Shown: positions 1 to 64,000, counted from the stretch's first letter. The stretch: DNA of 64,000 nucleotides from Chiayiivirga flava (GCF_014202825.1 NZ_JACHHP010000005.1:75818-139817), one strand, 5' to 3'. The notes: generated from the letters alone by a model not told the origin. Numbers and translations are program-made.

Positions 1-643
1 GATGCATCCCCAGCGGCGCGAAGATGGTGTCGTGCAGCTGCGTCTGCCACGGCGTTCCGATCGCCTCGTCCAGCCACACGCTCGCGATGTTGTAGCCGAC
101 GTTGCTGTAGTCGAAGACGCCGTGCGCAGTGTCCGGGTCCGGCGTCGTCTGCGCCACGAGCGCGCGCCGCGTGGCAGCATCGTGGAGGCCGCTGTACGCC
201 GTCGCCCACACAAGCGCGGGGTTGTCGATGCCCGACGTGTGCGAGAGCAGATCACGCAGCGTCACCGTGTTCGCATCGAACCGCTGGAACGCGAGATCGG
301 GAAACATGGCCTGCAGGTTCGTCGCCGTGTCGATCCTGCCGCGCTCGCCCTGCAGCAGCGCGTTCAGCGCAAAGAATGGTTTGGTGGCGGACGCGATGTA
401 GAACGCCGTGTCGCGATCGACCGGCGTGCGGGCGCCGATGTCGGCATACCCGAAGTAGCCTTCGTACACGACGCGTCCGCCCTCGATCGCGACGATTGCG
501 GTGCCGGACGGAAACGACGTCGCCTCCTTGGCGTTCTGCACCAGCCGGGCGAGCCCGGCGAACTCCGCGGACTGCGGCGCGGCAATGGCGGAAAACGACG
601 TCGACGACGCCGCGACAAACACGCCGAGCAGGACAGAACGCAC
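1..643 (-). CDS. Serine hydrolase, beta-lactamase (class C/DD-peptidase) fold, C-terminus beyond window
   Basis: The protein starts with GTG at 643, preceded by GGAG about five bases upstream, and runs off the left edge after 214 residues. A signal peptide ends near residues 19-22 (AIAA), so the enzyme is exported. The SxxK nucleophile motif is SATK at residues 85-88, and the second motif of the fold, YSN, is at 179-181. The segment LLSHTSG between them is typical of the beta-lactamase-related serine hydrolase family (Pfam Beta-lactamase). The third motif lies outside the window. Family members include esterases, D-aminopeptidases and penicillin-binding proteins, so the substrate cannot be named. 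It is divergent from the ATP-grasp gene that follows. Confidence 0.86.
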   Translation of the reverse strand, partial: MRSVLLGVFVAASSTSFSAIAAPQSAEFAGLARLVQNAKEATSFPSGTAIVAIEGGRVVYEGYFGYADIGARTPVDRDTAFYIASATKPFFALNALLQGERGRIDTATNLQAMFPDLAFQRFDANTVTLRDLLSHTSGIDNPALVWATAYSGLHDAATRRALVAQTTPDPDTAHGVFDYSNVGYNIASVWLDEAIGTPWQTQLHDTIFAPLGMH

Positions 644-818
644 GGGATCTCCAGTATGGGGTCGAGCCGCGCACGGACGCCACCGCCTGACGCGGCGGCA
701 GCCCGGCATCGGCAGACGGGGCCTGTTGCATGGAGACGGCCAGCGCGCCGCCGGTTGCATCGCACGCAGCGGGCGCGGGCGCGTATGCTGCCGTCCCTTG
801 CCCCCGATCGCACTGCCG

Positions 819-1682
819 ATGCCCACGCTCGCCCTCGCCACCGCCATCGCCGCCGCCGGCCTTGACGACGACATGCCGCCGCTGCTCGACGCCTGCCTCG
901 CGGCCGGCATCGACACCCATGTGGTGGCGTGGGACGACCCCACGGTCTCCTGGGCGCGGTTCGACGCCGTGCTGCTGCGCTCGACCTGGGACTACACCCA
1001 GCGCCTGCCCGCCTTCCTCGCGTGGTGCGACTGCATGACGGCGCTGACCACGCTGCTGAACCCGCTGCCGATCGTGCGCTGGAACACCGACAAGCACTAT
1101 CTCGCCGACCTCGCCGCCGCCGGCGTGCCGACGGTGCCGAGCGCCTTCGTCGAGCCGGGACAGGCGGCGGACGCGTTTCCGGACCACGACGAATTCGTGG
1201 TCAAACCCACCGTCAGCGCCGGCTCGCGCGACACGCAGCGCTACGTGCGTGCCGAGCGCGCGGCCGCCGTGGCGCACGCGCAGCGGCTGCTCGACGCGGG
1301 CCGCGCGGTGGTCGTGCAGCCCTATCTGCACGCGGTCGACGAGGCTGGCGAAACCGCACTGCTGTTCTTCGACGGCCGATTCTCGCACGCCATCCGCAAG
1401 GGCCCGCTGCTGGCGCGCGGTGCCGACGCCACGCGCGCGCTGTTCGCGGCCGAACACATCACCGCGCGCACGCCCAGCGACGAGGAAAAGGCCATCGCAC
1501 GCCGGGCGCTCGATGCGATTCCGCACGGCCGCCCGCTGTACGCCCGCGTCGACCTTTTGCCCTCGCCCGCCGGTCCGCAGCTGCTCGAACTGGAACTGAC
1601 CGAACCGTCGCTGTTCCTCGCCACCGCGGCGGGCGCGGCGGCCCGCTTCGCCGAACTGCTCGCGGCGCGCCTCGCGCGCTGA
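819..1682 (+). CDS. ATP-grasp domain protein of unknown substrate
   Basis: This 287-residue cytosolic protein starts at ATG 819; upstream in-frame codons look non-coding and no strong Shine-Dalgarno is present. It has an N-terminal pre-ATP-grasp region (LLRSTWDYTQR near residue 50), an ATP-binding lysine segment (FVVKPTVSAGSRDT near 128) and a metal-ligand strand (LLELELTEPSLFL near 255). This pattern fits the RimK/DcsG-like ATP-grasp ligases, which join a carboxylate to an amine or thiol through an acyl-phosphate. Nothing in the neighbourhood identifies the substrate. The gene lies upstream of cysD with a gap of about 108 bases and may be transcribed separately. Confidence 0.8.
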   Translation: MPTLALATAIAAAGLDDDMPPLLDACLAAGIDTHVVAWDDPTVSWARFDAVLLRSTWDYTQRLPAFLAWCDCMTALTTLLNPLPIVRWNTDKHYLADLAAAGVPTVPSAFVEPGQAADAFPDHDEFVVKPTVSAGSRDTQRYVRAERAAAVAHAQRLLDAGRAVVVQPYLHAVDEAGETALLFFDGRFSHAIRKGPLLARGADATRALFAAEHITARTPSDEEKAIARRALDAIPHGRPLYARVDLLPSPAGPQLLELELTEPSLFLATAAGAAARFAELLAARLAR

Positions 1683-1790
1683 CGCGATCGCACCCGCCGC
1701 GAAGTCCGGTTCTAAGCTCATTCCCGGCATGCGATTGCATGCGCGCCGCGTGGCATCGACACTACCGCTCTTGTCCGCTTGCCGCCCCGC

Positions 1791-2705
1791 ATGACCGCCC
1801 CGCCCGCCACCCTCAGCCACCTCGACCGGCTCGAAGCCGAAAGCATCCACATCCTGCGCGAGGTGGCGGCGCAATGCCGCAACCCGGTGATGCTGTATTC
1901 GATCGGCAAGGACAGCTCGGTGCTGCTGCACCTGCTGCTGAAGGCCTTCGCGCCGGCGAAGCCGCCAATCCCGCTGCTGCACGTGGACACCGGCTGGAAG
2001 TTCCGCGAGATGATCGCCTTCCGCGACCGGCGCGCGGCGCAGACCGGCGTCGACCTGCGTGTACACACCAACCCGGACGGCGTGCGCGACGGCGTCGGTC
2101 CGATCACGCACGGCTCGGCCGTGCACACCGACATCATGAAGACCCAGGGCCTGAAGCAGGCGCTGGCGAAGTACGGCTTCGATGCGGCCATCGGCGGCGC
2201 CCGCCGCGACGAGGAGAAGTCGCGCGCCAAGGAACGCATCTTCTCCTTCCGCAGCACGCAGCAGCGCTGGGATCCGAAGGCGCAGCGGCCCGAACTGTGG
2301 AACCTCTACAACACCCGCCTGGCCCCCGGCGAATCGCTGCGCGTGTTCCCGATTTCGAACTGGACCGAGCTCGACGTGTGGCTCTACATCTGGCGCGAAA
2401 AGATCCCCGTGGTGCCGCTGTACTTCGCCGACATGCGCCCGGTGGTGGAGCGCGACGGCGCGCTGATCCAGGTCGACGACGAGCGCCTGCCGCTGCGGCC
2501 GGGCGAAACCCCGCAGCAGCGCCGCGTGCGGTTCCGCACGCTGGGTTGCTACCCGCTGACCGGCGCGATCGAGTCCGACGCGGACACGCTGGAGGCGGTG
2601 ATCTCCGAGATGCTCGTTGCGCGCACGTCCGAGCGCCAGGGCCGCGTGATCGACCGCGACGGCGGTGCGTCGATGGAGAAGAAGAAGCAGGAAGGGTATT
2701 TCTGA
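1791..2705 (+). CDS. cysD: Sulfate adenylyltransferase subunit 2 (CysD)
   Basis: CysD is the ATP-sulfurylase subunit that makes adenosine 5'-phosphosulfate from sulfate and ATP in the cytosol, driven by the GTPase CysN. The 304-residue length from ATG 1791 matches the family (about 300). The PP-loop SIGKDSS is at residues 37-43, followed by HVDTGWKF, and the C-terminus contains the family signature [14 protein letters not shown] at 1779 in frame would add four residues; ATG is preferred because it aligns with known starts. The partner cysNC gene follows after 127 bases that hold a long inverted repeat, so the operon is interrupted by a hairpin. Confidence 0.97.
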
Positions 2706-2710
2706 TGAGA

Positions 2711-2823
2711 GCCGGGATTGGTGATTCGGGATTCGGGATTCGAAGGAGCGAGGCGCGGCCGCGTTGCTGCAAGGATTCGAGCCTGACCGTGCGAATCACG
2801 AATCCCGAATCACCAATCCCGGC
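2711..2823. repeat. Inverted repeat with 32-bp arms between cysD and cysNC
   Basis: The arms at 2711-2742 and 2792-2823 are reverse complements with a single mismatch. Each carries the tandem word GATTCGGGATTCG. The central 49 bases are unrelated. RNA from this segment would form a strong hairpin inside the cysD-cysNC message. It resembles mobile palindromic elements and differs in sequence from the other repeat families in the window. Confidence 0.85.
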
Positions 2824-2832
2824 CTTCTCCCC

Positions 2833-4695
2833 ATGACCGACATCGCCACCTACCTGCGCCAGCACGAAGCCAAGGGCCTGCTGCGCTTCATCACCTGCGG
2901 CAGCGTCGACGACGGCAAGAGCACGCTGATCGGGCGCCTGCTGTTCGACAGCAAGCGCCTCTACGACGACCAGCTCGCCGCGCTCGCCAGCGAGAGCGTC
3001 CGTTTCGGCACGCAGAACGGCGAGATCGACTATGCCCTGCTGCTCGACGGGCTCGAGGCCGAGCGCGAGCAGGGCATCACCATCGATGTCGCCTACCGTT
3101 TCTTCTCCACCGACAAACGCAGCTTCATCGTCGCCGACTGCCCGGGGCACGCGCAGTACACGCGCAACATGGCCACCGGCGCGTCCACCGCCGACCTCGC
3201 CGTGGTGCTGGTCGACGCCCGCCGCGGCCTGCTCACGCAGACCCGCCGGCACAGCTACATCGTGTCGCTGCTCGGCCTGCGCCACGTGCTGCTGGCGGTC
3301 AACAAGATGGATCTCGTCGACTACTCGCAGGAGGTGTTCGACGGCATCGTCGGCGAGTACCGCAAGCTTGCGGCCGCGCTCGGCATCGAGCACGTGCAGG
3401 CCGTGCCGCTCTCGGCGCTGCGTGGCGACAACCTCATCCGCCGCTCGCAGGCAACGCCCTGGTACACCGGCCCGTCCGTGCTGGAACACCTGGAAACCGT
3501 GCGGCTGGACGACAGCGCGCGCGGCGGCGGCTTCCGCCTGCCGGTGCAGTGGGTCAATCGCCCGCACCAGAATTTCCGTGGCTACGCCGGCACGCTCGGC
3601 GGCGGCAGCGTGGCGAAGGGCGATGCCGTGGTGGCGCTGCCGTCGGCGCGCAGGAGCCGCATCGCGCAGGTGTTCGGTCCGGACGGCGAAGTCGAACGCG
3701 CCGCGCCCGGCCAGGCCGTCACGCTCACCCTGGCCGACGAACTGGATGTGAGCCGCGGCGACGTGCTCTGCTCCGCCGACGATCCGCCGCAGGTGGCCGA
3801 TCAGTTCGCCGCACACCTGCTGTGGATGGGCGATGCCGCGCTGGTGCCCGGCCGGCCCTACCTGCTCCGGCTCGGCACCGTCACCGTGGCCGCGCAGGTG
3901 ACCGAGATCAAGCACCGGATCGACGTCGACACGCAGGAGCACCTTGCCGCCAAGCGCCTCGAACTCAACGAGGTGGCGATGGTGAACCTGAGCCTGGACC
4001 GCGCCATCGCGTTCGCGCCGTACGAGGAGGATCGCGCGCTCGGCGCCTTCATCCTCATCGACCGCACCAGCAACGCCACCGCCGGCGCCGGCCGCATCGA
4101 TTTCGCGCTGCGCCGTGCCGGCAACATCCACTGGCAACACCTGGACGTGGACCGCGCCGCCCGCGCCGCGCTCAAGGGCCAGCAGCCGGCCTGCCTGTGG
4201 TTCACCGGGCTGTCGGGCTCGGGCAAGTCGACGATCGCCAACCTGGTGGAAAAGCGCCTGCACGCGCAGGGCTGCCACACCTACCTGCTCGACGGCGACA
4301 ACGTGCGCCACGGCCTCAACCGCGATCTCGGCTTCACCGAGGAAGACCGCGTCGAGAACATCCGCCGCGTGACCGAAGTGGCACGCCTGATGGTGGATGC
4401 CGGCCTGATCGTGCTGGTGAGCTTCATCTCGCCGTACGCGAGCGAACGCCGCACCGCGCGCGAGCGCTTCGCGCCGGGCGAGTTCATCGAGATCTTCGTC
4501 GACACCCCGCTCGAGGTCTGCGAAGCGCGCGACGTGAAGAGCCTGTACCGCCGCGCCCGCGCCGGCGAGATCCCGAACTTCACCGGCATCAGCGCGCCGT
4601 ATGAGGCACCCGAGTCCCCCGAACTGCACCTGCGCACGGTCGAGTTGCCGACCGAGCAGGCTGCCGAACGCGTGGTCGCGCGCCTGCTCGGCTGA
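2833..4695 (+). CDS. cysNC: Bifunctional CysN-CysC: sulfate adenylyltransferase GTPase subunit fused to APS kinase
   Basis: This 620-residue fusion starts at ATG 2833, inside the last bases of the upstream hairpin region. Residues 1-450 are a translation-factor-type GTPase (CysN) with P-loop GSVDDGKS at 23-30, DCPGH (G3) and NKMD (G4). Residues about 452-620 are APS kinase (CysC) with P-loop GLSGSGKS near 459 and the substrate-binding stretch [10 protein letters not shown]. CysN drives ATP sulfurylase by GTP hydrolysis; CysC phosphorylates APS to PAPS, the donor for assimilatory reduction or sulfation. Fused CysNC (NodQ-type) is common in proteobacteria. No reductase genes (cysH, cysIJ) are in the window. 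Confidence 0.97.
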
Positions 4696-4751
4696 CGGTT
4701 CGAGTCATTGCTCGACGCCGGCGTGGAAGGCTCGCGCGGCCGGCGGCGAGG

Positions 4752-4790
4752 TTCGGCAGCCCGCGGCGGACCGGCTACAATGGTGGTCCG
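4752..4790 (+). promoter_or_regulatory. Possible promoter of the etfBA operon with a flanking palindrome
   Basis: TACAAT at 4776-4781 is a good -10 hexamer. The best -35 candidate, TTCGGC at 4752-4757 with an 18-base spacer, is weak. Six-base arms CGGACC (4767-4772) and GGTCCG (4785-4790) surround the -10 symmetrically and could be an operator. This is read by eye only. Confidence 0.3.
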
Positions 4791-4841
4791 CCCGGCGATC
4801 CGCCCGGCGAACCCCATTCGCAAGGCAGGAACCCCAGACCG

Positions 4842-5588
4842 ATGAAGATCCTGGTCGGCTACAAGCGCGTCGTCGATTACAACGTGCGCATTCAGGTGAA
4901 ACCGGACAATTCCGGCGTCGTCACCGACGGCGTGAAGCTCTCCGCCAACCCGTTCGACGAAATCGCGCTGGAAGAAGCGCTGCGCCTGCGCGAGAAAGGG
5001 ATTGCCACCGAAGTGATCGTCGCCACCATCGGCCCGGCCGATGCCGCCGCGCATCTGCGCAACGGGCTTGCCATGGGCGCGAACCGCGCCATCCACGTCG
5101 TCACCACGGACGCGATCCAGCCGCTGACCGCCGCGCGCACGCTGCTCAAGCTCATCGAGAAGGAAGCGCCGGACATCGTGATCCTCGGCAAGCAGGCCAT
5201 CGACGACGACGCCAACCAGACCGGCCAGATGCTGGCCACGCTGTGGGGCCGTCCGCAGGCGACGTTTGCCGGCAAGGTCGAAATCGCCGACGGCAAGGCC
5301 ACGGTGATGCGCGAAGTCGACGCGGGCCTGGAAACGCTCGAAGTCGACCTGCCCGCCGTCATCACCACCGACCTGCGCCTCAACGAGCCGCGCTTCATCA
5401 AGCTGCCGGACATCATGAAGGCCAAATCCAAGCCGATGGAGACGCTGCAGCTTGCGGACCTGGGCGTGGAGGCCGGCGATTACCTGAAGACCACGCACTA
5501 CGCGCCGCCGCCGAAGCGTTCCAAGGGCGTGATGGTGAAGGATGTCGGCGAGCTGGTCTCGGCACTGAAGGCCAAGGGCCTGCTGTAA
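4842..5588 (+). CDS. etfB: Electron transfer flavoprotein subunit beta
   Basis: EtfB (248 residues) binds AMP and, with EtfA, carries electrons from acyl-CoA and other flavin dehydrogenases to ETF:quinone oxidoreductase. The N-terminus MKILVGYKRVVDYNVRI, the ETF-beta signature region around residues 100-140 (APDIVILGKQAIDDDANQTGQ) and the C-terminal KSKPM segment are all family hallmarks. The length matches the usual 249. In Xanthomonas the etf pair marks one border of the O-antigen locus, and the same arrangement is seen here. etfA follows after 181 bases holding a paired palindromic repeat. Confidence 0.97.
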   Translation: MKILVGYKRVVDYNVRIQVKPDNSGVVTDGVKLSANPFDEIALEEALRLREKGIATEVIVATIGPADAAAHLRNGLAMGANRAIHVVTTDAIQPLTAARTLLKLIEKEAPDIVILGKQAIDDDANQTGQMLATLWGRPQATFAGKVEIADGKATVMREVDAGLETLEVDLPAVITTDLRLNEPRFIKLPDIMKAKSKPMETLQLADLGVEAGDYLKTTHYAPPPKRSKGVMVKDVGELVSALKAKGLL

Positions 5589-5599
5589 CCCACACCCCA

Positions 5600-5714
5600 C
5601 CGTCGTCCCGGCGGACGCCGGGACCCAGTGACGCTGATCTTCGTCGTTCCGAAATGTCTTCAGAGCAGAACGAACAGCGACGTCACTGGGTCCCGGCGTT
5701 CGCCGGGACGACGG
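5600..5714. repeat. REPIN-like paired palindrome, family A, copy 1 (inside etfBA)
   Basis: Left arm 5600-5633 and right arm 5680-5714 are inverted near-copies. Each holds a short palindrome (CCCGG...CCGGG type) followed by GACCCAGTGACG or its complement. Related copies lie at 51012-51117 and 63484-63589. The element separates etfB from etfA but contains no gene. Confidence 0.9.
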
Positions 5715-5769
5715 AATACTCCGGACGCCGCTGCAAGGGGCGAGACGGATCAATGAGGACATCGACGTC

Positions 5770-6708
5770 ATGAGCAAGATTCTCGTCATCGCAGAACACC
5801 TGAACGGCAAGCTCAACCTCGCCGCCACCGCCAAGTGCGTCACCGCAGCCAAGGCCGTCGGCGGCGACATCGACATCGCCGTGCTGGCCGCCGACCCGTC
5901 GGCGATCGCCGCGGAAGCTGCGAGCATCGACAGCGTCGCCCGCGTGCTTGCCGTCGCCAACGCCGCGAACGAACACGCCATCGCGCAGGTGCTCGCACCG
6001 CAGATCGCGAAACTGGCGGCCGGCTACACCCATGTGTTCGGCCCCTCGACCACGTTCGGCAAGGACCTGATGCCCTGCGTCGCCGCGCTGCTCGGCGTGG
6101 CGCAGGTCAGCGACATCATGGCCGTGGACGGGTCGCACACGTTCAAGCGGCCGATCTACGCCGGCAACGCCATCATCACGGTCGAGGCACCGGCCGGGCA
6201 GACCGTCGTCGCCACGGTGCGCGTGGCCTCGTGGGCCGCGGCCGGCACCGGCGGCAGCGCCGCCGTGGAAGCCGCATCGACCGACGCCGCGTTGCCGACG
6301 CACACGCGCTACGTCGGCCTCGCGGCCGGCAAGAGCGACCGTCCGGACCTGCAGAGCGCGCCGCGCGTCGTCTCCGGTGGGCGCGGCGTGGGCTCGGCCG
6401 AGAACTTCGGCATCATCTTCAGCCTCGCCGACAAACTCAGCGCCGCCGTCGGCGCCTCGCGCGCGGCCGTGGACGCAGGCTACGTGCCGAACGAACTGCA
6501 GGTCGGCCAGACCGGCAAGATCATCGCGCCGGAGCTGTACCTCGCCATCGGCATCTCGGGCGCGATCCAGCATCTCACCGGCATCAAGGACGCGGGCACC
6601 ATCGTCGCCATCAACAAGGATGCCGATTCGCCGATCTTCGAGATCGCCGACATCGGCCTCGTCGGCGACCTGTTCAAGCTCGTGCCGGAACTCGAGGCGG
6701 CGCTGTAA
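5770..6708 (+). CDS. etfA: Electron transfer flavoprotein subunit alpha
   Basis: EtfA (312 residues, start ATG 5770) holds the FAD of the ETF heterodimer. The C-terminal FAD domain is intact: [14 protein letters not shown] begins near residue 199, and the ETF-alpha signature runs through [19 protein letters not shown] near 257-275 to [21 protein letters not shown]. The N-terminal half has the Rossmann-like fold typical of the family. It forms an operon with etfB despite the repeat between them. Its 3' neighbour is a small exported protein, so this is the left border of the polysaccharide region. Confidence 0.97.
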
Positions 6709-6749
6709 CGCGCATCCGCCCCCCATTGCCCACGTTCGGAACGGCGCCC

Positions 6750-7262
6750 ATGAATCCTTGTCTTCGCCTCCTGCAGGTCCTCGGCCTGATGGTTTCGGCC
6801 ACGGCGGCGCACGCCGCCATCGTGGTGACGCCACCCGCGCCGCTGCCGGGCCAGCCCGTGCGCATCGCGCTCGTCGAGCAGTACACGAGCGCGGCCGCGG
6901 TCACGTCGGCAAGCATCACGCGCGACGGCAACGGTTTCGTCATCGAGCAGGCGGTCGAGGTCACGTGTGCGCTGCCGGCCGCCCCGGTGCTGACATCGTC
7001 GTTCGACGTCGGCTCGCTCGCCCCGGGCGACTACGAGGTTGTCGCAAACATCGTCCGGACGCCGACAACACCCGACTGCATCGTCGAAAACGCAACGCAG
7101 GAGGCGACGTTCTCGATCGCGTCGCAGGCAACTGCGTCCTCGCCTGCCATCGTGCCCGTGTCCGGGCCCGCCGGCCTGGCCGCGCTGGCGACCCTGCTCG
7201 CGATGCTGGCGGCGTTCCGCATCCGGCATGCCAGCGCTGCACGGCGGATCGCCCGCAAATGA
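6750..7262 (+). CDS. Small exported protein with C-terminal membrane anchor/sorting-like tail
   Basis: This 170-residue protein has a signal peptide (residues 1-22, ending AAHA) and a beta-rich, cysteine-containing middle region (Cys near 75 and 111). The C-terminus reads proline-containing VPVSGPAG, then a hydrophobic stretch ([14 protein letters not shown]), then a basic tail [14 protein letters not shown]. That three-part tail resembles IPTL- or PEP-CTERM sorting signals, but the exact consensus is absent, so this is only a likeness. No close family is recognised. The stop overlaps the xanB start (ATGA at 7259-7262), suggesting coupled translation. Confidence 0.72.
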
Positions 7263-8680
7263 CCGAGATCCTCCCCGTCCTGCTGTGCGGCGGCAGCGGC
7301 ACGCGGCTGTGGCCGCTGTCGCGCGAGGCGTTTCCGAAGCAGTTCCTGCCGCTCGCGGGCGAACACACGCTGCTGCAGGCCACCGCGTTGCGCGCGATGC
7401 GCGTGCGCGGCGCGCTGGCGCCGCTGGTGGTGTGCAATGCCGATCATCGCTACGTCGTGGCCGAGCAGTTGAACGAGGTCGGCATCACGCATCCGCGCCT
7501 GCTGCTGGAACCGTGTGCGCGCAACACCGCGCCGGCGATTGCGGCAGCGGCATTTGCGGCGATGGCCGACGGCGGCGATCCGCTGCTGCTCGTGCTACCG
7601 TCGGATCACCTGATCAAAGACGAATCGGGCTTCCGCAGCGCGGTCGAAACCGCACTCGCGAATGCGCCGGACAAGGCGCTGGTGACCTTCGGCATCGTTC
7701 CGGAACGGCCGGACACCGGCTTCGGCTACATCCGCGCCGCGGCCAGCGACGGCGCGCTGCGGCATGTCGACCAGTTCGTCGAGAAGCCCGGCATCGAGCG
7801 CGCGCGTGAGTACGTGGCGAGCGGCGACTACAGCTGGAACAGCGGCATGTTCCTGTTCCGCGCATCGACCTTTCTGGCCGAACTCGAAGCCAACGAACCC
7901 GACATGTTCGCGCGCTGCAGCGAGGCGGTGGAACGGGCGTCGAAGGACGGCGATGCGCTGCGGCTGGACAAGGCCGCGTTCGGCGCCGCGCGCGCCGATT
8001 CGATCGACTACGCGGTGATGGAGCGCACGCAGAACGCCTTCGTGCTGCCGCTGTCGATCGGCTGGAACGATGTCGGCTCGTGGAACGCGGTGTGGGAAAC
8101 GATCGAGAAGGACGCGCACGGCAACGCCGCGCACGGCGACGTCATCACGATCGACAGCCGCAACACCTATGCGCGCAGCGAACGGCTGGTGGCGCTGATC
8201 GGCGTGGAGGATCTGGTCGTCATCGAAACCGACGACGCGCTGCTGGTGGCGCATCGCGACCACGTGCAGCAGGTCAAGGACGTGGTCGGCCGCCTGCGCG
8301 AGAGCGGACGCAAGGAAGGCGCGATCCATCGCAAGGTGGCGCGGCCGTGGGGCAGCTACGATTCGATCGATTCGTCCGACCGGTTCCAGGTCAAACGCAT
8401 CACCGTGAAGCCGGGCGCGGCGCTGTCGCTGCAGCTGCACCATCATCGGGCCGAGCACTGGATCGTGGTGACGGGGACGGCGAAGGTGACGATCGAGGAT
8501 CGGACGTTTTTCCTCGCCGAGAACCAGAGCACCTACATTCCGCTCGGCAGCAAGCATCGCCTGGAAAACCCGGGCAAGCTGCCGCTGGAGATGATCGAGG
8601 TGCAGTCGGGCGCGTATCTGGGCGAGGATGACATCGTGCGCTTCGACGATGTCTACGGTCGCGCGTCGAAGCTGCAGTAA
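7259..8680 (+). CDS. xanB: Bifunctional mannose-1-phosphate guanylyltransferase / mannose-6-phosphate isomerase (type II)
   Basis: This 473-residue cytosolic enzyme supplies GDP-mannose for surface polysaccharides. The N-terminal nucleotidyltransferase has [17 protein letters not shown] (residues 6-22) and FVEKP near 176. The C-terminal cupin phosphomannose isomerase starts near 360 ([10 protein letters not shown]) and has the metal-binding [11 protein letters not shown]. Length fits XanB/AlgA/ManC (about 470). In xanthomonads xanB is usually beside xanA and rml genes near the LPS locus; neither is visible here. Its ATG overlaps the stop of the small exported protein. Whether both activities are retained cannot be told by eye. 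Confidence 0.95.
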
Positions 8681-8714
8681 TCCTGCACGCGTTCCGGGCA
8701 TCCAGCGGAGTTTT

Positions 8715-8894
8715 CCTTCTCCCGCCGGGAGAAGGTGCCCGGCAGGGCGGATGAGGGCGCCGCGTCACGTCGTGCCGGACTCCCGTCATCGGTTCGAGCT
8801 CGAGATTTTGGGCGTTTTCCTGTCGGGACGCCTCGCTTGCGTGCGAGGTGGCGCCCTCATCCGCCTGCCGGCACCTTCTCCCGCAGGGAGAAGG
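8715..8894. repeat. REPIN-like paired palindrome, family C, copy 1 (between convergent xanB and scoB)
   Basis: The arm at 8715-8761 and its inverted partner at 8850-8894 share the palindrome CCTTCTCCC...GGGAGAAGG and the word GCCGGCAGGCGGATGAGGG, with small length differences. The central 88 bases are unique. The element lies in the only gap between two converging genes, where it may also help end transcription. Confidence 0.88.
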
Positions 8895-8921
8895 ATTCCA
8901 GATTGCTGCACTCGATCTTTT

Positions 8922-9557
<636 letters not shown>

Positions 9558-9567
9558 GGTTCGGTCC

Positions 9568-10308
<741 letters not shown>

Positions 10309-10524
10309 TGGGCTCAATCCGATCAGGCGGAAACTACCGGAGTTTAACGTCTCGGCGCGGATCCGCACGATGGACCTTCGGGCAATGGCTCACGACCTCC
10401 CGGTCCGCAACCCGGAGACGACACAGCCGACCCGCCCGCGAAACGGCTAGACTCGCCCGCCGGTCTTCCGGACGTGCCGCTGCCCGCACGCGACAACCCG
10501 CCCACGATTCCGGACGTTCGACGC
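10309..10524. promoter_or_regulatory. Divergent spacer between scoA and the polysaccharide operon
   Basis: This 216-base gap must hold the start signals for both directions. TAGACT at 10448-10453 is a fair -10 for the plus-strand operon, but no convincing -35 is seen. No long palindrome was noticed. Confidence 0.3.
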
Positions 10525-11370
10525 ATGGTTTTGCCGCAGACACCCGCGACCCGACCGCGCACCGTGCTCGTGACAGGCGCCGACGGCGCGCTCGGTCGGA
10601 CCGTGCGAGCCAATCTGCCGCCGGGGTGGAGCGTGATCGGGCTGGTGCGGGGCGGCACCGCCGCACTGCCGGCACCGGATACATTCGACGATCTCGGTGC
10701 CCTGCTGCGTTCAGAGGTGCAGCCGGATGCCGTGCTGCATCTCGCCGCCCGGATCCCGCTAACCGACCCACGCCCGCACGACCTGCTCGCGGTGAATGTC
10801 GACCTGGTGTCGCGCCTCGTGCAGGCCTGGCCTGCGGCCCGGCACGTGCTCGCCTCGACCGTATCGGTGTTCGGCGCGCCGACGACGTTGCCGATCCATA
10901 CCCACGACCCTACTACACCGGCTTCGCCCTATGCGTGGTCCAAGCTGGCGGCCGAGTGTCTCGTGCGCCAGTGCACCTCGCACGCGGTGATCCGGTTTTC
11001 CTCGCTGATCGGCGCAGGCATGCGCACCGGCACATTCATTCCCGCGCTGATCACGGCCGCCGCCAGCGGCGCGCTCACATTGCACGGCGACGGCGCACGG
11101 CTACAGAATTACGTGGACCTGCGCGATGCCGCCGCGATGTGCCTGCGGGCGATCCTGCGCAACGATTCATTCCTGACCCTGGGCATTGCAGCGCGCTCCC
11201 GGTCGAATGCAGAGGTGGCACGCATCGTGGCGGACTTTTCGGGCGCGACAATTCGCCATGCCGGCACGGACACGTCGCCATCTTTCAGTTACGCCTTGGG
11301 CGGTGCCGTGGACCTGGGTCCGTGTCGCCATTCACTCGAAGACTCGTTACGGAGCATGCTGCTCGCATGA
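10525..11370 (+). CDS. NAD(P)-dependent epimerase/dehydratase (extended SDR)
   Basis: This 281-residue protein opens the polysaccharide operon. It has the SDR nucleotide-binding motif TGADGALG (near residues 14-21), HLAARIP near 74, and an active-site tyrosine/lysine in SPYAWSKLAAE near 132-142, so the YxxxK pair is intact. Extended SDRs at such loci act on nucleotide sugars as epimerases, dehydratases or reductases; the exact reaction is not evident. The start ATG 10525 is chosen because upstream in-frame sequence looks non-coding; an in-frame GTG at 10474 is possible. Its stop overlaps the next start by 4 bases. Confidence 0.88.
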   Translation: MVLPQTPATRPRTVLVTGADGALGRTVRANLPPGWSVIGLVRGGTAALPAPDTFDDLGALLRSEVQPDAVLHLAARIPLTDPRPHDLLAVNVDLVSRLVQAWPAARHVLASTVSVFGAPTTLPIHTHDPTTPASPYAWSKLAAECLVRQCTSHAVIRFSSLIGAGMRTGTFIPALITAAASGALTLHGDGARLQNYVDLRDAAAMCLRAILRNDSFLTLGIAARSRSNAEVARIVADFSGATIRHAGTDTSPSFSYALGGAVDLGPCRHSLEDSLRSMLLA

Positions 11371-12332
11371 GCTCGATCCTGGTCACCGGTATCGGCGGCG
11401 TCGTCGGACAGGGCATCCTGCGCAATCTGCGCGCGATGGAGCTTGGCATTCGCATCGTCGGCACCAACACCGTGCGGGTCAGCGCAGGCAATCACCTCTG
11501 CGATGCGGTACACGAGGTTCCGTTCGCAACCGCGCCCGGCTACATCGACACCATGAGGCAACTGCTGGTGCTGCAGGACGTGCGCCTCGTGCTACCGAGC
11601 ACGGATTACGAAGCACACGTTCTGGCGCGCCACCGCGACAGCCTGCCGGCCACGGTGGCATCTGCTCCGGCCGAAGTGTCGGGTTTGTGCCTGGACAAGT
11701 TCCTCAACTTCGAGCGTTTTGCCGAGCGGGGTCTTCCGTTCGCTCGCTCCGTGCTGCCGTCGCGCTATGCGGATGACTTCCCGCGCACCGTGGTCAAGCC
11801 GCGCGAAGGACGCGGTTCGCGCGGCATCCACGTCGATCCGCCCGACCCTCGCGCGTTCGACGACACGCACGTGGTGCAGGAATATCTCGACGGACCCGAG
11901 CTCACGACAACGTTCTATGTGTTGAAGGATGGTTCGCTGCACGGCGCGATCACGCTGCGACGCAATCTCGATCACGGCAATACCTCTTCGTGCGAGGTGG
12001 AGCGCGCCTACGATGCGCAGATCGATGGCCTCTTGCGCCGAATGACCGCCGCCTTTCCGTTCCGCGGTTCCTGCAATCTGCAGAGCCGGGTGACAGCCGC
12101 AGGCGTGGTGCCGTTCGAGATCAATTGCCGCATCTCCGGCACCAATTCGATCCGCGCGCAATTCGGCTTTCCCGACGTTGCGTATACGGTGCAGGAACTG
12201 CTGCTAGGGCAACGCCCGGACGCCCCGGCGATCACCGGCGGCTGCGCCTTGCGCATCCTGCACGACGTGGTCTATCCCGATCTGTCGCTGGCCGAGCTGG
12301 ACAACCGCGACGACAGGTTCCGAATCTTCTGA
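11367..12332 (+). CDS. ATP-grasp protein of the carbamoyl-phosphate-synthase-like type
   Basis: This 321-residue protein begins with a Rossmann-like pre-ATP-grasp domain (SSILVTGIGGVVGQGILRNL). The ATP-binding lysine region is TVVKPREGRGSRGIH near residues 143-157, and the metal-binding strand is VPFEINCRISGTNSIRAQFG near 248-267. Such proteins ligate a carboxylate to an amine. It overlaps the epimerase by 4 bases and precedes a HAD hydrolase, so it probably works on a sugar or its substituent. The downstream wecC product provides a uronic acid carboxylate that could be amidated, but this is inference only. Confidence 0.85.
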   Translation: MSSILVTGIGGVVGQGILRNLRAMELGIRIVGTNTVRVSAGNHLCDAVHEVPFATAPGYIDTMRQLLVLQDVRLVLPSTDYEAHVLARHRDSLPATVASAPAEVSGLCLDKFLNFERFAERGLPFARSVLPSRYADDFPRTVVKPREGRGSRGIHVDPPDPRAFDDTHVVQEYLDGPELTTTFYVLKDGSLHGAITLRRNLDHGNTSSCEVERAYDAQIDGLLRRMTAAFPFRGSCNLQSRVTAAGVVPFEINCRISGTNSIRAQFGFPDVAYTVQELLLGQRPDAPAITGGCALRILHDVVYPDLSLAELDNRDDRFRIF

Positions 12333-12337
12333 CGCCG

Positions 12338-12979
12338 ATGCGCATCCAGGCCATTTTCTTCGATGCGGCAAACACCTTGCTGCACAAACCGACGCTGATT
12401 CCGGCGATGGCCGCAGCGCTGCGCGAGCACGGCGTCGATCTGCCCGCAACGGAACTTGCGCTCAGGCATCGCTGGCTGTCCGAGGTGGTGGTGTTCCCCG
12501 ATCGCACATCCCGGCCTTTCTACGACGATTTCAACGCCCATCTGCTGCGCTCCTTCGGAGTGCCTCCATCGCAAACGCTGCTCGATGCGATGTTCGCCGC
12601 CTGCAGCTACTTGCCTTGGGCGCCTTTTCCCGATACCTGCGCGCTGACCACCCTGCGCCAGCCCCTCGGTGTACTGTCGAATTGGGACAATACCCTGCAG
12701 GAGCAGCTCGGGTTGATCGAGGACGTGCAGTTTTCCTGGATCCTCGGCTCGCAGAGGGAAGGCGTGCGCAAACCCGACGCCGCGTTTTTCCGCCGCATGC
12801 TCGATGCATGCGCCTTTGCGCCGGAAGCGATCGCATATGTCGGCGATTCGCTGCGATTGGATATCGAACCTGCACGGGCACTCGGCATCCACACCTTCCT
12901 GATCGACCGCGACGACCTGTTCCCGCATGCAAAGGTGCCGCGCCTCCTCAGCCTTGATGCGTTGGCAACGCTGTGCTGA
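12338..12979 (+). CDS. HAD-superfamily hydrolase with an altered motif I
   Basis: This 213-residue HAD-like protein has motif I FFDAANTLL (residues 7-15), motif II VLSNWDNT, motif III lysine in GVRKPD, and motif IV YVGDSLRLDIEPARALG. The nucleophile Asp9 is present, but the second motif-I aspartate (the general acid in phosphatases) is alanine. That pattern is seen in haloacid dehalogenase-type and REG-2-like HADs. It sits between an ATP-grasp enzyme and a PglD-like transferase, and its last 7 bases overlap the next gene. The substrate is unknown; a sugar-phosphate or acyl-phosphate step is plausible. Confidence 0.85.
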   Translation: MRIQAIFFDAANTLLHKPTLIPAMAAALREHGVDLPATELALRHRWLSEVVVFPDRTSRPFYDDFNAHLLRSFGVPPSQTLLDAMFAACSYLPWAPFPDTCALTTLRQPLGVLSNWDNTLQEQLGLIEDVQFSWILGSQREGVRKPDAAFFRRMLDACAFAPEAIAYVGDSLRLDIEPARALGIHTFLIDRDDLFPHAKVPRLLSLDALATLC

Positions 12980-13617
12980 AACGAGTCGCCATTCTCGGGG
13001 CAGGGGATCTGGGCCTGCAGATTGCGCATCACCTTGCTGATGCCGACGGTCTGCGTTGTGCGGGCTTCTTCGACGATACCCGCACGGCGGGAGAGGAGGT
13101 TTTCGGCCTGCCCGTGCTGGGGCCGCTTGCCGAAGTTCGCGCCTGCCACGGCGACGGCGCGTTCGATGCCCTGTTGATCGGCATCGGCTACCGCCACATG
13201 GCTCTGCGCAACCGCCTGTACGCCGAGTTGTCGCCGCACATCCCTTTCGCCACGCTGGTGCATCCGTCCGCGCATGTGGATCGAACTTGCCGTGTCGGCC
13301 ACGGCACCGTGGTCTATCCGGGCTGCGTGCTCGACCAGCATGCAAGCATCGGTGCCAACGTCCTGCTCAACATCGGCTGTGTCGTCGCCCACCACAGCAG
13401 CGTAGGCGCAGGCAGCTTCCTTTCTCCGGCGGTAAAAATTGCCGGGTTCGTGCACGTCGACGCAGGCGTGACGCTGGGACTGGGCACGGCGGTGATCGAC
13501 AACGTGACGATCGCCAGCGGCGTACGTACCGGTGCCGGCGCCGTCGTGATCGGCAACCTGGTCGAGCCCGGGCTTTACGTCGGCGTCCCGGCCCGGTTGA
13601 AACGGACCGACGCATGA
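12973..13617 (+). CDS. NeuD/PglD-type sugar O/N-acyltransferase, left-handed beta-helix
   Basis: This 214-residue protein starts at GTG 12973, inside the HAD gene. An N-terminal Rossmann-like PglD domain (RVAILGAGDLGLQIAHHL) is followed by hexapeptide repeats forming a left-handed beta-helix (about residues 95-205: IGANVLLNIGCVVAHHSSVG and so on). The catalytic histidine pair of the family matches VVAHHSSVG. PglD-type enzymes acetylate the amine of 4-amino-6-deoxy nucleotide sugars. Here it could acetylate the WecE product, replacing the GNAT enzyme WecD, which is not present. That role is inferred from context. Confidence 0.9.
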   Translation: MLKRVAILGAGDLGLQIAHHLADADGLRCAGFFDDTRTAGEEVFGLPVLGPLAEVRACHGDGAFDALLIGIGYRHMALRNRLYAELSPHIPFATLVHPSAHVDRTCRVGHGTVVYPGCVLDQHASIGANVLLNIGCVVAHHSSVGAGSFLSPAVKIAGFVHVDAGVTLGLGTAVIDNVTIASGVRTGAGAVVIGNLVEPGLYVGVPARLKRTDA

Positions 13618-14567
13618 ATATGCGACTCTCGCTCGTGGTACCGGTGTATTTCGAGCAGGAATGCATCGCCCGTTTCATCGCCGAGTGCCGCGCCGTACTG
13701 GACCCGCTCGGTATCGAGTACGAAATGGTCTTCTGCGACGACGGCAGCTCCGATCGCACCACGGCCATCATCCGTGAGCATGCGCTGTCCGATCTCCGCA
13801 TCAGGCTGATCGAACTGTCGTACAACCACGGCAAACAGGCCGCGGTGTCGGCAGCCATTGCGCACGCGAGCGGCGAACTCCTGCTCTACATGGATCCCGA
13901 TCTGCAGGACCCGCCCGAGGAAATTCCACGGTTCCTCGCCGCGATCGGGAACGACTACGACCTGGTCTTCGGAGTCCGCAGCGAGAAGAAGGATCGACTC
14001 CTCAATCGCGTGTTTTCGCGTCTGTTCTGGGCCACACTCGAGAAGTTCACCGGCCTGGAGATTCCGCGCGGACTGGCGGTGATGCGCATCTTCAATCGCC
14101 GCTTCGCCGACCAGTTCCTGCGCTACGCGGAACAGAATCGCTTCATCGAAGGCATCTTCATGCACATCGGCATGCGGCGTGGCGTGATCGAGATCGCGCA
14201 ACGGGCGCGATTCGCCGGCGTGTCCAAATTCAACTTCCGCCGCAAGATGGCGCTGGCGTTCGACGCGATCCTGGACTTTTCCGAACTGCCGTTGACTCTC
14301 GCTGTGAAGCTGGGAGCCTGGATCTCGGCGCTGGCCCTGGCCGCGGTGCTCACCGTGGTCGCGCTCAAGCTCGCCCTGGTGGATTTTCAGGCGGGCTGGC
14401 CGTCACTGTTGAGCCTGCTGTTGCTCGGATTCGGCGTGCAGCTGTTTTTCCTGGGTGTGGCGGCGCTGTATGTCGGGCGGATTTATCGCGAGGTCAAAGG
14501 TCGGCCCTTGTTCTCGATCCGCGCGCTCGTCAATCTTTCGCCACCCGACCCGCCGCGTGGCGGATAA
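13614..14567 (+). CDS. GT2 glycosyltransferase, DPM1/GtrB/ArnC-like, with two C-terminal membrane helices
   Basis: This 317-residue protein has the GT-A motifs CDDGSSDRT (near 41-49) and MDPDLQDPPEE (DxD near 94) and two C-terminal transmembrane segments around residues 230-300. These are features of enzymes making undecaprenyl-phosphate-linked monosaccharides (GtrB, ArnC). It overlaps the PglD-like gene by 4 bases and precedes an SMR-like flippase gene, the same order as lipid-linked sugar modification systems. The sugar may be the 4-amino-6-deoxyhexose made here, but this is not shown. A second ATG lies two codons downstream (13620). Confidence 0.92.
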   Translation: MNMRLSLVVPVYFEQECIARFIAECRAVLDPLGIEYEMVFCDDGSSDRTTAIIREHALSDLRIRLIELSYNHGKQAAVSAAIAHASGELLLYMDPDLQDPPEEIPRFLAAIGNDYDLVFGVRSEKKDRLLNRVFSRLFWATLEKFTGLEIPRGLAVMRIFNRRFADQFLRYAEQNRFIEGIFMHIGMRRGVIEIAQRARFAGVSKFNFRRKMALAFDAILDFSELPLTLAVKLGAWISALALAAVLTVVALKLALVDFQAGWPSLLSLLLLGFGVQLFFLGVAALYVGRIYREVKGRPLFSIRALVNLSPPDPPRGG

Positions 14568-14599
14568 TCCGGTTCGCAACCGCCCCCGCCGGAGCATTC

Positions 14600-14962
14600 A
14601 TGGGTTATCTGTTCGTCGCACTGACCGTCCTGCTCACGGTGGCAGGCCAATTCCTCGTCAAATGGCAGGTGGGACTCGCAGGGGCCATGCCCGTGAGCCT
14701 GCCGGAAAAGGTCCAGTTTCTCGGGCAGCTCCTGCTGCGGCCGTGGATCATCGTGGGCCTGGGCGCTGCCTTCGCCGCGGCCTTGTGCTGGATGCTGGCT
14801 ATGACCAGGCTGCCGCTTAGCCATGCCTACCCATTCACGGCCGCGTCGTTCGTGCTGGTGGTGTTCGGCGGCGCGTGGCTGTTTTCCGAACCGGTCGGCA
14901 CTGTCAAGGTCCTGGGCGTGGGGCTGATCGTGGTCGGCGTCTTGCTGATCGGCACCGAATGA
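14600..14962 (+). CDS. SMR/EamA-like four-helix membrane protein (ArnE/F-like lipid-sugar flippase candidate)
   Basis: This 120-residue protein has four predicted transmembrane helices and a GGAG ribosome-binding site at 14591-14594. The motifs LPLSHAYPFTAASFVLV and LGVGLIVVGVLLIG are typical of the small multidrug resistance/EamA fold used by ArnE and ArnF to flip undecaprenyl-phosphate-aminoarabinose. Next to a GtrB/ArnC-like GT2, a lipid-linked sugar flippase is the likeliest role. The 4-base overlap with the next gene indicates coupled expression. Confidence 0.85.
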   Translation: MGYLFVALTVLLTVAGQFLVKWQVGLAGAMPVSLPEKVQFLGQLLLRPWIIVGLGAAFAAALCWMLAMTRLPLSHAYPFTAASFVLVVFGGAWLFSEPVGTVKVLGVGLIVVGVLLIGTE

Positions 14963-15831
14963 ATCGTTGTCCCATCTGCGGCGCGGCCGTCCTCGCGGAC
15001 ACCTGTGCGGCCTGCGGTTTTCGACCGGCGTCGATCGACGGATTCGTCGCGTTTGCGCCGGACCTTGCGCGCGCCGCGCCCGGCTACGACCCGGAACACT
15101 ACCGTTCGCTTGCGGAACTGGAGGCAGGCAACTTCTGGTTCCGTGCACGCAACGCGCTGATCCTCGATGCTCTCGCGCGCTATTTCCCGGCAGCGCAGTC
15201 GTACCTGGAAATCGGGTGCGGCACAGGCTACGTTCTCTCGGCCGTCGCTGCGGAGCGGCCTACGATGGCGGTGCACGGCAGCGAGATCTTCGTCGAGGGC
15301 CTCGCCTTCGCCGCCCAGCGTACACCGCGTGCCACGCTGTTCCAGATGGATGCGCGGCGACTGCCGTTCGATGCGGCCTTCGATGTGATCGGCGCATTCG
15401 ATGTGATCGAACACATCGACGAGGAACGCGAGGTACTGCAGGAGCTGTTCCGGGCGGTTCGCCCGGGTGGCGGCGTGGTGTTGACGGTGCCGCAGCATCC
15501 GTGGCTATGGAGCGTGCAGGACGACATCGCGCACCATGTCCGCCGCTACCGACGGGGCGAACCCGAATCGCGCCTTGCCGAGGCCGGCTTCAAGGTGGTG
15601 TTCAGCACATCGTTCGTGGCGCTTCTGTTGCCCGCACTGATGCTTTCGCGCCTCGGAGGAGATCGGGCACGCGAGGCGCCACACGATCCGTTCCGCGAGT
15701 TCAGGATCCCGCGCTGGCTCGATTCGACTCTTGCCCTGATGATGCGGTTCGAGCGCGTGCTGATCCATGCAGGACTGCGCTTTCCCGTCGGCGGGAGCCG
15801 ACTCGTCGTTGCCACCAAGGCCCTCGCATGA
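14959..15831 (+). CDS. SAM-dependent methyltransferase with N-terminal zinc-ribbon-like cysteines
   Basis: This 290-residue protein begins with a CPIC...CAAC knuckle (Cys4, 7, 16, 19), then a class I methyltransferase fold with YLEIGCGTGYVL near residues 80-91 and DVIEHIDEE near 149. The C-terminal third carries a hydrophobic patch (FVALLLPALMLSRL). Such proteins methylate sugars or polyprenyl-linked intermediates in polysaccharide loci, but the acceptor is unknown. It lies between the flippase-like gene and wecE with 4-base overlaps on both sides. Confidence 0.88.
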   Translation: MNRCPICGAAVLADTCAACGFRPASIDGFVAFAPDLARAAPGYDPEHYRSLAELEAGNFWFRARNALILDALARYFPAAQSYLEIGCGTGYVLSAVAAERPTMAVHGSEIFVEGLAFAAQRTPRATLFQMDARRLPFDAAFDVIGAFDVIEHIDEEREVLQELFRAVRPGGGVVLTVPQHPWLWSVQDDIAHHVRRYRRGEPESRLAEAGFKVVFSTSFVALLLPALMLSRLGGDRAREAPHDPFREFRIPRWLDSTLALMMRFERVLIHAGLRFPVGGSRLVVATKALA

Positions 15832-16952
15832 TTCCCTTCAACAAGCCGTACATGACCGGTGCTGAACTCGAAGCGATCGCGCAGGCGCATGCGAACGGGC
15901 ACCTGTCCGGCGATGGGCAGTTCACCAAGCGTTGCCACGGGTGGCTGGAAGAACGTTTGGGCTGCGCGCGCGCGTTGCTCACCCATTCCTGCACTGCAGC
16001 GCTCGAGATGGCGGCGCTGCTGCTGGATCTTGGTCCCGGGGACGAGGTAATCCTGCCATCGTTCACATTCGTTTCCACGGCGAACGCATTTGTGCTGCGC
16101 GGAGCGGTGCCTGTGTTTGTCGATATCCGTGCAGACACGCTCAATCTCGACGAGTCGCTGATCGAAGCGGCCATCACGCCACGCACGCGCGCAATCTGCG
16201 TGGTGCACTACGCCGGCGTCGCCTGCGAAATGGACGAGATCATGGATATTGCTCAACGCCACGGGCTCGTGGTGATCGAGGATGCAGCACAGGGCATCCT
16301 GTCCACGTATCGTGGCCGGCCGCTGGGTTCCATCGGCGCTCTGGCGGCGCTGAGCTTCCACGAAACCAAGAACATTATCAGTGGCGAAGGCGGGGCGCTG
16401 CTGGTCAACGATGTCACGTTCGCAGCACGCGCCGAGGTCATCCGCGAGAAGGGCACCAATCGAAGTCAGTTCTTTCGCGGACAGGTAGACAAGTACACGT
16501 GGGTCGATATCGGTTCGTCGTATCTCCCCGGCGAGATCACCGCGGCGTTCCTGTATGCGCAGATGCAGCACGCCGACGGGATCACCGACGCGCGCCTGGC
16601 GCTGTGGAATCGCTATCACGCCGCTTTCTCTGCGCACGAGGAGCGCGGCCAGGTGCGCCGGCCGATCGTACCCGCCCACTGCACCCACAACGCGCACATG
16701 TATTATTTGCTGTTCGACTCGCTTGACGCGCGCACCCGAGCGATCGCTTCGATGAAGGCCGACGGGGTTTCGGCGGTCTTTCACTACATTCCATTGCACA
16801 GCGCACCGGCCGGCCGCCGCTGCGGCCGCGCGGCGGGCGACATGGCCGTGACCGACCGGGTCAGCGAGACACTGCTCCGCCTGCCGTTGTGGCTTCCGGA
16901 CCTGGATGTCGATCGTGTGATCGCATCGGTCGCGCGCGCGCTGGACGCCTGA
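15828..16952 (+). CDS. wecE: dTDP-4-amino-4,6-dideoxygalactose transaminase
   Basis: WecE/RffA is a PLP enzyme that converts dTDP-4-keto-6-deoxyglucose to dTDP-Fuc4N using glutamate. The 374-residue protein matches enterobacterial WecE from its first residues (MIPFNKP) through CGDG/SGDG-type loop, LLTHSCTAALEMAALLLD, VVHYAGVACEMDEIMD and REKGTNRSQFFRGQVDKYTW. The PLP lysine is in SFHETKNIISGEGGA near residue 184. Its substrate needs RmlA and RmlB, whose genes are not in this window. It sits in the same operon as wecB and wecC, giving the enterobacterial common antigen sugar set. Specificity is well supported by similarity but not proven. Confidence 0.93.
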   Translation: MIPFNKPYMTGAELEAIAQAHANGHLSGDGQFTKRCHGWLEERLGCARALLTHSCTAALEMAALLLDLGPGDEVILPSFTFVSTANAFVLRGAVPVFVDIRADTLNLDESLIEAAITPRTRAICVVHYAGVACEMDEIMDIAQRHGLVVIEDAAQGILSTYRGRPLGSIGALAALSFHETKNIISGEGGALLVNDVTFAARAEVIREKGTNRSQFFRGQVDKYTWVDIGSSYLPGEITAAFLYAQMQHADGITDARLALWNRYHAAFSAHEERGQVRRPIVPAHCTHNAHMYYLLFDSLDARTRAIASMKADGVSAVFHYIPLHSAPAGRRCGRAAGDMAVTDRVSETLLRLPLWLPDLDVDRVIASVARALDA

Positions 16953-16967
16953 GCGGCTGACTGGGCG

Positions 16968-18146
16968 ATGATTTCTGCAGCCTCCCAATCCGGCCGCACC
17001 GCGGTGCTGTACGACTTTCTGCAGACGCGTGGCGGCGCCGAGCGCTTTACGCTCGACCTGCGGAAGCTTCTGCCCTCCGCGGAGCTATGGTTCCAGGCGG
17101 CGTCGGAGCATTTTGCAGGCTGCGATCTCGATGCTGTGCATCTGCTGTCGCGAAAGCCGCTCTCGACCACCCGCGCGTTGCGCATTTCGCGCTGCATCCA
17201 CGGGTTCCTGCGGGCACGACGGCGCTTCCGCGACTACGACACGCTGCTGCTGAGCGGTCACTATGCGCCGCTCGCGATCGACCCGGGGCGTCCGTCGGGA
17301 TCGCAGCGGCGCGTTTACTACGCTCACACCGCGCCGTTGCCGTTCGCCTACGATCCGCCGCACGGGATCATCGCAGACGAACATCCGGTGACTGCGGCCG
17401 GCGTGTCGGTGTTGGGCGCATGGCTCAAGCCGCGCTTCGAGGCGGCGTTGCGCGGGGTGGATTGCGTGCTGGCAAATTCGTCATTCACCGCGAGCGAATA
17501 CACGCGCCGGTTCGGCATCGCCACGCAGGTCCTGCATCCGCCGTGCGATACGGCCCAATATCGCTGGCGACCGTCCGACGGGCACTTCCTGAGTTTTGCG
17601 CGGCAGGAAGGCCAGAAACGCGTCGACCGAGTCGTCGCCGCCTTCCGCGATCTGCCGCATCAGCGGCTGGTGGTGGCGTCCGACGGATCGGACCACGACG
17701 CTCTGGTTCAGCTCGCGCAAGGTGCGGAGAATATCCGCTTCGTACGCAGCATCGATCCGCAGGTCATTCGCGACCTGCTCGAGCGCTGCACGGCCGCAAT
17801 CCATATCCCCGAGCGCGAACCGTTTGGCATGTCGGTCGTGGAGTCGCTGGCGGCGGGAAAGCCGGCGGTGTCCGTCGACGAGGGCGGCTTGCCGGAAATC
17901 CTCTCATCCGAGGGGTGCGGCTGGCTGTTGCCGGCCGATCCGACACCCGCACAGCTGGCCGAACTCGTGTCCGGAATCACGGAGCAGGCTTGCGCGCAAC
18001 GGCGCCGTGCCTGCGAAGCGCGTGCGGCGGAATTCGGTCGCGACCGCTTTGCCGAGTCCCTGGGACGTGTGCTTGCGTCGCCGCCACGCGGGCGCCGGTC
18101 GGACACTCCGGAACCGGGGCATGCGTCGGGCGCCATTCAAGGGTAA
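16968..18146 (+). CDS. Group 1 (GT4) glycosyltransferase
   Basis: This 392-residue GT-B enzyme has an N-terminal acceptor domain starting at DFLQTRGGAERF and a C-terminal nucleotide-sugar domain (FLSFARQEGQKRVDRVVAAF near 205). The E(x7)E-type motif is EREPFGMSVVESLAAGKP near residues 282-299. It is cytosolic and likely adds one sugar of the repeat unit. It lies 15 bases after wecE. Donor and acceptor cannot be inferred. The end is basic and low in complexity. Confidence 0.9.
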   Translation: MISAASQSGRTAVLYDFLQTRGGAERFTLDLRKLLPSAELWFQAASEHFAGCDLDAVHLLSRKPLSTTRALRISRCIHGFLRARRRFRDYDTLLLSGHYAPLAIDPGRPSGSQRRVYYAHTAPLPFAYDPPHGIIADEHPVTAAGVSVLGAWLKPRFEAALRGVDCVLANSSFTASEYTRRFGIATQVLHPPCDTAQYRWRPSDGHFLSFARQEGQKRVDRVVAAFRDLPHQRLVVASDGSDHDALVQLAQGAENIRFVRSIDPQVIRDLLERCTAAIHIPEREPFGMSVVESLAAGKPAVSVDEGGLPEILSSEGCGWLLPADPTPAQLAELVSGITEQACAQRRRACEARAAEFGRDRFAESLGRVLASPPRGRRSDTPEPGHASGAIQG

Positions 18147-18223
18147 AATCCCGCTGCTGCGCCGCCGGGTCGCTTCGCCTGCCGCGGCGCGATCGCCGGC
18201 CCGTCCGCCGTTGCGCAACTCCC

Positions 18224-19048
18224 ATGCCCCATGCACCCAACAGGCAGCCCTACGAGCCAGTGTTGAAACTCATCCGTGATCTGTGGACGAACCGGGGGGT
18301 CCTCTACGCACAATTGATCGCCGACCTTCGCGCAAGCGTTGTGGGCACCCGCATGGGTTACCTGTGGTGGCTGCTCGATCCGCTGCTGCTGATGGCGATC
18401 TACTATTTTCTCGTGCAGGGCGTGCTCGAACGCGGCGGCGAGGACTACGCGTTCTTCATTTTCTGCGGCATCGTGCCGTGGCAGTGGTTCGCTCGCTCGA
18501 TGCAGTTGGCTGCGACCGCGTACACACGAAACAAGGGACTGATCCTGAGCGTGCCCGTGCCGTATTCGGTCTACGTGCTCTCCCCCATCGTGCTGCATTC
18601 GGCCTTCGCGTTGATCGGGCTCGGACTCATGCTGGCAGTCTATGATGTGTCGCTACTGTGGCGACTGCCGCTGGTCCTGCCATTGATGCTGCTGCAGCTG
18701 CTGCTGACCTTCGGGATCGGTCTGCTGCTGGCCTCCGCCACCGTGTTCCTGCGTGATCTGGCCAAGTTCGCCGATTACGGCATCCGCATCCTGTTCTACC
18801 TCTCGCCGGTGATCTACGCTGTCGATCGCGTACTGGCCTCCGAAACGATGCCGGCCTTGGCCAAAACCGTGTTCATGCTGAACCCTTTCGCGCACCTGTT
18901 GCCCGCTTATCGCGATCTGCTCATGCAGCGCTGGGGCAATCCGCCCGGCCCGGGTCTTGTCCTGATCGCGCTGCTGGCACTTGCCTTGATCTGGGCCGGC
19001 GCGTGGCTCAACGGCCGCCTGCGCAACCGAATCCCGCAGGCGCTGTGA
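18224..19048 (+). CDS. wzm: Polysaccharide ABC exporter, permease subunit
   Basis: This 274-residue, six-helix ABC-2 permease exports undecaprenyl-linked O-antigen or capsule across the inner membrane with Wzt. Typical stretches are [21 protein letters not shown] near residue 40, [14 protein letters not shown] near 85, and the C-terminal [17 protein letters not shown]. The start at ATG 18224 follows a 77-base gap after the GT4 gene; a second ATG lies three codons in. Its stop overlaps the wzt start by one base (TGATG). Confidence 0.93.
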
Positions 19049-19761
19049 TGACGTGCCTGATCGACATCCGCGCCGCCGGCGTCCGCTTCACCCGCGAAAC
19101 GCAGACGGCCCTGCGCGTGCGACGCGAGCCGTTCTGGGCACTGCGCGGCATCGATCTGCAACTGCACGAAGGCGAACGTCTCGCCGTGGTGGGCTCCAAC
19201 GGCTCCGGCAAGACCACTCTGATGCGGCTCATGGCCGGGGTCTTCGAACCCGACGAGGGGAACATTGCGCGTTGCGTACAACCCACGCTTCTGAGCCTGG
19301 GCAGCGGCTTCAATCAGGCTCTGTCGGGCCGCGAGAACATCTTCGTCAACGGAGCGCTCCTGGGCTTCTCGCGCCAGCACGTCCGTTTGCTGCTCGACCG
19401 GATCATCGCTTTCGCGGACATCGGCGTCTACCTCGATGCACCGATCCGCACGTACTCGTCGGGGATGAAGGTTCGTCTGGCATTCGCGATCGCGAGTCAC
19501 CTCAAGCCCGAGGTTCTGCTGATGGACGAAACCCTCGCAACCGGGGACCGCTTTTTCCGCGAGAAGGCGCGCGCGCGACTGCGCGAGCTCGCCACCGACT
19601 GCCGTGCGCTGGTGCTGGTGTCGCACCAGGAACAGTCGATCCGCCGTCTGTGCGGGCGCGCGCTGTGGCTGGACGGTGGCCGCGTGCGTCTGGCCGGAGA
19701 CGTGGACACGGTGCTTGGCGCCTACAGGGATTCCCACGCATCGAAGGGAACCTTCGCATGA
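19048..19761 (+). CDS. wzt: Polysaccharide ABC exporter, ATPase subunit (short form)
   Basis: This 237-residue ATPase has Walker A GSNGSGKT (49-56), the signature [11 protein letters not shown], Walker B VLLMDE and the switch histidine in LVSHQEQS. It has no C-terminal carbohydrate-binding domain, which long Wzt proteins (400 residues or more) use to recognise a capped chain end. It therefore resembles the Klebsiella O2a or capsule (KpsT) type, in which export is coupled to synthesis. It overlaps wzm by one base and wecB by four. Confidence 0.94.
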
Positions 19762-20885
19762 GGATCCTCACCGTGTTCGGCACCCGGCCCGAAGCGATCA
19801 AGATGGCGCCGCTGGTGCGGGCGCTGCGGCTCGAGCCCGGTTTCGATGCGCAGGTATGCGTGACCGGCCAGCATCGGCAGATGCTCGACCCGGTGCTCGA
19901 ACTGTTCGGAATCGTGCCCGATCACGACCTGGCCATCATGCGCCCCGGGCAAAGTCTCACCGACGTCACCTGTGCGGTGCTCGAGGGTCTGCGGCGTGTC
20001 ATCGAAACCGTGCGACCGGACCGCGTGCTGGTGCATGGCGACACCACGACCACGTTTGCGGCGTCGCTGGCCGCGTTCTACGCGCGCGTGAACGTGGCAC
20101 ATGTGGAAGCCGGACTGCGTACCGGCAACCTGCAGGCACCGTGGCCGGAAGAAGCCAACCGCACCCTCACCGCACGTCTGGCCGACCTTCATTTCGCGCC
20201 CACACCCGGCGCGCGCGACAACCTGCTGCGCGAGGGCGTGTCTCCTGCCACCATCCATGTCACCGGCAACACCGTCATCGACGCGCTGCTTTGGGTGCGC
20301 GACCGCATCCGGGGGTTGCCCACGTCCTCGATCGCCTTCGATTTCCTCGACCCGGCCCGCCGCACCGTGCTGGTTACCGGCCACCGACGCGAGAGTTTCG
20401 GCGACGGGTTCGAGCAGATCTGCCGCGCGATCGCCAGCGTCGCGGTACGCGAGGACGTGCAGTTCGTCTATCCGGTGCACCTGAATCCAAACGTGCGCGA
20501 GCCGGTGAACCGGATCCTTGCGGGGCGACCAAACGTGCACCTGATCGAGCCGCTCGACTATCTGCCCTTCGTCTCGCTGATGGACCGTAGCGACATCCTC
20601 CTCACCGACTCGGGCGGCATCCAGGAAGAAGCCCCATCGCTGGGCAAACCCGTGCTGGTGATGCGCGACACCACCGAACGTCCGGAAGCTGTCACTGCCG
20701 GCACGGTCCGCCTCGTCGGCGCCAGCCACGGGCGCATTGTCGACGCGCTGCACACCCTGCTCGACAATCGCGCCGTGTTCGATGCGATGTGCGCCGCGCA
20801 CAACCCGTATGGCGATGGACAAGCCGTGCCTCGCATCGTCGCGACGCTGGCGGGCCGCGTCGGCGCACCCTTTCCACCTTCATAA
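19758..20885 (+). CDS. wecB: UDP-N-acetylglucosamine 2-epimerase (non-hydrolysing)
   Basis: WecB interconverts UDP-GlcNAc and UDP-ManNAc in the cytosol. The 375-residue protein has the family's N-terminus ([15 protein letters not shown]), GDTTTTFA near 95, [10 protein letters not shown] near 115, PEEANR, and [28 protein letters not shown] near 276-303. Length equals the usual 376. It overlaps wzt and lies 13 bases before wecC, which oxidises its product. Confidence 0.96.
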
Positions 20886-20898
20886 AGAGCCCCTGTCC

Positions 20899-22137
20899 AT
20901 GGAAGACACCACCGTTTGCGTTCTTGGACTGGGCTACATCGGCCTGCCCACGTCGGCCGTGATGGCAGCGCGTGGCGCGCGCGTGTTCGGCACGGACGTC
21001 AATCCAAGGGTGGTCGATACGATCAACGCCGGCGGCATCCATATCGTGGAGCCGGAACTGGACGAGTTCGTGCGTGCCGCGGTCGGTTCCGGCAAGCTCA
21101 CCGCCCACCTGCAGCCGCAGCCGGCGGATGTCTTCATCATCGCGGTACCGACGCCGTTCAGGGATGGGCATGCGCCCGATCTGAGTTATGTCGACGCGGC
21201 GACACTGGCGCTGGCGCCCGTGCTCAAGGCAGGCGACCTCGTGATCCTCGAGTCGACGTCGCCGGTGGGAACCACCGAACGCGTGGCCGCTCTGCTGGCC
21301 CAGGCGCGTCCCGACTTGCGTGTGCCGCAAGCAGACGGCGACGCCTGCGACATTCACGTTGCGCACTGTCCCGAGCGCGTGCTCCCGGGCCAGGTGATCC
21401 GCGAGCTGGTCGAGAACGACCGCATTGTCGGCGGCATCACTACGATGTGCACGGACCGCGCCATCGCCTTTTACCGCCGCTTCGTAGACGGCCAGTGCCT
21501 TGCCACCACGGCGCGCACTGCGGAAATGTGCAAGCTCACCGAAAACGCCTTCCGTGACGTCAACATCGCGTTCGCGAACGAGCTCTCGCTGATCAGCGAT
21601 CGCATGGGGGTGGATGTCTGGGAACTGATCCGCCTCGCCAACCGCCATCCGCGTGTCAACATCCTGCAGCCGGGCTGCGGCGTCGGCGGGCACTGCATCG
21701 CGGTCGATCCGTGGTTCATCGTCGACTCCGCACCGGAGCAGGCTCGCCTGATCCGCGCCGCGCGCATCGTGAACGACGGCAAGCCGGACTTCGTCATCGA
21801 ACGGACGCGGGCACTGGCGACTGAACGTGGCGCGACCCGCATCGGCATCTTCGGCCTGGCCTTCAAACCCGATATCGACGACCTGCGCGAAAGCCCGGCA
21901 TTGGTCATCGCCCATCGTCTCGCAAGCGAATTCGAGATACTCGTGGTCGAACCCCACATCGACGCGTTGCCGAACGTATTGTCGCAAGGCGTGCGCGCGA
22001 CACTGGTAACCGCAGAAGATGCCCTCGCACGGTGCGACCTGCTGCTCGTGCTTGTCCGCCACCGCGCATTTCCTCCGCTCTTGCGGGCACTGGGCACCGA
22101 CAAGACCGTGCTCGATGTGTGCGGCGCGCTGCAGTGA
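20899..22137 (+). CDS. wecC: UDP-N-acetyl-D-mannosamine dehydrogenase
   Basis: WecC oxidises UDP-ManNAc to UDP-ManNAcA with two NAD+. The 412-residue protein has the Rossmann motif GLGYIGLPTSAVMAARG (8-24), PTPFRDGHAPDLSYV near 90, STSPVGTTE, the catalytic-lysine region EMCKLTENAFRDVNIAFANE and the catalytic cysteine in GCGVGGHCIAVDPWF near 259-273. The UDP-ManNAc form is favoured over UDP-Glc dehydrogenase by the paired wecB gene and the WecC-like ESTSPVGTTE and GHCIAVDPWF segments. It supplies the aminouronic acid of the polymer. Confidence 0.95.
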   Translation: MEDTTVCVLGLGYIGLPTSAVMAARGARVFGTDVNPRVVDTINAGGIHIVEPELDEFVRAAVGSGKLTAHLQPQPADVFIIAVPTPFRDGHAPDLSYVDAATLALAPVLKAGDLVILESTSPVGTTERVAALLAQARPDLRVPQADGDACDIHVAHCPERVLPGQVIRELVENDRIVGGITTMCTDRAIAFYRRFVDGQCLATTARTAEMCKLTENAFRDVNIAFANELSLISDRMGVDVWELIRLANRHPRVNILQPGCGVGGHCIAVDPWFIVDSAPEQARLIRAARIVNDGKPDFVIERTRALATERGATRIGIFGLAFKPDIDDLRESPALVIAHRLASEFEILVVEPHIDALPNVLSQGVRATLVTAEDALARCDLLLVLVRHRAFPPLLRALGTDKTVLDVCGALQ

Positions 22138-22144
22138 CCGGACA

Positions 22145-23908
22145 ATGATCATGCGTCGGGTGCGCACATGCCTGTGTGCGCTGGCGCTGCTGTCGCCGCT
22201 CGCGAATGCAGCGCTGCCCACCGAACCCGTGACCACGTTTGCAGCGCACATCGATCTTGTCCGAAGCAGGCATCCCGAAGTGGCGCTCGAAAGAGCGCTT
22301 GCCGGACAGTTCCAGCCGCGCGAGGGCGTAGAACCGTGGCCGCTCACGCCGCCGATCGACTGGAACGCAGACCCGTTTGCCGACCCGAACTGGCGGTTCC
22401 AGCTCCATGCCTGGCGCATGCTCGATCCGCTGGTGCTCGCCTACGTACACGACGCCGATCCGATGTTGCTCGACCGCATGCTGGCACTGGCGCGCGACTG
22501 GAAGCGATATCACCTTGATGAGGGGCGCCGTTCGGAGTTCGGCGACTACGACATGGCGCTGGGACTTCGCGCACAGAAGCTCGCGTGGCTGCATGTGGCA
22601 CTGGGTGCCGCAGGCCGCGAGAGTGCGCGTGACGCCGTGATCGGACCGCTGGCTCAACATGCACGCGACACGTTGCTCGCACAGATGCCCTTCAGCGCCA
22701 CCAATCACGGCCTGTTCCAGGTGCACGGGTTGCTGGCGCTGTGTCGAGCGGGCGCGACCGACTGCACACGCACCGAGCAGCCCGCACTCGCGGAGTTCGA
22801 ACGCTTGCTCGACCAGCAGTTTCTCCCCGACTTCGGCCATGCGGAGCATTCGCCGGCGTACCACTTCTTTGCGCTCAGGACGTTCCGCCGCATGCTGGCA
22901 AGCGGTTGGTACGCGCAGGCCACGCGGGCGATCGCGATCCTCGACGGCGCGCAGGCGGTGAGCGCCTGGCTCTCGGATCCCGCTGGCGATCTGTTCGCGG
23001 TCGGCGACAGCGACAGCGCCCCCGCACCCAAACGCAAACCGCCGCAATCCGACTGTGCCCTGCGCATCGACGATGTGTGTTACATGCTCAAGGTCCTTCC
23101 GTCCACCGGCTGGGCGATCGCGCGCAGCGCCTGGAATGCTCCGGCGCAGCGCGGCTCGGCACTGTTTTTCCAGGCCGCGCACCATTCCGCTACGCACAAG
23201 CACGCCGATGACCTGAGCTTCGTCTGGTTCGACCGCGGTCGCTCCGTGCTGATCGATCCGGGCCGCTTCGGCTACGTGCGCGACGCGCGACGCGACTACA
23301 TGGCCTCGACCCGGGCACATAATGCGGTGCAGATCGACGGGCGCAACCAGCACACAGGTGGCGAGGCCGCGTATGGCTCGGCCCTGTTGCCCAGCCGAAT
23401 CGAAAACGGCGGTATTGTGCTTCGGGCTTCGATGCAAGCCATACCCCGCGCGACGCGCCATACCCGAACCCTGGTCTATCGCCCGCAGCGCATGCTGCTG
23501 GTGCTCGATGCACTGCGGTCCGACGACGCGCACGAGTACACGCATTGGTTCCAGTTCGGCAGCGACGTGATGCTTTTGCCGGACACGTCCAGCGTCATGC
23601 GCACGCTGCGCTTCGACGACGGCACGACGCTGCATCTGGTGTTGTCTCGCGATGACTGCGACGTACGCGCGCATCGCGGCGAGACGGCGCCGCTTCAGGG
23701 TTGGATCACAAGCGGCTATGCACGCGCCGCGCCGGCACTTTCGCTTGCGATCCGCTGCCACGGAACGGACAGCCTGCTGGGTACGGCGTTCGTCTGGCAC
23801 ACTGATGACCTGGAGCACGTCCGCGCCGAGATGATCGACGTCCTTGCCCACCCGCGCCATGCCGATGTCGGCACACCCATGACACTGCAGCAGGAATCGA
23901 CCCGGTGA
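22145..23908 (+). CDS. Exported heparinase II/III-like polysaccharide lyase
   Basis: This 587-residue protein has a signal peptide (about residues 1-24, ending ANA), so it acts in the periplasm or outside. An alpha-helical N-terminal domain carries FSATNHGLFQVHG and AEHSPAYHFFALRTFRRM; the beta-sandwich half begins near 330 with HHSATHKHADDLSFVWFDRGR. Asn, His and Tyr in these stretches match the catalytic residues of the heparinase II/III and alginate-lyase-related family. These lyases cleave uronic-acid-containing chains, and this operon makes a uronic acid sugar (WecB/WecC). It may trim polymer stranded in the periplasm. ATG 22145 or 22151 could start it. Confidence 0.87.
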   Translation: MIMRRVRTCLCALALLSPLANAALPTEPVTTFAAHIDLVRSRHPEVALERALAGQFQPREGVEPWPLTPPIDWNADPFADPNWRFQLHAWRMLDPLVLAYVHDADPMLLDRMLALARDWKRYHLDEGRRSEFGDYDMALGLRAQKLAWLHVALGAAGRESARDAVIGPLAQHARDTLLAQMPFSATNHGLFQVHGLLALCRAGATDCTRTEQPALAEFERLLDQQFLPDFGHAEHSPAYHFFALRTFRRMLASGWYAQATRAIAILDGAQAVSAWLSDPAGDLFAVGDSDSAPAPKRKPPQSDCALRIDDVCYMLKVLPSTGWAIARSAWNAPAQRGSALFFQAAHHSATHKHADDLSFVWFDRGRSVLIDPGRFGYVRDARRDYMASTRAHNAVQIDGRNQHTGGEAAYGSALLPSRIENGGIVLRASMQAIPRATRHTRTLVYRPQRMLLVLDALRSDDAHEYTHWFQFGSDVMLLPDTSSVMRTLRFDDGTTLHLVLSRDDCDVRAHRGETAPLQGWITSGYARAAPALSLAIRCHGTDSLLGTAFVWHTDDLEHVRAEMIDVLAHPRHADVGTPMTLQQESTR

Positions 23909-26900
23909 TCTCGGAATCCTCCACCAGCGTGCGGCCTGCCGACGATCCGACCCGCGACTATGTGGCGCGGGCTTATTTCGGCGCGTACGGGTCGCACGAA
24001 ATGATCCAACGCACGCGCCGCCGCATCGACTGGGTGGCGTCGCAGTGCCGTGGCCCACAGGTTCTCGATGTCGGCTGCAGCGAAGGCATCGTGGCGCTGC
24101 TGCTGGCGCGTGAGGGTCTGTCTACCACCGGCGTCGACACCAATGCCGAAGCCATCGCCGCGGCGCGTACCCTGATTGCGCAGGAATCGGATGCAGTGCA
24201 GGCGCGCGTGCGCTTTCACCACGGCGATCTGGAAAGCGCGGCGCTGCCCGCCGCGAGCTTCGACACGCTGGTGATGGGCGAGATACTCGAACATCTGATC
24301 GCACCCGAGCGCCTGCTGGAAACCGCCATTGCCTGCCTGCGCGATGGCGGCCGCCTCGTAATCACCACGCCGTTCGGGTATCACCCTGATGACGACCATC
24401 GACAGGAATTCGGCCTCGCGCAATTCAGCGACATGGTCCGGCGCTGGACGGCGGTGGAGACCATCGAGGTGGTTGACGGCTACATCCGGTACGCAGGTAT
24501 CCGCGACGAGGCGCCCGACGCATCCTGGGCGGAGCTGGGCGATCGTGCCCTGGTCGAACTCGGCGACGATGCGGCGCGCGCCGCGCAGCACGCCCTGCAT
24601 CGGCATATCCGCAACCACAAGAAGCGCATTTCCACGCTCGAAAAGACCGTAGGCAAGCTCGAAAAGGACAGCGCCCAGGCGACCGACCTTCGTCTCAAGG
24701 TGCGAGACCTCGAAGCGGCGCTCGCCGCACAGGTACGCAACGACAAGGAGCGTGCCTCGCGGATCGCGGAACTCGAAAGGGCCGCTGGCGACATTGATCG
24801 CACCTTGCGCAGCGAGCGCGGCCAGAGGGAACTGCTGCAGGCGCGTACGGACGACATGCGCACCGCTTTCGATGCGTCCCGTCAACGCAATCGCGACCTC
24901 GGTGCACGTATCGCTTCACTGAAGGCGCTGACCCTGTCGCAGGCGCGCCAGATCGCAATGGCGGAAGCCAGTCTGGCGCAAATAATGGAACGCAAGCGTG
25001 CAGACACCTCGCGCTTGACCGAGGCGTGCGACAAGAAACTCAAGGCCGAAATCCGTAAGCACGCCGAAACAAGGCAGCGGCTTGCCATCGTTTCGGCAAG
25101 CGACAAGCACTATCGCCATGCCGTTCGCGAACTTCGCAAGAGCGTGAGCTTCCGCATCGGTCAAGTGTTCGTGCAAGCTGCACAACGCCCTCTGACCGGC
25201 GTCGTATTGCTGCCGTTCCGCTTGCTTGCGGTTGTCTGGAACTACATCCGCGTCCCGCACGGCGCGCATGCGTCGAAGCGATCTGAGCCTACGCGCAATA
25301 CGGAGGTTGCAGCCGTGCGCCTGCCACGCGCCGCCGTCGGCGCACCCGCGCATCGGCAGGCGATCGAAGCCGCTCGCTTCGAGGCATTCGTCCCGCATGC
25401 CCATCGCGCGCCTGCGTCGCCTGTGATCGCCACCGTGCTCGACGAATTCTCCGAACAGTGTTTTGCGCCGGAAGCGCGCTTGCTGCCACTGTCCAAGCGC
25501 GAATGGCAGACCCAGCTGGAAACGACTCGACCCGACCTTCTGCTGGTGGAATCGGCCTGGCGCGGCAACGGCGGACAGTGGAAGGGCGAGATCAACCGCT
25601 GCGCCGAGAAACCGGACGCGGCACTGCCGAAACTCGTCGCTTACTGCCGAGAGCATGGCATCCCGACCGTGTTCTGGAACAAGGAAGACCCGCTCAACTA
25701 CGACCAGTTCATCGCCGCGGCCAGACTGTTCGATCACGTTTTCACCACCGACGAATCGCTGCTGCCGAAATACCGCGAGGATCTGGGTCACGACCGCGTG
25801 GCGGCACTGCCGTTCGCGGCGCAGCCGGACATCCACAACCCGACTTCGCGACGCGACGAGTTCGACGTGGCATTTGCCGGCAGCTGGTTCGCCGAAAAGC
25901 ACGACACGCGGCGCGCCGTGCTTGAGCCGCTGCTGGACGCGGCCACGCATTTCGAGTTGCACATCTTCGATCGCCATTCGGCGCTGGACGATCCGCGCTA
26001 CGCGTTCCCATCGAAGTACCGGCAGTGGATCCGTCCCGCGTTGCCTTATTCGAGCGTGCTGACCGCGTACCGTCGGTTCAAAGTCTTTCTCAATGCCAAC
26101 TCGGTTCTGGAATCTCCCAGCATGTTCTCGCGCAGGGTATTCGAGCTGCTGGCCTGTGCGACGCCCGTGGTGTCCACACCCTCGGCCGGAATGGAGGCAA
26201 TGCTGCCTGGCCTCGTCCGCGTGGCACGGGACGAAGCAGAAGCACGTGCGCACATCGCTGAACTGCTCGGAGACGAGGAAAAGCGCCGCATCGAAGGCCA
26301 TCTCGCGATGCGCGCGGTGTTGACCGATCATACCTATCGTGTGCGCCTGGCGCAGGTGATGCAGCGCATCGGACTGCCTGCCCCGGTCGCGAGCGCGATG
26401 CCGCGGGTCTCGATCGTGTTGTGTACCAATCGTCCGGAGAATCTCCCCAACTGCCTGCACAACGTGCGGCGACAGTCGTATCCCGACATCGAACTGATGC
26501 TGGTTCTCAACCGCAACGGTGTGGATCTGAACGAGGTGCGAGCGCAGTTCGCCGACCTGCCCAACGTGACCGTGCTGCATGTGGACGAAGCCGAGTCTCT
26601 CTATACCTGTCTCAACGCGGCCATTGCGCAGTGCTCGGGCCAGATCTGGAGCAAGATGGACGACGACAACGTCTACGGCGACCACTACATCGCCGATCTG
26701 GTGCGTGCAATGGAGTTTTCGCATGCGGATATCGTCGGCAAGACCTGCTACTACACACTGCTCGAACACCGGAATCTCTCCGGCCTGCGTCGCATGGGCG
26801 TGGAGAACGGCTACGTGAAATTCGTCCAGGGCGGCACCATTACCGCACGTGTCGCGACCACGACGGCATTGCGCTGGAGCGAGGATTTGCGCTCCGGTGG

Positions 26901-27087
26901 CGACTCGCAGTACTTGCGCGACGCTGCCGCCGCCGGCCTGTCGATCTACTCGTCCGACCGCTTCAACTTCGTCAGCGTCCGGCGTGGAGACGAAGGCGGC
27001 CACACGTGGACGATCAAGGACGAGGACTATCTCAAGCGCTGCGAAGGCGTGCGCGAGGGTATCGACCTTTCACGCATCCTGATCTGA
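23905..27087 (+). CDS. Multidomain methyltransferase / coiled coil / CgeB-like GT / GT2 protein
   Basis: This 1060-residue protein starts at GTG 23905 and overlaps the lyase gene by 4 bases. Residues about 40-190 are a class I methyltransferase (VLDVGCSEG at 52-60, VMGEILEHL near 124). Residues about 232-410 are rich in Lys, Arg, Glu and Ala with heptad spacing and look like a long coiled coil. A short hydrophobic segment follows (FRLLAVVWNYIR near 440). Residues about 507-828 resemble CgeB/DUF3880-type GT-B proteins (VFNN-like GIPTVFWNKEDPLNYDQF; FSRRVFELLACATPVVSTPSAGMEA). Residues 832-1060 are GT2 (VSIVLCTNRPENL, SKMDDDNVYG with the DxD). It may extend and cap the glycan, but this role is inferred. 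Confidence 0.88.
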   Translation: MISESSTSVRPADDPTRDYVARAYFGAYGSHEMIQRTRRRIDWVASQCRGPQVLDVGCSEGIVALLLAREGLSTTGVDTNAEAIAAARTLIAQESDAVQARVRFHHGDLESAALPAASFDTLVMGEILEHLIAPERLLETAIACLRDGGRLVITTPFGYHPDDDHRQEFGLAQFSDMVRRWTAVETIEVVDGYIRYAGIRDEAPDASWAELGDRALVELGDDAARAAQHALHRHIRNHKKRISTLEKTVGKLEKDSAQATDLRLKVRDLEAALAAQVRNDKERASRIAELERAAGDIDRTLRSERGQRELLQARTDDMRTAFDASRQRNRDLGARIASLKALTLSQARQIAMAEASLAQIMERKRADTSRLTEACDKKLKAEIRKHAETRQRLAIVSASDKHYRHAVRELRKSVSFRIGQVFVQAAQRPLTGVVLLPFRLLAVVWNYIRVPHGAHASKRSEPTRNTEVAAVRLPRAAVGAPAHRQAIEAARFEAFVPHAHRAPASPVIATVLDEFSEQCFAPEARLLPLSKREWQTQLETTRPDLLLVESAWRGNGGQWKGEINRCAEKPDAALPKLVAYCREHGIPTVFWNKEDPLNYDQFIAAARLFDHVFTTDESLLPKYREDLGHDRVAALPFAAQPDIHNPTSRRDEFDVAFAGSWFAEKHDTRRAVLEPLLDAATHFELHIFDRHSALDDPRYAFPSKYRQWIRPALPYSSVLTAYRRFKVFLNANSVLESPSMFSRRVFELLACATPVVSTPSAGMEAMLPGLVRVARDEAEARAHIAELLGDEEKRRIEGHLAMRAVLTDHTYRVRLAQVMQRIGLPAPVASAMPRVSIVLCTNRPENLPNCLHNVRRQSYPDIELMLVLNRNGVDLNEVRAQFADLPNVTVLHVDEAESLYTCLNAAIAQCSGQIWSKMDDDNVYGDHYIADLVRAMEFSHADIVGKTCYYTLLEHRNLSGLRRMGVENGYVKFVQGGTITARVATTTALRWSEDLRSGGDSQYLRDAAAAGLSIYSSDRFNFVSVRRGDEGGHTWTIKDEDYLKRCEGVREGIDLSRILI

Positions 27088-27171
27088 TCCCGATGACGCA
27101 GTCGGTAGGTCCATCGCCGTGCAAGCCCGGTCTTGGCATTCCTGGTTATCGCCGATGTCGGCGTCACTAGG

Positions 27172-29265
27172 ATGAGCGGCAGGAGCGGCGACGTGCGCGC
27201 CGAACCGGGGCAGCGCGACCATTTCGTGCCCGAGATCCAGGGCCTGCGCGCGGTCGCGGTGCTCGCAGTACTCGTCTATCACCTGTGGCCAGACCGGTTG
27301 CCCGGTGGCTTCGTCGGCGTCGACGTGTTCTTCGTGATCTCAGGCTACCTCATCACCGCGTTGCTGTTGCGGGAATTCGTTTCGACCCAATCGATCGCGC
27401 TCTCGCGGTTCTACGCCCGTCGTGCACTGCGATTGTTGCCGGCGGCATCCCTGGTGCTGCTGGCCGTCGCGTTCTGCCTGCCGCTGTTGCCGCAGGTGGA
27501 ATGGCGCAGCACCGCCGTCGACCTGGGGGCGAGCACACTCTATGTGCAGAACTGGTGGTTGGCCTTGCAGGCGGTGGACTATCTGGCGTCGGAACACGCA
27601 GGTAGCGCGTTGCAGCATTTCTGGTCGCTGTCGGTGGAAGAACAGTACTACCTCGTGTGGCCACTGCTGTTGCTCGTCGCAGCGCGCGTCTGGGGGCGCC
27701 GAAAAGCCCGGCCGACCACGTTGTTCGGCGCGATCATCGGTGTCGTGTTCGCAGTGTCGCTGGTGTACTCGTGCTGGTTGACGCCCCGCAACCCGGGGCT
27801 GGCCTATTTCGCGACCACTACGCGAGCATGGGAGCTGGCACTGGGCGGCTTGCTCGCCGTATGGGCTAGCGAGCGGGCGCTTGCACCCCGGGCAGGCGTA
27901 CTGGCGGCCTGTGTCGGACTGGCGATGATCGGAATTGCCGCGTTCCTCATCGACGCGTCGATGGCGTTTCCCGGCTACCTCGCGCTGCTGCCGACGCTCG
28001 GCGCCGCATTGGTGCTGGCCGCCGGGGCACAGCCGGGAACCCTGCTGCGCGCAACGTTGGCTTCGCGTTCGATGCAGTACGTCGGCGACCTTTCCTATTC
28101 GCTCTATCTGTGGCACTGGCCTGTGATCGTCGTATTTCAGTCCGCCGTGGGGCATCGACCGGATCTGGTCGAAGGTGTGGCGCTCGGCGCCATTTCGCTC
28201 GCGTTGGCACACCAGACGAAGAGCCTGGTGGAGGACCGCCTGCGCTTTCTCCCCGCGCTGCGGATTGGGGCCAGACCATTCGCGTTCGGCGCTGCCGCGA
28301 TGGCGTGCTGTCTGCTGGTTGCCGTCTTGATTCGCATCGAGTTGTATCCGGCGAGCGAGCCGGCGGCGCAGCAACTCGAGTCGGCCCAGATCGCACCCGC
28401 TGCAGCCGATTCGAGCGTCGCTGCACCTGTCTCGCTCGAGGGCCTCAAGCCTCCGCTTGCGCGTGCGCGCGACGACAATCCCGATGTCTACGCGCAGGGC
28501 TGCCACGCAAGTCCACGCAGCGCGAAGCCGTCCACCTGCACCTGGGGCGCCGACGACGCGACCGTGCACGTGATGCTGGTAGGCGATTCCCACGCGGCGC
28601 AATGGATTCCTGCGCTGCAGTGGATCGCCGGGAACAAAGGCTGGCGGCTGACCTCACTTACCAAATCCGCATGCCCGTTCGCGGACGGCAGCGTCGCCGA
28701 AGGCAAGGGTGGCGAGCCATACGCCTCGTGTGATGCGTGGAACGCCGCCGCGCTGGCACATGTCCTCGCACAGCGCCCCGCACTGGTGGTGACGAGTCAG
28801 GCGGTGATGCTCACCGCGTACGGCAGCACGAGCGCCGCCTCCAGCCATGCCGCGTTGTCTGCGGGCCTGGCCTCGCGCTGGAACACGCTGGCGGCCGCGG
28901 GAATCCGCGTGGTGGCGCTCAAGGACACGCCGCGCATGGGTTTGGACGTGCCGAAGTGCCTGGGTTCGCCGCGCGGATCGGCGCAACGCTGCAGCCGCCC
29001 GCGTTCGCTGGTGCTGGCCACGCCGGACCCGCTGGTCATGGCACAACGCGACGCACCACAGGCGGTGCTGGCCGATCTCAACGATCTGCTGTGTCCGACT
29101 GCGGTTTGTCCTCCGGTGATCGACGGTATCCTCGTCTGGCGCGACTCGCACCATATGACGGCCACATTCGCGCGCACGCTCGCGCCGACGCTGCAACACC
29201 GTCTCGAAACGGCGCTGGCCGTACCGCCGTCGCCCGACAGTCCTGCCACCCGGACAGATCCGTGA
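27172..29265 (+). CDS. Membrane O-acyltransferase: AT3 domain fused to SGNH hydrolase-like domain (OafA/OatA-like)
   Basis: This 697-residue protein adds acyl groups, usually acetyl, to surface glycans at the periplasmic face. Residues about 20-390 form the multi-helix acyltransferase 3 domain, with EIQGLRAVAVLAVLVYHL, GGFVGVDVFFVISGYLI and the RRALRLLP region. The C-terminal periplasmic SGNH domain has GDSHAAQW (Ser473) and DSHHMT (Asp658, His661) as the triad. ATG 27172 is preferred to a TTG at 27133 because the AT3 motif lies at the normal distance. An O-acetylated polymer is the likely outcome. Confidence 0.92.
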   Translation: MSGRSGDVRAEPGQRDHFVPEIQGLRAVAVLAVLVYHLWPDRLPGGFVGVDVFFVISGYLITALLLREFVSTQSIALSRFYARRALRLLPAASLVLLAVAFCLPLLPQVEWRSTAVDLGASTLYVQNWWLALQAVDYLASEHAGSALQHFWSLSVEEQYYLVWPLLLLVAARVWGRRKARPTTLFGAIIGVVFAVSLVYSCWLTPRNPGLAYFATTTRAWELALGGLLAVWASERALAPRAGVLAACVGLAMIGIAAFLIDASMAFPGYLALLPTLGAALVLAAGAQPGTLLRATLASRSMQYVGDLSYSLYLWHWPVIVVFQSAVGHRPDLVEGVALGAISLALAHQTKSLVEDRLRFLPALRIGARPFAFGAAAMACCLLVAVLIRIELYPASEPAAQQLESAQIAPAAADSSVAAPVSLEGLKPPLARARDDNPDVYAQGCHASPRSAKPSTCTWGADDATVHVMLVGDSHAAQWIPALQWIAGNKGWRLTSLTKSACPFADGSVAEGKGGEPYASCDAWNAAALAHVLAQRPALVVTSQAVMLTAYGSTSAASSHAALSAGLASRWNTLAAAGIRVVALKDTPRMGLDVPKCLGSPRGSAQRCSRPRSLVLATPDPLVMAQRDAPQAVLADLNDLLCPTAVCPPVIDGILVWRDSHHMTATFARTLAPTLQHRLETALAVPPSPDSPATRTDP

Positions 29266-31469
29266 ACTACGCCGGAGACGAGAGCGCATCGCAGACAGCT
29301 GCGTCGCACCACCGGGGCGAACGATCGACCTGGCTGCAGGTGTTGCCTGACGTACCGCTGGCTGCACTGTTGCTACCGACACTGGCGCTCGGCTGTCTGC
29401 TGGGCCTGTTCGCCACGCTCAACGAGCTCACCGATCTAACGCTTCTCTACCAGCGGCCTGGCGCGTGGATCATCGGGGTGACCTTAACGGGACTGTCGAC
29501 CGCTTTGATCGTGGGACTCGCCCGGCACGTGCCGCACGATCGAATCGCGCGTGCCATCGCGGCGGTGATCTGTGCAAGCGTGCTGCTGCACGTGCTCTAT
29601 GCCTGTTCGATCGACGAGCCCCTGCGCGGCGACTTCGAGGCGATGTGGCTGGCGGCCGAGGAGATGGTTACGCGGGGATTGCCGGCGGATCCGACGATCT
29701 ACCATTGGCGCGCGTTGCCGCTGCTGGCACCGGTGATGTTCGCTTTCGGCGCGCATCCTGTGATCGTGCCGGCGATGAACATCGCATTGCTTGCCGCGAT
29801 CCAGGCCATCGGCTGCGGCCTGCTGCTGCGCTCCGGCCAGCGCCGCGCGGCACTGGTCTTCGCGCTGATCTTCGGCCTGGTGCCGGAGACCTATCACGCC
29901 AGCATCACCGCCTCCCACGACATCTGGGGATTGTTCTTCCTCTCCATCGCGATCGCGCTCGCGCTTGCGCTGCAGCGCGCGATCGTGGCAGTCACCGTGC
30001 CTGCACGAGCACGGTGGCTGCGCATCGGCGTGCTGTTCGTCGGAAGCGTCCTAGCAATCGCGCTGCTCGACCTGCAGCGGCAGATCGGACTCGTGGTAAT
30101 CCTCGGGATCTGCGTGCACCTGATTCGCCTCGTATTGACCTGGATGATCGCGACCCACCGCAAGCAAGGCCGGCGCAAAACGTGCCGCCAGGCGGCGGCG
30201 GCAAGCGTACTGCTCGCCGCGTCCGTATGCGGTATGGGGCTGACCGGCTGGACGTTACGAACCCTCGGGTTGCTGGGCGACCCCGACACCGTTGCGATGC
30301 AGCAGGCACGCGTGTTCGCATCACACGGCAGCAGTCTGGCCAGCGGCTACTACTCCTGGCTAGAACGGTTCGAAAACGACTACATGCGCAAGCTGGAGCC
30401 TACGCCGGCTGCATGGCGGGAGTTTTCCCGATCGCTGCTGCTGTCGGACATCGCCAATCAGCCGCTGTCGCGTGTGCATGCGCATCTGTTCCGTCTCTAT
30501 CGGCAGTTCGACCTCGGCTCCAACTACCGCTTCTATCTGATGCAGACGCACACCGCGCAGCGCGACCGCTACTGGGCACAGCGCGTCTGGAATGTCTCGT
30601 TCGCGGCAGCATTCTGTCTCGCCGTTGCCTTCGCTCTTGTCCGCACGTTCGGACAAGAGCGAAAATCAAACGCCATGCTGATGCAGCTGAGCCTGCTCGG
30701 CGCATTGCTGCTGCTGCTTGGCGCCGTCGGCGAAAGCCAACCGCGGTACATTTTCCCGATCTGGTTCATCGGTGCACAGCTCGTCGCGACCGCGCTCTAC
30801 GCGCAACGGACGACCAGACAAATCACCTGGGTGTACCGAAGCCTGGGGGTTGGTGCGACTGCGGCAACCGTCGTCGTTTCCTGCGCGGTGGGTGCATGGG
30901 TGGTGCTCGACCGGAGCTACGATGCGTCCGACGGCCGCATCATCCACGGCTGGCGTTTCAGCTCCGCCGGTGGCCGCGACGAGGTGTCCGAACGCAAGGC
31001 TCTGCGACGGATGCAGCAGCACTCCGGTCGCGACATGCGCAGATCCACCACGCACAACCCCGACCTGCAACTGCTCGGCAACTTCGGCACCCATGCGGCA
31101 GTGCTTGGGTTCACCGAGCCGATGCAGGTCGGCACCCGCGTCCGGGCGGTCTCGCCCAGGGTGTGCGGCGCTGCAGACGAGGCAAGGGCGCTTGCATTCT
31201 TCGTGGTCGCAACCCCCGAGGCAGACGAACGGACGTTCGCCACCCTGGAGGTGCGATTCGATGGGACCAAGGTCTTCGAGACGAACTTGCCCGCAAAAGC
31301 CGCCGTGGAACACTACGTTGCGCTGGACGCCGTGCCCGCCAGGGCGTGCGGTGCCGTGCAGGTGGATCTTGTTTCCGGCATCACCACGCCGAGCAAACGC
31401 GCGAATCGGCTGACACGGGTCGAGGTACAGTTTCTGCGTCTGCTTCGCACGCCCCGCGGTGCATCGTGA
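29262..31469 (+). CDS. Polytopic membrane protein, probable GT-C (GT87-like) glycosyltransferase
   Basis: This 735-residue protein starts at GTG 29262, overlapping the acyltransferase stop. It has roughly ten to twelve membrane helices up to about residue 540, then a soluble C-terminal domain of about 190 residues. The first large loop contains IDEPLRGDFEAMWLAAEEM, resembling the acidic loop of GT-C/GT87 enzymes (D-F-x-x-W/Y-x-A-A pattern). GT-C enzymes use polyprenyl-phosphate sugars on the periplasmic side. With the DPM1-like GT2 and SMR-like flippase earlier in the operon it could complete a three-part side-branch system. No family is recognised with certainty. Confidence 0.72.
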   Translation: MNYAGDESASQTAASHHRGERSTWLQVLPDVPLAALLLPTLALGCLLGLFATLNELTDLTLLYQRPGAWIIGVTLTGLSTALIVGLARHVPHDRIARAIAAVICASVLLHVLYACSIDEPLRGDFEAMWLAAEEMVTRGLPADPTIYHWRALPLLAPVMFAFGAHPVIVPAMNIALLAAIQAIGCGLLLRSGQRRAALVFALIFGLVPETYHASITASHDIWGLFFLSIAIALALALQRAIVAVTVPARARWLRIGVLFVGSVLAIALLDLQRQIGLVVILGICVHLIRLVLTWMIATHRKQGRRKTCRQAAAASVLLAASVCGMGLTGWTLRTLGLLGDPDTVAMQQARVFASHGSSLASGYYSWLERFENDYMRKLEPTPAAWREFSRSLLLSDIANQPLSRVHAHLFRLYRQFDLGSNYRFYLMQTHTAQRDRYWAQRVWNVSFAAAFCLAVAFALVRTFGQERKSNAMLMQLSLLGALLLLLGAVGESQPRYIFPIWFIGAQLVATALYAQRTTRQITWVYRSLGVGATAATVVVSCAVGAWVVLDRSYDASDGRIIHGWRFSSAGGRDEVSERKALRRMQQHSGRDMRRSTTHNPDLQLLGNFGTHAAVLGFTEPMQVGTRVRAVSPRVCGAADEARALAFFVVATPEADERTFATLEVRFDGTKVFETNLPAKAAVEHYVALDAVPARACGAVQVDLVSGITTPSKRANRLTRVEVQFLRLLRTPRGAS

Positions 31470-31494
31470 AAACACTAGCCGCAGCTGCGGCGCG

Positions 31495-32868
31495 TCAGCG
31501 CCACGAGAGGCAACCGTAGGCATCAAGCAATTCCCGGGCGCGCAGTCTCCAATCCGGTGGCGGTACCCAGAGCGCCGAACGCTGCAGCTCGGGCAGCAGT
31601 GACGGCACCTCCGCAACATCGGCGAACACTGACACATCGTCGCGTCGGCGCAGCACATCGCCCACCGCTTCAGCGACCGCGACCGACATCAGCACCGGTA
31701 CCCCGTGCGCCAATGCGTCGAAGGGCTTGAGCGGTGGCACCATGCGCGTCATCGCGCTGTCGATGCGCGGCAGGACGATGGCATCCAAGCGCGCGTAAAA
31801 CCCCTCGAGCTGCTCGGGCGGCAGCGTACCAAGGAAGTGGACGCGTGACCCGAGACCCAGCCGCGTTGCCTGTCGATGCAGCGCCTTGCGCTCCGCACCG
31901 TCGCCCGCGATCAGGAGTTGCGCTTCGCACAGGGCGTGGTTTGCGAACAACGGGAGCAGTCGGTCGAGGCCCTCATATCGCTCCAGTGCACCGGCATACC
32001 CTAGTGTTACGGTGCGCGCGTCACGCGGCGGCCGCATGGCATGCGGCCGCGCCGTATTCGCCGCATTGCCGATCACAACAGTACTGGCGGCTGGCACGCC
32101 TCCAGCAACCATCCAGGCCTGCATCGGCGTCGACAACGCGATCGCGAGCGAGGCCTCCATGCAGGCGCGCAGTTCCTGACGCTCACCATGCGCGTAATGC
32201 GCGCTTTCTCCATACATCGGTTCCCGGGCAGCTCGCGTCCGATGCCACAGGCCACGCATCTCGTAGACAGACGCGATCCCGCAACGTGCCGCCGCCAGGT
32301 TGGTTGCATGTGCGTTCGCATACGGGGATGCGGCGTGTACCACGTCGATGCGCTCACGCTCGATAATGCGTACCAGCGCAGCCGCGTGGCGCTCGATGGC
32401 AGCGCGCTCAGGCTCGAATACCGATGCGGGAACAGCACTGGCCATATCCGGCTCCGAGGAAAAGCGCGCGACAATCTGTACCTGCAAGCCCGTTGCGCGC
32501 AACGCTTCCGTCAGTGCGGCCGTGCGCAACGCATAGCCAGACCGAGACACGTTCGGCGCAACGTCTACCACATACAGGATGCGTTGCGGTGCCCGCGCAA
32601 ACGCGCGCGGGGCCTGGCCCACGGATGTGGGTGAGTCCACCAGCATCGCGTCGATCTTGTCGCGCAATTGCTCCTGCCATGCAAGACGTGTGTTCGGCCA
32701 GCGGCGCAATCCCCGCAACGCGCCGTGCAGGTCACCCATTCTGAAAGCCACGACAGGGCCGATCCATGGTACCCGCTGCAGGAAGACCAGCAGTGCCTTT
32801 ACAAGCGCAAGCTCGGCATGCTCGCTCAGCCAGCGCAGCATGCGATCGGCGCGATTCATCGGCGCCAT
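31495..32868 (-). CDS. Group 1 (GT4) glycosyltransferase
   Basis: This 457-residue GT-B enzyme has an unusual N-terminal stretch of about 95 residues before the conserved domain (ILYVVDVAPNVSRSGYALRTAALTEAL). The C-terminal domain has LGYAGALERYEGLDRLL, LLIAGDGAERKAL and LGTLPPEQLEGFYARLDAIVLPR. It is the last gene of the minus-strand run and converges on the plus-strand operon with 25 bases between stops. It follows another glycosyltransferase gene after 21 bases. It probably builds the core or the repeat unit; donor and acceptor are unknown. Confidence 0.9.
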   Translation of the reverse strand: MAPMNRADRMLRWLSEHAELALVKALLVFLQRVPWIGPVVAFRMGDLHGALRGLRRWPNTRLAWQEQLRDKIDAMLVDSPTSVGQAPRAFARAPQRILYVVDVAPNVSRSGYALRTAALTEALRATGLQVQIVARFSSEPDMASAVPASVFEPERAAIERHAAALVRIIERERIDVVHAASPYANAHATNLAAARCGIASVYEMRGLWHRTRAAREPMYGESAHYAHGERQELRACMEASLAIALSTPMQAWMVAGGVPAASTVVIGNAANTARPHAMRPPRDARTVTLGYAGALERYEGLDRLLPLFANHALCEAQLLIAGDGAERKALHRQATRLGLGSRVHFLGTLPPEQLEGFYARLDAIVLPRIDSAMTRMVPPLKPFDALAHGVPVLMSVAVAEAVGDVLRRRDDVSVFADVAEVPSLLPELQRSALWVPPPDWRLRARELLDAYGCLSWR

Positions 32869-32889
32869 CCATACGCGTGCTGCCGGCGA

Positions 32890-34086
32890 TCACGCATCGG
32901 CCGACGCGAGTCTACGTTCGATCGCATCGAACAACGGCACCAGCCGCAGGCGCCAATCCCACGCCGGATTCGCCGCCACACCCGCCGGCGGTGCGAGCAG
33001 CGTGGCGTCCAGTGTCTGCGCAAAGGTGGCGTGGTCGTCAGCCATTCGCACAGCCGTCGACAACGGCAACGATTGCAGCCGTGTGGACACCACTGGCAGA
33101 CCACTTGCGATGTACTCATAAGCCTTGAGCGGATTGATGCCGGCGATGAAGCGCTCGCTCCCGACTGCACGAAACGGGATCAATCCGACATCCGCATGCT
33201 GCAGGTAAGCCGGCAGCGCCGCGTGCGGGCGCGGCCCAAGCAGATGCACGTTCGGCAGGCCGGCCAACGCCGCGGCCGCATCGCCCGGCGGGCCGACCAG
33301 CATGAACTGCACGTCGGGGCGACGTTGCGCGCAGAGCCGCAGCAGAGGCGTATCGAACCAAGCGTCCATTGCGCCAACATATACCGCGATCGGCCCCTGC
33401 AACGCAGCGTACTCGGGTGGTCGTGCTGCAGGGCGTGCAAAACGTTCGAGTTCCACACCATTCTCGAGCAGCAACGCCTCGACTCCGCAGCTCGAACGCA
33501 TATGCGCCTGCACCACGACCGAGGTCGCAAGCACGAGGTCTGCGGCACGCGCGAACCGCCTCTCGAGCGGTGCGAGCGCATTCCCTCCGCCTGGGTAGTC
33601 GGTGGTGATGTCGGCCGCACGATAAACCGTCATGCGCGGTTCGACGCTCGGAAAGAATTGCGCATGGAAGAAGTGATCTGTCAGTGCCACATCGATGGTC
33701 GGAAACCCTGCCGCGCGCAAGACACGTGCAATCGGAGGCAGGGCAAAGCGCCACGCATTGCGCACCATCCAGTGCTGACGCAAACCGCGGGCGTAGGCGA
33801 TCGGCAGAAGCGAGAACGGCACGTAGTGCCAAACGCCGGTGTCGGCATCGTATTCGCCACCGCGGCGCCAGCTCTGCCAGCGGACGGGCTTCATTGCGCC
33901 GACACCGGGCAGCAGGTGTAGCGGACTGAGCGCGGCCGACACGAATGCCACGCGCCAGCCACGGCGCGCGAATTCTTCGGCGATGTGATGACTGCCGATC
34001 CGGAACGGTGAGCGCCAATGCTGTGTGGAGACGACCAGAGCGGTGCGGCCTGATCGGGAACGCAACGGCGGTGCTAGATCGAACAT
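32890..34086 (-). CDS. Group 1-like glycosyltransferase (GT-B fold)
   Basis: This 398-residue protein begins with a short linker, then LVVSTQHWRSPFRIGSHHIAEEFARRGWRVAF, and its C-terminal half has PIAVYVGAMDAWFDTPLL, VQFMLVGP and PLKAYEYIASGLPVVSTRL, as in TuaH-like glycosyltransferases. The EYIASGLPVVST segment contains the usual glutamate. Its ATG overlaps the stop of the cystathionine enzyme gene (TGATG), so the two are probably translationally coupled. It is the border between conserved housekeeping genes and the polysaccharide genes. Confidence 0.88.
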   Translation of the reverse strand: MFDLAPPLRSRSGRTALVVSTQHWRSPFRIGSHHIAEEFARRGWRVAFVSAALSPLHLLPGVGAMKPVRWQSWRRGGEYDADTGVWHYVPFSLLPIAYARGLRQHWMVRNAWRFALPPIARVLRAAGFPTIDVALTDHFFHAQFFPSVEPRMTVYRAADITTDYPGGGNALAPLERRFARAADLVLATSVVVQAHMRSSCGVEALLLENGVELERFARPAARPPEYAALQGPIAVYVGAMDAWFDTPLLRLCAQRRPDVQFMLVGPPGDAAAALAGLPNVHLLGPRPHAALPAYLQHADVGLIPFRAVGSERFIAGINPLKAYEYIASGLPVVSTRLQSLPLSTAVRMADDHATFAQTLDATLLAPPAGVAANPAWDWRLRLVPLFDAIERRLASADA

Positions 34087-35246
34087 CAGCGGAGCGCGGC
34101 GTCGAGCTCCGCGCGAAGATCCGCCACGTCTTCCACGCCCACGCTCAGCCGCACGAGGTTGTCGTGGATGCCCAGCCGCGCGCGTTGCTCGGCAGGCACC
34201 GATGCGTGCGTCATGATCGCCGGGTGGTTGATCAGGCTCTCCACGCCGCCGAGGGACTCCGCGCAGGCGAAGAGTTTCGTCCGCTCCATGAAGCGCGTGG
34301 CGCCGGCGAGGCCGCCCTTGACGTAGACGCTGATCATGCCGCCGAAGCCGCGCATCTGCGTCTTCGCCAGTCCGTGGTGCGGGTGCGACGGCAGACCGGG
34401 GTAGATCACCTTCTCGATCCCGGCATGGCCGTCGAGAAAGCCCGCCAGTTCCATCGCCGATTCGCAGTGTGCCTTCATGCGCAGGTGCAGGGTTTTCAGG
34501 CCGCGCAGCGCGAGGAAGCTGTCGAACGGGCCCTGCACGCCGCCCACCGCGTTCTGCAGGAAGGTCATCTTCTCCGCAAGTTCCGCGTTGCTGCCGACCA
34601 CCAGCATGCCGCCGACGATATCGGAGTGGCCATTGAGGTATTTCGTGGCCGAGTGCATGACGATGTCGGCGCCGAGATCGAGCGGGCGCTGCAGCATCGG
34701 CGTGGCGAAGGTGTTGTCGACGCCGACGAGGATGCCGCGCTTGCGCGCGAATTCGACGATGCGCGGAATGTCGACGATCTTCAGCATCGGATTGGTCGGC
34801 GTCTCGATCCAGATCAGCCGCGTCTCCGGACGCACCGCGGCCTCGAGCGCGGCCATGTCGTTGAGGTCGACGAAGCTGAAGTCGAGCCCGGCCGAACGCC
34901 GCCGCACGCGCTCGAACAGGCGATACGTCCCGCCGTAGACATCGTCCATGCAGACGACGTGGCTGCCGCTGTCGAACACGTCGAGCAGGGTCGACGTGGC
35001 CGCGAGGCCCGACGCGAAGGCATAGCCGTGCGTGCCGCCTTCGAGCGCCGCCACGCAACGCTCGTAGGCGAACCGCGTCGGATTATGGCTGCGCGAGTAT
35101 TCGAAGCCCTGGTGCACGCCGGGGCTTTTCTGCGCGTAGGTGGAGGTGGCGTAGATCGGCACCATCACGGCGCCGGTGCTCGGGTCGGGTTCCTGGCCGG
35201 CGTGGATGGCGAGGGTGCCGAGGCCGAGATCGGGGGTCGTCTGCAT
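34086..35246 (-). CDS. metB: Cystathionine gamma-lyase / gamma-synthase family PLP enzyme
   Basis: This 386-residue enzyme of the Cys/Met metabolism PLP family has the PLP lysine in HSATKYLNGHSDIVGG (around residue 200), AFASGLAATSTLLD for phosphate binding and NPTRFAYE near the N-terminus. Synthase and lyase cannot be separated by eye. The neighbouring CBS gene suggests reverse transsulfuration, in which it would split cystathionine to cysteine, ammonia and 2-oxobutyrate. In Xanthomonas the orthologue, often called metB, marks one border of the O-antigen locus, as here. Confidence 0.93.
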   Translation of the reverse strand: MQTTPDLGLGTLAIHAGQEPDPSTGAVMVPIYATSTYAQKSPGVHQGFEYSRSHNPTRFAYERCVAALEGGTHGYAFASGLAATSTLLDVFDSGSHVVCMDDVYGGTYRLFERVRRRSAGLDFSFVDLNDMAALEAAVRPETRLIWIETPTNPMLKIVDIPRIVEFARKRGILVGVDNTFATPMLQRPLDLGADIVMHSATKYLNGHSDIVGGMLVVGSNAELAEKMTFLQNAVGGVQGPFDSFLALRGLKTLHLRMKAHCESAMELAGFLDGHAGIEKVIYPGLPSHPHHGLAKTQMRGFGGMISVYVKGGLAGATRFMERTKLFACAESLGGVESLINHPAIMTHASVPAEQRARLGIHDNLVRLSVGVEDVADLRAELDAALR

Positions 35247-35374
35247 GAGAGTCCAACATCAGAAAAGAGCGGCCCACCCCCATGGGCCGGCCGCATTGTG
35301 TCCGCTTGTGCGCCGCAATACCACCCGGCGAACAAGGCCTAACGCAAAAGAGCGTGATTTCGTGACAAACGGTG

Positions 35375-36745
35375 TTACTGCACCCGTCGGCGCAAATAAT
35401 TGAGCAGATCGATGCGGGTGATGAGACCGAGGAATTTCTCGCCGTCCATGACGATGGCGACATGGCCGTGTTCGAACACCGGCAGCAGCGCTTCGATCGG
35501 CGCCTTCACATCGAGGATTTCGAGCTTGTTGACCATCGCGGTCGAGACCGGGTCGCGGAAGCGCACTTCGCTGCCGTAGACGTGCAGCAGCACGTCCGAT
35601 TCGTCGAGGATGCCGACGATGCGGTCGTCTTCCATCACCGGCAGCTGCGAGACGTCGTAGAGCTTCATTCGCTGGTAGGCGGTGACCAGCAGGTCCGTGG
35701 GTGCGACGACGACGGTGTCGCGGCGCGAGTACGGACGCAGGATGAGGTCGCGCAGGTCGCCGTGGGTTTCGCGTTCGAGGAAGCCGTTGTCGAGCATCCA
35801 GTAGTCGTTGTACATCTTCGACAGGTACTTGTTGCCGGTGTCGCAGACGAAGACGACGACGCGCTTCGGGGTGGTCTGTTCGCGGCAGTACTTGAGCGCG
35901 GCGGCCAGCAGCGTGCCGGTGGACGAGCCGCCGAGGATGCCTTCCTTGGCCAGCAGTTCGCGGCCGGCGAGGAAGCTTTCCTTGTCGCTGATGGCGTAGG
36001 CCTTCTTCACGCGCGAGAAGTCGGAGATCGGCGGCAGGAAGTCCTCGCCGATGCCTTCCACCATCCAGCTGCCGGATTTCTCGTTGAGGATGCCTTCGTT
36101 GATGTACTGCGCAAGGATCGAGCCGACGGGATCGGCGAGCACGAATTCGGTGTTCGGGGATTGCTCGGCGAAGCACTGCGAGAGGCCGGTCATGGTGCCG
36201 GAGGAGCCGCAGCCGAAGACGATGGCGTCGAGCTTGCCGTCCATCTGTTCGAGGATCTCGGGGCCGGTGGATTCGTAGTGCGCGCGCGGGTTGTCCGGGT
36301 TGCCGAACTGGTTGATGAAGTAGGCACCCGGGGTTTCGCGCGCGATGCGTTCGGCCATGTCCTGGTAGTACTGCGGGTGGCCCTTGGCCACATCGGACCG
36401 GGTCAGCACGACCTCGGCGCCCATGGCCTTGAGGTTGAAGATCTTCTCGCGGCTCATCTTGTCCGGCACCACGAGGATGAGCTTGTAGCCCTTGGACTGC
36501 GCCACCAGCGCCAGGCCGATGCCGGTGTTGCCGGCCGTGCCTTCGACCAGGGTATCGCCGGGCTTGATCCTGCCGGCCTTTTCCGCCGATTCGATCATCG
36601 ACAGCCCGATGCGGTCCTTGATCGAACCGCCGGGGTTGGCGCTTTCGAGCTTGAAATAGAGCTCGCAGACGCCGGTGTCCAGGCGCTGGGCGCGCACGAT
36701 GGGGGTGTGGCCGATGAGGTCGAGGACGCTGGCGTGGATGGTCAT
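35375..36745 (-). CDS. cbs: Cystathionine beta-synthase with C-terminal CBS-domain pair
   Basis: This 456-residue PLP enzyme joins serine and homocysteine to cystathionine. The PLP lysine is Lys43 in SANPGGSIKDR, and the phosphate loop is EGTAGNTGIG. Residues about 335-456 form two CBS motifs (VVVAPTDLLVTAYQRMKLYDVSQLPV and PIEALLPVFEHGHVAIV), usually a regulatory adenosyl-binding module. There is no N-terminal heme domain. ATG 36745 is chosen because upstream in-frame sequence encodes repeat DNA. It starts the minus-strand run leading through metB to two glycosyltransferases. Confidence 0.94.
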   Translation of the reverse strand: MTIHASVLDLIGHTPIVRAQRLDTGVCELYFKLESANPGGSIKDRIGLSMIESAEKAGRIKPGDTLVEGTAGNTGIGLALVAQSKGYKLILVVPDKMSREKIFNLKAMGAEVVLTRSDVAKGHPQYYQDMAERIARETPGAYFINQFGNPDNPRAHYESTGPEILEQMDGKLDAIVFGCGSSGTMTGLSQCFAEQSPNTEFVLADPVGSILAQYINEGILNEKSGSWMVEGIGEDFLPPISDFSRVKKAYAISDKESFLAGRELLAKEGILGGSSTGTLLAAALKYCREQTTPKRVVVFVCDTGNKYLSKMYNDYWMLDNGFLERETHGDLRDLILRPYSRRDTVVVAPTDLLVTAYQRMKLYDVSQLPVMEDDRIVGILDESDVLLHVYGSEVRFRDPVSTAMVNKLEILDVKAPIEALLPVFEHGHVAIVMDGEKFLGLITRIDLLNYLRRRVQ

Positions 36746-37070
36746 GCGGCGGCGCGAGCTGGGTGGGTCCGCGATGATAGCCGGGGCGGACGGGAGGCGC
36801 TCGCGGGGAGTCGAACGGCGCCATCGGAGGAATTCCTTCTCCCTGCGGGAGAAGGAACGCTTCGTTCGCCGTTGCGGCAAGTGCGAGCAACGGTCGTAGC
36901 GCACGCGGAAGAAATGCGGGCCGGTGACGAACCGACGAGGTAGCCGTCACCGGCCCGACGAGGACCGTTTCGATGCCGTCTCCCGGCATCGGCGACGCCC
37001 GCAGGCGCCGCAAATCAGGATCCGCCAATCCGCCGCCCGAAACCCGGACGCGGTTGGCGAAAATGCAGCG
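36746..37070. other. Intergenic region with a single family C palindrome and a 12-bp hairpin
   Basis: No gene is seen in these 325 bases. A lone palindrome CCTTCTCCC-TGC-GGGAGAAGG type lies at 36835-36855, half of a family C element. A perfect 12-bp stem (36918-36929 with 36945-36956, 15-base loop) lies downstream of the DUF465 gene and could end its transcript, though no T-run follows. Confidence 0.6.
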
Positions 37071-37289
37071 TCAGTGCAGCCGTGCCTCGAACAGCCGGGT
37101 GAGGCGGTCCTTGGCGAACAGTTTTTCCTTCTTCATCTTCACAAGCGTGGTGTCGTCGATCGCGCGGACGCCCAGTTCGGCGTCGAGGACCTGCTTGTCC
37201 AGTTCGCGATGGCGCTGGTAGAGCTTGCGGAATTCCGTGTCGCTCTTGAGCAGCGCTTCGACTTCGGCTTGTGCTTGGGCTTCGAACAT
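37071..37289 (-). CDS. DUF465 (YdcH-like) small protein
   Basis: This 72-residue, highly charged helical protein (MFEAQAQAEVEALLKSD at the start, then YQRHRELDKQVLDAELG) matches the DUF465/YdcH family, whose members are about 70 residues and of unknown function. A good Shine-Dalgarno (GAGGAG about nine bases upstream) supports ATG 37289 and argues against longer in-frame starts. It stands alone between cbs and the ompA-like gene. Confidence 0.82.
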   Translation of the reverse strand: MFEAQAQAEVEALLKSDTEFRKLYQRHRELDKQVLDAELGVRAIDDTTLVKMKKEKLFAKDRLTRLFEARLH

Positions 37290-37687
37290 CGGCGGATCTC
37301 CTCTGTCGGACGGGAGAAGGCCGCCAGCGGCACCGCCGCGGGCGGTCTCCGGGAAAGGCTCCGGGCACGGGGAAGTCAGGCTCCGCGCGGCTGTCGCCCG
37401 CGCAACCGCGCGAACCCGGCGATGGGCGGCGGCGGTCTCCGAAGTGGCAGGAAGTGGTGTCATCGGCCTGGCTTCACGAGGCCGTGGCGGCGGGACGGCC
37501 GGCACGGGAATTTGACCCTACTCCGCTGCCCGGGAGGGTGCAAGCCGATACGCAAATCTCTGTTTTTGTTCGGGTTTTGTTTAAGAACCACGTCCGCCGC
37601 AGGCCTGTTGCGCGTGGGCAACAGGCCTGTCGATTCAGGCGTTTACGGATTCAGAGGATGTTAAATCGCGGGCAAGCCGCTGATTTT
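37290..37687. other. Non-coding region between the DUF465 and OmpA-like genes
   Basis: No gene is visible in these 398 bases. The stretch 37540-37590 is less GC-rich and contains T-rich words such as CTGTTTTTG, suggesting promoter or untranslated sequence for the DUF465 gene. A strong hairpin occupies 37600-37629 and is listed separately. Confidence 0.5.
37600..37629 (-). terminator. Hairpin downstream of the OmpA-like gene
   Basis: CAGGCCTGTTGC at 37600-37611 and its exact complement at 37618-37629 form a 12-bp stem with a 6-base loop, about 60 bases after the OmpA-like stop. No T-tract follows, so it may be a Rho-assisted end or an mRNA-stabilising hairpin. Confidence 0.45.
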
Positions 37688-38653
37688 TCAGGGTGCGCCG
37701 GCGCCCTGCACCACGATTTCCACGCGCCGGTTGCGGGCGCGGCCGTCCTCGCTCGCGTTGTCGGCCACGGGCCGGTCCTCGCCCACGCCCAGCGCGCTCA
37801 GGCGCGAGCCGTCGACGCCGTCCTGGATCAGCGCATCGCGCACCGCTTCGGCGCGCTTCTGGCTCAGCACCTGGTTGAGGTTGGCGCTGCCCTGGCTGTC
37901 GGTGTGGCCCTCGATCAGCACCGGCTGGCCCGGGTAGGCGTTGACGAACTCGACCACGCGCTGCAGGTTCGATCGCGCTTCCGCGCGCAGGCTGGACTGG
38001 CCGCTGGCGAAGGCGTCGCCGGCGAGCGTCATCACCTGGCCGCGCGCATCGCTGCGGGCGGTCATCGACTGCAGCTGCAGCCGCAGGCTCTCGGCCGCGG
38101 CGAACGCCAGATCGGCCTCCTGCCGCGCCAGACTGGCTTCGGCTTGCTGCGCCGCTGCCACGCGCCGGGCCTGTTCGGCCTCGGCCGACGACAGCTCGCT
38201 CAGCGCGATGGCGCTGGCCTCGTTCTGCTGCGCGCGCAGGGTTTCCTCCTGGCGCGCAAGGTTCTGCAGGCGCAGCTTCTCCGCTTCCAGGCGCGCGAGT
38301 TCCGCGTCGCGCTGGGTGGCCTGCAGCACGATGCGGTCCTTTTCGCGCTCGAGCTGGTCGAGCTGGCGCTGCTGGAACTGCACCTCGGCCGCGCTGCGCG
38401 CGATGTCGACGCGGCGTTCGGCGATGTAGGCCAGCGCCTCGCGCTCGCGTCGCCCGGCGGCCGCCAGCGCGGCGATCGCCTGCTCGGCGCGGATGCGTTC
38501 GGCTTCGGCGAGGTCGCCCAGGCCCGGATCGCTGGTCAGCGCGCGCAGTTCGTTGCGCAGCCGGTCGACCGTGGGATCGACCTTGGGCGCGGCGACCGCG
38601 TCGGCGGCCAGCGCCAGGGCGAGCAGGAACAGGCCGGTGCGGACGGCGTTCAT
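37688..38653 (-). CDS. OmpA-family peptidoglycan-binding protein with coiled-coil N-terminal region
   Basis: This 321-residue exported protein has a signal peptide (residues 1-23), a long Glu/Gln/Ala/Arg-rich helical segment (about 60-200) likely to be a coiled coil, and a C-terminal OmpA domain (about 205-318) with VLIEGHTDSQGSANLN and NRRVEIVV. The OmpA domain binds diaminopimelate in peptidoglycan. The start overlaps the upstream DUF4398 lipoprotein gene by 4 bases (ATGA), a common pairing in gammaproteobacteria. It probably links cell wall and outer membrane; the partner function is unknown. Confidence 0.9.
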   Translation of the reverse strand: MNAVRTGLFLLALALAADAVAAPKVDPTVDRLRNELRALTSDPGLGDLAEAERIRAEQAIAALAAAGRREREALAYIAERRVDIARSAAEVQFQQRQLDQLEREKDRIVLQATQRDAELARLEAEKLRLQNLARQEETLRAQQNEASAIALSELSSAEAEQARRVAAAQQAEASLARQEADLAFAAAESLRLQLQSMTARSDARGQVMTLAGDAFASGQSSLRAEARSNLQRVVEFVNAYPGQPVLIEGHTDSQGSANLNQVLSQKRAEAVRDALIQDGVDGSRLSALGVGEDRPVADNASEDGRARNRRVEIVVQGAGAP

Positions 38654-39069
38654 CGGCCGCCCTCGCCCAGCAGGTCGCGCCGCAGACGGGCGTTTTCCGC
38701 GCTGCGCTGCTGGATCTGCTCGCGGCCCTCGGCGGCGCGGCTGCGCAGTTCGGCCAGCCGGGCATCCACTTCGGACTGCTGCGCGTACCGGGCCGCGGCG
38801 TCGTAGTCGCGCTCGGCCATCGCGGCGCGCGCCGCGGCGAGGCGCTCCTGCGCGTGGCCCAGCTCCACCGGGGCGTGGTCCTCGGCGCGGGCGCTGCGGG
38901 CGTCGCCGATGGCGCGGTCGGCACCGTCCAGCAGGCCACGCGGCGGCGGCGTGCCGGCGCAACCGGCGATACCTGTAATCGCCACCAAAGTCACAACCAG
39001 ACGCGCTCTGCGCACTGTCTGGACCACATTCGAGTCAATCAGGGTTCTAGGCATGCCGGTGTTTGTCAT
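38650..39069 (-). CDS. DUF4398-like lipoprotein
   Basis: This 139-residue protein has a type II signal peptide ending at the lipobox IAGC, followed by a helical, Ala/Arg/Glu-rich mature region as in DUF4398 proteins. ATG 39069 is used; ATG 39054 five codons in is equally possible. It overlaps the OmpA-family gene by 4 bases and both are transcribed away from pilU. It is probably anchored in the outer membrane and acts with the OmpA-like partner. Confidence 0.85.
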   Translation of the reverse strand: MTNTGMPRTLIDSNVVQTVRRARLVVTLVAITGIAGCAGTPPPRGLLDGADRAIGDARSARAEDHAPVELGHAQERLAAARAAMAERDYDAAARYAQQSEVDARLAELRSRAAEGREQIQQRSAENARLRRDLLGEGGR

Positions 39070-39095
39070 ATGATCGTGGAGAAATCCGCTGGGGA

Positions 39096-39118
39096 ACGTT
39101 CGAGGCACGCTCGAACGT
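39096..39118. promoter_or_regulatory. Palindrome in the divergent pilU / lipoprotein spacer
   Basis: ACGTTCGAG and CTCGAACGT form a perfect 9-bp inverted repeat with a 5-base centre, in the 132-base spacer between divergent genes. It could be an operator or a hairpin in the pilU leader. Confidence 0.4.
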
Positions 39119-39201
39119 ATTGTGGAAACCCGCTGCCCATCATGCAACGGATTTCCGCGAAGGGTCGGGGACGACGGAACGCAGGCACGGGGCGCGCAAC
39201 G

Positions 39202-40329
39202 ATGGATATCGGGTATTTCCTGAAGCTGATGACCGAGAAGAACGCGTCGGACATGTTCCTGACGACGGGCGCTCCGGTGAACATCAAGGTCGAGGGCAAG
39301 CTCTACCCGCTCGGCAACACGGGTCTTCCGGCCGGCATGGTGAAGAAGATCGCGTATTCGCTGATGGACGAGGGCCAGGTGCCGCAGTTCGAGCGCGACC
39401 TGGAACTGAACATGGCGATCGCGGTGAAGGACGCCGGCCGCTTCCGCATCAACGTGTTCAAGCAGCGCGGCGAGATCGGCATGGTGATCCGTGCGATCAA
39501 GTCCGAGATCCCGACCATCGAGCAGCTCAAGCTGCCGACCATCCTGCGCGACATCATCATGGAGCCGCGCGGGCTGGTGCTGGTGGTGGGTTCCACCGGC
39601 TCGGGCAAGTCGACCTCGCTCGCGGCGATGATCGATCACCGCAACACCAACACGCCCGGCCACATCCTCACCATCGAGGATCCGATCGAATTCCTGCACC
39701 GGCACAAGAAGTCCATCGTCAACCAGCGCGAGGTGGGCCTCGACACCCACGGCTTCCACAACGCGCTGAAGAACGCGATGCGCGAGGCGCCGGACGTGAT
39801 CCTGATCGGCGAAATCCTCGACCAGACCACGATGGAAGCCGCCATCGCGTTCGCCGAAACCGGCCATCTGTGTCTTGCGACGCTGCACTCGAACAACGCC
39901 GACCAGACGCTGGAGCGCATCCTCAACTTCTTCCCCGAGACCGCGCACAAGAACATCCTGATGAACCTGTCGCTGAACCTGAAGGCGGTCATCAGCCAGC
40001 GCCTGGTGGTGGGCAAGGACGGCAAGCGCCTGCCGGCGACCGAGGTGCTGATCAACACCCCGCTGATCCGCGACATGATCCGCCGCGGCCAGGTGCACGA
40101 GATCAAGGAAGCGATGGACCGCTCGCTGCAGGACGGCATGCAGACCTTCGACCAGTCGCTGTTCCGGATGTACAAGGACGGCAAGATCGACCTGGAAGAG
40201 GCGCTGCGCAAGGCCGACTCGCGCGATGGCCTCGCGCTCAAGATCCGTCTCTCCGAAGGCGCCACCGGCGAACACGATCCGTACGCCGACGCGTTCAACC
40301 AGCCGAGCGCGCAGGACAGTTACGGCTGA
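39202..40329 (+). CDS. pilU: Type IV pilus retraction ATPase PilU
   Basis: This 375-residue secretion ATPase of the PilT/VirB11 family helps depolymerise pilin. It has Walker A GSTGSGKS (130-137), the Asp box TIEDPIEFLH, Walker B VILIGEI and the His box ATLHSNNADQTLERI. PilU is chosen over PilT because of length (PilT is about 345) and the GEILDQTTMEAAIAFAETGHLCLATLHSNN and MQTFDQSLFRMYKDGKI segments. pilT usually lies beside pilU but is absent here; a divergent lipoprotein/OmpA pair sits upstream. ATG 39202 fits family starts; an in-frame ATG at 39142 would add 20 residues. Confidence 0.94.
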   Translation: MDIGYFLKLMTEKNASDMFLTTGAPVNIKVEGKLYPLGNTGLPAGMVKKIAYSLMDEGQVPQFERDLELNMAIAVKDAGRFRINVFKQRGEIGMVIRAIKSEIPTIEQLKLPTILRDIIMEPRGLVLVVGSTGSGKSTSLAAMIDHRNTNTPGHILTIEDPIEFLHRHKKSIVNQREVGLDTHGFHNALKNAMREAPDVILIGEILDQTTMEAAIAFAETGHLCLATLHSNNADQTLERILNFFPETAHKNILMNLSLNLKAVISQRLVVGKDGKRLPATEVLINTPLIRDMIRRGQVHEIKEAMDRSLQDGMQTFDQSLFRMYKDGKIDLEEALRKADSRDGLALKIRLSEGATGEHDPYADAFNQPSAQDSYG

Positions 40330-40497
40330 TCGAAACTGAACACTGACGTACCTTCCGGTACGTTCGCGTGACCTTCTGCACTGCTCTTTTGCGTTTGTCG
40401 CCGCCCTGATACAGTCACCCCGTTCGGGGGGCGGGGGCGCCACCCGGATCGGATCCGCGGTACGCGGATGTCTTCCTTCCTGTTCGGGGGTTTTTCC

Positions 40498-43400
40498 ATG
40501 TCCGGTTTTTCGCTGCGCGGCACGCGCAGGCTGAGTCCGTCGCGGCTATGCATCGCGACTTCGCTCGTTCTCTACGGCGCCGCGGCCCTGGCCGGCCCGG
40601 CCACCCTCTCGGCCACGGCCGATGCAGACCACGTATTGCTGCCCGCGGGTGTCTACGCCGGCAACGAGCCCGGCCTGCACCTTGTCCAGGACTACGGCAC
40701 GCTGCAACTGTGGCAGGTGGACGCCGCGCATCGCATCGAAATCGCGGCCACCGCGCGCCACGCATCGGCGCTGCAGGGCAAGGCCGTGCTGTTCGAAGCC
40801 GGCGCGTTCGATCCCGCGCAGCCGCAGGACGTGCCGAGTGCGTTCGGCGTGCCGAAGGGTGACGGTCCGCAGATCCACATCCTGCAGCTCAACGGCCCGA
40901 CCACCGACGCGCTGATGAACACGATCGCCGCCTCCGGCACGCGCGTGGTCGCGTCGCTCTCGGGCAATGCGTACGCGGTGCTCGCCGACAACGCCACGGC
41001 GAGCCGTCTGGTCGCCTCGCTTCGGGACGAGCCCCTGCTGCGCGCGGTCACGGCGCTGCCGGCGTTCTACAAGCTCAGCGGCGGACTGCCCGAGCGCGCG
41101 CGCGCCGGCCTTTCGCCCGGCAACGAAATCGACATCACGGTGCAGATCGCCAAGCACGCCGCCTCCGGCGCGAGCAAGCAGGCCATCCAGGCGCTCGACC
41201 GCAGCGGCAATACGCCGGTGTGGGACGATCGTCTCACCAAGGAATCGCTGCAGCTGCGCGTGATCGAATCGGATCTTTCGGTCATCGCCAACCTGCCCGA
41301 CGTGTTCGCGGTCGAAACGCGCGTGCCGCGCCGCCTCTACGACGAGGTGCAGGCGCAGATCGTGGCCGGCAACTTCAACGGCGACCGCTCCGGCCCGTCC
41401 GGCATCGGCTACCGCGGCTGGCTGCAGGGTCTGGGCTTCTCGACCGATCCGGCCGACTATCCGATCATCGACGTCGTCGACGACGGCCTGGGCAACGGCT
41501 CGGCGGTCAACGGCGGCGGCGACATCACCTTCACCCGCAACGGCGACGGCGTGACCACGCGCCTGGCCTCGGTCTTCAACTGCACCACCGGCGCATCGCC
41601 GGCCGATGGCGGCGGCGGACACGGCCATCTGAACACGAACGTGGTGGGCGGCTACGATCCGCGCGGCGACAGCGGCGGCATCCAGACCCCGTTCGAGGAT
41701 CCGCAGGGCTATCTGCGCGGCCAGGGCATCAACCCGTACACCCGCCTGGCCCACACCAAGATCTTCACCAACGCGGGCAACTACGTCGTCACCAACTGCG
41801 GCGGCACCGACGCGGGCGTGATCAAGTCCTCGCAGGACCGCGGCGCCCCGATCACGAGCAACTCGTGGGGCGCGCCGGTGGGCGGCAACTACGACGACAG
41901 CTCGGAAGCCTACGATATCGGCACGCGCGACGGCGATCTGACCGAAGCGGGCAACCAGCCGATGATCCACATCTTCGCGGCCGGCAATCAGGGCTCGGGT
42001 GCCTCGACGGTCGGTTCGCCGGGCTCGGGCAAGAACATGATCACCGTGGGCGCGTCGGAAAACGCCCGCCCGGGTCCCGACGAAACCGGCGCGTGGAACG
42101 ATGGCTGCGGCATCGGCGCGTCGGGCGCCAACGACGCACGCGACATCATCGGCTTCTCCAGCCGCGGTCCGGTGGAAGGCGGGCGCGCCAAGCCCGAACT
42201 CATCGCGCCCGGCACGCACATCCAGGGCACCGCCAGCAACGGTCCGAACTACGACGGCTCGGGCGTGTGCGACGAATTCCGCCCCACCAACCAGACCGTC
42301 TTCGCGGCGTCGTCCGGCACCAGCCATTCGACACCCGCGGTCGCCGGCATCGCGTCGCTCGTCTACCGCTGGCTGCAGACCGAATACGGCGTGGCGGCGC
42401 CGAGCTCGGCGATGATGAAGGCCTGGCTCATGGCCTTCCCGACCTACCTGACCGGCGTCAGCGCCAACGACAACCTGCCCTCCAACAACCAGGGCTACGG
42501 CATGCCGAACATGAGCGCTGCCTTCGACGACAGCACGCTCAACGTGGTGGTCGACCAGACCGAGGTCTTCGGTGCCACCGGCGACACCTACGTGCTCGCC
42601 GGCGGCGTCGCCGATCCGGCCAAGCCGGTGCGCATCGCGCTGGCATGGAGCGACGCACCCGGCGCGATCAGCGACACCACGCCGCAGGTCAACAACCTCG
42701 ACTTGAGCGTCACCGTGAACGGTGTGGCGTACACCGGCAACCGCTTCACCGGCCAGTTCAGCACCCCCGGTGGTGGTGCCCCGGACACGGCCAACAACTA
42801 CGAAGCGGTGTTCCTGCCGGCCGGCACCACGGGCGCCATCGTGGTCACCGTGACCGGCACCGGAATCGTCGGTGACGGTATCCCGAACAACGCGGACAGC
42901 ACCGACCAGGATTTCTCGCTGGTGTGCAGCAATTGCGCCCAGACGCCGGACTTCTTCGTCAACGCAACGCCTGCCGCGATCCAGACCTGCGGCGCGGACA
43001 GCGCGGTGTGGGATGTCGAGGTCGGCGCCTACAACGGCTACGTCGGCAACGTCACGCTGTCCTCCGGCGGCGTGCCGGCAGGCGCGAGCGCGGCGCTCGC
43101 ACCGCCCTCCGGCGCGGCGCCGTTCGATTCGCTGTTCACGGTGACGACCACCGGCGGACTTGCCAGCGGCAACTATCCGCTGTCGATCGTCGGCAACGAC
43201 GGTACCAACACGCACGACGACACCGTCATGCTGCAGCACTCGTCCGCGCTCGCCGCGGCGCCGGCGCTGCTCACGCCGGCCAACGGCGCGTCGAACGTGA
43301 CGATCTCGCCCACCTTCACCTGGAACGCGGTGCCCGGCGCCATCGACTACACCCTGGTGGTGGACGACGACCCCGGCTTCGGCAGCCCCGACTACAGTGC

Positions 43401-44883
43401 GACCGTGAGCGGCACCAGCCACGTTCCGGGCACCGCCCTGAGCGGCGCCACGACGTATTTCTGGCGCGTGACGGCGAACAACAACTGCGGTGCGGGCGTC
43501 GCATCGGCGCCGCGCTCGTTCACCACGGTGCCGCTGTTCTGCGCAACGCCGAACCTCGCCATCCCGGACAACACGCCGGCGGGCGTCACCTCCACGATCA
43601 CCGTCAGCGCGGCCGCGGGCGGCACCATCCTCGACCTCGACCTGGGTCTGGACGTGGCACACACCTGGGCGGGCGATCTGGTCGTGACGCTGCGGCACGT
43701 GGCCACCGGCACGGTCATCACCCCGATGGACCGCCCCGGCGTTCCGGCCAGCACCAACGGCTGTAACGGCGACAACGTCGACATCGTGATCGACGACGAG
43801 GGTTTGGACGGCTCGGTCGAAAGCAGCTGCGTCAACGCGGCCCCGGCCTATACCGTCGGCGGGCACTACACGCCGAACGCGCCGCTGTCCGCGTTCGACG
43901 GTGAAGACCTCACCGGCGTGTGGGAACTCAACATCTCCGACCGGGTAGGAATCGACACCGGCACGCTGGCCGAATGGTGTCTGGTGCCGACGCTCGACGC
44001 GACAGGGATCGAGGCCGTGGCCGACAGCTATGCCGGGACCGAGGACACCACCCTCGATATCGCCGCCCCGGGCGTGCTGGCCAACGACACGTCGGAGAAC
44101 CCGGATCCGCTGTCGGCCGTGCTCGAAGCATCGCCGGAACACGGTGCGCTGGTGCTGGACGCCGATGGTGGCTTCAATTACGAGCCCGAGGCGGACTTCT
44201 GCGGCATCGACACGTTCACCTACCACGCCACCGACGGCACGGAATCGTCCGACGCCACCGTGGTGACGCTCGACATCGCCTGCGTCAACGACGCGCCGGT
44301 GGCGGTCGACGACGCCTACACCGCGGACGAGGACCAGGTGCTCAACGTCGCAGCAGCGGAAGGCCTGCTCGCCAACGACACCGACACCGACGGCGACAGC
44401 CTCACCGCCAGCCTCGCCACGCCGCCGACGCTCGGCACGGTGGCCGTGTCGGGCACGGGTGCCATCCTGTACTCGCCCGATGACGGCGCCTGCGGCGAAG
44501 ACACGTTCACCTACTCCGCCAGCGACGGGACCGAGGCAAGCACGGCCACGGTGACGATCACGATCGTGTGCTCGAACCTGCCGCCGGTGGCCGGCGTCAT
44601 CGACGACGCCACCTACGTGTACGGCACCGACGTGAGCCTCGTCGCCGGCATCGGCTTCAGCGATCCGGACGGCGACACGCTGGTCTTCTCGGCCACCGGC
44701 CTGCCGGCCTCGCTGACGATCGACCCGGCCACCGGCACGATCAGCGGCACGCCGAGCGAAGCGGAGATCGGCGACTACACGGTCACCGTGACCGCCGAAG
44801 ATCCCGACGGCGAGACGGTATCGGCGAGCTTCACGCTGCGCGTCGTCGGCCTCGACATCTTCGGCGACGGCTTCGAGGACTGA
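40498..44883 (+). CDS. Very large exported subtilisin-family (S8) protease with multiple C-terminal domains
   Basis: This 1461-residue protein has a signal peptide (about 1-33, ALAG) and a propeptide-like region up to about 290. The S8 triad is Asp328 (VDDG), His375 (GHGHLNTN) and Ser609 (SSGTSHSTPAVAG), with the oxyanion Asn in FAAGNQG. Spacing fits the Kp43-like group. After the catalytic domain come a beta-sandwich (about 680-820), a fibronectin-like domain, a proprotein-convertase P domain (about 1020-1165), two cadherin-like Ig repeats (with LANDT and DTFTYHATDG/DTFTYSASDG) and a He_PIG-type domain. It ends in FGDGFED. ATG 40498 is chosen over 40468 because the signal peptide follows directly. 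Confidence 0.92.
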   Translation: MSGFSLRGTRRLSPSRLCIATSLVLYGAAALAGPATLSATADADHVLLPAGVYAGNEPGLHLVQDYGTLQLWQVDAAHRIEIAATARHASALQGKAVLFEAGAFDPAQPQDVPSAFGVPKGDGPQIHILQLNGPTTDALMNTIAASGTRVVASLSGNAYAVLADNATASRLVASLRDEPLLRAVTALPAFYKLSGGLPERARAGLSPGNEIDITVQIAKHAASGASKQAIQALDRSGNTPVWDDRLTKESLQLRVIESDLSVIANLPDVFAVETRVPRRLYDEVQAQIVAGNFNGDRSGPSGIGYRGWLQGLGFSTDPADYPIIDVVDDGLGNGSAVNGGGDITFTRNGDGVTTRLASVFNCTTGASPADGGGGHGHLNTNVVGGYDPRGDSGGIQTPFEDPQGYLRGQGINPYTRLAHTKIFTNAGNYVVTNCGGTDAGVIKSSQDRGAPITSNSWGAPVGGNYDDSSEAYDIGTRDGDLTEAGNQPMIHIFAAGNQGSGASTVGSPGSGKNMITVGASENARPGPDETGAWNDGCGIGASGANDARDIIGFSSRGPVEGGRAKPELIAPGTHIQGTASNGPNYDGSGVCDEFRPTNQTVFAASSGTSHSTPAVAGIASLVYRWLQTEYGVAAPSSAMMKAWLMAFPTYLTGVSANDNLPSNNQGYGMPNMSAAFDDSTLNVVVDQTEVFGATGDTYVLAGGVADPAKPVRIALAWSDAPGAISDTTPQVNNLDLSVTVNGVAYTGNRFTGQFSTPGGGAPDTANNYEAVFLPAGTTGAIVVTVTGTGIVGDGIPNNADSTDQDFSLVCSNCAQTPDFFVNATPAAIQTCGADSAVWDVEVGAYNGYVGNVTLSSGGVPAGASAALAPPSGAAPFDSLFTVTTTGGLASGNYPLSIVGNDGTNTHDDTVMLQHSSALAAAPALLTPANGASNVTISPTFTWNAVPGAIDYTLVVDDDPGFGSPDYSATVSGTSHVPGTALSGATTYFWRVTANNNCGAGVASAPRSFTTVPLFCATPNLAIPDNTPAGVTSTITVSAAAGGTILDLDLGLDVAHTWAGDLVVTLRHVATGTVITPMDRPGVPASTNGCNGDNVDIVIDDEGLDGSVESSCVNAAPAYTVGGHYTPNAPLSAFDGEDLTGVWELNISDRVGIDTGTLAEWCLVPTLDATGIEAVADSYAGTEDTTLDIAAPGVLANDTSENPDPLSAVLEASPEHGALVLDADGGFNYEPEADFCGIDTFTYHATDGTESSDATVVTLDIACVNDAPVAVDDAYTADEDQVLNVAAAEGLLANDTDTDGDSLTASLATPPTLGTVAVSGTGAILYSPDDGACGEDTFTYSASDGTEASTATVTITIVCSNLPPVAGVIDDATYVYGTDVSLVAGIGFSDPDGDTLVFSATGLPASLTIDPATGTISGTPSEAEIGDYTVTVTAEDPDGETVSASFTLRVVGLDIFGDGFED

Positions 44884-44931
44884 GCGACGTACCACCCGGT
44901 CGCGCAGGCGACCGGGATGGGATAAAACAAG

Positions 44932-44960
44932 AGGGGCGACCGGCGACGGTCGCCCCTTTT
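44932..44960 (+). terminator. Rho-independent terminator after the S8 protease
   Basis: GGGGCGACCG (44933-44942) pairs with CGGTCGCCCC (44947-44956) around a four-base loop and is followed by TTTT. It lies about 50 bases after the protease stop and also faces the convergent maiA gene. Confidence 0.88.
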
Positions 44961-45000
44961 CGTTTCCGGCGCGGCAGCGCGCGTTGCCGCGCGGCCGGAC

Positions 45001-45663
45001 TCAGCCGGGCGTGGCGTCCGGCTGGTTCTCAGGCAGCGCCGCCTCGAACGGCGCCAGCGCCCGACACGCCGCATCGATGCGCACGATGGTCGGGTACGGC
45101 GCCATGTCCAGCGCGAACCGGCGCGCGTTGTACACCTGCGGGATCAGGACGCAATCGGCAAGGCCCGGGCTGTCGCCGTCGCAGAATTCGCCGGTCGACG
45201 GATGCTCGGCCAGCAGCGCCTCCACGCCGGCGAACCCGAGCGCCATCCAGTGCCGCATCCACGCGTCGCGCTGCTCGGCGAATGCGGGGAACTGCGCCTG
45301 CAGGTACTGCACCACGCGCAGGTTGTTGAGCGGATGGATGTCGCAGGCCACGGCCAGCGCCAGCGCACGCACGCGCGCGCGTTCGCGTGCGGAGGCCGGC
45401 AGCAGCGGCGGATCGGGATGGGTTTCGTCCAGGTACTCGATGATCGCCAGCGACTGGCGGATCACGCGGTGCCCGTCGCGCAGCACCGGCACCTGCGCCT
45501 GCGGGTTGAGTTCGCGGAAGTCCGCGGCATGCTGCTCGCCGCCGTCGCGCGCCAGGTGCACGGGCACGGTGACGTAGTCGAGCCCCTTGAGATTGAGCGC
45601 GATGCGCACGCGGTACGCCGCACTCGAGCGCCAGTAGCCGTAGAGTCTGAGTCCCTCGCCCAT
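45001..45663 (-). CDS. maiA: Maleylacetoacetate isomerase
   Basis: MaiA is a zeta-class glutathione S-transferase that isomerises maleylacetoacetate to fumarylacetoacetate in tyrosine/homogentisate breakdown. The 220-residue protein has the zeta motif YWRSSAAYRVRIALNLKGL (10-28, SSxxxRVRIAL), VPVLRDGHRVIRQSLAIIEYLDE and CDIHPLNNLRVVQYL. It is the last gene of the minus-strand tyrosine operon, 60 bases after fahA. The gene converges on the subtilase and its terminator. Confidence 0.95.
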   Translation of the reverse strand: MGEGLRLYGYWRSSAAYRVRIALNLKGLDYVTVPVHLARDGGEQHAADFRELNPQAQVPVLRDGHRVIRQSLAIIEYLDETHPDPPLLPASARERARVRALALAVACDIHPLNNLRVVQYLQAQFPAFAEQRDAWMRHWMALGFAGVEALLAEHPSTGEFCDGDSPGLADCVLIPQVYNARRFALDMAPYPTIVRIDAACRALAPFEAALPENQPDATPG

Positions 45664-45723
45664 CGCCGTCCCTCCCCTGTGTGGGCGCAGCCTACGCCGG
45701 CCGGCGCCTGCGGGAAAGGTCGA

Positions 45724-46722
45724 CTACGGCGGCGGCGCGATCGTCTGCTCGATCGCGCCGAAGACCGAGGCGCCGTCGGCGTCCAGCATCTCGATCCGCA
45801 CCGTGTCGCCGTAGCGCATGAAGGGCGTGATCGGCTTGCCGTGTTCGAGCGTTTCCACCGTGCGCTTCTCGGCAAAACACGAGGCGCCCAAGGTGGTGTC
45901 CTGGTTGGCCACCGTGCCCGAGCCGACGAGGGTGCCGGCCGAGAGCGGCCGCGTCTTCGCCGCGTGCGCGATCAGCTGCGCGAAATCGAATTGCATGTCG
46001 ACGCCGGCCTCCGGCGCACCGAACCACGCGCCGTTGACATGGGTCAGCAGCGGCAGATGCACACGGTTGTCGCGCCAGGCGTTGCCGAGCTCGTCCGGCG
46101 TCACGAACACCGGGCTGAGCGCCGAGCGCGGCTTGGACTGGAGGAACCCGAAGCCCTTCGCGAGCTCGTTCGGGATCAGGTTGCGCAGCGACACGTCGTT
46201 GACGAGGCCGATCAGCTGAATGTGCCGCGCCGCCTGCTGCGCCGTCGCGCCCATCGGCACGTCGTCGGTGACGACGATCACTTCGGCTTCCAGATCGATG
46301 CCGAAGTCCTCGCTCGGCACGCGCACCGGATCGCGCGGTCCGTAGAAGCCGGCGCTCACCGCCTGATACATCAGCGGATCGACATAGAAGCTTTCCGGCA
46401 CCTCGGCGCCGCGCGCGCGGCGCACGCGCTCGACGTGCGGCAGGTAGGCCGAGCCGTCGACGAATTCGTAGGCGCGCGGCAGCGGCGCGGCGAGCTCGGC
46501 GGGATCGAGCTTGAACACGGGCAGGCCGTTGATCGTCTCGGCGTCGCTGTCGTTCAGTGCTTCCGACAGCGCGTTCAGGCGCGGCGCCAGCGTCTCCCAC
46601 TCTTCCAGCGCCCGCTGCAGCGTCGGCGCGATGCCGGCGGCCTCGACCGCACGCGACAGATCGCGCGAGACCACGATAAGGCGACCGTCGCGGCCGCCGC
46701 CTTTCAACGAACCCAGTTTCAC
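45724..46722 (-). CDS. fahA: Fumarylacetoacetate hydrolase
   Basis: FahA cleaves fumarylacetoacetate to fumarate and acetoacetate. The 332-residue protein has the FAH-fold metal site (EDFGIDLEAEVIVVTDDVP, with the Glu residues) and LVNDVSLRNLIPNE and GSGTVANQDTTLG. This short bacterial form, about 330 residues, is common in xanthomonads and pseudomonads and differs from the 420-residue animal enzyme. It is in the same operon as hmgA, hppD and maiA. The acetoacetate could be activated by ScoAB encoded at about 9-10 kb. Confidence 0.94.
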   Translation of the reverse strand: MKLGSLKGGGRDGRLIVVSRDLSRAVEAAGIAPTLQRALEEWETLAPRLNALSEALNDSDAETINGLPVFKLDPAELAAPLPRAYEFVDGSAYLPHVERVRRARGAEVPESFYVDPLMYQAVSAGFYGPRDPVRVPSEDFGIDLEAEVIVVTDDVPMGATAQQAARHIQLIGLVNDVSLRNLIPNELAKGFGFLQSKPRSALSPVFVTPDELGNAWRDNRVHLPLLTHVNGAWFGAPEAGVDMQFDFAQLIAHAAKTRPLSAGTLVGSGTVANQDTTLGASCFAEKRTVETLEHGKPITPFMRYGDTVRIEMLDADGASVFGAIEQTIAPPP

Positions 46723-46779
46723 GTCGTGCGTTCCTCGTGCATCGCCGGCGACGCAGCGCCGCGGCGGGAGTGGATGTGG

Positions 46780-47406
46780 TCAGGCGCAGCCTTCGACATA
46801 GTCGACCTGCGGCGCGACGCCCATGCGCCAGCGCGTCACCGTGCCGCTCGCGTCGGTCTCGAACAGCAGCACGCCGTCGCCTTCGGGCGCCTTGATGCGC
46901 AGGTACAGCGCGCCCTCTTCGTACTTGTGCGGCGTCTCGGCGAGTGCTGCGCCGTACGTCGCGCGCACGCGCGCCGCGCTCCAGCCGACCTGCCCGCCGC
47001 CGGGCGCGGTGGTGGCGGGCGTGAGGAATTCGGCGCGCACGAAGCGGCCTTCCTCGACCATCAGCCGCACGTCGCCGGCGCTGTTGCCCGGAACCAGGTA
47101 GTGGCAGGTGTCGTCGGTGCCGACGCCCGCCGGCCGCGACAGCGTGCCGGGCTGGAATGCCGCCTGCATCTCCTCGGGTGTCATGCCCCAGCGCAGTTGG
47201 CCGTAGCCGAACCAGTGCGGGCCGTCGGCGCTGAGCGCGACGCGCGCGTCGGCAGCGGCATCCGGCGTGGCCGGCGCGGATGTGGCGGGCGCGGGTGTGG
47301 CGGCGGGCGTCGACGCGGCCGGCGGCGTCGCCGGGTCCGGCGCACCGTTGCACGCAGCGAGCAGCAGCGCGGACGTGCAGATCAGGATCGGGATGGAACG
47401 ATGCAT
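46780..47406 (-). CDS. Lipoprotein of unknown function within the tyrosine operon
   Basis: This 208-residue protein has a lipoprotein signal (SALLLAAC) followed by a Pro/Ala/Thr-rich linker (residues 22-55) and a compact domain with YGQLRWGMTPEEMQAAF and paired cysteines near residue 100 and at the C-terminus (EGCA). The WGMT start of the domain recalls small secreted proteins of unknown function. It lies 17 bases after hmgA and 57 before fahA, so it is probably co-expressed with tyrosine catabolism. No link between the two is evident. Confidence 0.78.
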   Translation of the reverse strand: MHRSIPILICTSALLLAACNGAPDPATPPAASTPAATPAPATSAPATPDAAADARVALSADGPHWFGYGQLRWGMTPEEMQAAFQPGTLSRPAGVGTDDTCHYLVPGNSAGDVRLMVEEGRFVRAEFLTPATTAPGGGQVGWSAARVRATYGAALAETPHKYEEGALYLRIKAPEGDGVLLFETDASGTVTRWRMGVAPQVDYVEGCA

Positions 47407-47423
47407 CGCGTACTCCCTGCGGC

Positions 47424-48713
47424 TCAGCGCCGCGCCGGATCGAAATGTTTGCGCAGGCCCTGCCAGCACTGCTGGTAGTCGCGCTGCCGCCAGGGGGCAT
47501 CGAGCGCCTGCGCGGTCGGATGGATCACCGCGCGCGTTTCGAACATGAAGGCCATGGTATCGGCGATCACGTCCGGCTTCGACAGGTCCGCGCGCGACGC
47601 CTTCTCGAACGTCGCAGCATCCGGCCCGTGGCCGGTCATGCTGTTGTGCAGCGAGCAGGCGCCGGGCGCGAAGCCGTCGGCCTTCGCGTCGTAGGCGCCG
47701 TGCACCAGGCCCATGAACTCGCTGGCGATGTTGCGGTGGAACCACGGCGGGCGGAACGTGTCCTGCGCCACGAGCCAGCGCGGCGGAAAGATCACGAAAT
47801 CGAGGTTCGCGGTGCCGGGCGTGTCGCTCGGGGACGTGAGCACGGTGAAGATGCTCGGGTCCGGATGGTCGTAGCTGATCGAGCCGATGGTGTTGAAGCG
47901 GCGCAGGTCGTAGCGGTACGGCGCGTAGTTGCCGTGCCAGGCGACCACGTCGAGCGGCGAGTGGCCGATGTCGGCGCGCCAGAGCTGGCCCTGGAACTTG
48001 GCGATGAGTTCGAAGCTGCCTTCTTCGTCCTCGTAGCGTGCGACCGGCGTTTCGAAATCACGGGGGTTGGCGAGACCGTTGGAACCGATCGGACCAAGGT
48101 CGGGCAGGCGCAGGTTCGCACCGAAGTTCTCGCAGACGTAGCCGCGCGACGCGCCGTCCGGCAGGTCGACGCGGAAGCGCACGCCGCGCGGAATCACGGC
48201 GATCTGCTGCGGTTCGACATCGAGCACGCCGAACTCGGTGGCGATGTGCAGGCGGCCGCGCTGGGGCACGAGCAGCAGTTCGGCGTCGGCGTCGTAGAAA
48301 TAGCGGCCCTGCATCGAGGCGTTGGCGGCGTAAAGATGGATGCCGATGCCGTGCTGCGACGCGGGTGCGCCGTTGCCGGCCATCGTGAAGAGGCCGTCGA
48401 CGAAATCGGTCGGCACCGACGGCAGCGGACACGGGCTCCAGCGCAGCTGGTCCGGCGGCGTGGGCTGTTCGCCGAAACGGTTGTGCAGATGCGGATGGGC
48501 GTACGGCGCGAACGTGCCGTGCATCGCGGCAGGGCGGATGCGGTAGAGCCAGCTGCGCTGGTTGTGCACGCGCGGGGCAGTGAAGGCGGTGCCGGAGAGT
48601 TGTTCGGCGTAGAGGCCGTACGGTGCCTGCTGCGGCGAGTTGCGGCCAATGGGCAGCGCGCCGTCAAGGGCTTCGGTGGCGAAGTGGTTTGCAAAGCCGA
48701 TCATGTACGCCAT
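47424..48713 (-). CDS. hmgA: Homogentisate 1,2-dioxygenase
   Basis: HmgA opens the ring of homogentisate with non-heme iron to give maleylacetoacetate. The 429-residue protein has the family's iron-binding stretch [18 protein letters not shown] and the downstream [20 protein letters not shown]. The N-terminus ([18 protein letters not shown]) matches the usual start. ATG 48713 is chosen; further upstream sequence is repeat-derived. It lies between hppD and the lipoprotein gene, with a repeat-framed DUF559 gene inserted upstream. Confidence 0.96.
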
Positions 48714-48763
48714 CACGTCACCTGGAAATTCAAGAATCCGATCGCACCCACCCGGTCCCGCGC

Positions 48764-49162
48764 CTAAAGCCCCTCTCCCCCCGGGAGAGGGGTTGGGGTG
48801 AGGGTCCGGCACCCAGCGGCACTGATGATCGCCTCAAGCACCGCCTCCGTATTGCTCAACACCTCGTTGTTCCAGAAACGAACAACCCGAAATCCCTGTG
48901 CCTTCAACATGTCCTCGCGCCGACGATCCACATCCTGCGAATGCTGCGACCCGTCCAGCTCAACGATCAGTCGCGCCTCGATGCAGATGAAATCGACCAC
49001 GTATGGCGGCATCGGGTACTGACGGCGAAATTTCAATCCGAGCAATCGCCCACCGCGAAGATGGAACCAGAGTTCACGCTCGGCATCGGGCATCGAACTG
49101 CGCAAGGTGCGGGCGATGTTGCGCGTGTGTGCAGGCAGCGGTGGATTTCGACTCGTCGGCAT
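48764..49162 (-). CDS. DUF559 protein, Vsr/restriction-endonuclease-like fold
   Basis: This 132-residue protein belongs to the DUF559 family, related to Vsr-type nucleases. It has the N-terminal stretch [34 protein letters not shown] and the acidic core [21 protein letters not shown], giving the D...ExD catalytic pattern, then [12 protein letters not shown]. The final 15 residues ([13 protein letters not shown]) are translated from a palindromic repeat, so the repeat forms the 3' end. The ATG at 49162 lies just inside the matching repeat on the other side, whose GAGGG can serve as ribosome-binding site. An internal ATG at 49093 is also possible. Confidence 0.85.
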
Positions 49163-49205
49163 TGCCGGACCCTCACCCCAACCCCTCTCCCGGAGGGAGA
49201 GGGGC
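48769..49205. mobile_element. 437-bp unit framed by 42-bp inverted repeats (family B) carrying the DUF559 gene
   Basis: Repeats at 48769-48810 and 49164-49205 are inverted copies with one mismatch. Each is itself palindromic at its outer end (CCCCTCTCCC and GGGAGAGGGG). The DUF559 gene fills the interior almost exactly. No target-site duplication was found. A partial family B copy occurs in the E2 gene at 58652-58687. The structure resembles a small composite or REP-linked mobile unit, but mobility is inferred. Confidence 0.6.
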
Positions 49206-49292
49206 TCAGCGACAGGGGGATTGAAGGACGTCGCTTCCTTGCGACTTACGCGAAGCGATCACCGCGCGACGCACGCGCCGCAGCGAACCCGC

Positions 49293-50381
49293 CTACAACA
49301 CCCCACGCCGCATCTGATCCCGCTCGATGCTCTCGAACAACGCCGTGAAATTCCCTTCGCCGAAGCCTTCGTTGCCCTTGCGCTGGATGATCTCGAAGAA
49401 GATCGGCCCGATCGCATTCTGCGTGAAGATCTGCAGCAGCTTCCTTTGCTTGGTTTCCGGATCCGCATCGATCAGGATCTTGTTCTTCGCCAACCGTGCC
49501 ACGTCTTCGCCGTGGTCAGGAATCCGCTCGTCGATGTAGCGGAAATACGCGTCCGGCGTGTCGAGGAACTCGACACCGGCCTCGCGCATCTTTTCCACCG
49601 TCGAGTAGATGTCGTTGGTGAAGCAGGCGATGTGCTGGATGCCTTCGCCCTTGTACGCGTCGAGGTATTCGTTGATCTGCGACTTCGGGTCGTGCGACTC
49701 GTTCAGCGGGATGCGCACCATGCCGTCCGGCGCCGTCATGGCTTTCGACACGAGTCCCGTCTTCACGCCCTTGATGTCGAAGTAGCGGATCTCGCGGAAG
49801 TTGAACAAGCGCTCGTAGTAATCCGCCCACTTCGCCATGTTGCCGGGGAAGAGGTTGTGCGTCAGATGATCGATGAAGGTGAGGCCGAAGCCTGTCGGCA
49901 TCTTCTCGGCGCCTTCGATCCACTCGTAGTCCGGATCGTGGATCGTGCCCTGGTCGTCGTAGCGGTCGACGATGTAGAGCATGCAGTCGCCGATGCCCTT
50001 GATCACCGGCGCAGCCACCGCTTTCGTCACTTCACGTTCGCCGACGGGCTCGGCGCCGTTCTTCAGCGCCTGCACGCGCGCCCATTCGGCGAGCTTGTTG
50101 ACGCGGATCGCGAAACCGCAGGCGCTCGGGCCGTGCCTGGCGGCGAAGTCCGACGCGAACGAATCCGGATCCTCGTTGATGAGGAAGGTGCAGTCGCCCT
50201 GGCGGTAGGTGGTGATCTTGCGTGTCTTGTGCCGCGCCACCGCGGTGAAGCCGAGCGCCTTGAAGTAGGCGTGCAGCTTCTCGGGTTCGGGGGATGCGAA
50301 CTCGACGAACTCGAAGCCGTCGATGCCCATGGGATTGTCGAACGTGACCGGCTTCATGCCGGCGTCGATCTGCGCGCTCAT
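49293..50381 (-). CDS. hppD: 4-hydroxyphenylpyruvate dioxygenase
   Basis: HppD converts 4-hydroxyphenylpyruvate to homogentisate with non-heme Fe(II). The 362-residue protein has two vicinal-oxygen-chelate domains. Metal ligands are His in TFIDHLTHNLF, His in IQHIACFTND and Glu in GPIFFEIIQRKG. Length fits bacterial HppD. ATG 50381 follows a near-consensus promoter about 50 bases upstream and is divergent from a MarR regulator. It is probably the first gene of the tyrosine operon (hppD-DUF559-hmgA-lipoprotein-fahA-maiA). Confidence 0.97.
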   Translation of the reverse strand: MSAQIDAGMKPVTFDNPMGIDGFEFVEFASPEPEKLHAYFKALGFTAVARHKTRKITTYRQGDCTFLINEDPDSFASDFAARHGPSACGFAIRVNKLAEWARVQALKNGAEPVGEREVTKAVAAPVIKGIGDCMLYIVDRYDDQGTIHDPDYEWIEGAEKMPTGFGLTFIDHLTHNLFPGNMAKWADYYERLFNFREIRYFDIKGVKTGLVSKAMTAPDGMVRIPLNESHDPKSQINEYLDAYKGEGIQHIACFTNDIYSTVEKMREAGVEFLDTPDAYFRYIDERIPDHGEDVARLAKNKILIDADPETKQRKLLQIFTQNAIGPIFFEIIQRKGNEGFGEGNFTALFESIERDQMRRGVL

Positions 50382-50430
50382 CGCGGACCTCCAGGATCGG
50401 TGGCGGCGATTGCGCCGCGGGAAAGCCGAC

Positions 50431-50459
50431 TTTATAGTTTCATCTGAAACCAAGTGCAA
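50431..50459 (-). promoter_or_regulatory. hppD promoter
   Basis: On the minus strand, TTGCAC (50459-50454) and TATAAA (50436-50431) are separated by exactly 17 bases, a near-consensus sigma-70 promoter. The first base of the hppD ATG is 50 bases downstream of the -10. The spacer holds a palindrome (see next entry). Confidence 0.85.
50437..50450. promoter_or_regulatory. Putative MarR operator inside the hppD promoter spacer
   Basis: GTTTCA-TC-TGAAAC is a perfect 6-bp inverted repeat that abuts the -10 of the hppD promoter and lies 22 bases before the divergent MarR gene. Binding here would block RNA polymerase and could also control the MarR gene itself. The assignment rests on position only. 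Confidence 0.65.
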
Positions 50460-50472
50460 GAAGCAGCGCACC

Positions 50473-50952
50473 ATGCCCCGATCCGCCGCGTCCGCCGCAC
50501 AGACACACGCCACGCTCGAACTGGAGCGCTTCCTGCCGTACCGGTTGTCGGTGCTGTCGAACACGGTGAGCCAGGCGATCGCCGCCGAGTACGAACAGCG
50601 CTTCGGCCTCACCGTCACGCAGTGGCGGGTGATGGCGGTGCTGGGTCGTTACGCGGATGTGTCGGCGCGCGAGGTGGCGGAGCGCACGGCGATGGACAAG
50701 GTGGCGGTGAGCCGCGCCGTGGCCGGGTTGCTGGATGCCAGGCGCGTGAAACGCAGCGTGGCGGCGCACGACAAGCGGCAGTCGGTGCTGCGGCTGACGG
50801 CCGCCGGGTGGAAGATCTTCGATGCGGTGGCCCCGCTGGCGCGGGAGCACGAGGCGAAGCTGCTGGCGCATCTGGATGAAGAGGAGCGCGCGTGGCTGGC
50901 ACGGATCCTCGACAAGTTGTGGAAGGTGGAACGGGCAGCGCTGGCAGGCTGA
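50473..50952 (+). CDS. MarR-family transcriptional regulator, likely controls tyrosine catabolism
   Basis: This 159-residue protein has the MarR winged helix-turn-helix (LTVTQWRVMAVLGRYADVSAREVAERTAMDKVAVSRAVAGLL, residues about 43-85) and the wing (VKRSVAAHDKRQSVLRLT). MarR dimers usually repress and are relieved by small aromatic ligands. Its gene faces away from hppD and the spacer contains a palindrome within the hppD promoter. 4-Hydroxyphenylpyruvate or homogentisate would be a sensible ligand, but this is inferred. ATG 50473 fits the family start. Confidence 0.92.
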   Translation: MPRSAASAAQTHATLELERFLPYRLSVLSNTVSQAIAAEYEQRFGLTVTQWRVMAVLGRYADVSAREVAERTAMDKVAVSRAVAGLLDARRVKRSVAAHDKRQSVLRLTAAGWKIFDAVAPLAREHEAKLLAHLDEEERAWLARILDKLWKVERAALAG

Positions 50953-51011
50953 GTCTCGGCGCTATCGAGTCCAACGAAGCCGATTCGCCTGGACCCGCTT
51001 GATCCTCACCC

Positions 51012-51117
51012 CCGTCGTCCCGGCGAAAGCCGGGACCCAGTGACGTTGCTCGGTTTTCCCGGTCGCTCCGCACCACAAGCAACGCCACTGGCGTCCCGGC
51101 GTTCGCCGGGACGACGG
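51012..51117. repeat. REPIN-like paired palindrome, family A, copy 2
   Basis: Inverted arms at 51012-51045 and 51084-51117 match the family A element at 5600-5714. It lies between the convergent MarR and POT transporter genes, a typical place for such elements. Confidence 0.9.
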
Positions 51118-51143
51118 TGGGGAATGGACACAGCGCCGCCGCG

Positions 51144-52622
51144 TCACTTCACCCCATGCATCAGCCTGTTCACCAGCGGCGCGAACAGCATCAGCAACAC
51201 CCCGAAGCCGAAGCCCGCGTACGCGATGTGGGTGTACGTTTCCGCATACTGCGCAAGCCCGGTCGCGCCCGAGCCGCCGCTCGCGACCGAGGCCACGGCA
51301 CCGGCAAAGTAGTTGCCGATCGCCGTGCACAGGAACCAGGCACCCATCGCCATGCCGGTTTCCTTCGGCGCGGCGAGCTTGGTCACCATCGACAAGCCGA
51401 TCGGCGACAGGCACAACTCGCCCATCGTGTTGATCGCGTACGCCAGCGCCAGCATCTGCCACGCGATGCGGCCGTCGCCCGCCATCGCGTGCTGGATGGT
51501 CAGCACCAGCGTGGTGAAGCCGATCGCCACCAGCACCAGCGCGATGGCGAACTTGCGCGGGATCGACGGATTGATGTTGCGCGTCTCGAGCTTCGGCCAC
51601 AGCCACGCGAACAGCGGCGCGAGCAGGATGATGAACACCGGATTGGCCGACTGGAACAGGGTGAAGTCGAACGGCGCGTCGACATAGTCCTTGGCGAAGA
51701 AGTTCAGCGACGAACCGGCCTGCTCGAACATGCCCCAGAACAGGATCTTGGCCAGGAACAGCAGCAACATCGCGATGTAGCGGTGCATCTGCACCTTGTC
51801 GCCGCTGCGCATGCCGCTGCCGATGAAGTACACCGCCAGCACCAGCATCAGCCCCATGAGGATCCAGCCGACGATTTTCGCCTGGCTCAGCATCAGGTAC
51901 ACCACCGGCACCAGCGCGATGCAGCCCGCAGTCACCTTGAACGCACGGTTCCAGTTGCGCTCGGGCTTCGGCGCCGCGCCGATCGGCCCGAGCCACGACA
52001 CCAGTGCCTGGAACATCACCAGGCCAAGGATCATGCCGAGGCCTGCGGTGAAGAAACCCCACTTGTAGCCGAAGTGCGCGCCGACCAGCGTGCCGCAGAT
52101 CAGCGGCGCCAGCGCGCCACCGGCGTTGATGCCCATGTAGAAGATCGTGAAGCCCGAATCGCGACGCGCGTCGCCCGGCGCATACAGCATGCCGACCATG
52201 GTCGAGATGTTCGGCTTGAACAGGCCGTTGCCGACCACGATCACCGCGAGCCCGAGGAGGAACCAGTCGAGCTGCGGAATCAGCAGCAGGAACAGGCCGG
52301 CCGCCATCAGCAGGCCGCCGACCCACAGCGACGGCCGATAGCCCAGGTAACGATCGGCGATGAAGCCGCCGAAGATGCCGGTGGCGTAGATCAGCGCGGT
52401 GTAGGCGCCGTAGGTGAGGCTGGCCTGCGCCTTGGCCTCGCCCTCCGGCAGCAGGCCGAAGAATGTCGTCGCCACGTACACCGCGAGCAGCGCACGCATG
52501 CCGTAGTAGGCGAAGCGCTCCCAGAACTCGGCGCCGAACAGCATCCACAGCGCGCGCGGATGGCCCATGAAATCGCCCGGCGGCGGCGGCGTGAACACGC
52601 GGTCGGAAATCGGCTGGGCCAT
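51144..52622 (-). CDS. POT-family proton-dependent oligopeptide transporter
   Basis: This 492-residue inner-membrane protein of the major facilitator superfamily imports di- and tripeptides with protons. It has the POT motif EFWERFAYYGMRALL (the ExxER motif on helix 1), GGFIADRYLGYRPSLWVGG, and GNGLFKPNISTMVG (PTR2 signature). About 12 to 14 helices are visible. The next gene upstream is a related transporter, so the two are probably an ancient duplication. Placed with kynA and hppD, peptides are a likely nitrogen and carbon source. Confidence 0.95.
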   Translation of the reverse strand: MAQPISDRVFTPPPPGDFMGHPRALWMLFGAEFWERFAYYGMRALLAVYVATTFFGLLPEGEAKAQASLTYGAYTALIYATGIFGGFIADRYLGYRPSLWVGGLLMAAGLFLLLIPQLDWFLLGLAVIVVGNGLFKPNISTMVGMLYAPGDARRDSGFTIFYMGINAGGALAPLICGTLVGAHFGYKWGFFTAGLGMILGLVMFQALVSWLGPIGAAPKPERNWNRAFKVTAGCIALVPVVYLMLSQAKIVGWILMGLMLVLAVYFIGSGMRSGDKVQMHRYIAMLLLFLAKILFWGMFEQAGSSLNFFAKDYVDAPFDFTLFQSANPVFIILLAPLFAWLWPKLETRNINPSIPRKFAIALVLVAIGFTTLVLTIQHAMAGDGRIAWQMLALAYAINTMGELCLSPIGLSMVTKLAAPKETGMAMGAWFLCTAIGNYFAGAVASVASGGSGATGLAQYAETYTHIAYAGFGFGVLLMLFAPLVNRLMHGVK

Positions 52623-52713
52623 CGTCGGGTCCGGTCGTTGCAGCAGGGATGGCGGCGCCGCACGGCGCGGCCGCAGGAACGGCCGGGCGCGCGCATGCGC
52701 CCGGCCGCGGATG

Positions 52714-54219
52714 TCACTTCACGCCGTGCATCAGGCGCTGGATCAGCGGCGCGATGAGGAACAGCAGCGCGCCGGGAATCACCAGCGCCCAGAAGCCGAA
52801 GGTGTAGCCCGACAGCGCGGACTCCACGCTCATGCCGGTCTCGCCGCTGACGTGGCTGGCGAAGATGCCCGACAGGTTGTTGCCGATGCCGGTCGACAGG
52901 AACCAGCCGCCCATGCCGAAGCCGACCAGGCGCACGGGCGCGAGCTTGGTCACCATCGACAGGCCGATCGGCGACAGGCACAGCTCGCCCACCGACTGGA
53001 TCACGTACACCATGAAAAGCGTCCAGAACGGGATCTTCAGCGTCTGCGGATCGACCATGCCCGAGAGCGCGGCCATCAGCAGCAGGAAGGCGAGACCGTT
53101 GAAGATCAGGCCGAGGCCGAACTTGCGCGGGATCGACGGATTGTTGCGCCCCATGCGCACCCACAGCCACGCCAGCACCGGGGCGAGCGTGATGATCGCC
53201 ACCGAGTTCACCGACTGGAACCAGCCCACCGGGAAGATCCAGCCGCCGAGGTTGCGCTCGACGATGTTCTGCGCGAGGAAGTTGAACGAGCTGCCGGCCT
53301 GCTCGAAGAAACACCAGAAGATGATGTTGAAGGTGAAGATGATCAGCATCGCGATCACCATGTCGCGATGTTTGGGCCCTTCGCGGATGCCTTCGACCAG
53401 CAGCAGGATCGCAAGCGCGATGAACAGGATCGTCAGCGGCCACTGCAGCGTGGCGCTGCCGAGCGAGAGCAGGTAGTAGAACACCGGGATCGCGACCAGC
53501 GCGCCGACGATGGTGGCGACGACGCGGCTTCCGCCCGCGGCGCCGGCCGGCGGCGCGCCGATGCCCTTGAGCTGCGCGCGCCCGAACCAGAACCACACCA
53601 GGCTCAGCAGCATGCCGATGCCCGAGGCGATGAACACGACCTTGTACGCCGGCATCTGCGGCGAACCGAACACCTGCTCGGCGAGCCAGCCGGTGAGGAT
53701 CGGGGCGATCATCGCGCCCAGGTTGATGCCCATGTAGAACAGCGTGAAGCCCGAATCGCGGCGGCCGTCGGTGACCGAATACAGCTGGCCCACCATGGTC
53801 GAGATGTTCGGCTTGAACAGCCCGTTGCCGACGATGATCGTGGCAAGGCCGAGCTTGAAGATCGCATCGTTCGGCATCGCGATCATGAACAGGCCGGCCG
53901 CCATGATCACGGCGCCGACCAGGATGGACCGCTGGTAGCCGATGATCCGGTCGGCGACATAGCCGCCGAAGATCGCGGCCGCGTACACCAGCGCAAGATA
54001 GGCGCCGTAGACCTGGTTGGCCGGCGATTCGCCGCTGGCGTCGCCGTTGTAGAACTGCGCCACGATGTAGAGCACCAGCGCCCAGCGGATGCCGTAGAAC
54101 GCGAAGCGCTCCCAGAACTCGGTCATGAACAGCATCCACAACGGACGTGGATGGCCCATCACCTGCTTGAAGTCCGGAAGTTCGGCGCCCGCGACGGGCG
54201 TTGCGGCAGATCCGCTCAT
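52714..54219 (-). CDS. POT-family proton-dependent oligopeptide transporter (second copy)
   Basis: This 501-residue paralogue of the previous transporter has EFWERFAFYGIRWALVLY near residue 35, GGYVADRIIGYQRSILVG and GNGLFKPNISTMVGQLY. The cytoplasmic loop carries a Gly/Ala-rich insertion not seen in the first copy, and the two differ through much of the length. It lies 91 bases upstream of the first copy on the same strand. Both probably import small peptides, but substrate preference cannot be told. Confidence 0.95.
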   Translation of the reverse strand: MSGSAATPVAGAELPDFKQVMGHPRPLWMLFMTEFWERFAFYGIRWALVLYIVAQFYNGDASGESPANQVYGAYLALVYAAAIFGGYVADRIIGYQRSILVGAVIMAAGLFMIAMPNDAIFKLGLATIIVGNGLFKPNISTMVGQLYSVTDGRRDSGFTLFYMGINLGAMIAPILTGWLAEQVFGSPQMPAYKVVFIASGIGMLLSLVWFWFGRAQLKGIGAPPAGAAGGSRVVATIVGALVAIPVFYYLLSLGSATLQWPLTILFIALAILLLVEGIREGPKHRDMVIAMLIIFTFNIIFWCFFEQAGSSFNFLAQNIVERNLGGWIFPVGWFQSVNSVAIITLAPVLAWLWVRMGRNNPSIPRKFGLGLIFNGLAFLLLMAALSGMVDPQTLKIPFWTLFMVYVIQSVGELCLSPIGLSMVTKLAPVRLVGFGMGGWFLSTGIGNNLSGIFASHVSGETGMSVESALSGYTFGFWALVIPGALLFLIAPLIQRLMHGVK

Positions 54220-54394
54220 GCGGTGTCCCCTGAATCGTGTGGAAGATGATCGGTGCGGCCCGGACGTGCCGGAGCGCGTGGCGGTGCGGCTTCGACGCCA
54301 AGCTGAACCGCAGCAAAGCGGCCGCTGGCGACCGCACAGGTTTACCCGCTGCGGCGGCGGGCGTCAAACCCGGAGGTCGCGCGTCGCGCTCGCT

Positions 54395-55261
54395 TCAGCG
54401 CGCGGACGGGCTCTCCAGCACGCCGCGCACGTCGAACAGCTCGGGGAAAAACGTCAGATCCAGCGCCTTGCGCAGGAACGCAACGCCCGAGCTGCCGCCG
54501 GTGCCCTTGCGATAGCCGATGATGCGTTCGACCGTCTTCACGTGGCGGAAGCGCCAGATCTGGAAGTTGGTTTCCACATCCACGAGCTGTTCGCACAGGT
54601 GGTACTCCTCCCAGAACTCCTCGGTGTTTTCGTAGATACGCTTGTACACCGGGATCAGCGCTTCGCTGCGGCGGTGCGGTTGCGACCACTCGCGTTCGAG
54701 CAGCTCGCCCGGGATGGCGTGGCCGCGGCGCGCGAGCCAGCGCAGCAGTTCGTCGTACAGGCTCGGGCTTTCGAGCGCCTCGCGCAGCTCGGCATGGCCG
54801 GCGGCGTCGTGGTCGAACACGCGCAGCATGTCGGCGTTCTTGTTGCCGAGCAGGAATTCGACGAGGCGGTACTGCAGCGACTGGAAGCCCGAGGCGGGCC
54901 CGAGCACGTGGCGGAATTCGAGGTATTCGCTCGGCGTCAGCGTCTCGAGCACCGACCACTGCTCGCTGAGCTGCTTCTGGATCGTCTTCACCCGCGCCAG
55001 CATTTTCAGGCAGGGATCGACGTGATCGGCGCGCAGGTGCGCGATCGCCCCACGCAGCTCGTGGATCACCAGCTTCATCCACAGCTCGGAGGTCTGGTGC
55101 TGGATGATGAACAGCATCTCGTCGTGATGCGGCGGATCGGACAGCGGCAGCTGCGCGGACAGCAGCGTGTCGAGCTGCAGGTAGCCGCCGTAGGTGAGGC
55201 GGTCGCGCAGGTCGGTGGTGATGTCGTGTTCGAGCGGGCGCTGGTTGGTGTCGGCGGGCAT
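54395..55261 (-). CDS. kynA: Tryptophan 2,3-dioxygenase
   Basis: KynA is a heme enzyme that opens the indole ring of tryptophan to N-formylkynurenine. The 288-residue protein has the family segments [36 protein letters not shown] (active-site His) and [32 protein letters not shown] (heme-ligand His in WRFRH). Length is typical. ATG 55261 is chosen; upstream in-frame sequence is repeat-derived. No kynB or kynU is in the window, so only this step is present here. Confidence 0.96.
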
Positions 55262-55426
55262 GCGGGCTCCTCGGTGGAGGGCGATTGTACGCGGGGTGCG
55301 GGATGGGGCGTTTGCTGTGTGATCGACCGTTGGCAGCACACACACACGCATAGCGCGGCCCTGCGTTGCTGCATTCCCGCTCCCGCGCTTTCGCGCAACA
55401 CCCGAAAGCCGCGCAAACCTTCCACC

Positions 55427-55532
55427 CGTCATTCCCGCGAATGCGGGAATCCAGTGCCTCTTCTTGGTTTCGACATCGAACAAAGCGAAAAACGAGCAAC
55501 GGCACTGGATTCCCGCATTCGCGGGAATGACG
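55427..55532. repeat. REPIN-like paired palindrome, family A-prime, copy 1
   Basis: The arms at 55427-55458 and 55501-55532 are exact inverted copies. Each has CATTCCCGC-GAAT-GCGGGAATCC followed by AGTGCC or its complement. The word differs from family A mainly in the central palindrome. A second copy is inside the E2 gene (59026-59119). Confidence 0.92.
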
Positions 55533-55628
55533 TTGAGGGGAAACCCGACGCCTGCGCGAAAACCTGTGCCCGGAAGTGATCCAGCCGCGCCCAACCACGC
55601 GCCCCATCAACCTTCGCCGCACTGCGCC

Positions 55629-55658
55629 TTGATTCGGTCACACCGCCACTGGTATCAA
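55629..55658 (+). promoter_or_regulatory. Possible promoter of the oxoacid dehydrogenase operon
   Basis: TTGATT (55629-55634) and TATCAA (55653-55658) are separated by 18 bases and lie 30 bases before the E1alpha ATG. This is a moderate match and read by eye. Confidence 0.4.
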
Positions 55659-55688
55659 GTGAAACCTTTCCATCGATCCGGGACCACG

Positions 55689-56783
55689 ATGCGCGAATCC
55701 GTCGCGTCTTTCCAGATCGACCACCTGCAGTACCTGGCACCCGACGGCCGCCTGCTGCGCGACGACCTTCCCGCCTTTGCGCGCGATGCGTCTGCCGTGG
55801 TCGAGTTGTACAAATTCATGCAGCGCGTGCGCGCATTCGACAGCAAGGCCATCGCGCTGCAGCGCACCGGCAAGCTCGGCACCTACGCCTCCTGCCTTGG
55901 CCACGAGGCCGCGCACGTCGGCATCGGTTCGGCCATGCGCGCCGAAGACGTGTTTGCACCCAGCTACCGCGAATACGGCGCGCAGTTCGTGCGCGACGTG
56001 AAACCGCGCGACCTGCTGATGTACTGGGGCGGCGACGAACGCGGCAGCGATTTCTCCGGCCCGAAACACGATTTCCCGTGGTGCGTGCCGATCGGCACGC
56101 AGTGCCTGCACGCGGCCGGCGCGGCGCTCGCGTTCAAGCTGCGCGGCGAGCAGCGCGTCGGCGTGGCCTGCGTCGGCGACGGCGGGTCGAGCAAGACCGA
56201 CACTTACGCCGCGATCAACTCCGCCGGCGCCTACACCCTGCCCTTCGTGCTGTGCATCATCAACAACGGCTGGGCGATCTCGGTGCCGCGCCGCGCGCAG
56301 ACCGGCGCGGAGACCTTGGCGCAGAAGGGCATCGCCGGTGGCCTCGCCTGCCTGCAGGTGGACGGCAACGACCTGCTCGCCGTGCGCGCCGCGATGGACG
56401 ACGCGCTGGACCGCGCCCGCCGCGGCGATGGCGGCACCGTGCTCGAACTGATGACCTACCGCCTCGGCGACCACACCACCGCCGACGACGCGCGTCGCTA
56501 CCGCGGCGAGCAGGAAGTGAAGGACGCGTGGACGCGCGAACCCTTCCTGCGCCTGCGCACGTGGCTGACGAACGAAGGCCACTGGAACGAGGCGATGGAA
56601 ACCGAGTGGAAGGTCGAATGCGGCCGCCTCGCCGACATCGAAGTCAACGCCTATCTCGAATCGAAACTGCCGGGTGTGGAAGCGATGTTCGACCACGTCT
56701 TCGCCGAGCTGCCGCACGATCTCGCCGCGCAGCGCGATGAAGCCATCGCGTGGGAAGCGCGCAACGCGGGAGGCAAGCACTGA
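55689..56783 (+). CDS. pdhA: 2-oxoacid dehydrogenase E1 component, alpha subunit (pyruvate or branched-chain type)
   Basis: This 364-residue thiamine-diphosphate subunit decarboxylates a 2-oxoacid and passes the acyl group to E2. It has the ThDP motif GDGGSSKTDTYAAINSAGAYTLPFVLCIINN (GDG...NN) and YRLGDHTTADDARRYR for the phosphorylation-loop region. Heterotetrameric E1 can act on pyruvate or on branched-chain oxoacids, and the sequence alone does not decide. Xanthomonads make many branched-chain fatty acids, which favours a branched-chain role. It overlaps the beta gene by one base. Confidence 0.9.
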   Translation: MRESVASFQIDHLQYLAPDGRLLRDDLPAFARDASAVVELYKFMQRVRAFDSKAIALQRTGKLGTYASCLGHEAAHVGIGSAMRAEDVFAPSYREYGAQFVRDVKPRDLLMYWGGDERGSDFSGPKHDFPWCVPIGTQCLHAAGAALAFKLRGEQRVGVACVGDGGSSKTDTYAAINSAGAYTLPFVLCIINNGWAISVPRRAQTGAETLAQKGIAGGLACLQVDGNDLLAVRAAMDDALDRARRGDGGTVLELMTYRLGDHTTADDARRYRGEQEVKDAWTREPFLRLRTWLTNEGHWNEAMETEWKVECGRLADIEVNAYLESKLPGVEAMFDHVFAELPHDLAAQRDEAIAWEARNAGGKH

Positions 56784-57769
56784 TGTCCGCCGCGCCCATC
56801 ACACTGATCGAAGCCGTGACGCAGGCCCTCGCGCACGAACTGCGCAACGACGACAGCGTCGTGCTGCTCGGCGAGGACATCGGCATCAACGGCGGCGTGT
56901 TCCGCGCCACCGCCGGCCTGCAGAAAACCTTCGGCGACCAGCGCGTGCTCGACACGCCGCTCGACGAAACCACCATCGCCGGCCTCGCCGTCGGCATGGC
57001 GACACAGGGCATGAAACCGATTGCCGAAGTGCAGTTCGACGGCTTCGTCTATCCGATGCTCGATCATCTGATCTCGCACGCCGCGCGCCTGCGCAACCGC
57101 ACGCGCGGCCGCATGACCTGCCCGATGGTGCTGCGCGTGCCGTGGGGCGGCGGCATCCGTGCGCCGGAGCATCACTCCGAAGCGAACGAAGCCTTGTTCA
57201 CGAACGTGCCCGGGTTGCGCGTGGTCGCGGCCTCGTCGCCGCAGCGTGCGTACGGGCTGCTGCTGGCCGCGATCCGCGATCCGGATCCGGTGATCTTTCT
57301 CGAACCCAAGCGCATCTACCGCCAGTACAAGGAACTCGTGCCGGACGATGGCGAGGCCTTGCCGCTCGATGTCTGCTACGTGCTGCGCGATGGCGCGGAC
57401 GTGACCATCGTGACGTGGGGCGCGCAGGTGAAGGAAGCGCTGGAAGCCGCGGAAGAGCTCGCGAAGGACGGCATCGGTGCGGAGGTGATCGATGTCGCCA
57501 CACTACGGCCGTTCGACTTCGACTCCGTCGCCGAATCGGTGGCCAAGACCGGCCGCTGCGTGATCGTGCAGGAAGCGCCGCGTTCGGCGGGTTTCGGCGC
57601 GGAGATCGCGGCGCAGCTCGCGGAGAAGTCGATGTTCGATCTCGTGGCACCGGTGGAGCGCGTGACGAGTTACGACGTGCCGGTGCCGCTGTTCCGCCTC
57701 GAAATGAAATACCTGCCGAGCACCGCGAAGATCGTCGCGGCCGCGAAGCGCACGCTGGCGGCGAGCTGA
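56783..57769 (+). CDS. pdhB: 2-oxoacid dehydrogenase E1 component, beta subunit
   Basis: This 328-residue beta subunit completes the E1 heterotetramer. Typical stretches are LLGEDIGINGGVFRATAGL, DTPLDETTIAGLAVGMA, HHSEANEALFTNVPGLRVV and the C-terminal transketolase-type domain (VTIVTWGAQVKEALEAAEEL). Length matches PdhB/BkdB-type proteins. Its start overlaps E1alpha (TGATG), and its stop overlaps the SH3 gene in the same way, so all are co-translated. Confidence 0.93.
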   Translation: MSAAPITLIEAVTQALAHELRNDDSVVLLGEDIGINGGVFRATAGLQKTFGDQRVLDTPLDETTIAGLAVGMATQGMKPIAEVQFDGFVYPMLDHLISHAARLRNRTRGRMTCPMVLRVPWGGGIRAPEHHSEANEALFTNVPGLRVVAASSPQRAYGLLLAAIRDPDPVIFLEPKRIYRQYKELVPDDGEALPLDVCYVLRDGADVTIVTWGAQVKEALEAAEELAKDGIGAEVIDVATLRPFDFDSVAESVAKTGRCVIVQEAPRSAGFGAEIAAQLAEKSMFDLVAPVERVTSYDVPVPLFRLEMKYLPSTAKIVAAAKRTLAAS

Positions 57770-58122
57770 TGCGCTGCGCGCGCGTCATCGCCGCGCACCG
57801 CGCGCCGGCGCGTTCGCCGATCCGCGTGGCCGCGGGCGACCGCGTGACGCTCGGCGCGCACGATTGCGACTGGCCGCAGTTCGTCTGGGCCACGGCAAAG
57901 AACGGGCTCGGTGGCTGGATTCCCGCCGATGTCTTCGACGCCGAACGCGGCAGCGCCATTGCCTTGAAAGACTACGACACGCGCGAACTCGATGCCGATC
58001 CCGGCACCGAACTCGCGCTCGACCGCGAGCACGCCGACTGGTGGTGGGCCACCGCGCCGGACGGCGCGCAGGGCTGGATCCCCGCGCGCGTGTTGCAACT
58101 GCTGGATGAGGACACGCCATGA
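57769..58122 (+). CDS. Small protein with two SH3-like repeats, inserted between E1beta and E2
   Basis: This 117-residue protein has two matching segments, WPQFVWATAKNGLGGWIPAD (near 40-59) and DWWWATAPDGAQGWIPAR (near 88-105), the WxxA..GxxGWIP pattern of SH3-like ligand-binding folds. There is no signal peptide, so it is cytosolic. It overlaps E1beta by one base and E2 by four, so it is almost certainly made with the complex. It may help assembly or bind a linker; no function is established. Confidence 0.82.
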   Translation: MRCARVIAAHRAPARSPIRVAAGDRVTLGAHDCDWPQFVWATAKNGLGGWIPADVFDAERGSAIALKDYDTRELDADPGTELALDREHADWWWATAPDGAQGWIPARVLQLLDEDTP

Positions 58123-59843
58123 GCGAGACCAAACTGTTCCGCCTGCCGGACCTCGGCGAAGGGTTGCCGGATGCCGAGATCGTCGAATGGCATGCGAAGG
58201 TCGGCGATGTGATTCGCCTGGACGAGCCGCTGGTGTCGATGGAGACGGCGAAGGCGATCGTCGAGGTGCCGGCGCCGTGTTCGGGCACGCTGTTGCGCAT
58301 CGCGGGCAACGCCGGTGACGTGATCGAGACGGGATCGGTGCTCGCCGAGTTCGCCATCGATCCGAGCCTGCCGCAGCGGGCGGAGGCGCAGGACACGGGG
58401 CATCACCACGGTGGCGCGCATGGCGACGAGCACGGTGCTGGCGGCAAGGGCGCGGGGGCGCCGGTTCCGGCGGAGCACACGCGCGACGATGGTGGCGCGG
58501 TGACGGTGAATGCGTCGGACGATGGTGGGGAGATTGCGTCGGAGGATGATGCGCCGGCGAATTCGGCGCCTGGACCGGGTGCGGGTGCGGGAGGTGCAGG
58601 CAGTACGGGACGACCGGTGTCGCAGGGTTCGACGGACCGCGAAAGCCCGGGCCCTCTCCCCAACCCCTCTCCCGGGGGGAGAGGGGCTGTTTCTGCCGGC
58701 GCGGGGAACGCTGACGGTGCAAGCGCGTCTGCGGCTGCAGGCAGAAGCGCCGGCGCGGACGCTGCGAACGAACGCGAGGATGCGGGCACGGTGGTCGGTG
58801 CGATGCAGGCCGGTGGCGGCGTGCGCAGCGAGCAGGCGGTGGTGGTCGGCGGCGTGAAGGCGATGCCGGCGGTGCGGGCGTTGGCGAAAAAGTTGAAGGT
58901 GGATCTGTCGCGCGTTCGCGCCAGCGGCGCCGACGGCGTCGTGACGATGCAGGACGTGAAGGACGCGGCTGCACGCGGCGACGCTGCGCCGTCTGCATCC
59001 GCGACATCCCCACAACCGTCGTTCCCGCGAACGCGGGAACCCAGCGACCTTGGCTCTTCGTCACTTGCAGAGAAATCAACAGAAAGGTTACTGGATTCCC
59101 GCGTTCGCGGGAATGACGGTGTGGAGGGGCGCGGGAATGCAGGAGGCCCGGGCTCCGCTGCGACGCGAGCTGCAACGTCGGCAACATCCCGCGACGCCCC
59201 CGCCTTCGACACCGACGAACCCATCCGCGGCGTCCGCCGCAACATGATCCGCGTCATGGCCGCCGCACACGCGGAAGTGGTGCCGACCACGCTGATGGAC
59301 GACGCCGATATCCACGCCTGGCAGAAGGGCGAAGACCTCATGGCGCGCCTCGTCCGCGGCCTTGTCGTCGCCGCGAAGGCCGAGCCTGCGTTGAACGCGT
59401 GGTTCAAGCCGAAGGAAGGCACGCTGCGGCGCCACGCGCGCGTCGACGTCGGCATCGCGGTGGATGGCTCCGAGGGCCTGTTCGTGCCCGCGTTGCGCGA
59501 CTGCGATCGACGCGATGCGAAGGACATCCGCGCCGAACTCAACCGCCTGCGCAACGGCGTACAGGACCGCTCGCTCGCGCCGGAGGAACTGCGCGACTAC
59601 ACCATCAGTCTGTCGAACTTCGGCGTCTTCGCCGGCAAGTACGCGACGCCGGTGGTGGTGCCGCCGTGCGTGGCCATCGTCGGTGCGGGGCGCCTGTTCC
59701 ATGCCGTGGTGCCGGTGCTGGGTGGGCTGGAGACGCGTCGGATGCTGCCGCTGTCGCTCACCTTCGACCACCGCGCGGCGACCGGCGGCGAGGCGGCGCG
59801 GTTCCTGCGGGCGTTGATCGACGATCTGCAGCGGGGGCGGTGA
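58119..59843 (+). CDS. 2-oxoacid dehydrogenase E2 component (dihydrolipoamide acyltransferase) with repeat-bearing linker
   Basis: This 574-residue protein has an N-terminal lipoyl domain (1-80; lipoyl Lys in SMETAKA near 43), a very long low-complexity linker (about 85-245), a peripheral-subunit-binding domain (AMPAVRALAKKLKVDLSRVRASGADGVVTMQDV, about 248-280), a second linker (about 285-365) and the catalytic domain (about 370-574). Parts of both linkers are translated from palindromic repeats. The usual HRxxDG active-site motif reads DHRAATGG, so the Asp is Thr. No E3 gene is in the window. E2 length in the family is usually 400-450, so the linkers account for the excess. Confidence 0.9.
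   Translation: MSETKLFRLPDLGEGLPDAEIVEWHAKVGDVIRLDEPLVSMETAKAIVEVPAPCSGTLLRIAGNAGDVIETGSVLAEFAIDPSLPQRAEAQDTGHHHGGAHGDEHGAGGKGAGAPVPAEHTRDDGGAVTVNASDDGGEIASEDDAPANSAPGPGAGAGGAGSTGRPVSQGSTDRESPGPLPNPSPGGRGAVSAGAGNADGASASAAAGRSAGADAANEREDAGTVVGAMQAGGGVRSEQAVVVGGVKAMPAVRALAKKLKVDLSRVRASGADGVVTMQDVKDAAARGDAAPSASATSPQPSFPRTREPSDLGSSSLAEKSTERLLDSRVRGNDGVEGRGNAGGPGSAATRAATSATSRDAPAFDTDEPIRGVRRNMIRVMAAAHAEVVPTTLMDDADIHAWQKGEDLMARLVRGLVVAAKAEPALNAWFKPKEGTLRRHARVDVGIAVDGSEGLFVPALRDCDRRDAKDIRAELNRLRNGVQDRSLAPEELRDYTISLSNFGVFAGKYATPVVVPPCVAIVGAGRLFHAVVPVLGGLETRRMLPLSLTFDHRAATGGEAARFLRALIDDLQRGR
58652..58687. repeat. Family B palindromic repeat inside the E2 gene
   Basis: The word ending CCCCTCTCCCGGGGGGAGAGGGG matches the outer part of the repeats around the DUF559 gene, here in one orientation only. 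It is translated as [13 protein letters not shown] in the first E2 linker and keeps the frame open. Confidence 0.85.
59026..59119. repeat. Family A-prime REPIN-like pair inside the E2 gene
   Basis: Two inverted palindromic arms, GTTCCCGCGAACGCGGGAAC near 59030-59049 and ATTCCCGCGTTCGCGGGAAT near 59095-59114, lie in the second linker and are translated as SFPRTREPS and DSRVRGNDG. The reading frame is kept through the element. Confidence 0.9.
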
Positions 59844-60290
59844 CGGACGGCGGGCGGATACGGGTTCGCGCCGGTCGCCCCCTCCCGCCTGCCGGCACCC
59901 TCCCCCGCTGCGCGGGAGAGGGATTCACTCGGGAGCGGCACGGGTCGATCGGAGCGGGGGTGACAACGTTGCACACGCGTTTGCCAGACGAACTGCGGAC
60001 CTGCAGATCGCCGAGAGTTGCATTCCAATGCTCGGGCTCGGCTCGGCTCGGGCTCGGCTCGGCTCGGGCTCGGGCTCGGGCTCATGATCGTGCCCTTGTG
60101 CGTGTGTGTGTGTGCGTGAGGATGAGGGTGCGTGCGCAATCCGTCCGCGCGCTCACCCGTATCCGACATGCCAACACCCACTCCCGCGGCCCATCGAAGC
60201 TCCCATCTCCCGCGCAGCGGGGGAGGGTGCCGGCAGGCGGGAGGGGGCCGGGCCGCCAGGCCCACGCCCAAACCACCGCAACCGCCACGC
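59844..60290. other. Non-coding region with a 43-bp perfect inverted repeat and simple-sequence tract
   Basis: No gene is visible in 447 bases. Nearly all of it lies within an inverted-repeat element (59877-60248, listed next). Inside are a GGCTC(G)-type tract at about 60030-60083 and a GT-rich run at about 60100-60117. Confidence 0.6.
59877..60248. repeat. Family C variant: 43-bp perfect inverted repeats around a microsatellite
   Basis: Arms 59877-59919 and 60206-60248 are exact reverse complements and share the GCCGGCAGGCGGGAGGGGG word with other family C elements. The central 286 bases contain repeated GGCTC(G) units and a GT-dinucleotide run but no open gene. Confidence 0.9.
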
Positions 60291-60680
60291 TCAATCCCAG
60301 GCGTTGAGCGCGGGTCCCGCGTCCGCGTTCCGCATCCGGATTACGCAGAAACGCTGCCCGGTCGGCGCTTCGAGCACCACCCAGCGCGCATTGTGCGGGC
60401 GGCTCACTTCCTTCGCGCCGAGTGCGACGAGGCGCGTGACTTCCGCATCGATGTCGTCGGTCTCGATGTCCAGATGCACGCGCGACGGATGATCGACACG
60501 CTGCACCTCGATGTGCAGCGCGGCGGGCGTGTCGCCGAGCACGGCGTACTTGCCGTCGCCGCCTTCGTTCGGATCGGCCACGCTGGTGCCGAGCGCGGCA
60601 GACCAGAAGGCCGCCGCGTCGTCCAGCGAATCGGTGTTGCAGTCGATGATGAAACCGGCGAGCCGGCTGCGATGCGCCAT
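60291..60680 (-). CDS. VOC-superfamily (glyoxalase/bleomycin-resistance fold) protein
   Basis: This 129-residue protein has the vicinal oxygen chelate repeats: LAGFIIDCNTDSLDDAAAFWSAALG and VHLDIETDDIDAEVTRLVALGA. The family binds a metal and includes glyoxalases, dioxygenases and resistance proteins; the reaction is unknown here. It is a stand-alone gene, 66 bases downstream of an MBL-fold gene on the same strand, possibly one transcript. Confidence 0.88.
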   Translation of the reverse strand: MAHRSRLAGFIIDCNTDSLDDAAAFWSAALGTSVADPNEGGDGKYAVLGDTPAALHIEVQRVDHPSRVHLDIETDDIDAEVTRLVALGAKEVSRPHNARWVVLEAPTGQRFCVIRMRNADAGPALNAWD

Positions 60681-60746
60681 GCCACGTCTCCTCGATGACG
60701 GGGTGTCGATTCTAGCTCTCGCCGCCGCGGCGATCGCGACGTGGCC

Positions 60747-61679
60747 TCACGCCGGCGTGCGATCCGCCCACACCGCCAGACCCTGCGCGTTGAGTTCGAT
60801 GTCCATGCCGATCACGTCGAGGACGGCTGCATCGTCGAGGGTCACTCCGTGGGCACGGATGCGCGGCAGGTACAGCGCTTCGAGCGCGATCTTCAGCGCC
60901 TCGTGACGACCGTCGCCGGGTGGCGTGGCGCGCACGATCGCCGCCATCGCGTCGATCTGCTCCACCAGCGACGCCGCGAGCCGCGCCACGTTGGTGACGC
61001 GATCGTAGTGCGTGGGGAACATCGCCTCGGGCCCGAACGACAGCATGCGCGCGATCGAGGCCTTCAGCGGCTCGGGCTCGAACTGCACGGGCGAGGTGGT
61101 CGGAAACGCGTACGCACCGTGCGCGGTATCGAGTTCGCGGTACGACAACCCGAACGTGTCGCCGGTGAACCAGCTGCGGCTGCGTGTGTCCCACACGCAC
61201 AGGTGATGGCGCGCGTGACCGGGCGTGTCGATGCACAGCAGCGCGCGCCCGGCGAGATCGACCACGTGCCCGTCGTCGGCGATCGTCACGCGCTCGGCCG
61301 GCACCGCCTGGATCGTGCCGTAGCTGCGCGCCATTTCGTCCTCGCCGTAGACCGCGGTGGCGCCGGCGATGAGTTTCGACGGATCGATCATGTGCGGCGC
61401 GCCGCGCGGATGCACGACGAGGCGCGCGTTCGGCAGCTGCTGCATCAGCAGGCCGGCGCCGCCGGCGTGGTCGAGGTGCACGTGGGTGAGGATGAGCCAG
61501 TCGACGTCGGCGGGCGTGAGGCCGGCGTCGGCCAGTGCCGCGAGCATCGCGGGCACCGAGTGGTTGGTGCCGCAGTCGATGAAGGCGGCGCGACCGTTCT
61601 CGACGATCAGGTAGGCGGCATCGAAGTGTGCGCGCTGGAACGCGGTGTCGATGGTGTGGATGCCGTGGGCGTGCGTCAT
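60747..61679 (-). CDS. Metallo-beta-lactamase-fold hydrolase
   Basis: This 310-residue protein has the zinc motif THVHLDHAGG (near residues 65-74), CIDTPGHARHHLCV (second His) and SWFTGDTFGLSY (bridging Asp), so the active site looks complete. The C-terminal third (ARLAASLVEQIDAMAAIVRA) is helical, as in glyoxalase II-like or alkyl-sulfatase-like subgroups. The substrate is unknown. It precedes the VOC gene on the same strand. Confidence 0.9.
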   Translation of the reverse strand: MTHAHGIHTIDTAFQRAHFDAAYLIVENGRAAFIDCGTNHSVPAMLAALADAGLTPADVDWLILTHVHLDHAGGAGLLMQQLPNARLVVHPRGAPHMIDPSKLIAGATAVYGEDEMARSYGTIQAVPAERVTIADDGHVVDLAGRALLCIDTPGHARHHLCVWDTRSRSWFTGDTFGLSYRELDTAHGAYAFPTTSPVQFEPEPLKASIARMLSFGPEAMFPTHYDRVTNVARLAASLVEQIDAMAAIVRATPPGDGRHEALKIALEALYLPRIRAHGVTLDDAAVLDVIGMDIELNAQGLAVWADRTPA

Positions 61680-62017
61680 GGGCGGGCTGGCGGCGACGGA
61701 GCATTCGAGTCTAGCGGCCGCAAGCGATGCAGACGACAGGCCATTGGTCGAACGATCGGAGACTGGACCGGATTGCTTCGCATGCCGGCGAGTGCATCGC
61801 TACCGCATTCCTTCTCCCCCGTGGGAGAAGGTACCTGCAGGCGGATGAGGGCGTCACGTTGCAATCTTGTGAGGCCGTCGCGGAGCACGTTTTCGCCCTA
61901 TCGCAAATGCGCCGTCGAAATCATTTCGACCGACGCAATGATCGGTCCGGCACGAACCGGCTCGCCCTCATCCGCCCTGCCGGGCACCTTCTCCCGACGG
62001 GAGAAGGAAGGGCCGCT
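61680..62017. other. Spacer between trpS and the MBL-fold gene, mostly a repeat
   Basis: No gene is seen in 338 bases. A family C pair fills 61810-62007. A perfect 8-bp palindrome, GTCGAAAT-C-ATTTCGAC, lies at 61914-61930 in its centre. The 130 bases before the MBL start (61680-61809) would hold its promoter. Confidence 0.6.
61810..62007. repeat. REPIN-like paired palindrome, family C, copy 2
   Basis: The arms at 61810-61853 and 61963-62007 are inverted near-copies with the same CCTTCTCCC...GGGAGAAGG palindrome and GCGGATGAGGGCG word as at 8715-8894. It lies just after the trpS stop. Confidence 0.88.
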
Positions 62018-63385
62018 TTACTCGGCCGCGAGAACGGCGAGGGCCGCTTCGATTTCGTTGGGTTGCACGCCTTCGCCAGGCGTCTCGCCAGGCTGCAGCG
62101 CAAACGCTGCGGCGGCCTTCAACTGCGCGATGCGCTGGCCGGCATCCTTCGGTGATGCGAAGCCGTCGCTCTGCAGCAGCAGGCGGCCGTCGCCATCGAA
62201 GAACTTGAAGTAGAAGCGACCATCGGCGTCTCGGTACTGCTTAAACTTGGGCTTGCCTTTGACTACTTCCAGGTAGTTCAGGCTGACGGTGTTCGTATTC
62301 CACGTCCTGCCCGCCTGAGTGAGCTGCCGTCCACGCAGTACAACGGCCTCGTCTGGAGTAAGCGCGACAAATTTTCGCAGGCCGACCGCTTCGCGCAAGG
62401 TCGCGAGCGCGGGCGCGGCGATCGCACGCGCCTTGCGTGCGCCGACCTGCAGCAGATCTTCGATGTCGGCGGGCTTGGCGATCAGTGCGTCGTAACGTTC
62501 GCGCATCGGTGCGACATCGCGTTCGATGCGGCCGAAGAGCTGCTTCTTCGCCTCGCCCCAGCCGAGGCCGTCGACCAGCGCGGCGCGGAACGCGGCGAGT
62601 TCGTCCGCGCCCGCGAACGCAGCGTAGATCGTGGTCAGCGCGGTGCTGTCCGGATCCTTCGCTTCGCCCGGCAGTTTCGAATCGGTGACGATGCGCGCGA
62701 TCGTGTCCTTCATGCGCTTGGCGCCGCCGTCGAACAGCGGGATGGTGTTGTCGTAGCTCTTGGACATCTTGCGGCCGTCGAGGCCGGGCAAGGTCGCGAC
62801 CGATTCCTCGATCGCCGCCTCGGGCAGCACGAAGAACTCGCGGCCGTTGCCGAAGAGGTGGTTGAAGCGCGCAGCGATATCGCGCGCCATCTCGATGTGC
62901 TGGATCTGGTCGCGACCCACCGGCACCTTGTGCGCGTTGAACATCAGGATGTCGGCGGCCATCAGGATCGGGTAGCTGAACAGGCCCATCGTCACGCCGG
63001 CATCGGCGTCCTCGCCTGCGTCCAGGTTTGCGTCGATCGCGGCCTTGTAGGCGTGCGAGCGGTTCATCAGGCCTTTCGCGGTGACGCAGGTCAGCAGCCA
63101 GGTGAGCTCCGGGATTTCCGGGATGTCGCTCTGGCGATAGAACGTGACGCGCTCGGGATCGAGACCGGCGGCGAGCCACGTGGCGGCGATTTCTAGGCGC
63201 GAGCGTTCGATGCGCGCCGGGTCGTCGCATTTGATCAGGGCGTGGTAGTCGGCGAGGAAGTAGAAGGCGTCGACGTTGGCGTCGCGGCTCGCGGCCACCG
63301 CCGGGCGGATGGCTCCGACGTAGTTGCCAAGGTGCGGCGTGCCGGTGGTGGTGATGCCGGTGAGGACGCGGGTCTTGCTCGACAT
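62018..63385 (-). CDS. trpS: Tryptophan-tRNA ligase with C-terminal DUF1508-like extension
   Basis: TrpRS charges tRNA(Trp). The 455-residue protein has the HIGH-type motif TGTPHLGN (14-21), KMSKS near 205-209 ([10 protein letters not shown]), and [14 protein letters not shown]. It is longer than the usual 330-residue bacterial enzyme because residues about 375-455 form an added domain ([29 protein letters not shown]) resembling DUF1508/YegP repeats. ATG 63385 aligns with family starts. The added domain may influence tRNA binding or stability; this is not known to me. Confidence 0.95.
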
Positions 63386-63483
63386 GGCGGTGCTGCGGTG
63401 CGGGAGGGCCGGCCAGTGTAGCAATCCGGTTGCGGGATGCCTGGGTCGAGAGCGGCAAGCAACAGGTACGCGCCCGACACACG

Positions 63484-63589
63484 CCGTCGTCCCGGCGACC
63501 GCCGGGACCCAGTGACGTTGCTCGGTTTTGTCGGACACGGACGAGAACCAAAGACACGTCGCTGGGTCCCGGCGTTCGCCGGGACGACG
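63484..63589. repeat. REPIN-like paired palindrome, family A, copy 3
   Basis: The arms at 63484-63517 and 63557-63589 match family A (5600-5714 and 51012-51117). It lies between the trpS start and the next plus-strand gene, so it is near both promoters. Confidence 0.9.
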
Positions 63590-63652
63590 ATGTGGCAACC
63601 CCATGTGCGCCGTCGCTGCGTTGGAAACACCGAACCCACCCGGAGCCTCGCC

Positions 63653-64000
63653 ATGCGTCCCCTCCTCGCCCTGCTCCTCCTCGTCGCCGCGGGCACCGCC
63701 GCGGCGCACATCCGCACGCAGCCGAACCCGCTCGTGAGTCTCGACGTGGTCGACCGCGACACCGGCCAGACGCTGCCGAGCTGGCAGCACGACGGCGAGG
63801 CCTGGATCGCCGGCACGCCCGGCCATCGTTACGCGGTGCGGCTCACCAACCGCAGCGGAGAGCGCGTGCTGGCGGTGCTGAGCGTGGACGGCGTGAACGC
63901 GGTGAGCGGCGAAACCGCGTCCCCGCACCAGACCGGCTACGTGCTGGAGCCCTACCAGAGCACCGAGGTGGCGGGCTGGCGCAAAAGCCTGTCGCAGGTG
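63653..64000 (+). CDS. Exported protein of unknown function, cut by the window edge
   Basis: The first 116 codons are visible. A signal peptide ([19 protein letters not shown]) is followed by a beta-rich domain with [24 protein letters not shown] and [23 protein letters not shown], which looks like a small adhesin-type or surface-associated domain seen in xanthomonad hypothetical proteins. The end is outside the window. No function is proposed. Confidence 0.8.

Follow-up and report, generated by a model that had tools for sequence, protein, structure and literature searches.

A predicted O-antigen polymerase joined by a coiled coil to a putative chain-terminating methyltransferase, encoded beside a CBM-less ABC exporter

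The window, a 64-kb stretch of DNA (64,000 nucleotides) analyzed at its full length, encodes a 1060-residue protein in which a methyltransferase (MT), a long coiled coil and two glycosyltransferases (GTs) follow one another in a single chain. We give an even chance to the reading that a membrane-docked O-antigen polymerase is here linked through a coiled-coil spacer to its own chain terminator, and that the exporter encoded in the same locus would be blind to the cap. The protein and its parts are as follows:

23905-27087, + strand: methyltransferase / coiled coil / GT-B / GT2 protein, 1060 aa (Pfam, AF2, heptad scoring)
23995-24504, + strand: class I SAM-dependent methyltransferase domain, residues ~31-200 (Pfam, AF2 model)
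24526-25149, + strand: long heptad-repeat helix, residues ~208-415 (AF2, heptad scoring)
25153-25248, + strand: R-x-G helix ending the coil and the next hydrophobic helix, residues ~417-448, a candidate membrane-contact helix
25420-26370, + strand: CgeB-like GT-B glycosyltransferase domain, residues 506-822 (Pfam, AF2)
26398-27084, + strand: GT2 (GT-A fold) glycosyltransferase domain, residues 832-1060 (Pfam, AF2)

The open reading frame from which the initial annotation had started is real: it comprises 1060 codons with a coding-type GC distribution over the codon positions, and its GTG start overlaps the TGA stop of the preceding heparinase-like gene. Pfam and AF2 together also reproduced the domain order proposed there, namely MT, coil, CgeB-like GT-B and GT2. 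Pfam placed Methyltransf_23/11 at residues 47-163, Glyco_trans_1_2 at residues 670-819, with a sub-threshold DUF3880 match at 591-660, and Glycos_transf_2 at residues 837-960, which include a DDD motif at 919-921. In an AF2 model of the whole chain, based on an alignment of 34 rows, the MT fold (~31-200), the GT-B fold (507-822) and the GT-A fold (835-1058) were all well formed. The motifs LDVGCSEG (SAM), MDDDN (DDD) and RRVFE (GT-B) are intact. UbiG was the nearest curated family for the MT domain, with a score far under the family cut-off, and no kinase domain was found in the protein by Pfam or in the AF2 model.

In the whole-chain model, the linker between the MT and the GTs was split into helices at 205-301, 311-333, 350-427 and 429-448, and confidence was low for residues 291-368, where most homologues are gapped. 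When residues 190-450 were modeled alone from the single sequence, AF2 returned an unbroken helix at 208-396, followed by shorter helices at 402-424 and 437-449, and the pLDDT of the block was mostly 83 to 96. At 0.1485 nm per residue, the 189 residues of the unbroken helix span about 28 nm. For heptad repeats we used a purpose-made score that tolerates register shifts in place of plain Fourier power; it delimited a segment at 222-415 (194 aa) with a score of 39.1, compared with a mean of 9.5 and a maximum of 17.1 for 200 shuffles of the linker. Plain Fourier analysis of the entire proline-free run at period 3.5 gave p=0.06, as expected when a long coil changes register along its length. The initial annotation had suggested a structure prediction as a check, which would have spoken against the coil had it come out broken; the outcome was a continuous helix with significant heptads. 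The coil itself therefore stands, with a length of roughly 190 to 210 residues rather than the approximately 180 first given. The helix after the coil, TGVVLLPFRLLAVVWNYI, has a hydrophobic moment of 0.57 and a mean hydrophobicity of 0.56, and relatives carry a motif similar to this R-x-G / hydrophobic helix.

Coil length varied widely among the relatives. Heptad segments measured 57 to 321 aa in MT-bearing relatives (n=12) versus 7 to 85 aa in MT-less ones (n=9), a difference with a Mann-Whitney p of 3.3e-4 that is not independent of ancestry. On the GT tree, well-supported branches carry no fewer than four changes of the MT label, and a phylogeny-aware test of coil length had only three independent contrasts, all of which agreed with the expectation (p=0.25, sign test). 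Two of the MT-bearing relatives have coils of merely 57 to 63 aa. Within the family, the heptad segments are 194 aa in the window, 231 aa in G235, 217 aa in G016 and 321 aa in G311. Longer coils in proteins with an N-terminal MT fit a spacer that is needed only if something must be held away, a fit that falls short of proof.

The genes surrounding this protein are listed below:

4842-5588: etfB, beside etfA in the left flank
5770-6708, + strand: etfA, left housekeeping flank
10474-11370, + strand: NDP-sugar epimerase
11367-12332, + strand: ATP-grasp protein
12338-12979, + strand: HAD protein
12973-13617, + strand: hexapeptide acyltransferase
13614-14567, + strand: GT2 with C-terminal membrane helices
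14600-14962, + strand: small EamA-like protein
14959-15831, + strand: methyltransferase, the second one in the locus
15828-16952, + strand: DegT aminotransferase
16968-18146, + strand: GT4 glycosyltransferase
18224-19048, + strand: Wzm-like ABC-2 membrane subunit, 274 aa (Pfam 22.4 bits, below the cut-off of 26.9; adjoins Wzt)
19048-19761, + strand: Wzt-like ATPase, 237 aa, without Wzt_C/CBM
19758-20885, + strand: WecB-like UDP-GlcNAc 2-epimerase (UDP-ManNAc synthesis)
20899-22137, + strand: WecC-like UDP-sugar dehydrogenase (UDP-ManNAcA synthesis)
22145-23908, + strand: heparinase II/III-like protein with a Sec-type N-terminal signal by eye, a candidate periplasmic uronate lyase
27133-29265, + strand: AT3-SGNH O-acetyltransferase (Pfam)
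about 29370-31469, + strand: polytopic protein with a soluble C-terminal domain
34086-35246, - strand: metB-like cystathionine enzyme, right housekeeping flank
35375-36904, - strand: CBS, right flank

A ManC-type enzyme is also encoded in the left flank with etfB and etfA. In Xanthomonas, the lps locus is flanked by metB and etfA (PMC524487). Since etfA lies on one side and metB and CBS on the other, as in Xanthomonas, the locus is by this synteny the O-antigen locus of a xanthomonad-like bacterium; the family placement likewise rests on the etfA-metB synteny. MetB/CBS adjoined the cluster in all 15 related loci of the family. No RNA families or tRNAs were found in the 64-kb window. The GT2 at 13614-14567, the EamA-like protein at 14600-14962 and the polytopic protein at about 29370-31469 resemble a three-component set for periplasmic glycan modification (compare PMC11127046).

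The GT-B + GT2 module proved to be widespread, and among the best 80 of 528 relatives in the genome collection it occurred in Actinomycetota, Bacillota, Planctomycetota, Myxococcota and Cyanobacteriota. WecB and/or WecC flanked the module in 74 of these 80 foreign loci (best 80 of 528), and both did so in 65. Given this association, ManNAcA is probably a constituent of the polymer, and UDP-ManNAcA would be the likeliest donor for one of the two GT domains. The heparinase II/III-like protein is a possible lyase for a polymer containing ManNAcA; genes of this type recur in the family loci L124, L127, L128 and L132 (G141, G347, G398 and G146, respectively). Nonomuraea, Streptosporangium, Microbispora and relatives (L010-L081, Streptosporangiales and others) share a highly conserved GT-B + GT2 protein that lacks the MT and is accompanied by WecB and WecC; it may be the synthase of a ManNAcA polymer of the teichuronic type. 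No exporter lay within 10 kb of the module at many loci of Actinomadura and Phycisphaerales relatives. In one locus from Phycisphaerae (L004), the gene order was Wzm, Wzt (277 aa), MT-coil-GT-GT, GT4 and WecB.

Of the 397 genomes in the window's order, 16 contained the GT-B + GT2 module, all but one of them in the same family, and these 15 family loci were examined for terminator-coil proteins and Wzt. Besides the window, six of the 15 encode a long-coil protein, which in five cases carries an N-terminal class I MT, FkbM MT or pyruvyltransferase; in each of the six loci the Wzt is CBM-less or gave no sign of a CBM. Two of them (G311 and G235) have a fused N-terminal MT homologous to that of the 1060-aa protein, and a third (G016) has a fused N-terminal MT of the FkbM type, unrelated to it. 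Two further genomes encode the coil in a separate protein of the locus, an FkbM MT-coil-GT2 chain in G358 and, in G146, a polysaccharide pyruvyltransferase-coil (446-837)-GT4-GT4 chain. The chemistries found at the MT position (FkbM MT in G016) and on the separate coil proteins (FkbM MT in G358, pyruvyltransferase in G146) are all able to block a chain end. By heptad score, no long-coil terminator was detected in the remaining nine loci.

Several of these chains merit a description of their own. The G146 chain (L132:2460-8489, - strand) has 2010 aa, with the pyruvyltransferase at 26-352 and a coil of approximately 390 aa, in a locus whose Wzt is of CBM-less length; it is a candidate pyruvate-cap ruler, a type of protein for which candidates exist and biochemical proof is absent (PMC10629545). 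In G027 (L102:12669-14294), a 542-aa protein with a C-terminal coil (398-536) has an anatomy like that of the Klebsiella O4 ORF7 terminator, and no Pfam family was found in its residues 1-397. Chains of approximately 2100 aa with a GT4 at the MT position are encoded at L124:6102-12446 (G141) and L127:7618-13932 (G347), and no long coil was detected in either.

We then turned to the exporter. For the 237-aa Wzt of the window, Pfam and NCBIfam detected the ATPase domain only and no Wzt_C/CBM, and its best NCBIfam match was a CBM-less galactan exporter ATPase (193.6 bits, below the cut-off of 400). Thus, the description of an uncapped-type Wzt held with respect to the missing CBM; the Wzt belongs to the same gene run as the 1060-aa protein but does not directly adjoin it, as had been stated, since the wecB, wecC and heparinase-like genes intervene. 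Wzt_C was absent at E<=1 from eight Wzt proteins (the window and seven family loci) and from two of more distant family loci, while the other Wzt proteins of the family were classed as CBM-less by length only. The 277-aa Wzt of the Phycisphaerae locus had no Wzt_C match at E<=1e-5. As a positive control, the second Wzt of the window's own genome (G000:C4) gave a weak Wzt_C match (26.3 bits here and 27.9 bits in another scan). The locus of this second Wzt (L105:5383-9255, ~60.4-64.3 kb of G000:C4) encodes a Wzm, the 403-aa Wzt with the weak Wzt_C and an MT ending in a short heptad stretch, and it looks like an ABC-export locus of the capped, CBM-bearing type. Across the family, most genomes (139 of 198) have a Wzt_C, and its absence from the window and the related loci is therefore not taxon-wide.

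Three ways of accounting for the missing CBM were considered. Neither the 1060-aa protein nor the Wzt showed a hidden CBM by Pfam, NCBIfam or AF2 modeling. A CBM supplied by another Wzt of the genome is possible for the window, given the weak Wzt_C of G000:C4; in G016, G235 and G311, no Wzt_C match was detectable in the entire genome at E<=1. A loss of the CBM specific to MT-bearing loci was unsupported, since in the Wzt tree the CBM-less Wzt proteins of the family formed a single deep clade that held terminator-bearing and terminator-free loci alike. The window Wzt fell outside this clade and grouped with that of the Phycisphaerae locus L004, both on long branches. This position suggests that coil terminators may have been combined with CBM-less exporters on more than one occasion.

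Comparison with characterized systems indicated that the architecture of the protein is of a known kind (O7 ORF6, O12 WbbB and, in part, WsaE), so that the combination of domains, first thought to be possibly new, is not. Klebsiella pneumoniae O7 ORF6, with the order MT-kinase-CBM-coil-GT2-GT2, likewise unites an N-terminal MT, a coiled coil and two C-terminal polymerizing GTs in one chain within an ABC-exporter O-antigen locus, but it adds a kinase and an Ig-like CBM, has two GT2 domains instead of GT-B + GT2, and produces a methyl-phosphate end (PMC11231755). In K. pneumoniae O12 WbbB, too, a polymerase with two C-terminal GTs shares its chain with a coiled coil and a terminator; that terminator, however, transfers Kdo, and the Wzt of O12 has a cap-reading CBM (PMC11231755). 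An MT and two GT domains in one protein adjoining Wzm/Wzt are known from Geobacillus stearothermophilus WsaE, which we liken by description only and which differs in its rhamnan polymer and in an in vitro methylation that is independent of chain length (PMC2943079, PMC3898925). The initial annotation had invoked WbdD, and the anatomy of a terminator at the tip of a coil does correspond: WbdD of Escherichia coli O9a/O8 has an N-terminal MT at the coiled-coil end and a proposed C-terminal membrane/polymerase end, and O8 WbdD is methyltransferase-only (PMC3482155). Unlike in the window, the polymerase WbdA is separate, the O9a protein has a kinase and the exporter has a CBM (PMC3482155). Orthology with WbdD was rejected, as the phmmer match to 4azs is confined to the SAM motif region (residues 49-133, E=2.5e-4), the kinase is absent and the GT domains are fused rather than forming a separate polymerase; WbdD is thus a distant analogue.

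On the exporter side, the closest parallel is Klebsiella O1/O2a (WbbM, WbbY, WbbZ), with a CBM-less Wzt, a two-GT polymerase and an optional O1 end modification, but without a coiled-coil terminator and with a length set by transporter:synthesis stoichiometry (PMC10629545). With O7 ORF6 and O12 WbbB, the window shares the one-chain arrangement of enzyme, coil and GTs in a Wzm/Wzt glycan locus and lacks the cap-reading CBM; with the O2a type it shares the CBM-less Wzt and differs in having a candidate coiled-coil terminator. A coil terminator combined with a CBM-less Wzt was not described in the literature that we searched, which did not extend to the survey of Mann 2019 in Glycobiology (cited in PMC10629545), and the novelty of the pairing is not certain.

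We propose the following mechanism. A lipid-linked chain would grow at the membrane through the two C-terminal GT domains, which would take turns in adding the two sugars of the repeat; ManNAcA is probably one of these sugars, supplied as UDP-ManNAcA by the WecB and WecC encoded in the locus. The helix after the coil would dock the polymerase end on the membrane. At the far tip of the ~28-nm rod, the N-terminal MT would methylate, and so cap, the non-reducing end, and from this position it would reach only chains that are long enough. Capping would stop chain growth; with an assumed disaccharide repeat of ~1 nm, 28 nm would correspond to some tens of repeats. The Wzm/Wzt pair would then export the chain, and, as the exporter lacks a CBM, the cap would act as a stop for synthesis rather than mark the chain for export. 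By analogy with Klebsiella O2a, export would probably be coupled to synthesis. In terminated Klebsiella systems, the CBM on Wzt reads the cap (PMC11231755), and the published division into capped systems, in which the Wzt CBD is essential for export, and uncapped systems (PMC9445017) argues against cap-blind export. In recombinants, the CBM-less O2a exporter can carry a terminated O3a glycan (PMC10629545, PMC11231755).

An unlikely but serious alternative is that the MT caps only some ends, that, as in Klebsiella O1/O2a, length depends on how much exporter there is relative to the synthesis complex, and that the coil is mainly a scaffold holding enzymes at the membrane. This would agree with the CBM-less Wzt of the window and with Klebsiella O1, where pyruvate caps part of the chains and is dispensable for length control and export (PMC11231755, PMC10629545). 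Moreover, about half of the related CBM-less loci keep the exporter and the polymerase module with no terminator-coil protein detected, which implies that the system works without a terminator. Against this, Klebsiella O1 has no coil, and in the present proteins an N-terminal end-modifying enzyme is always accompanied by a long coil.

It is distinctly improbable, in our view, that the MT instead O-methylates a sugar, or the carboxyl group of ManNAcA, in many repeats during growth, with the coil acting as an oligomerization stalk. The UbiG-like MT family does not reveal the acceptor, and the second methyltransferase (14959-15831) indicates that methylation is a common chemistry in this locus; yet an enzyme at the end of a rigid rod, far from the polymerase, makes modification of every repeat awkward, and the swap to an FkbM-type enzyme, like the pyruvyltransferase carried at this position by a separate coil protein, better fits chain-end chemistry. 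We consider it very improbable that length is set after export through trimming by the heparinase-like protein (22145-23908), with little influence of the coil. Its gene does overlap that of the 1060-aa protein start to stop, its N terminus resembles a signal peptide and related genes occur in four family loci (G141, G347, G398 and G146), but it is a candidate lyase only, and the same search found it missing from the other MT-bearing loci (G016, G235 and G311).

A broader proposal, which we hold tentatively at somewhat less than an even chance, is a third class of ABC-exported O-antigen, in which chains would be measured by a coil and capped at the end, the transporter would be blind to the cap, and the cap would be only a stop signal. 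Class I MTs, FkbM MTs and pyruvyltransferases would then be exchanged freely at the coil tip, and the link between capping and the CBM would fail. The part worth following is the exporter mismatch, which extends over the window, six of the 15 family loci and one other phylum and looks like a hybrid. In the literature that we searched, coiled-coil terminators are paired with CBM-bearing Wzt proteins and CBM-less exporters with no ruler; the window and several relatives combine the synthesis side of the former pairing with the exporter side of the latter. If capping and the ruler hold true, measuring the chain and controlling the quality of export would be separable functions, and this would account for cap chemistry that could change with no matching change in the exporter. 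The family would then offer a natural set for relating coil length to chain length, with a shared locus position and GT module, a cap-coil present or absent, and coils of 194 to 321 aa in its MT-bearing members.
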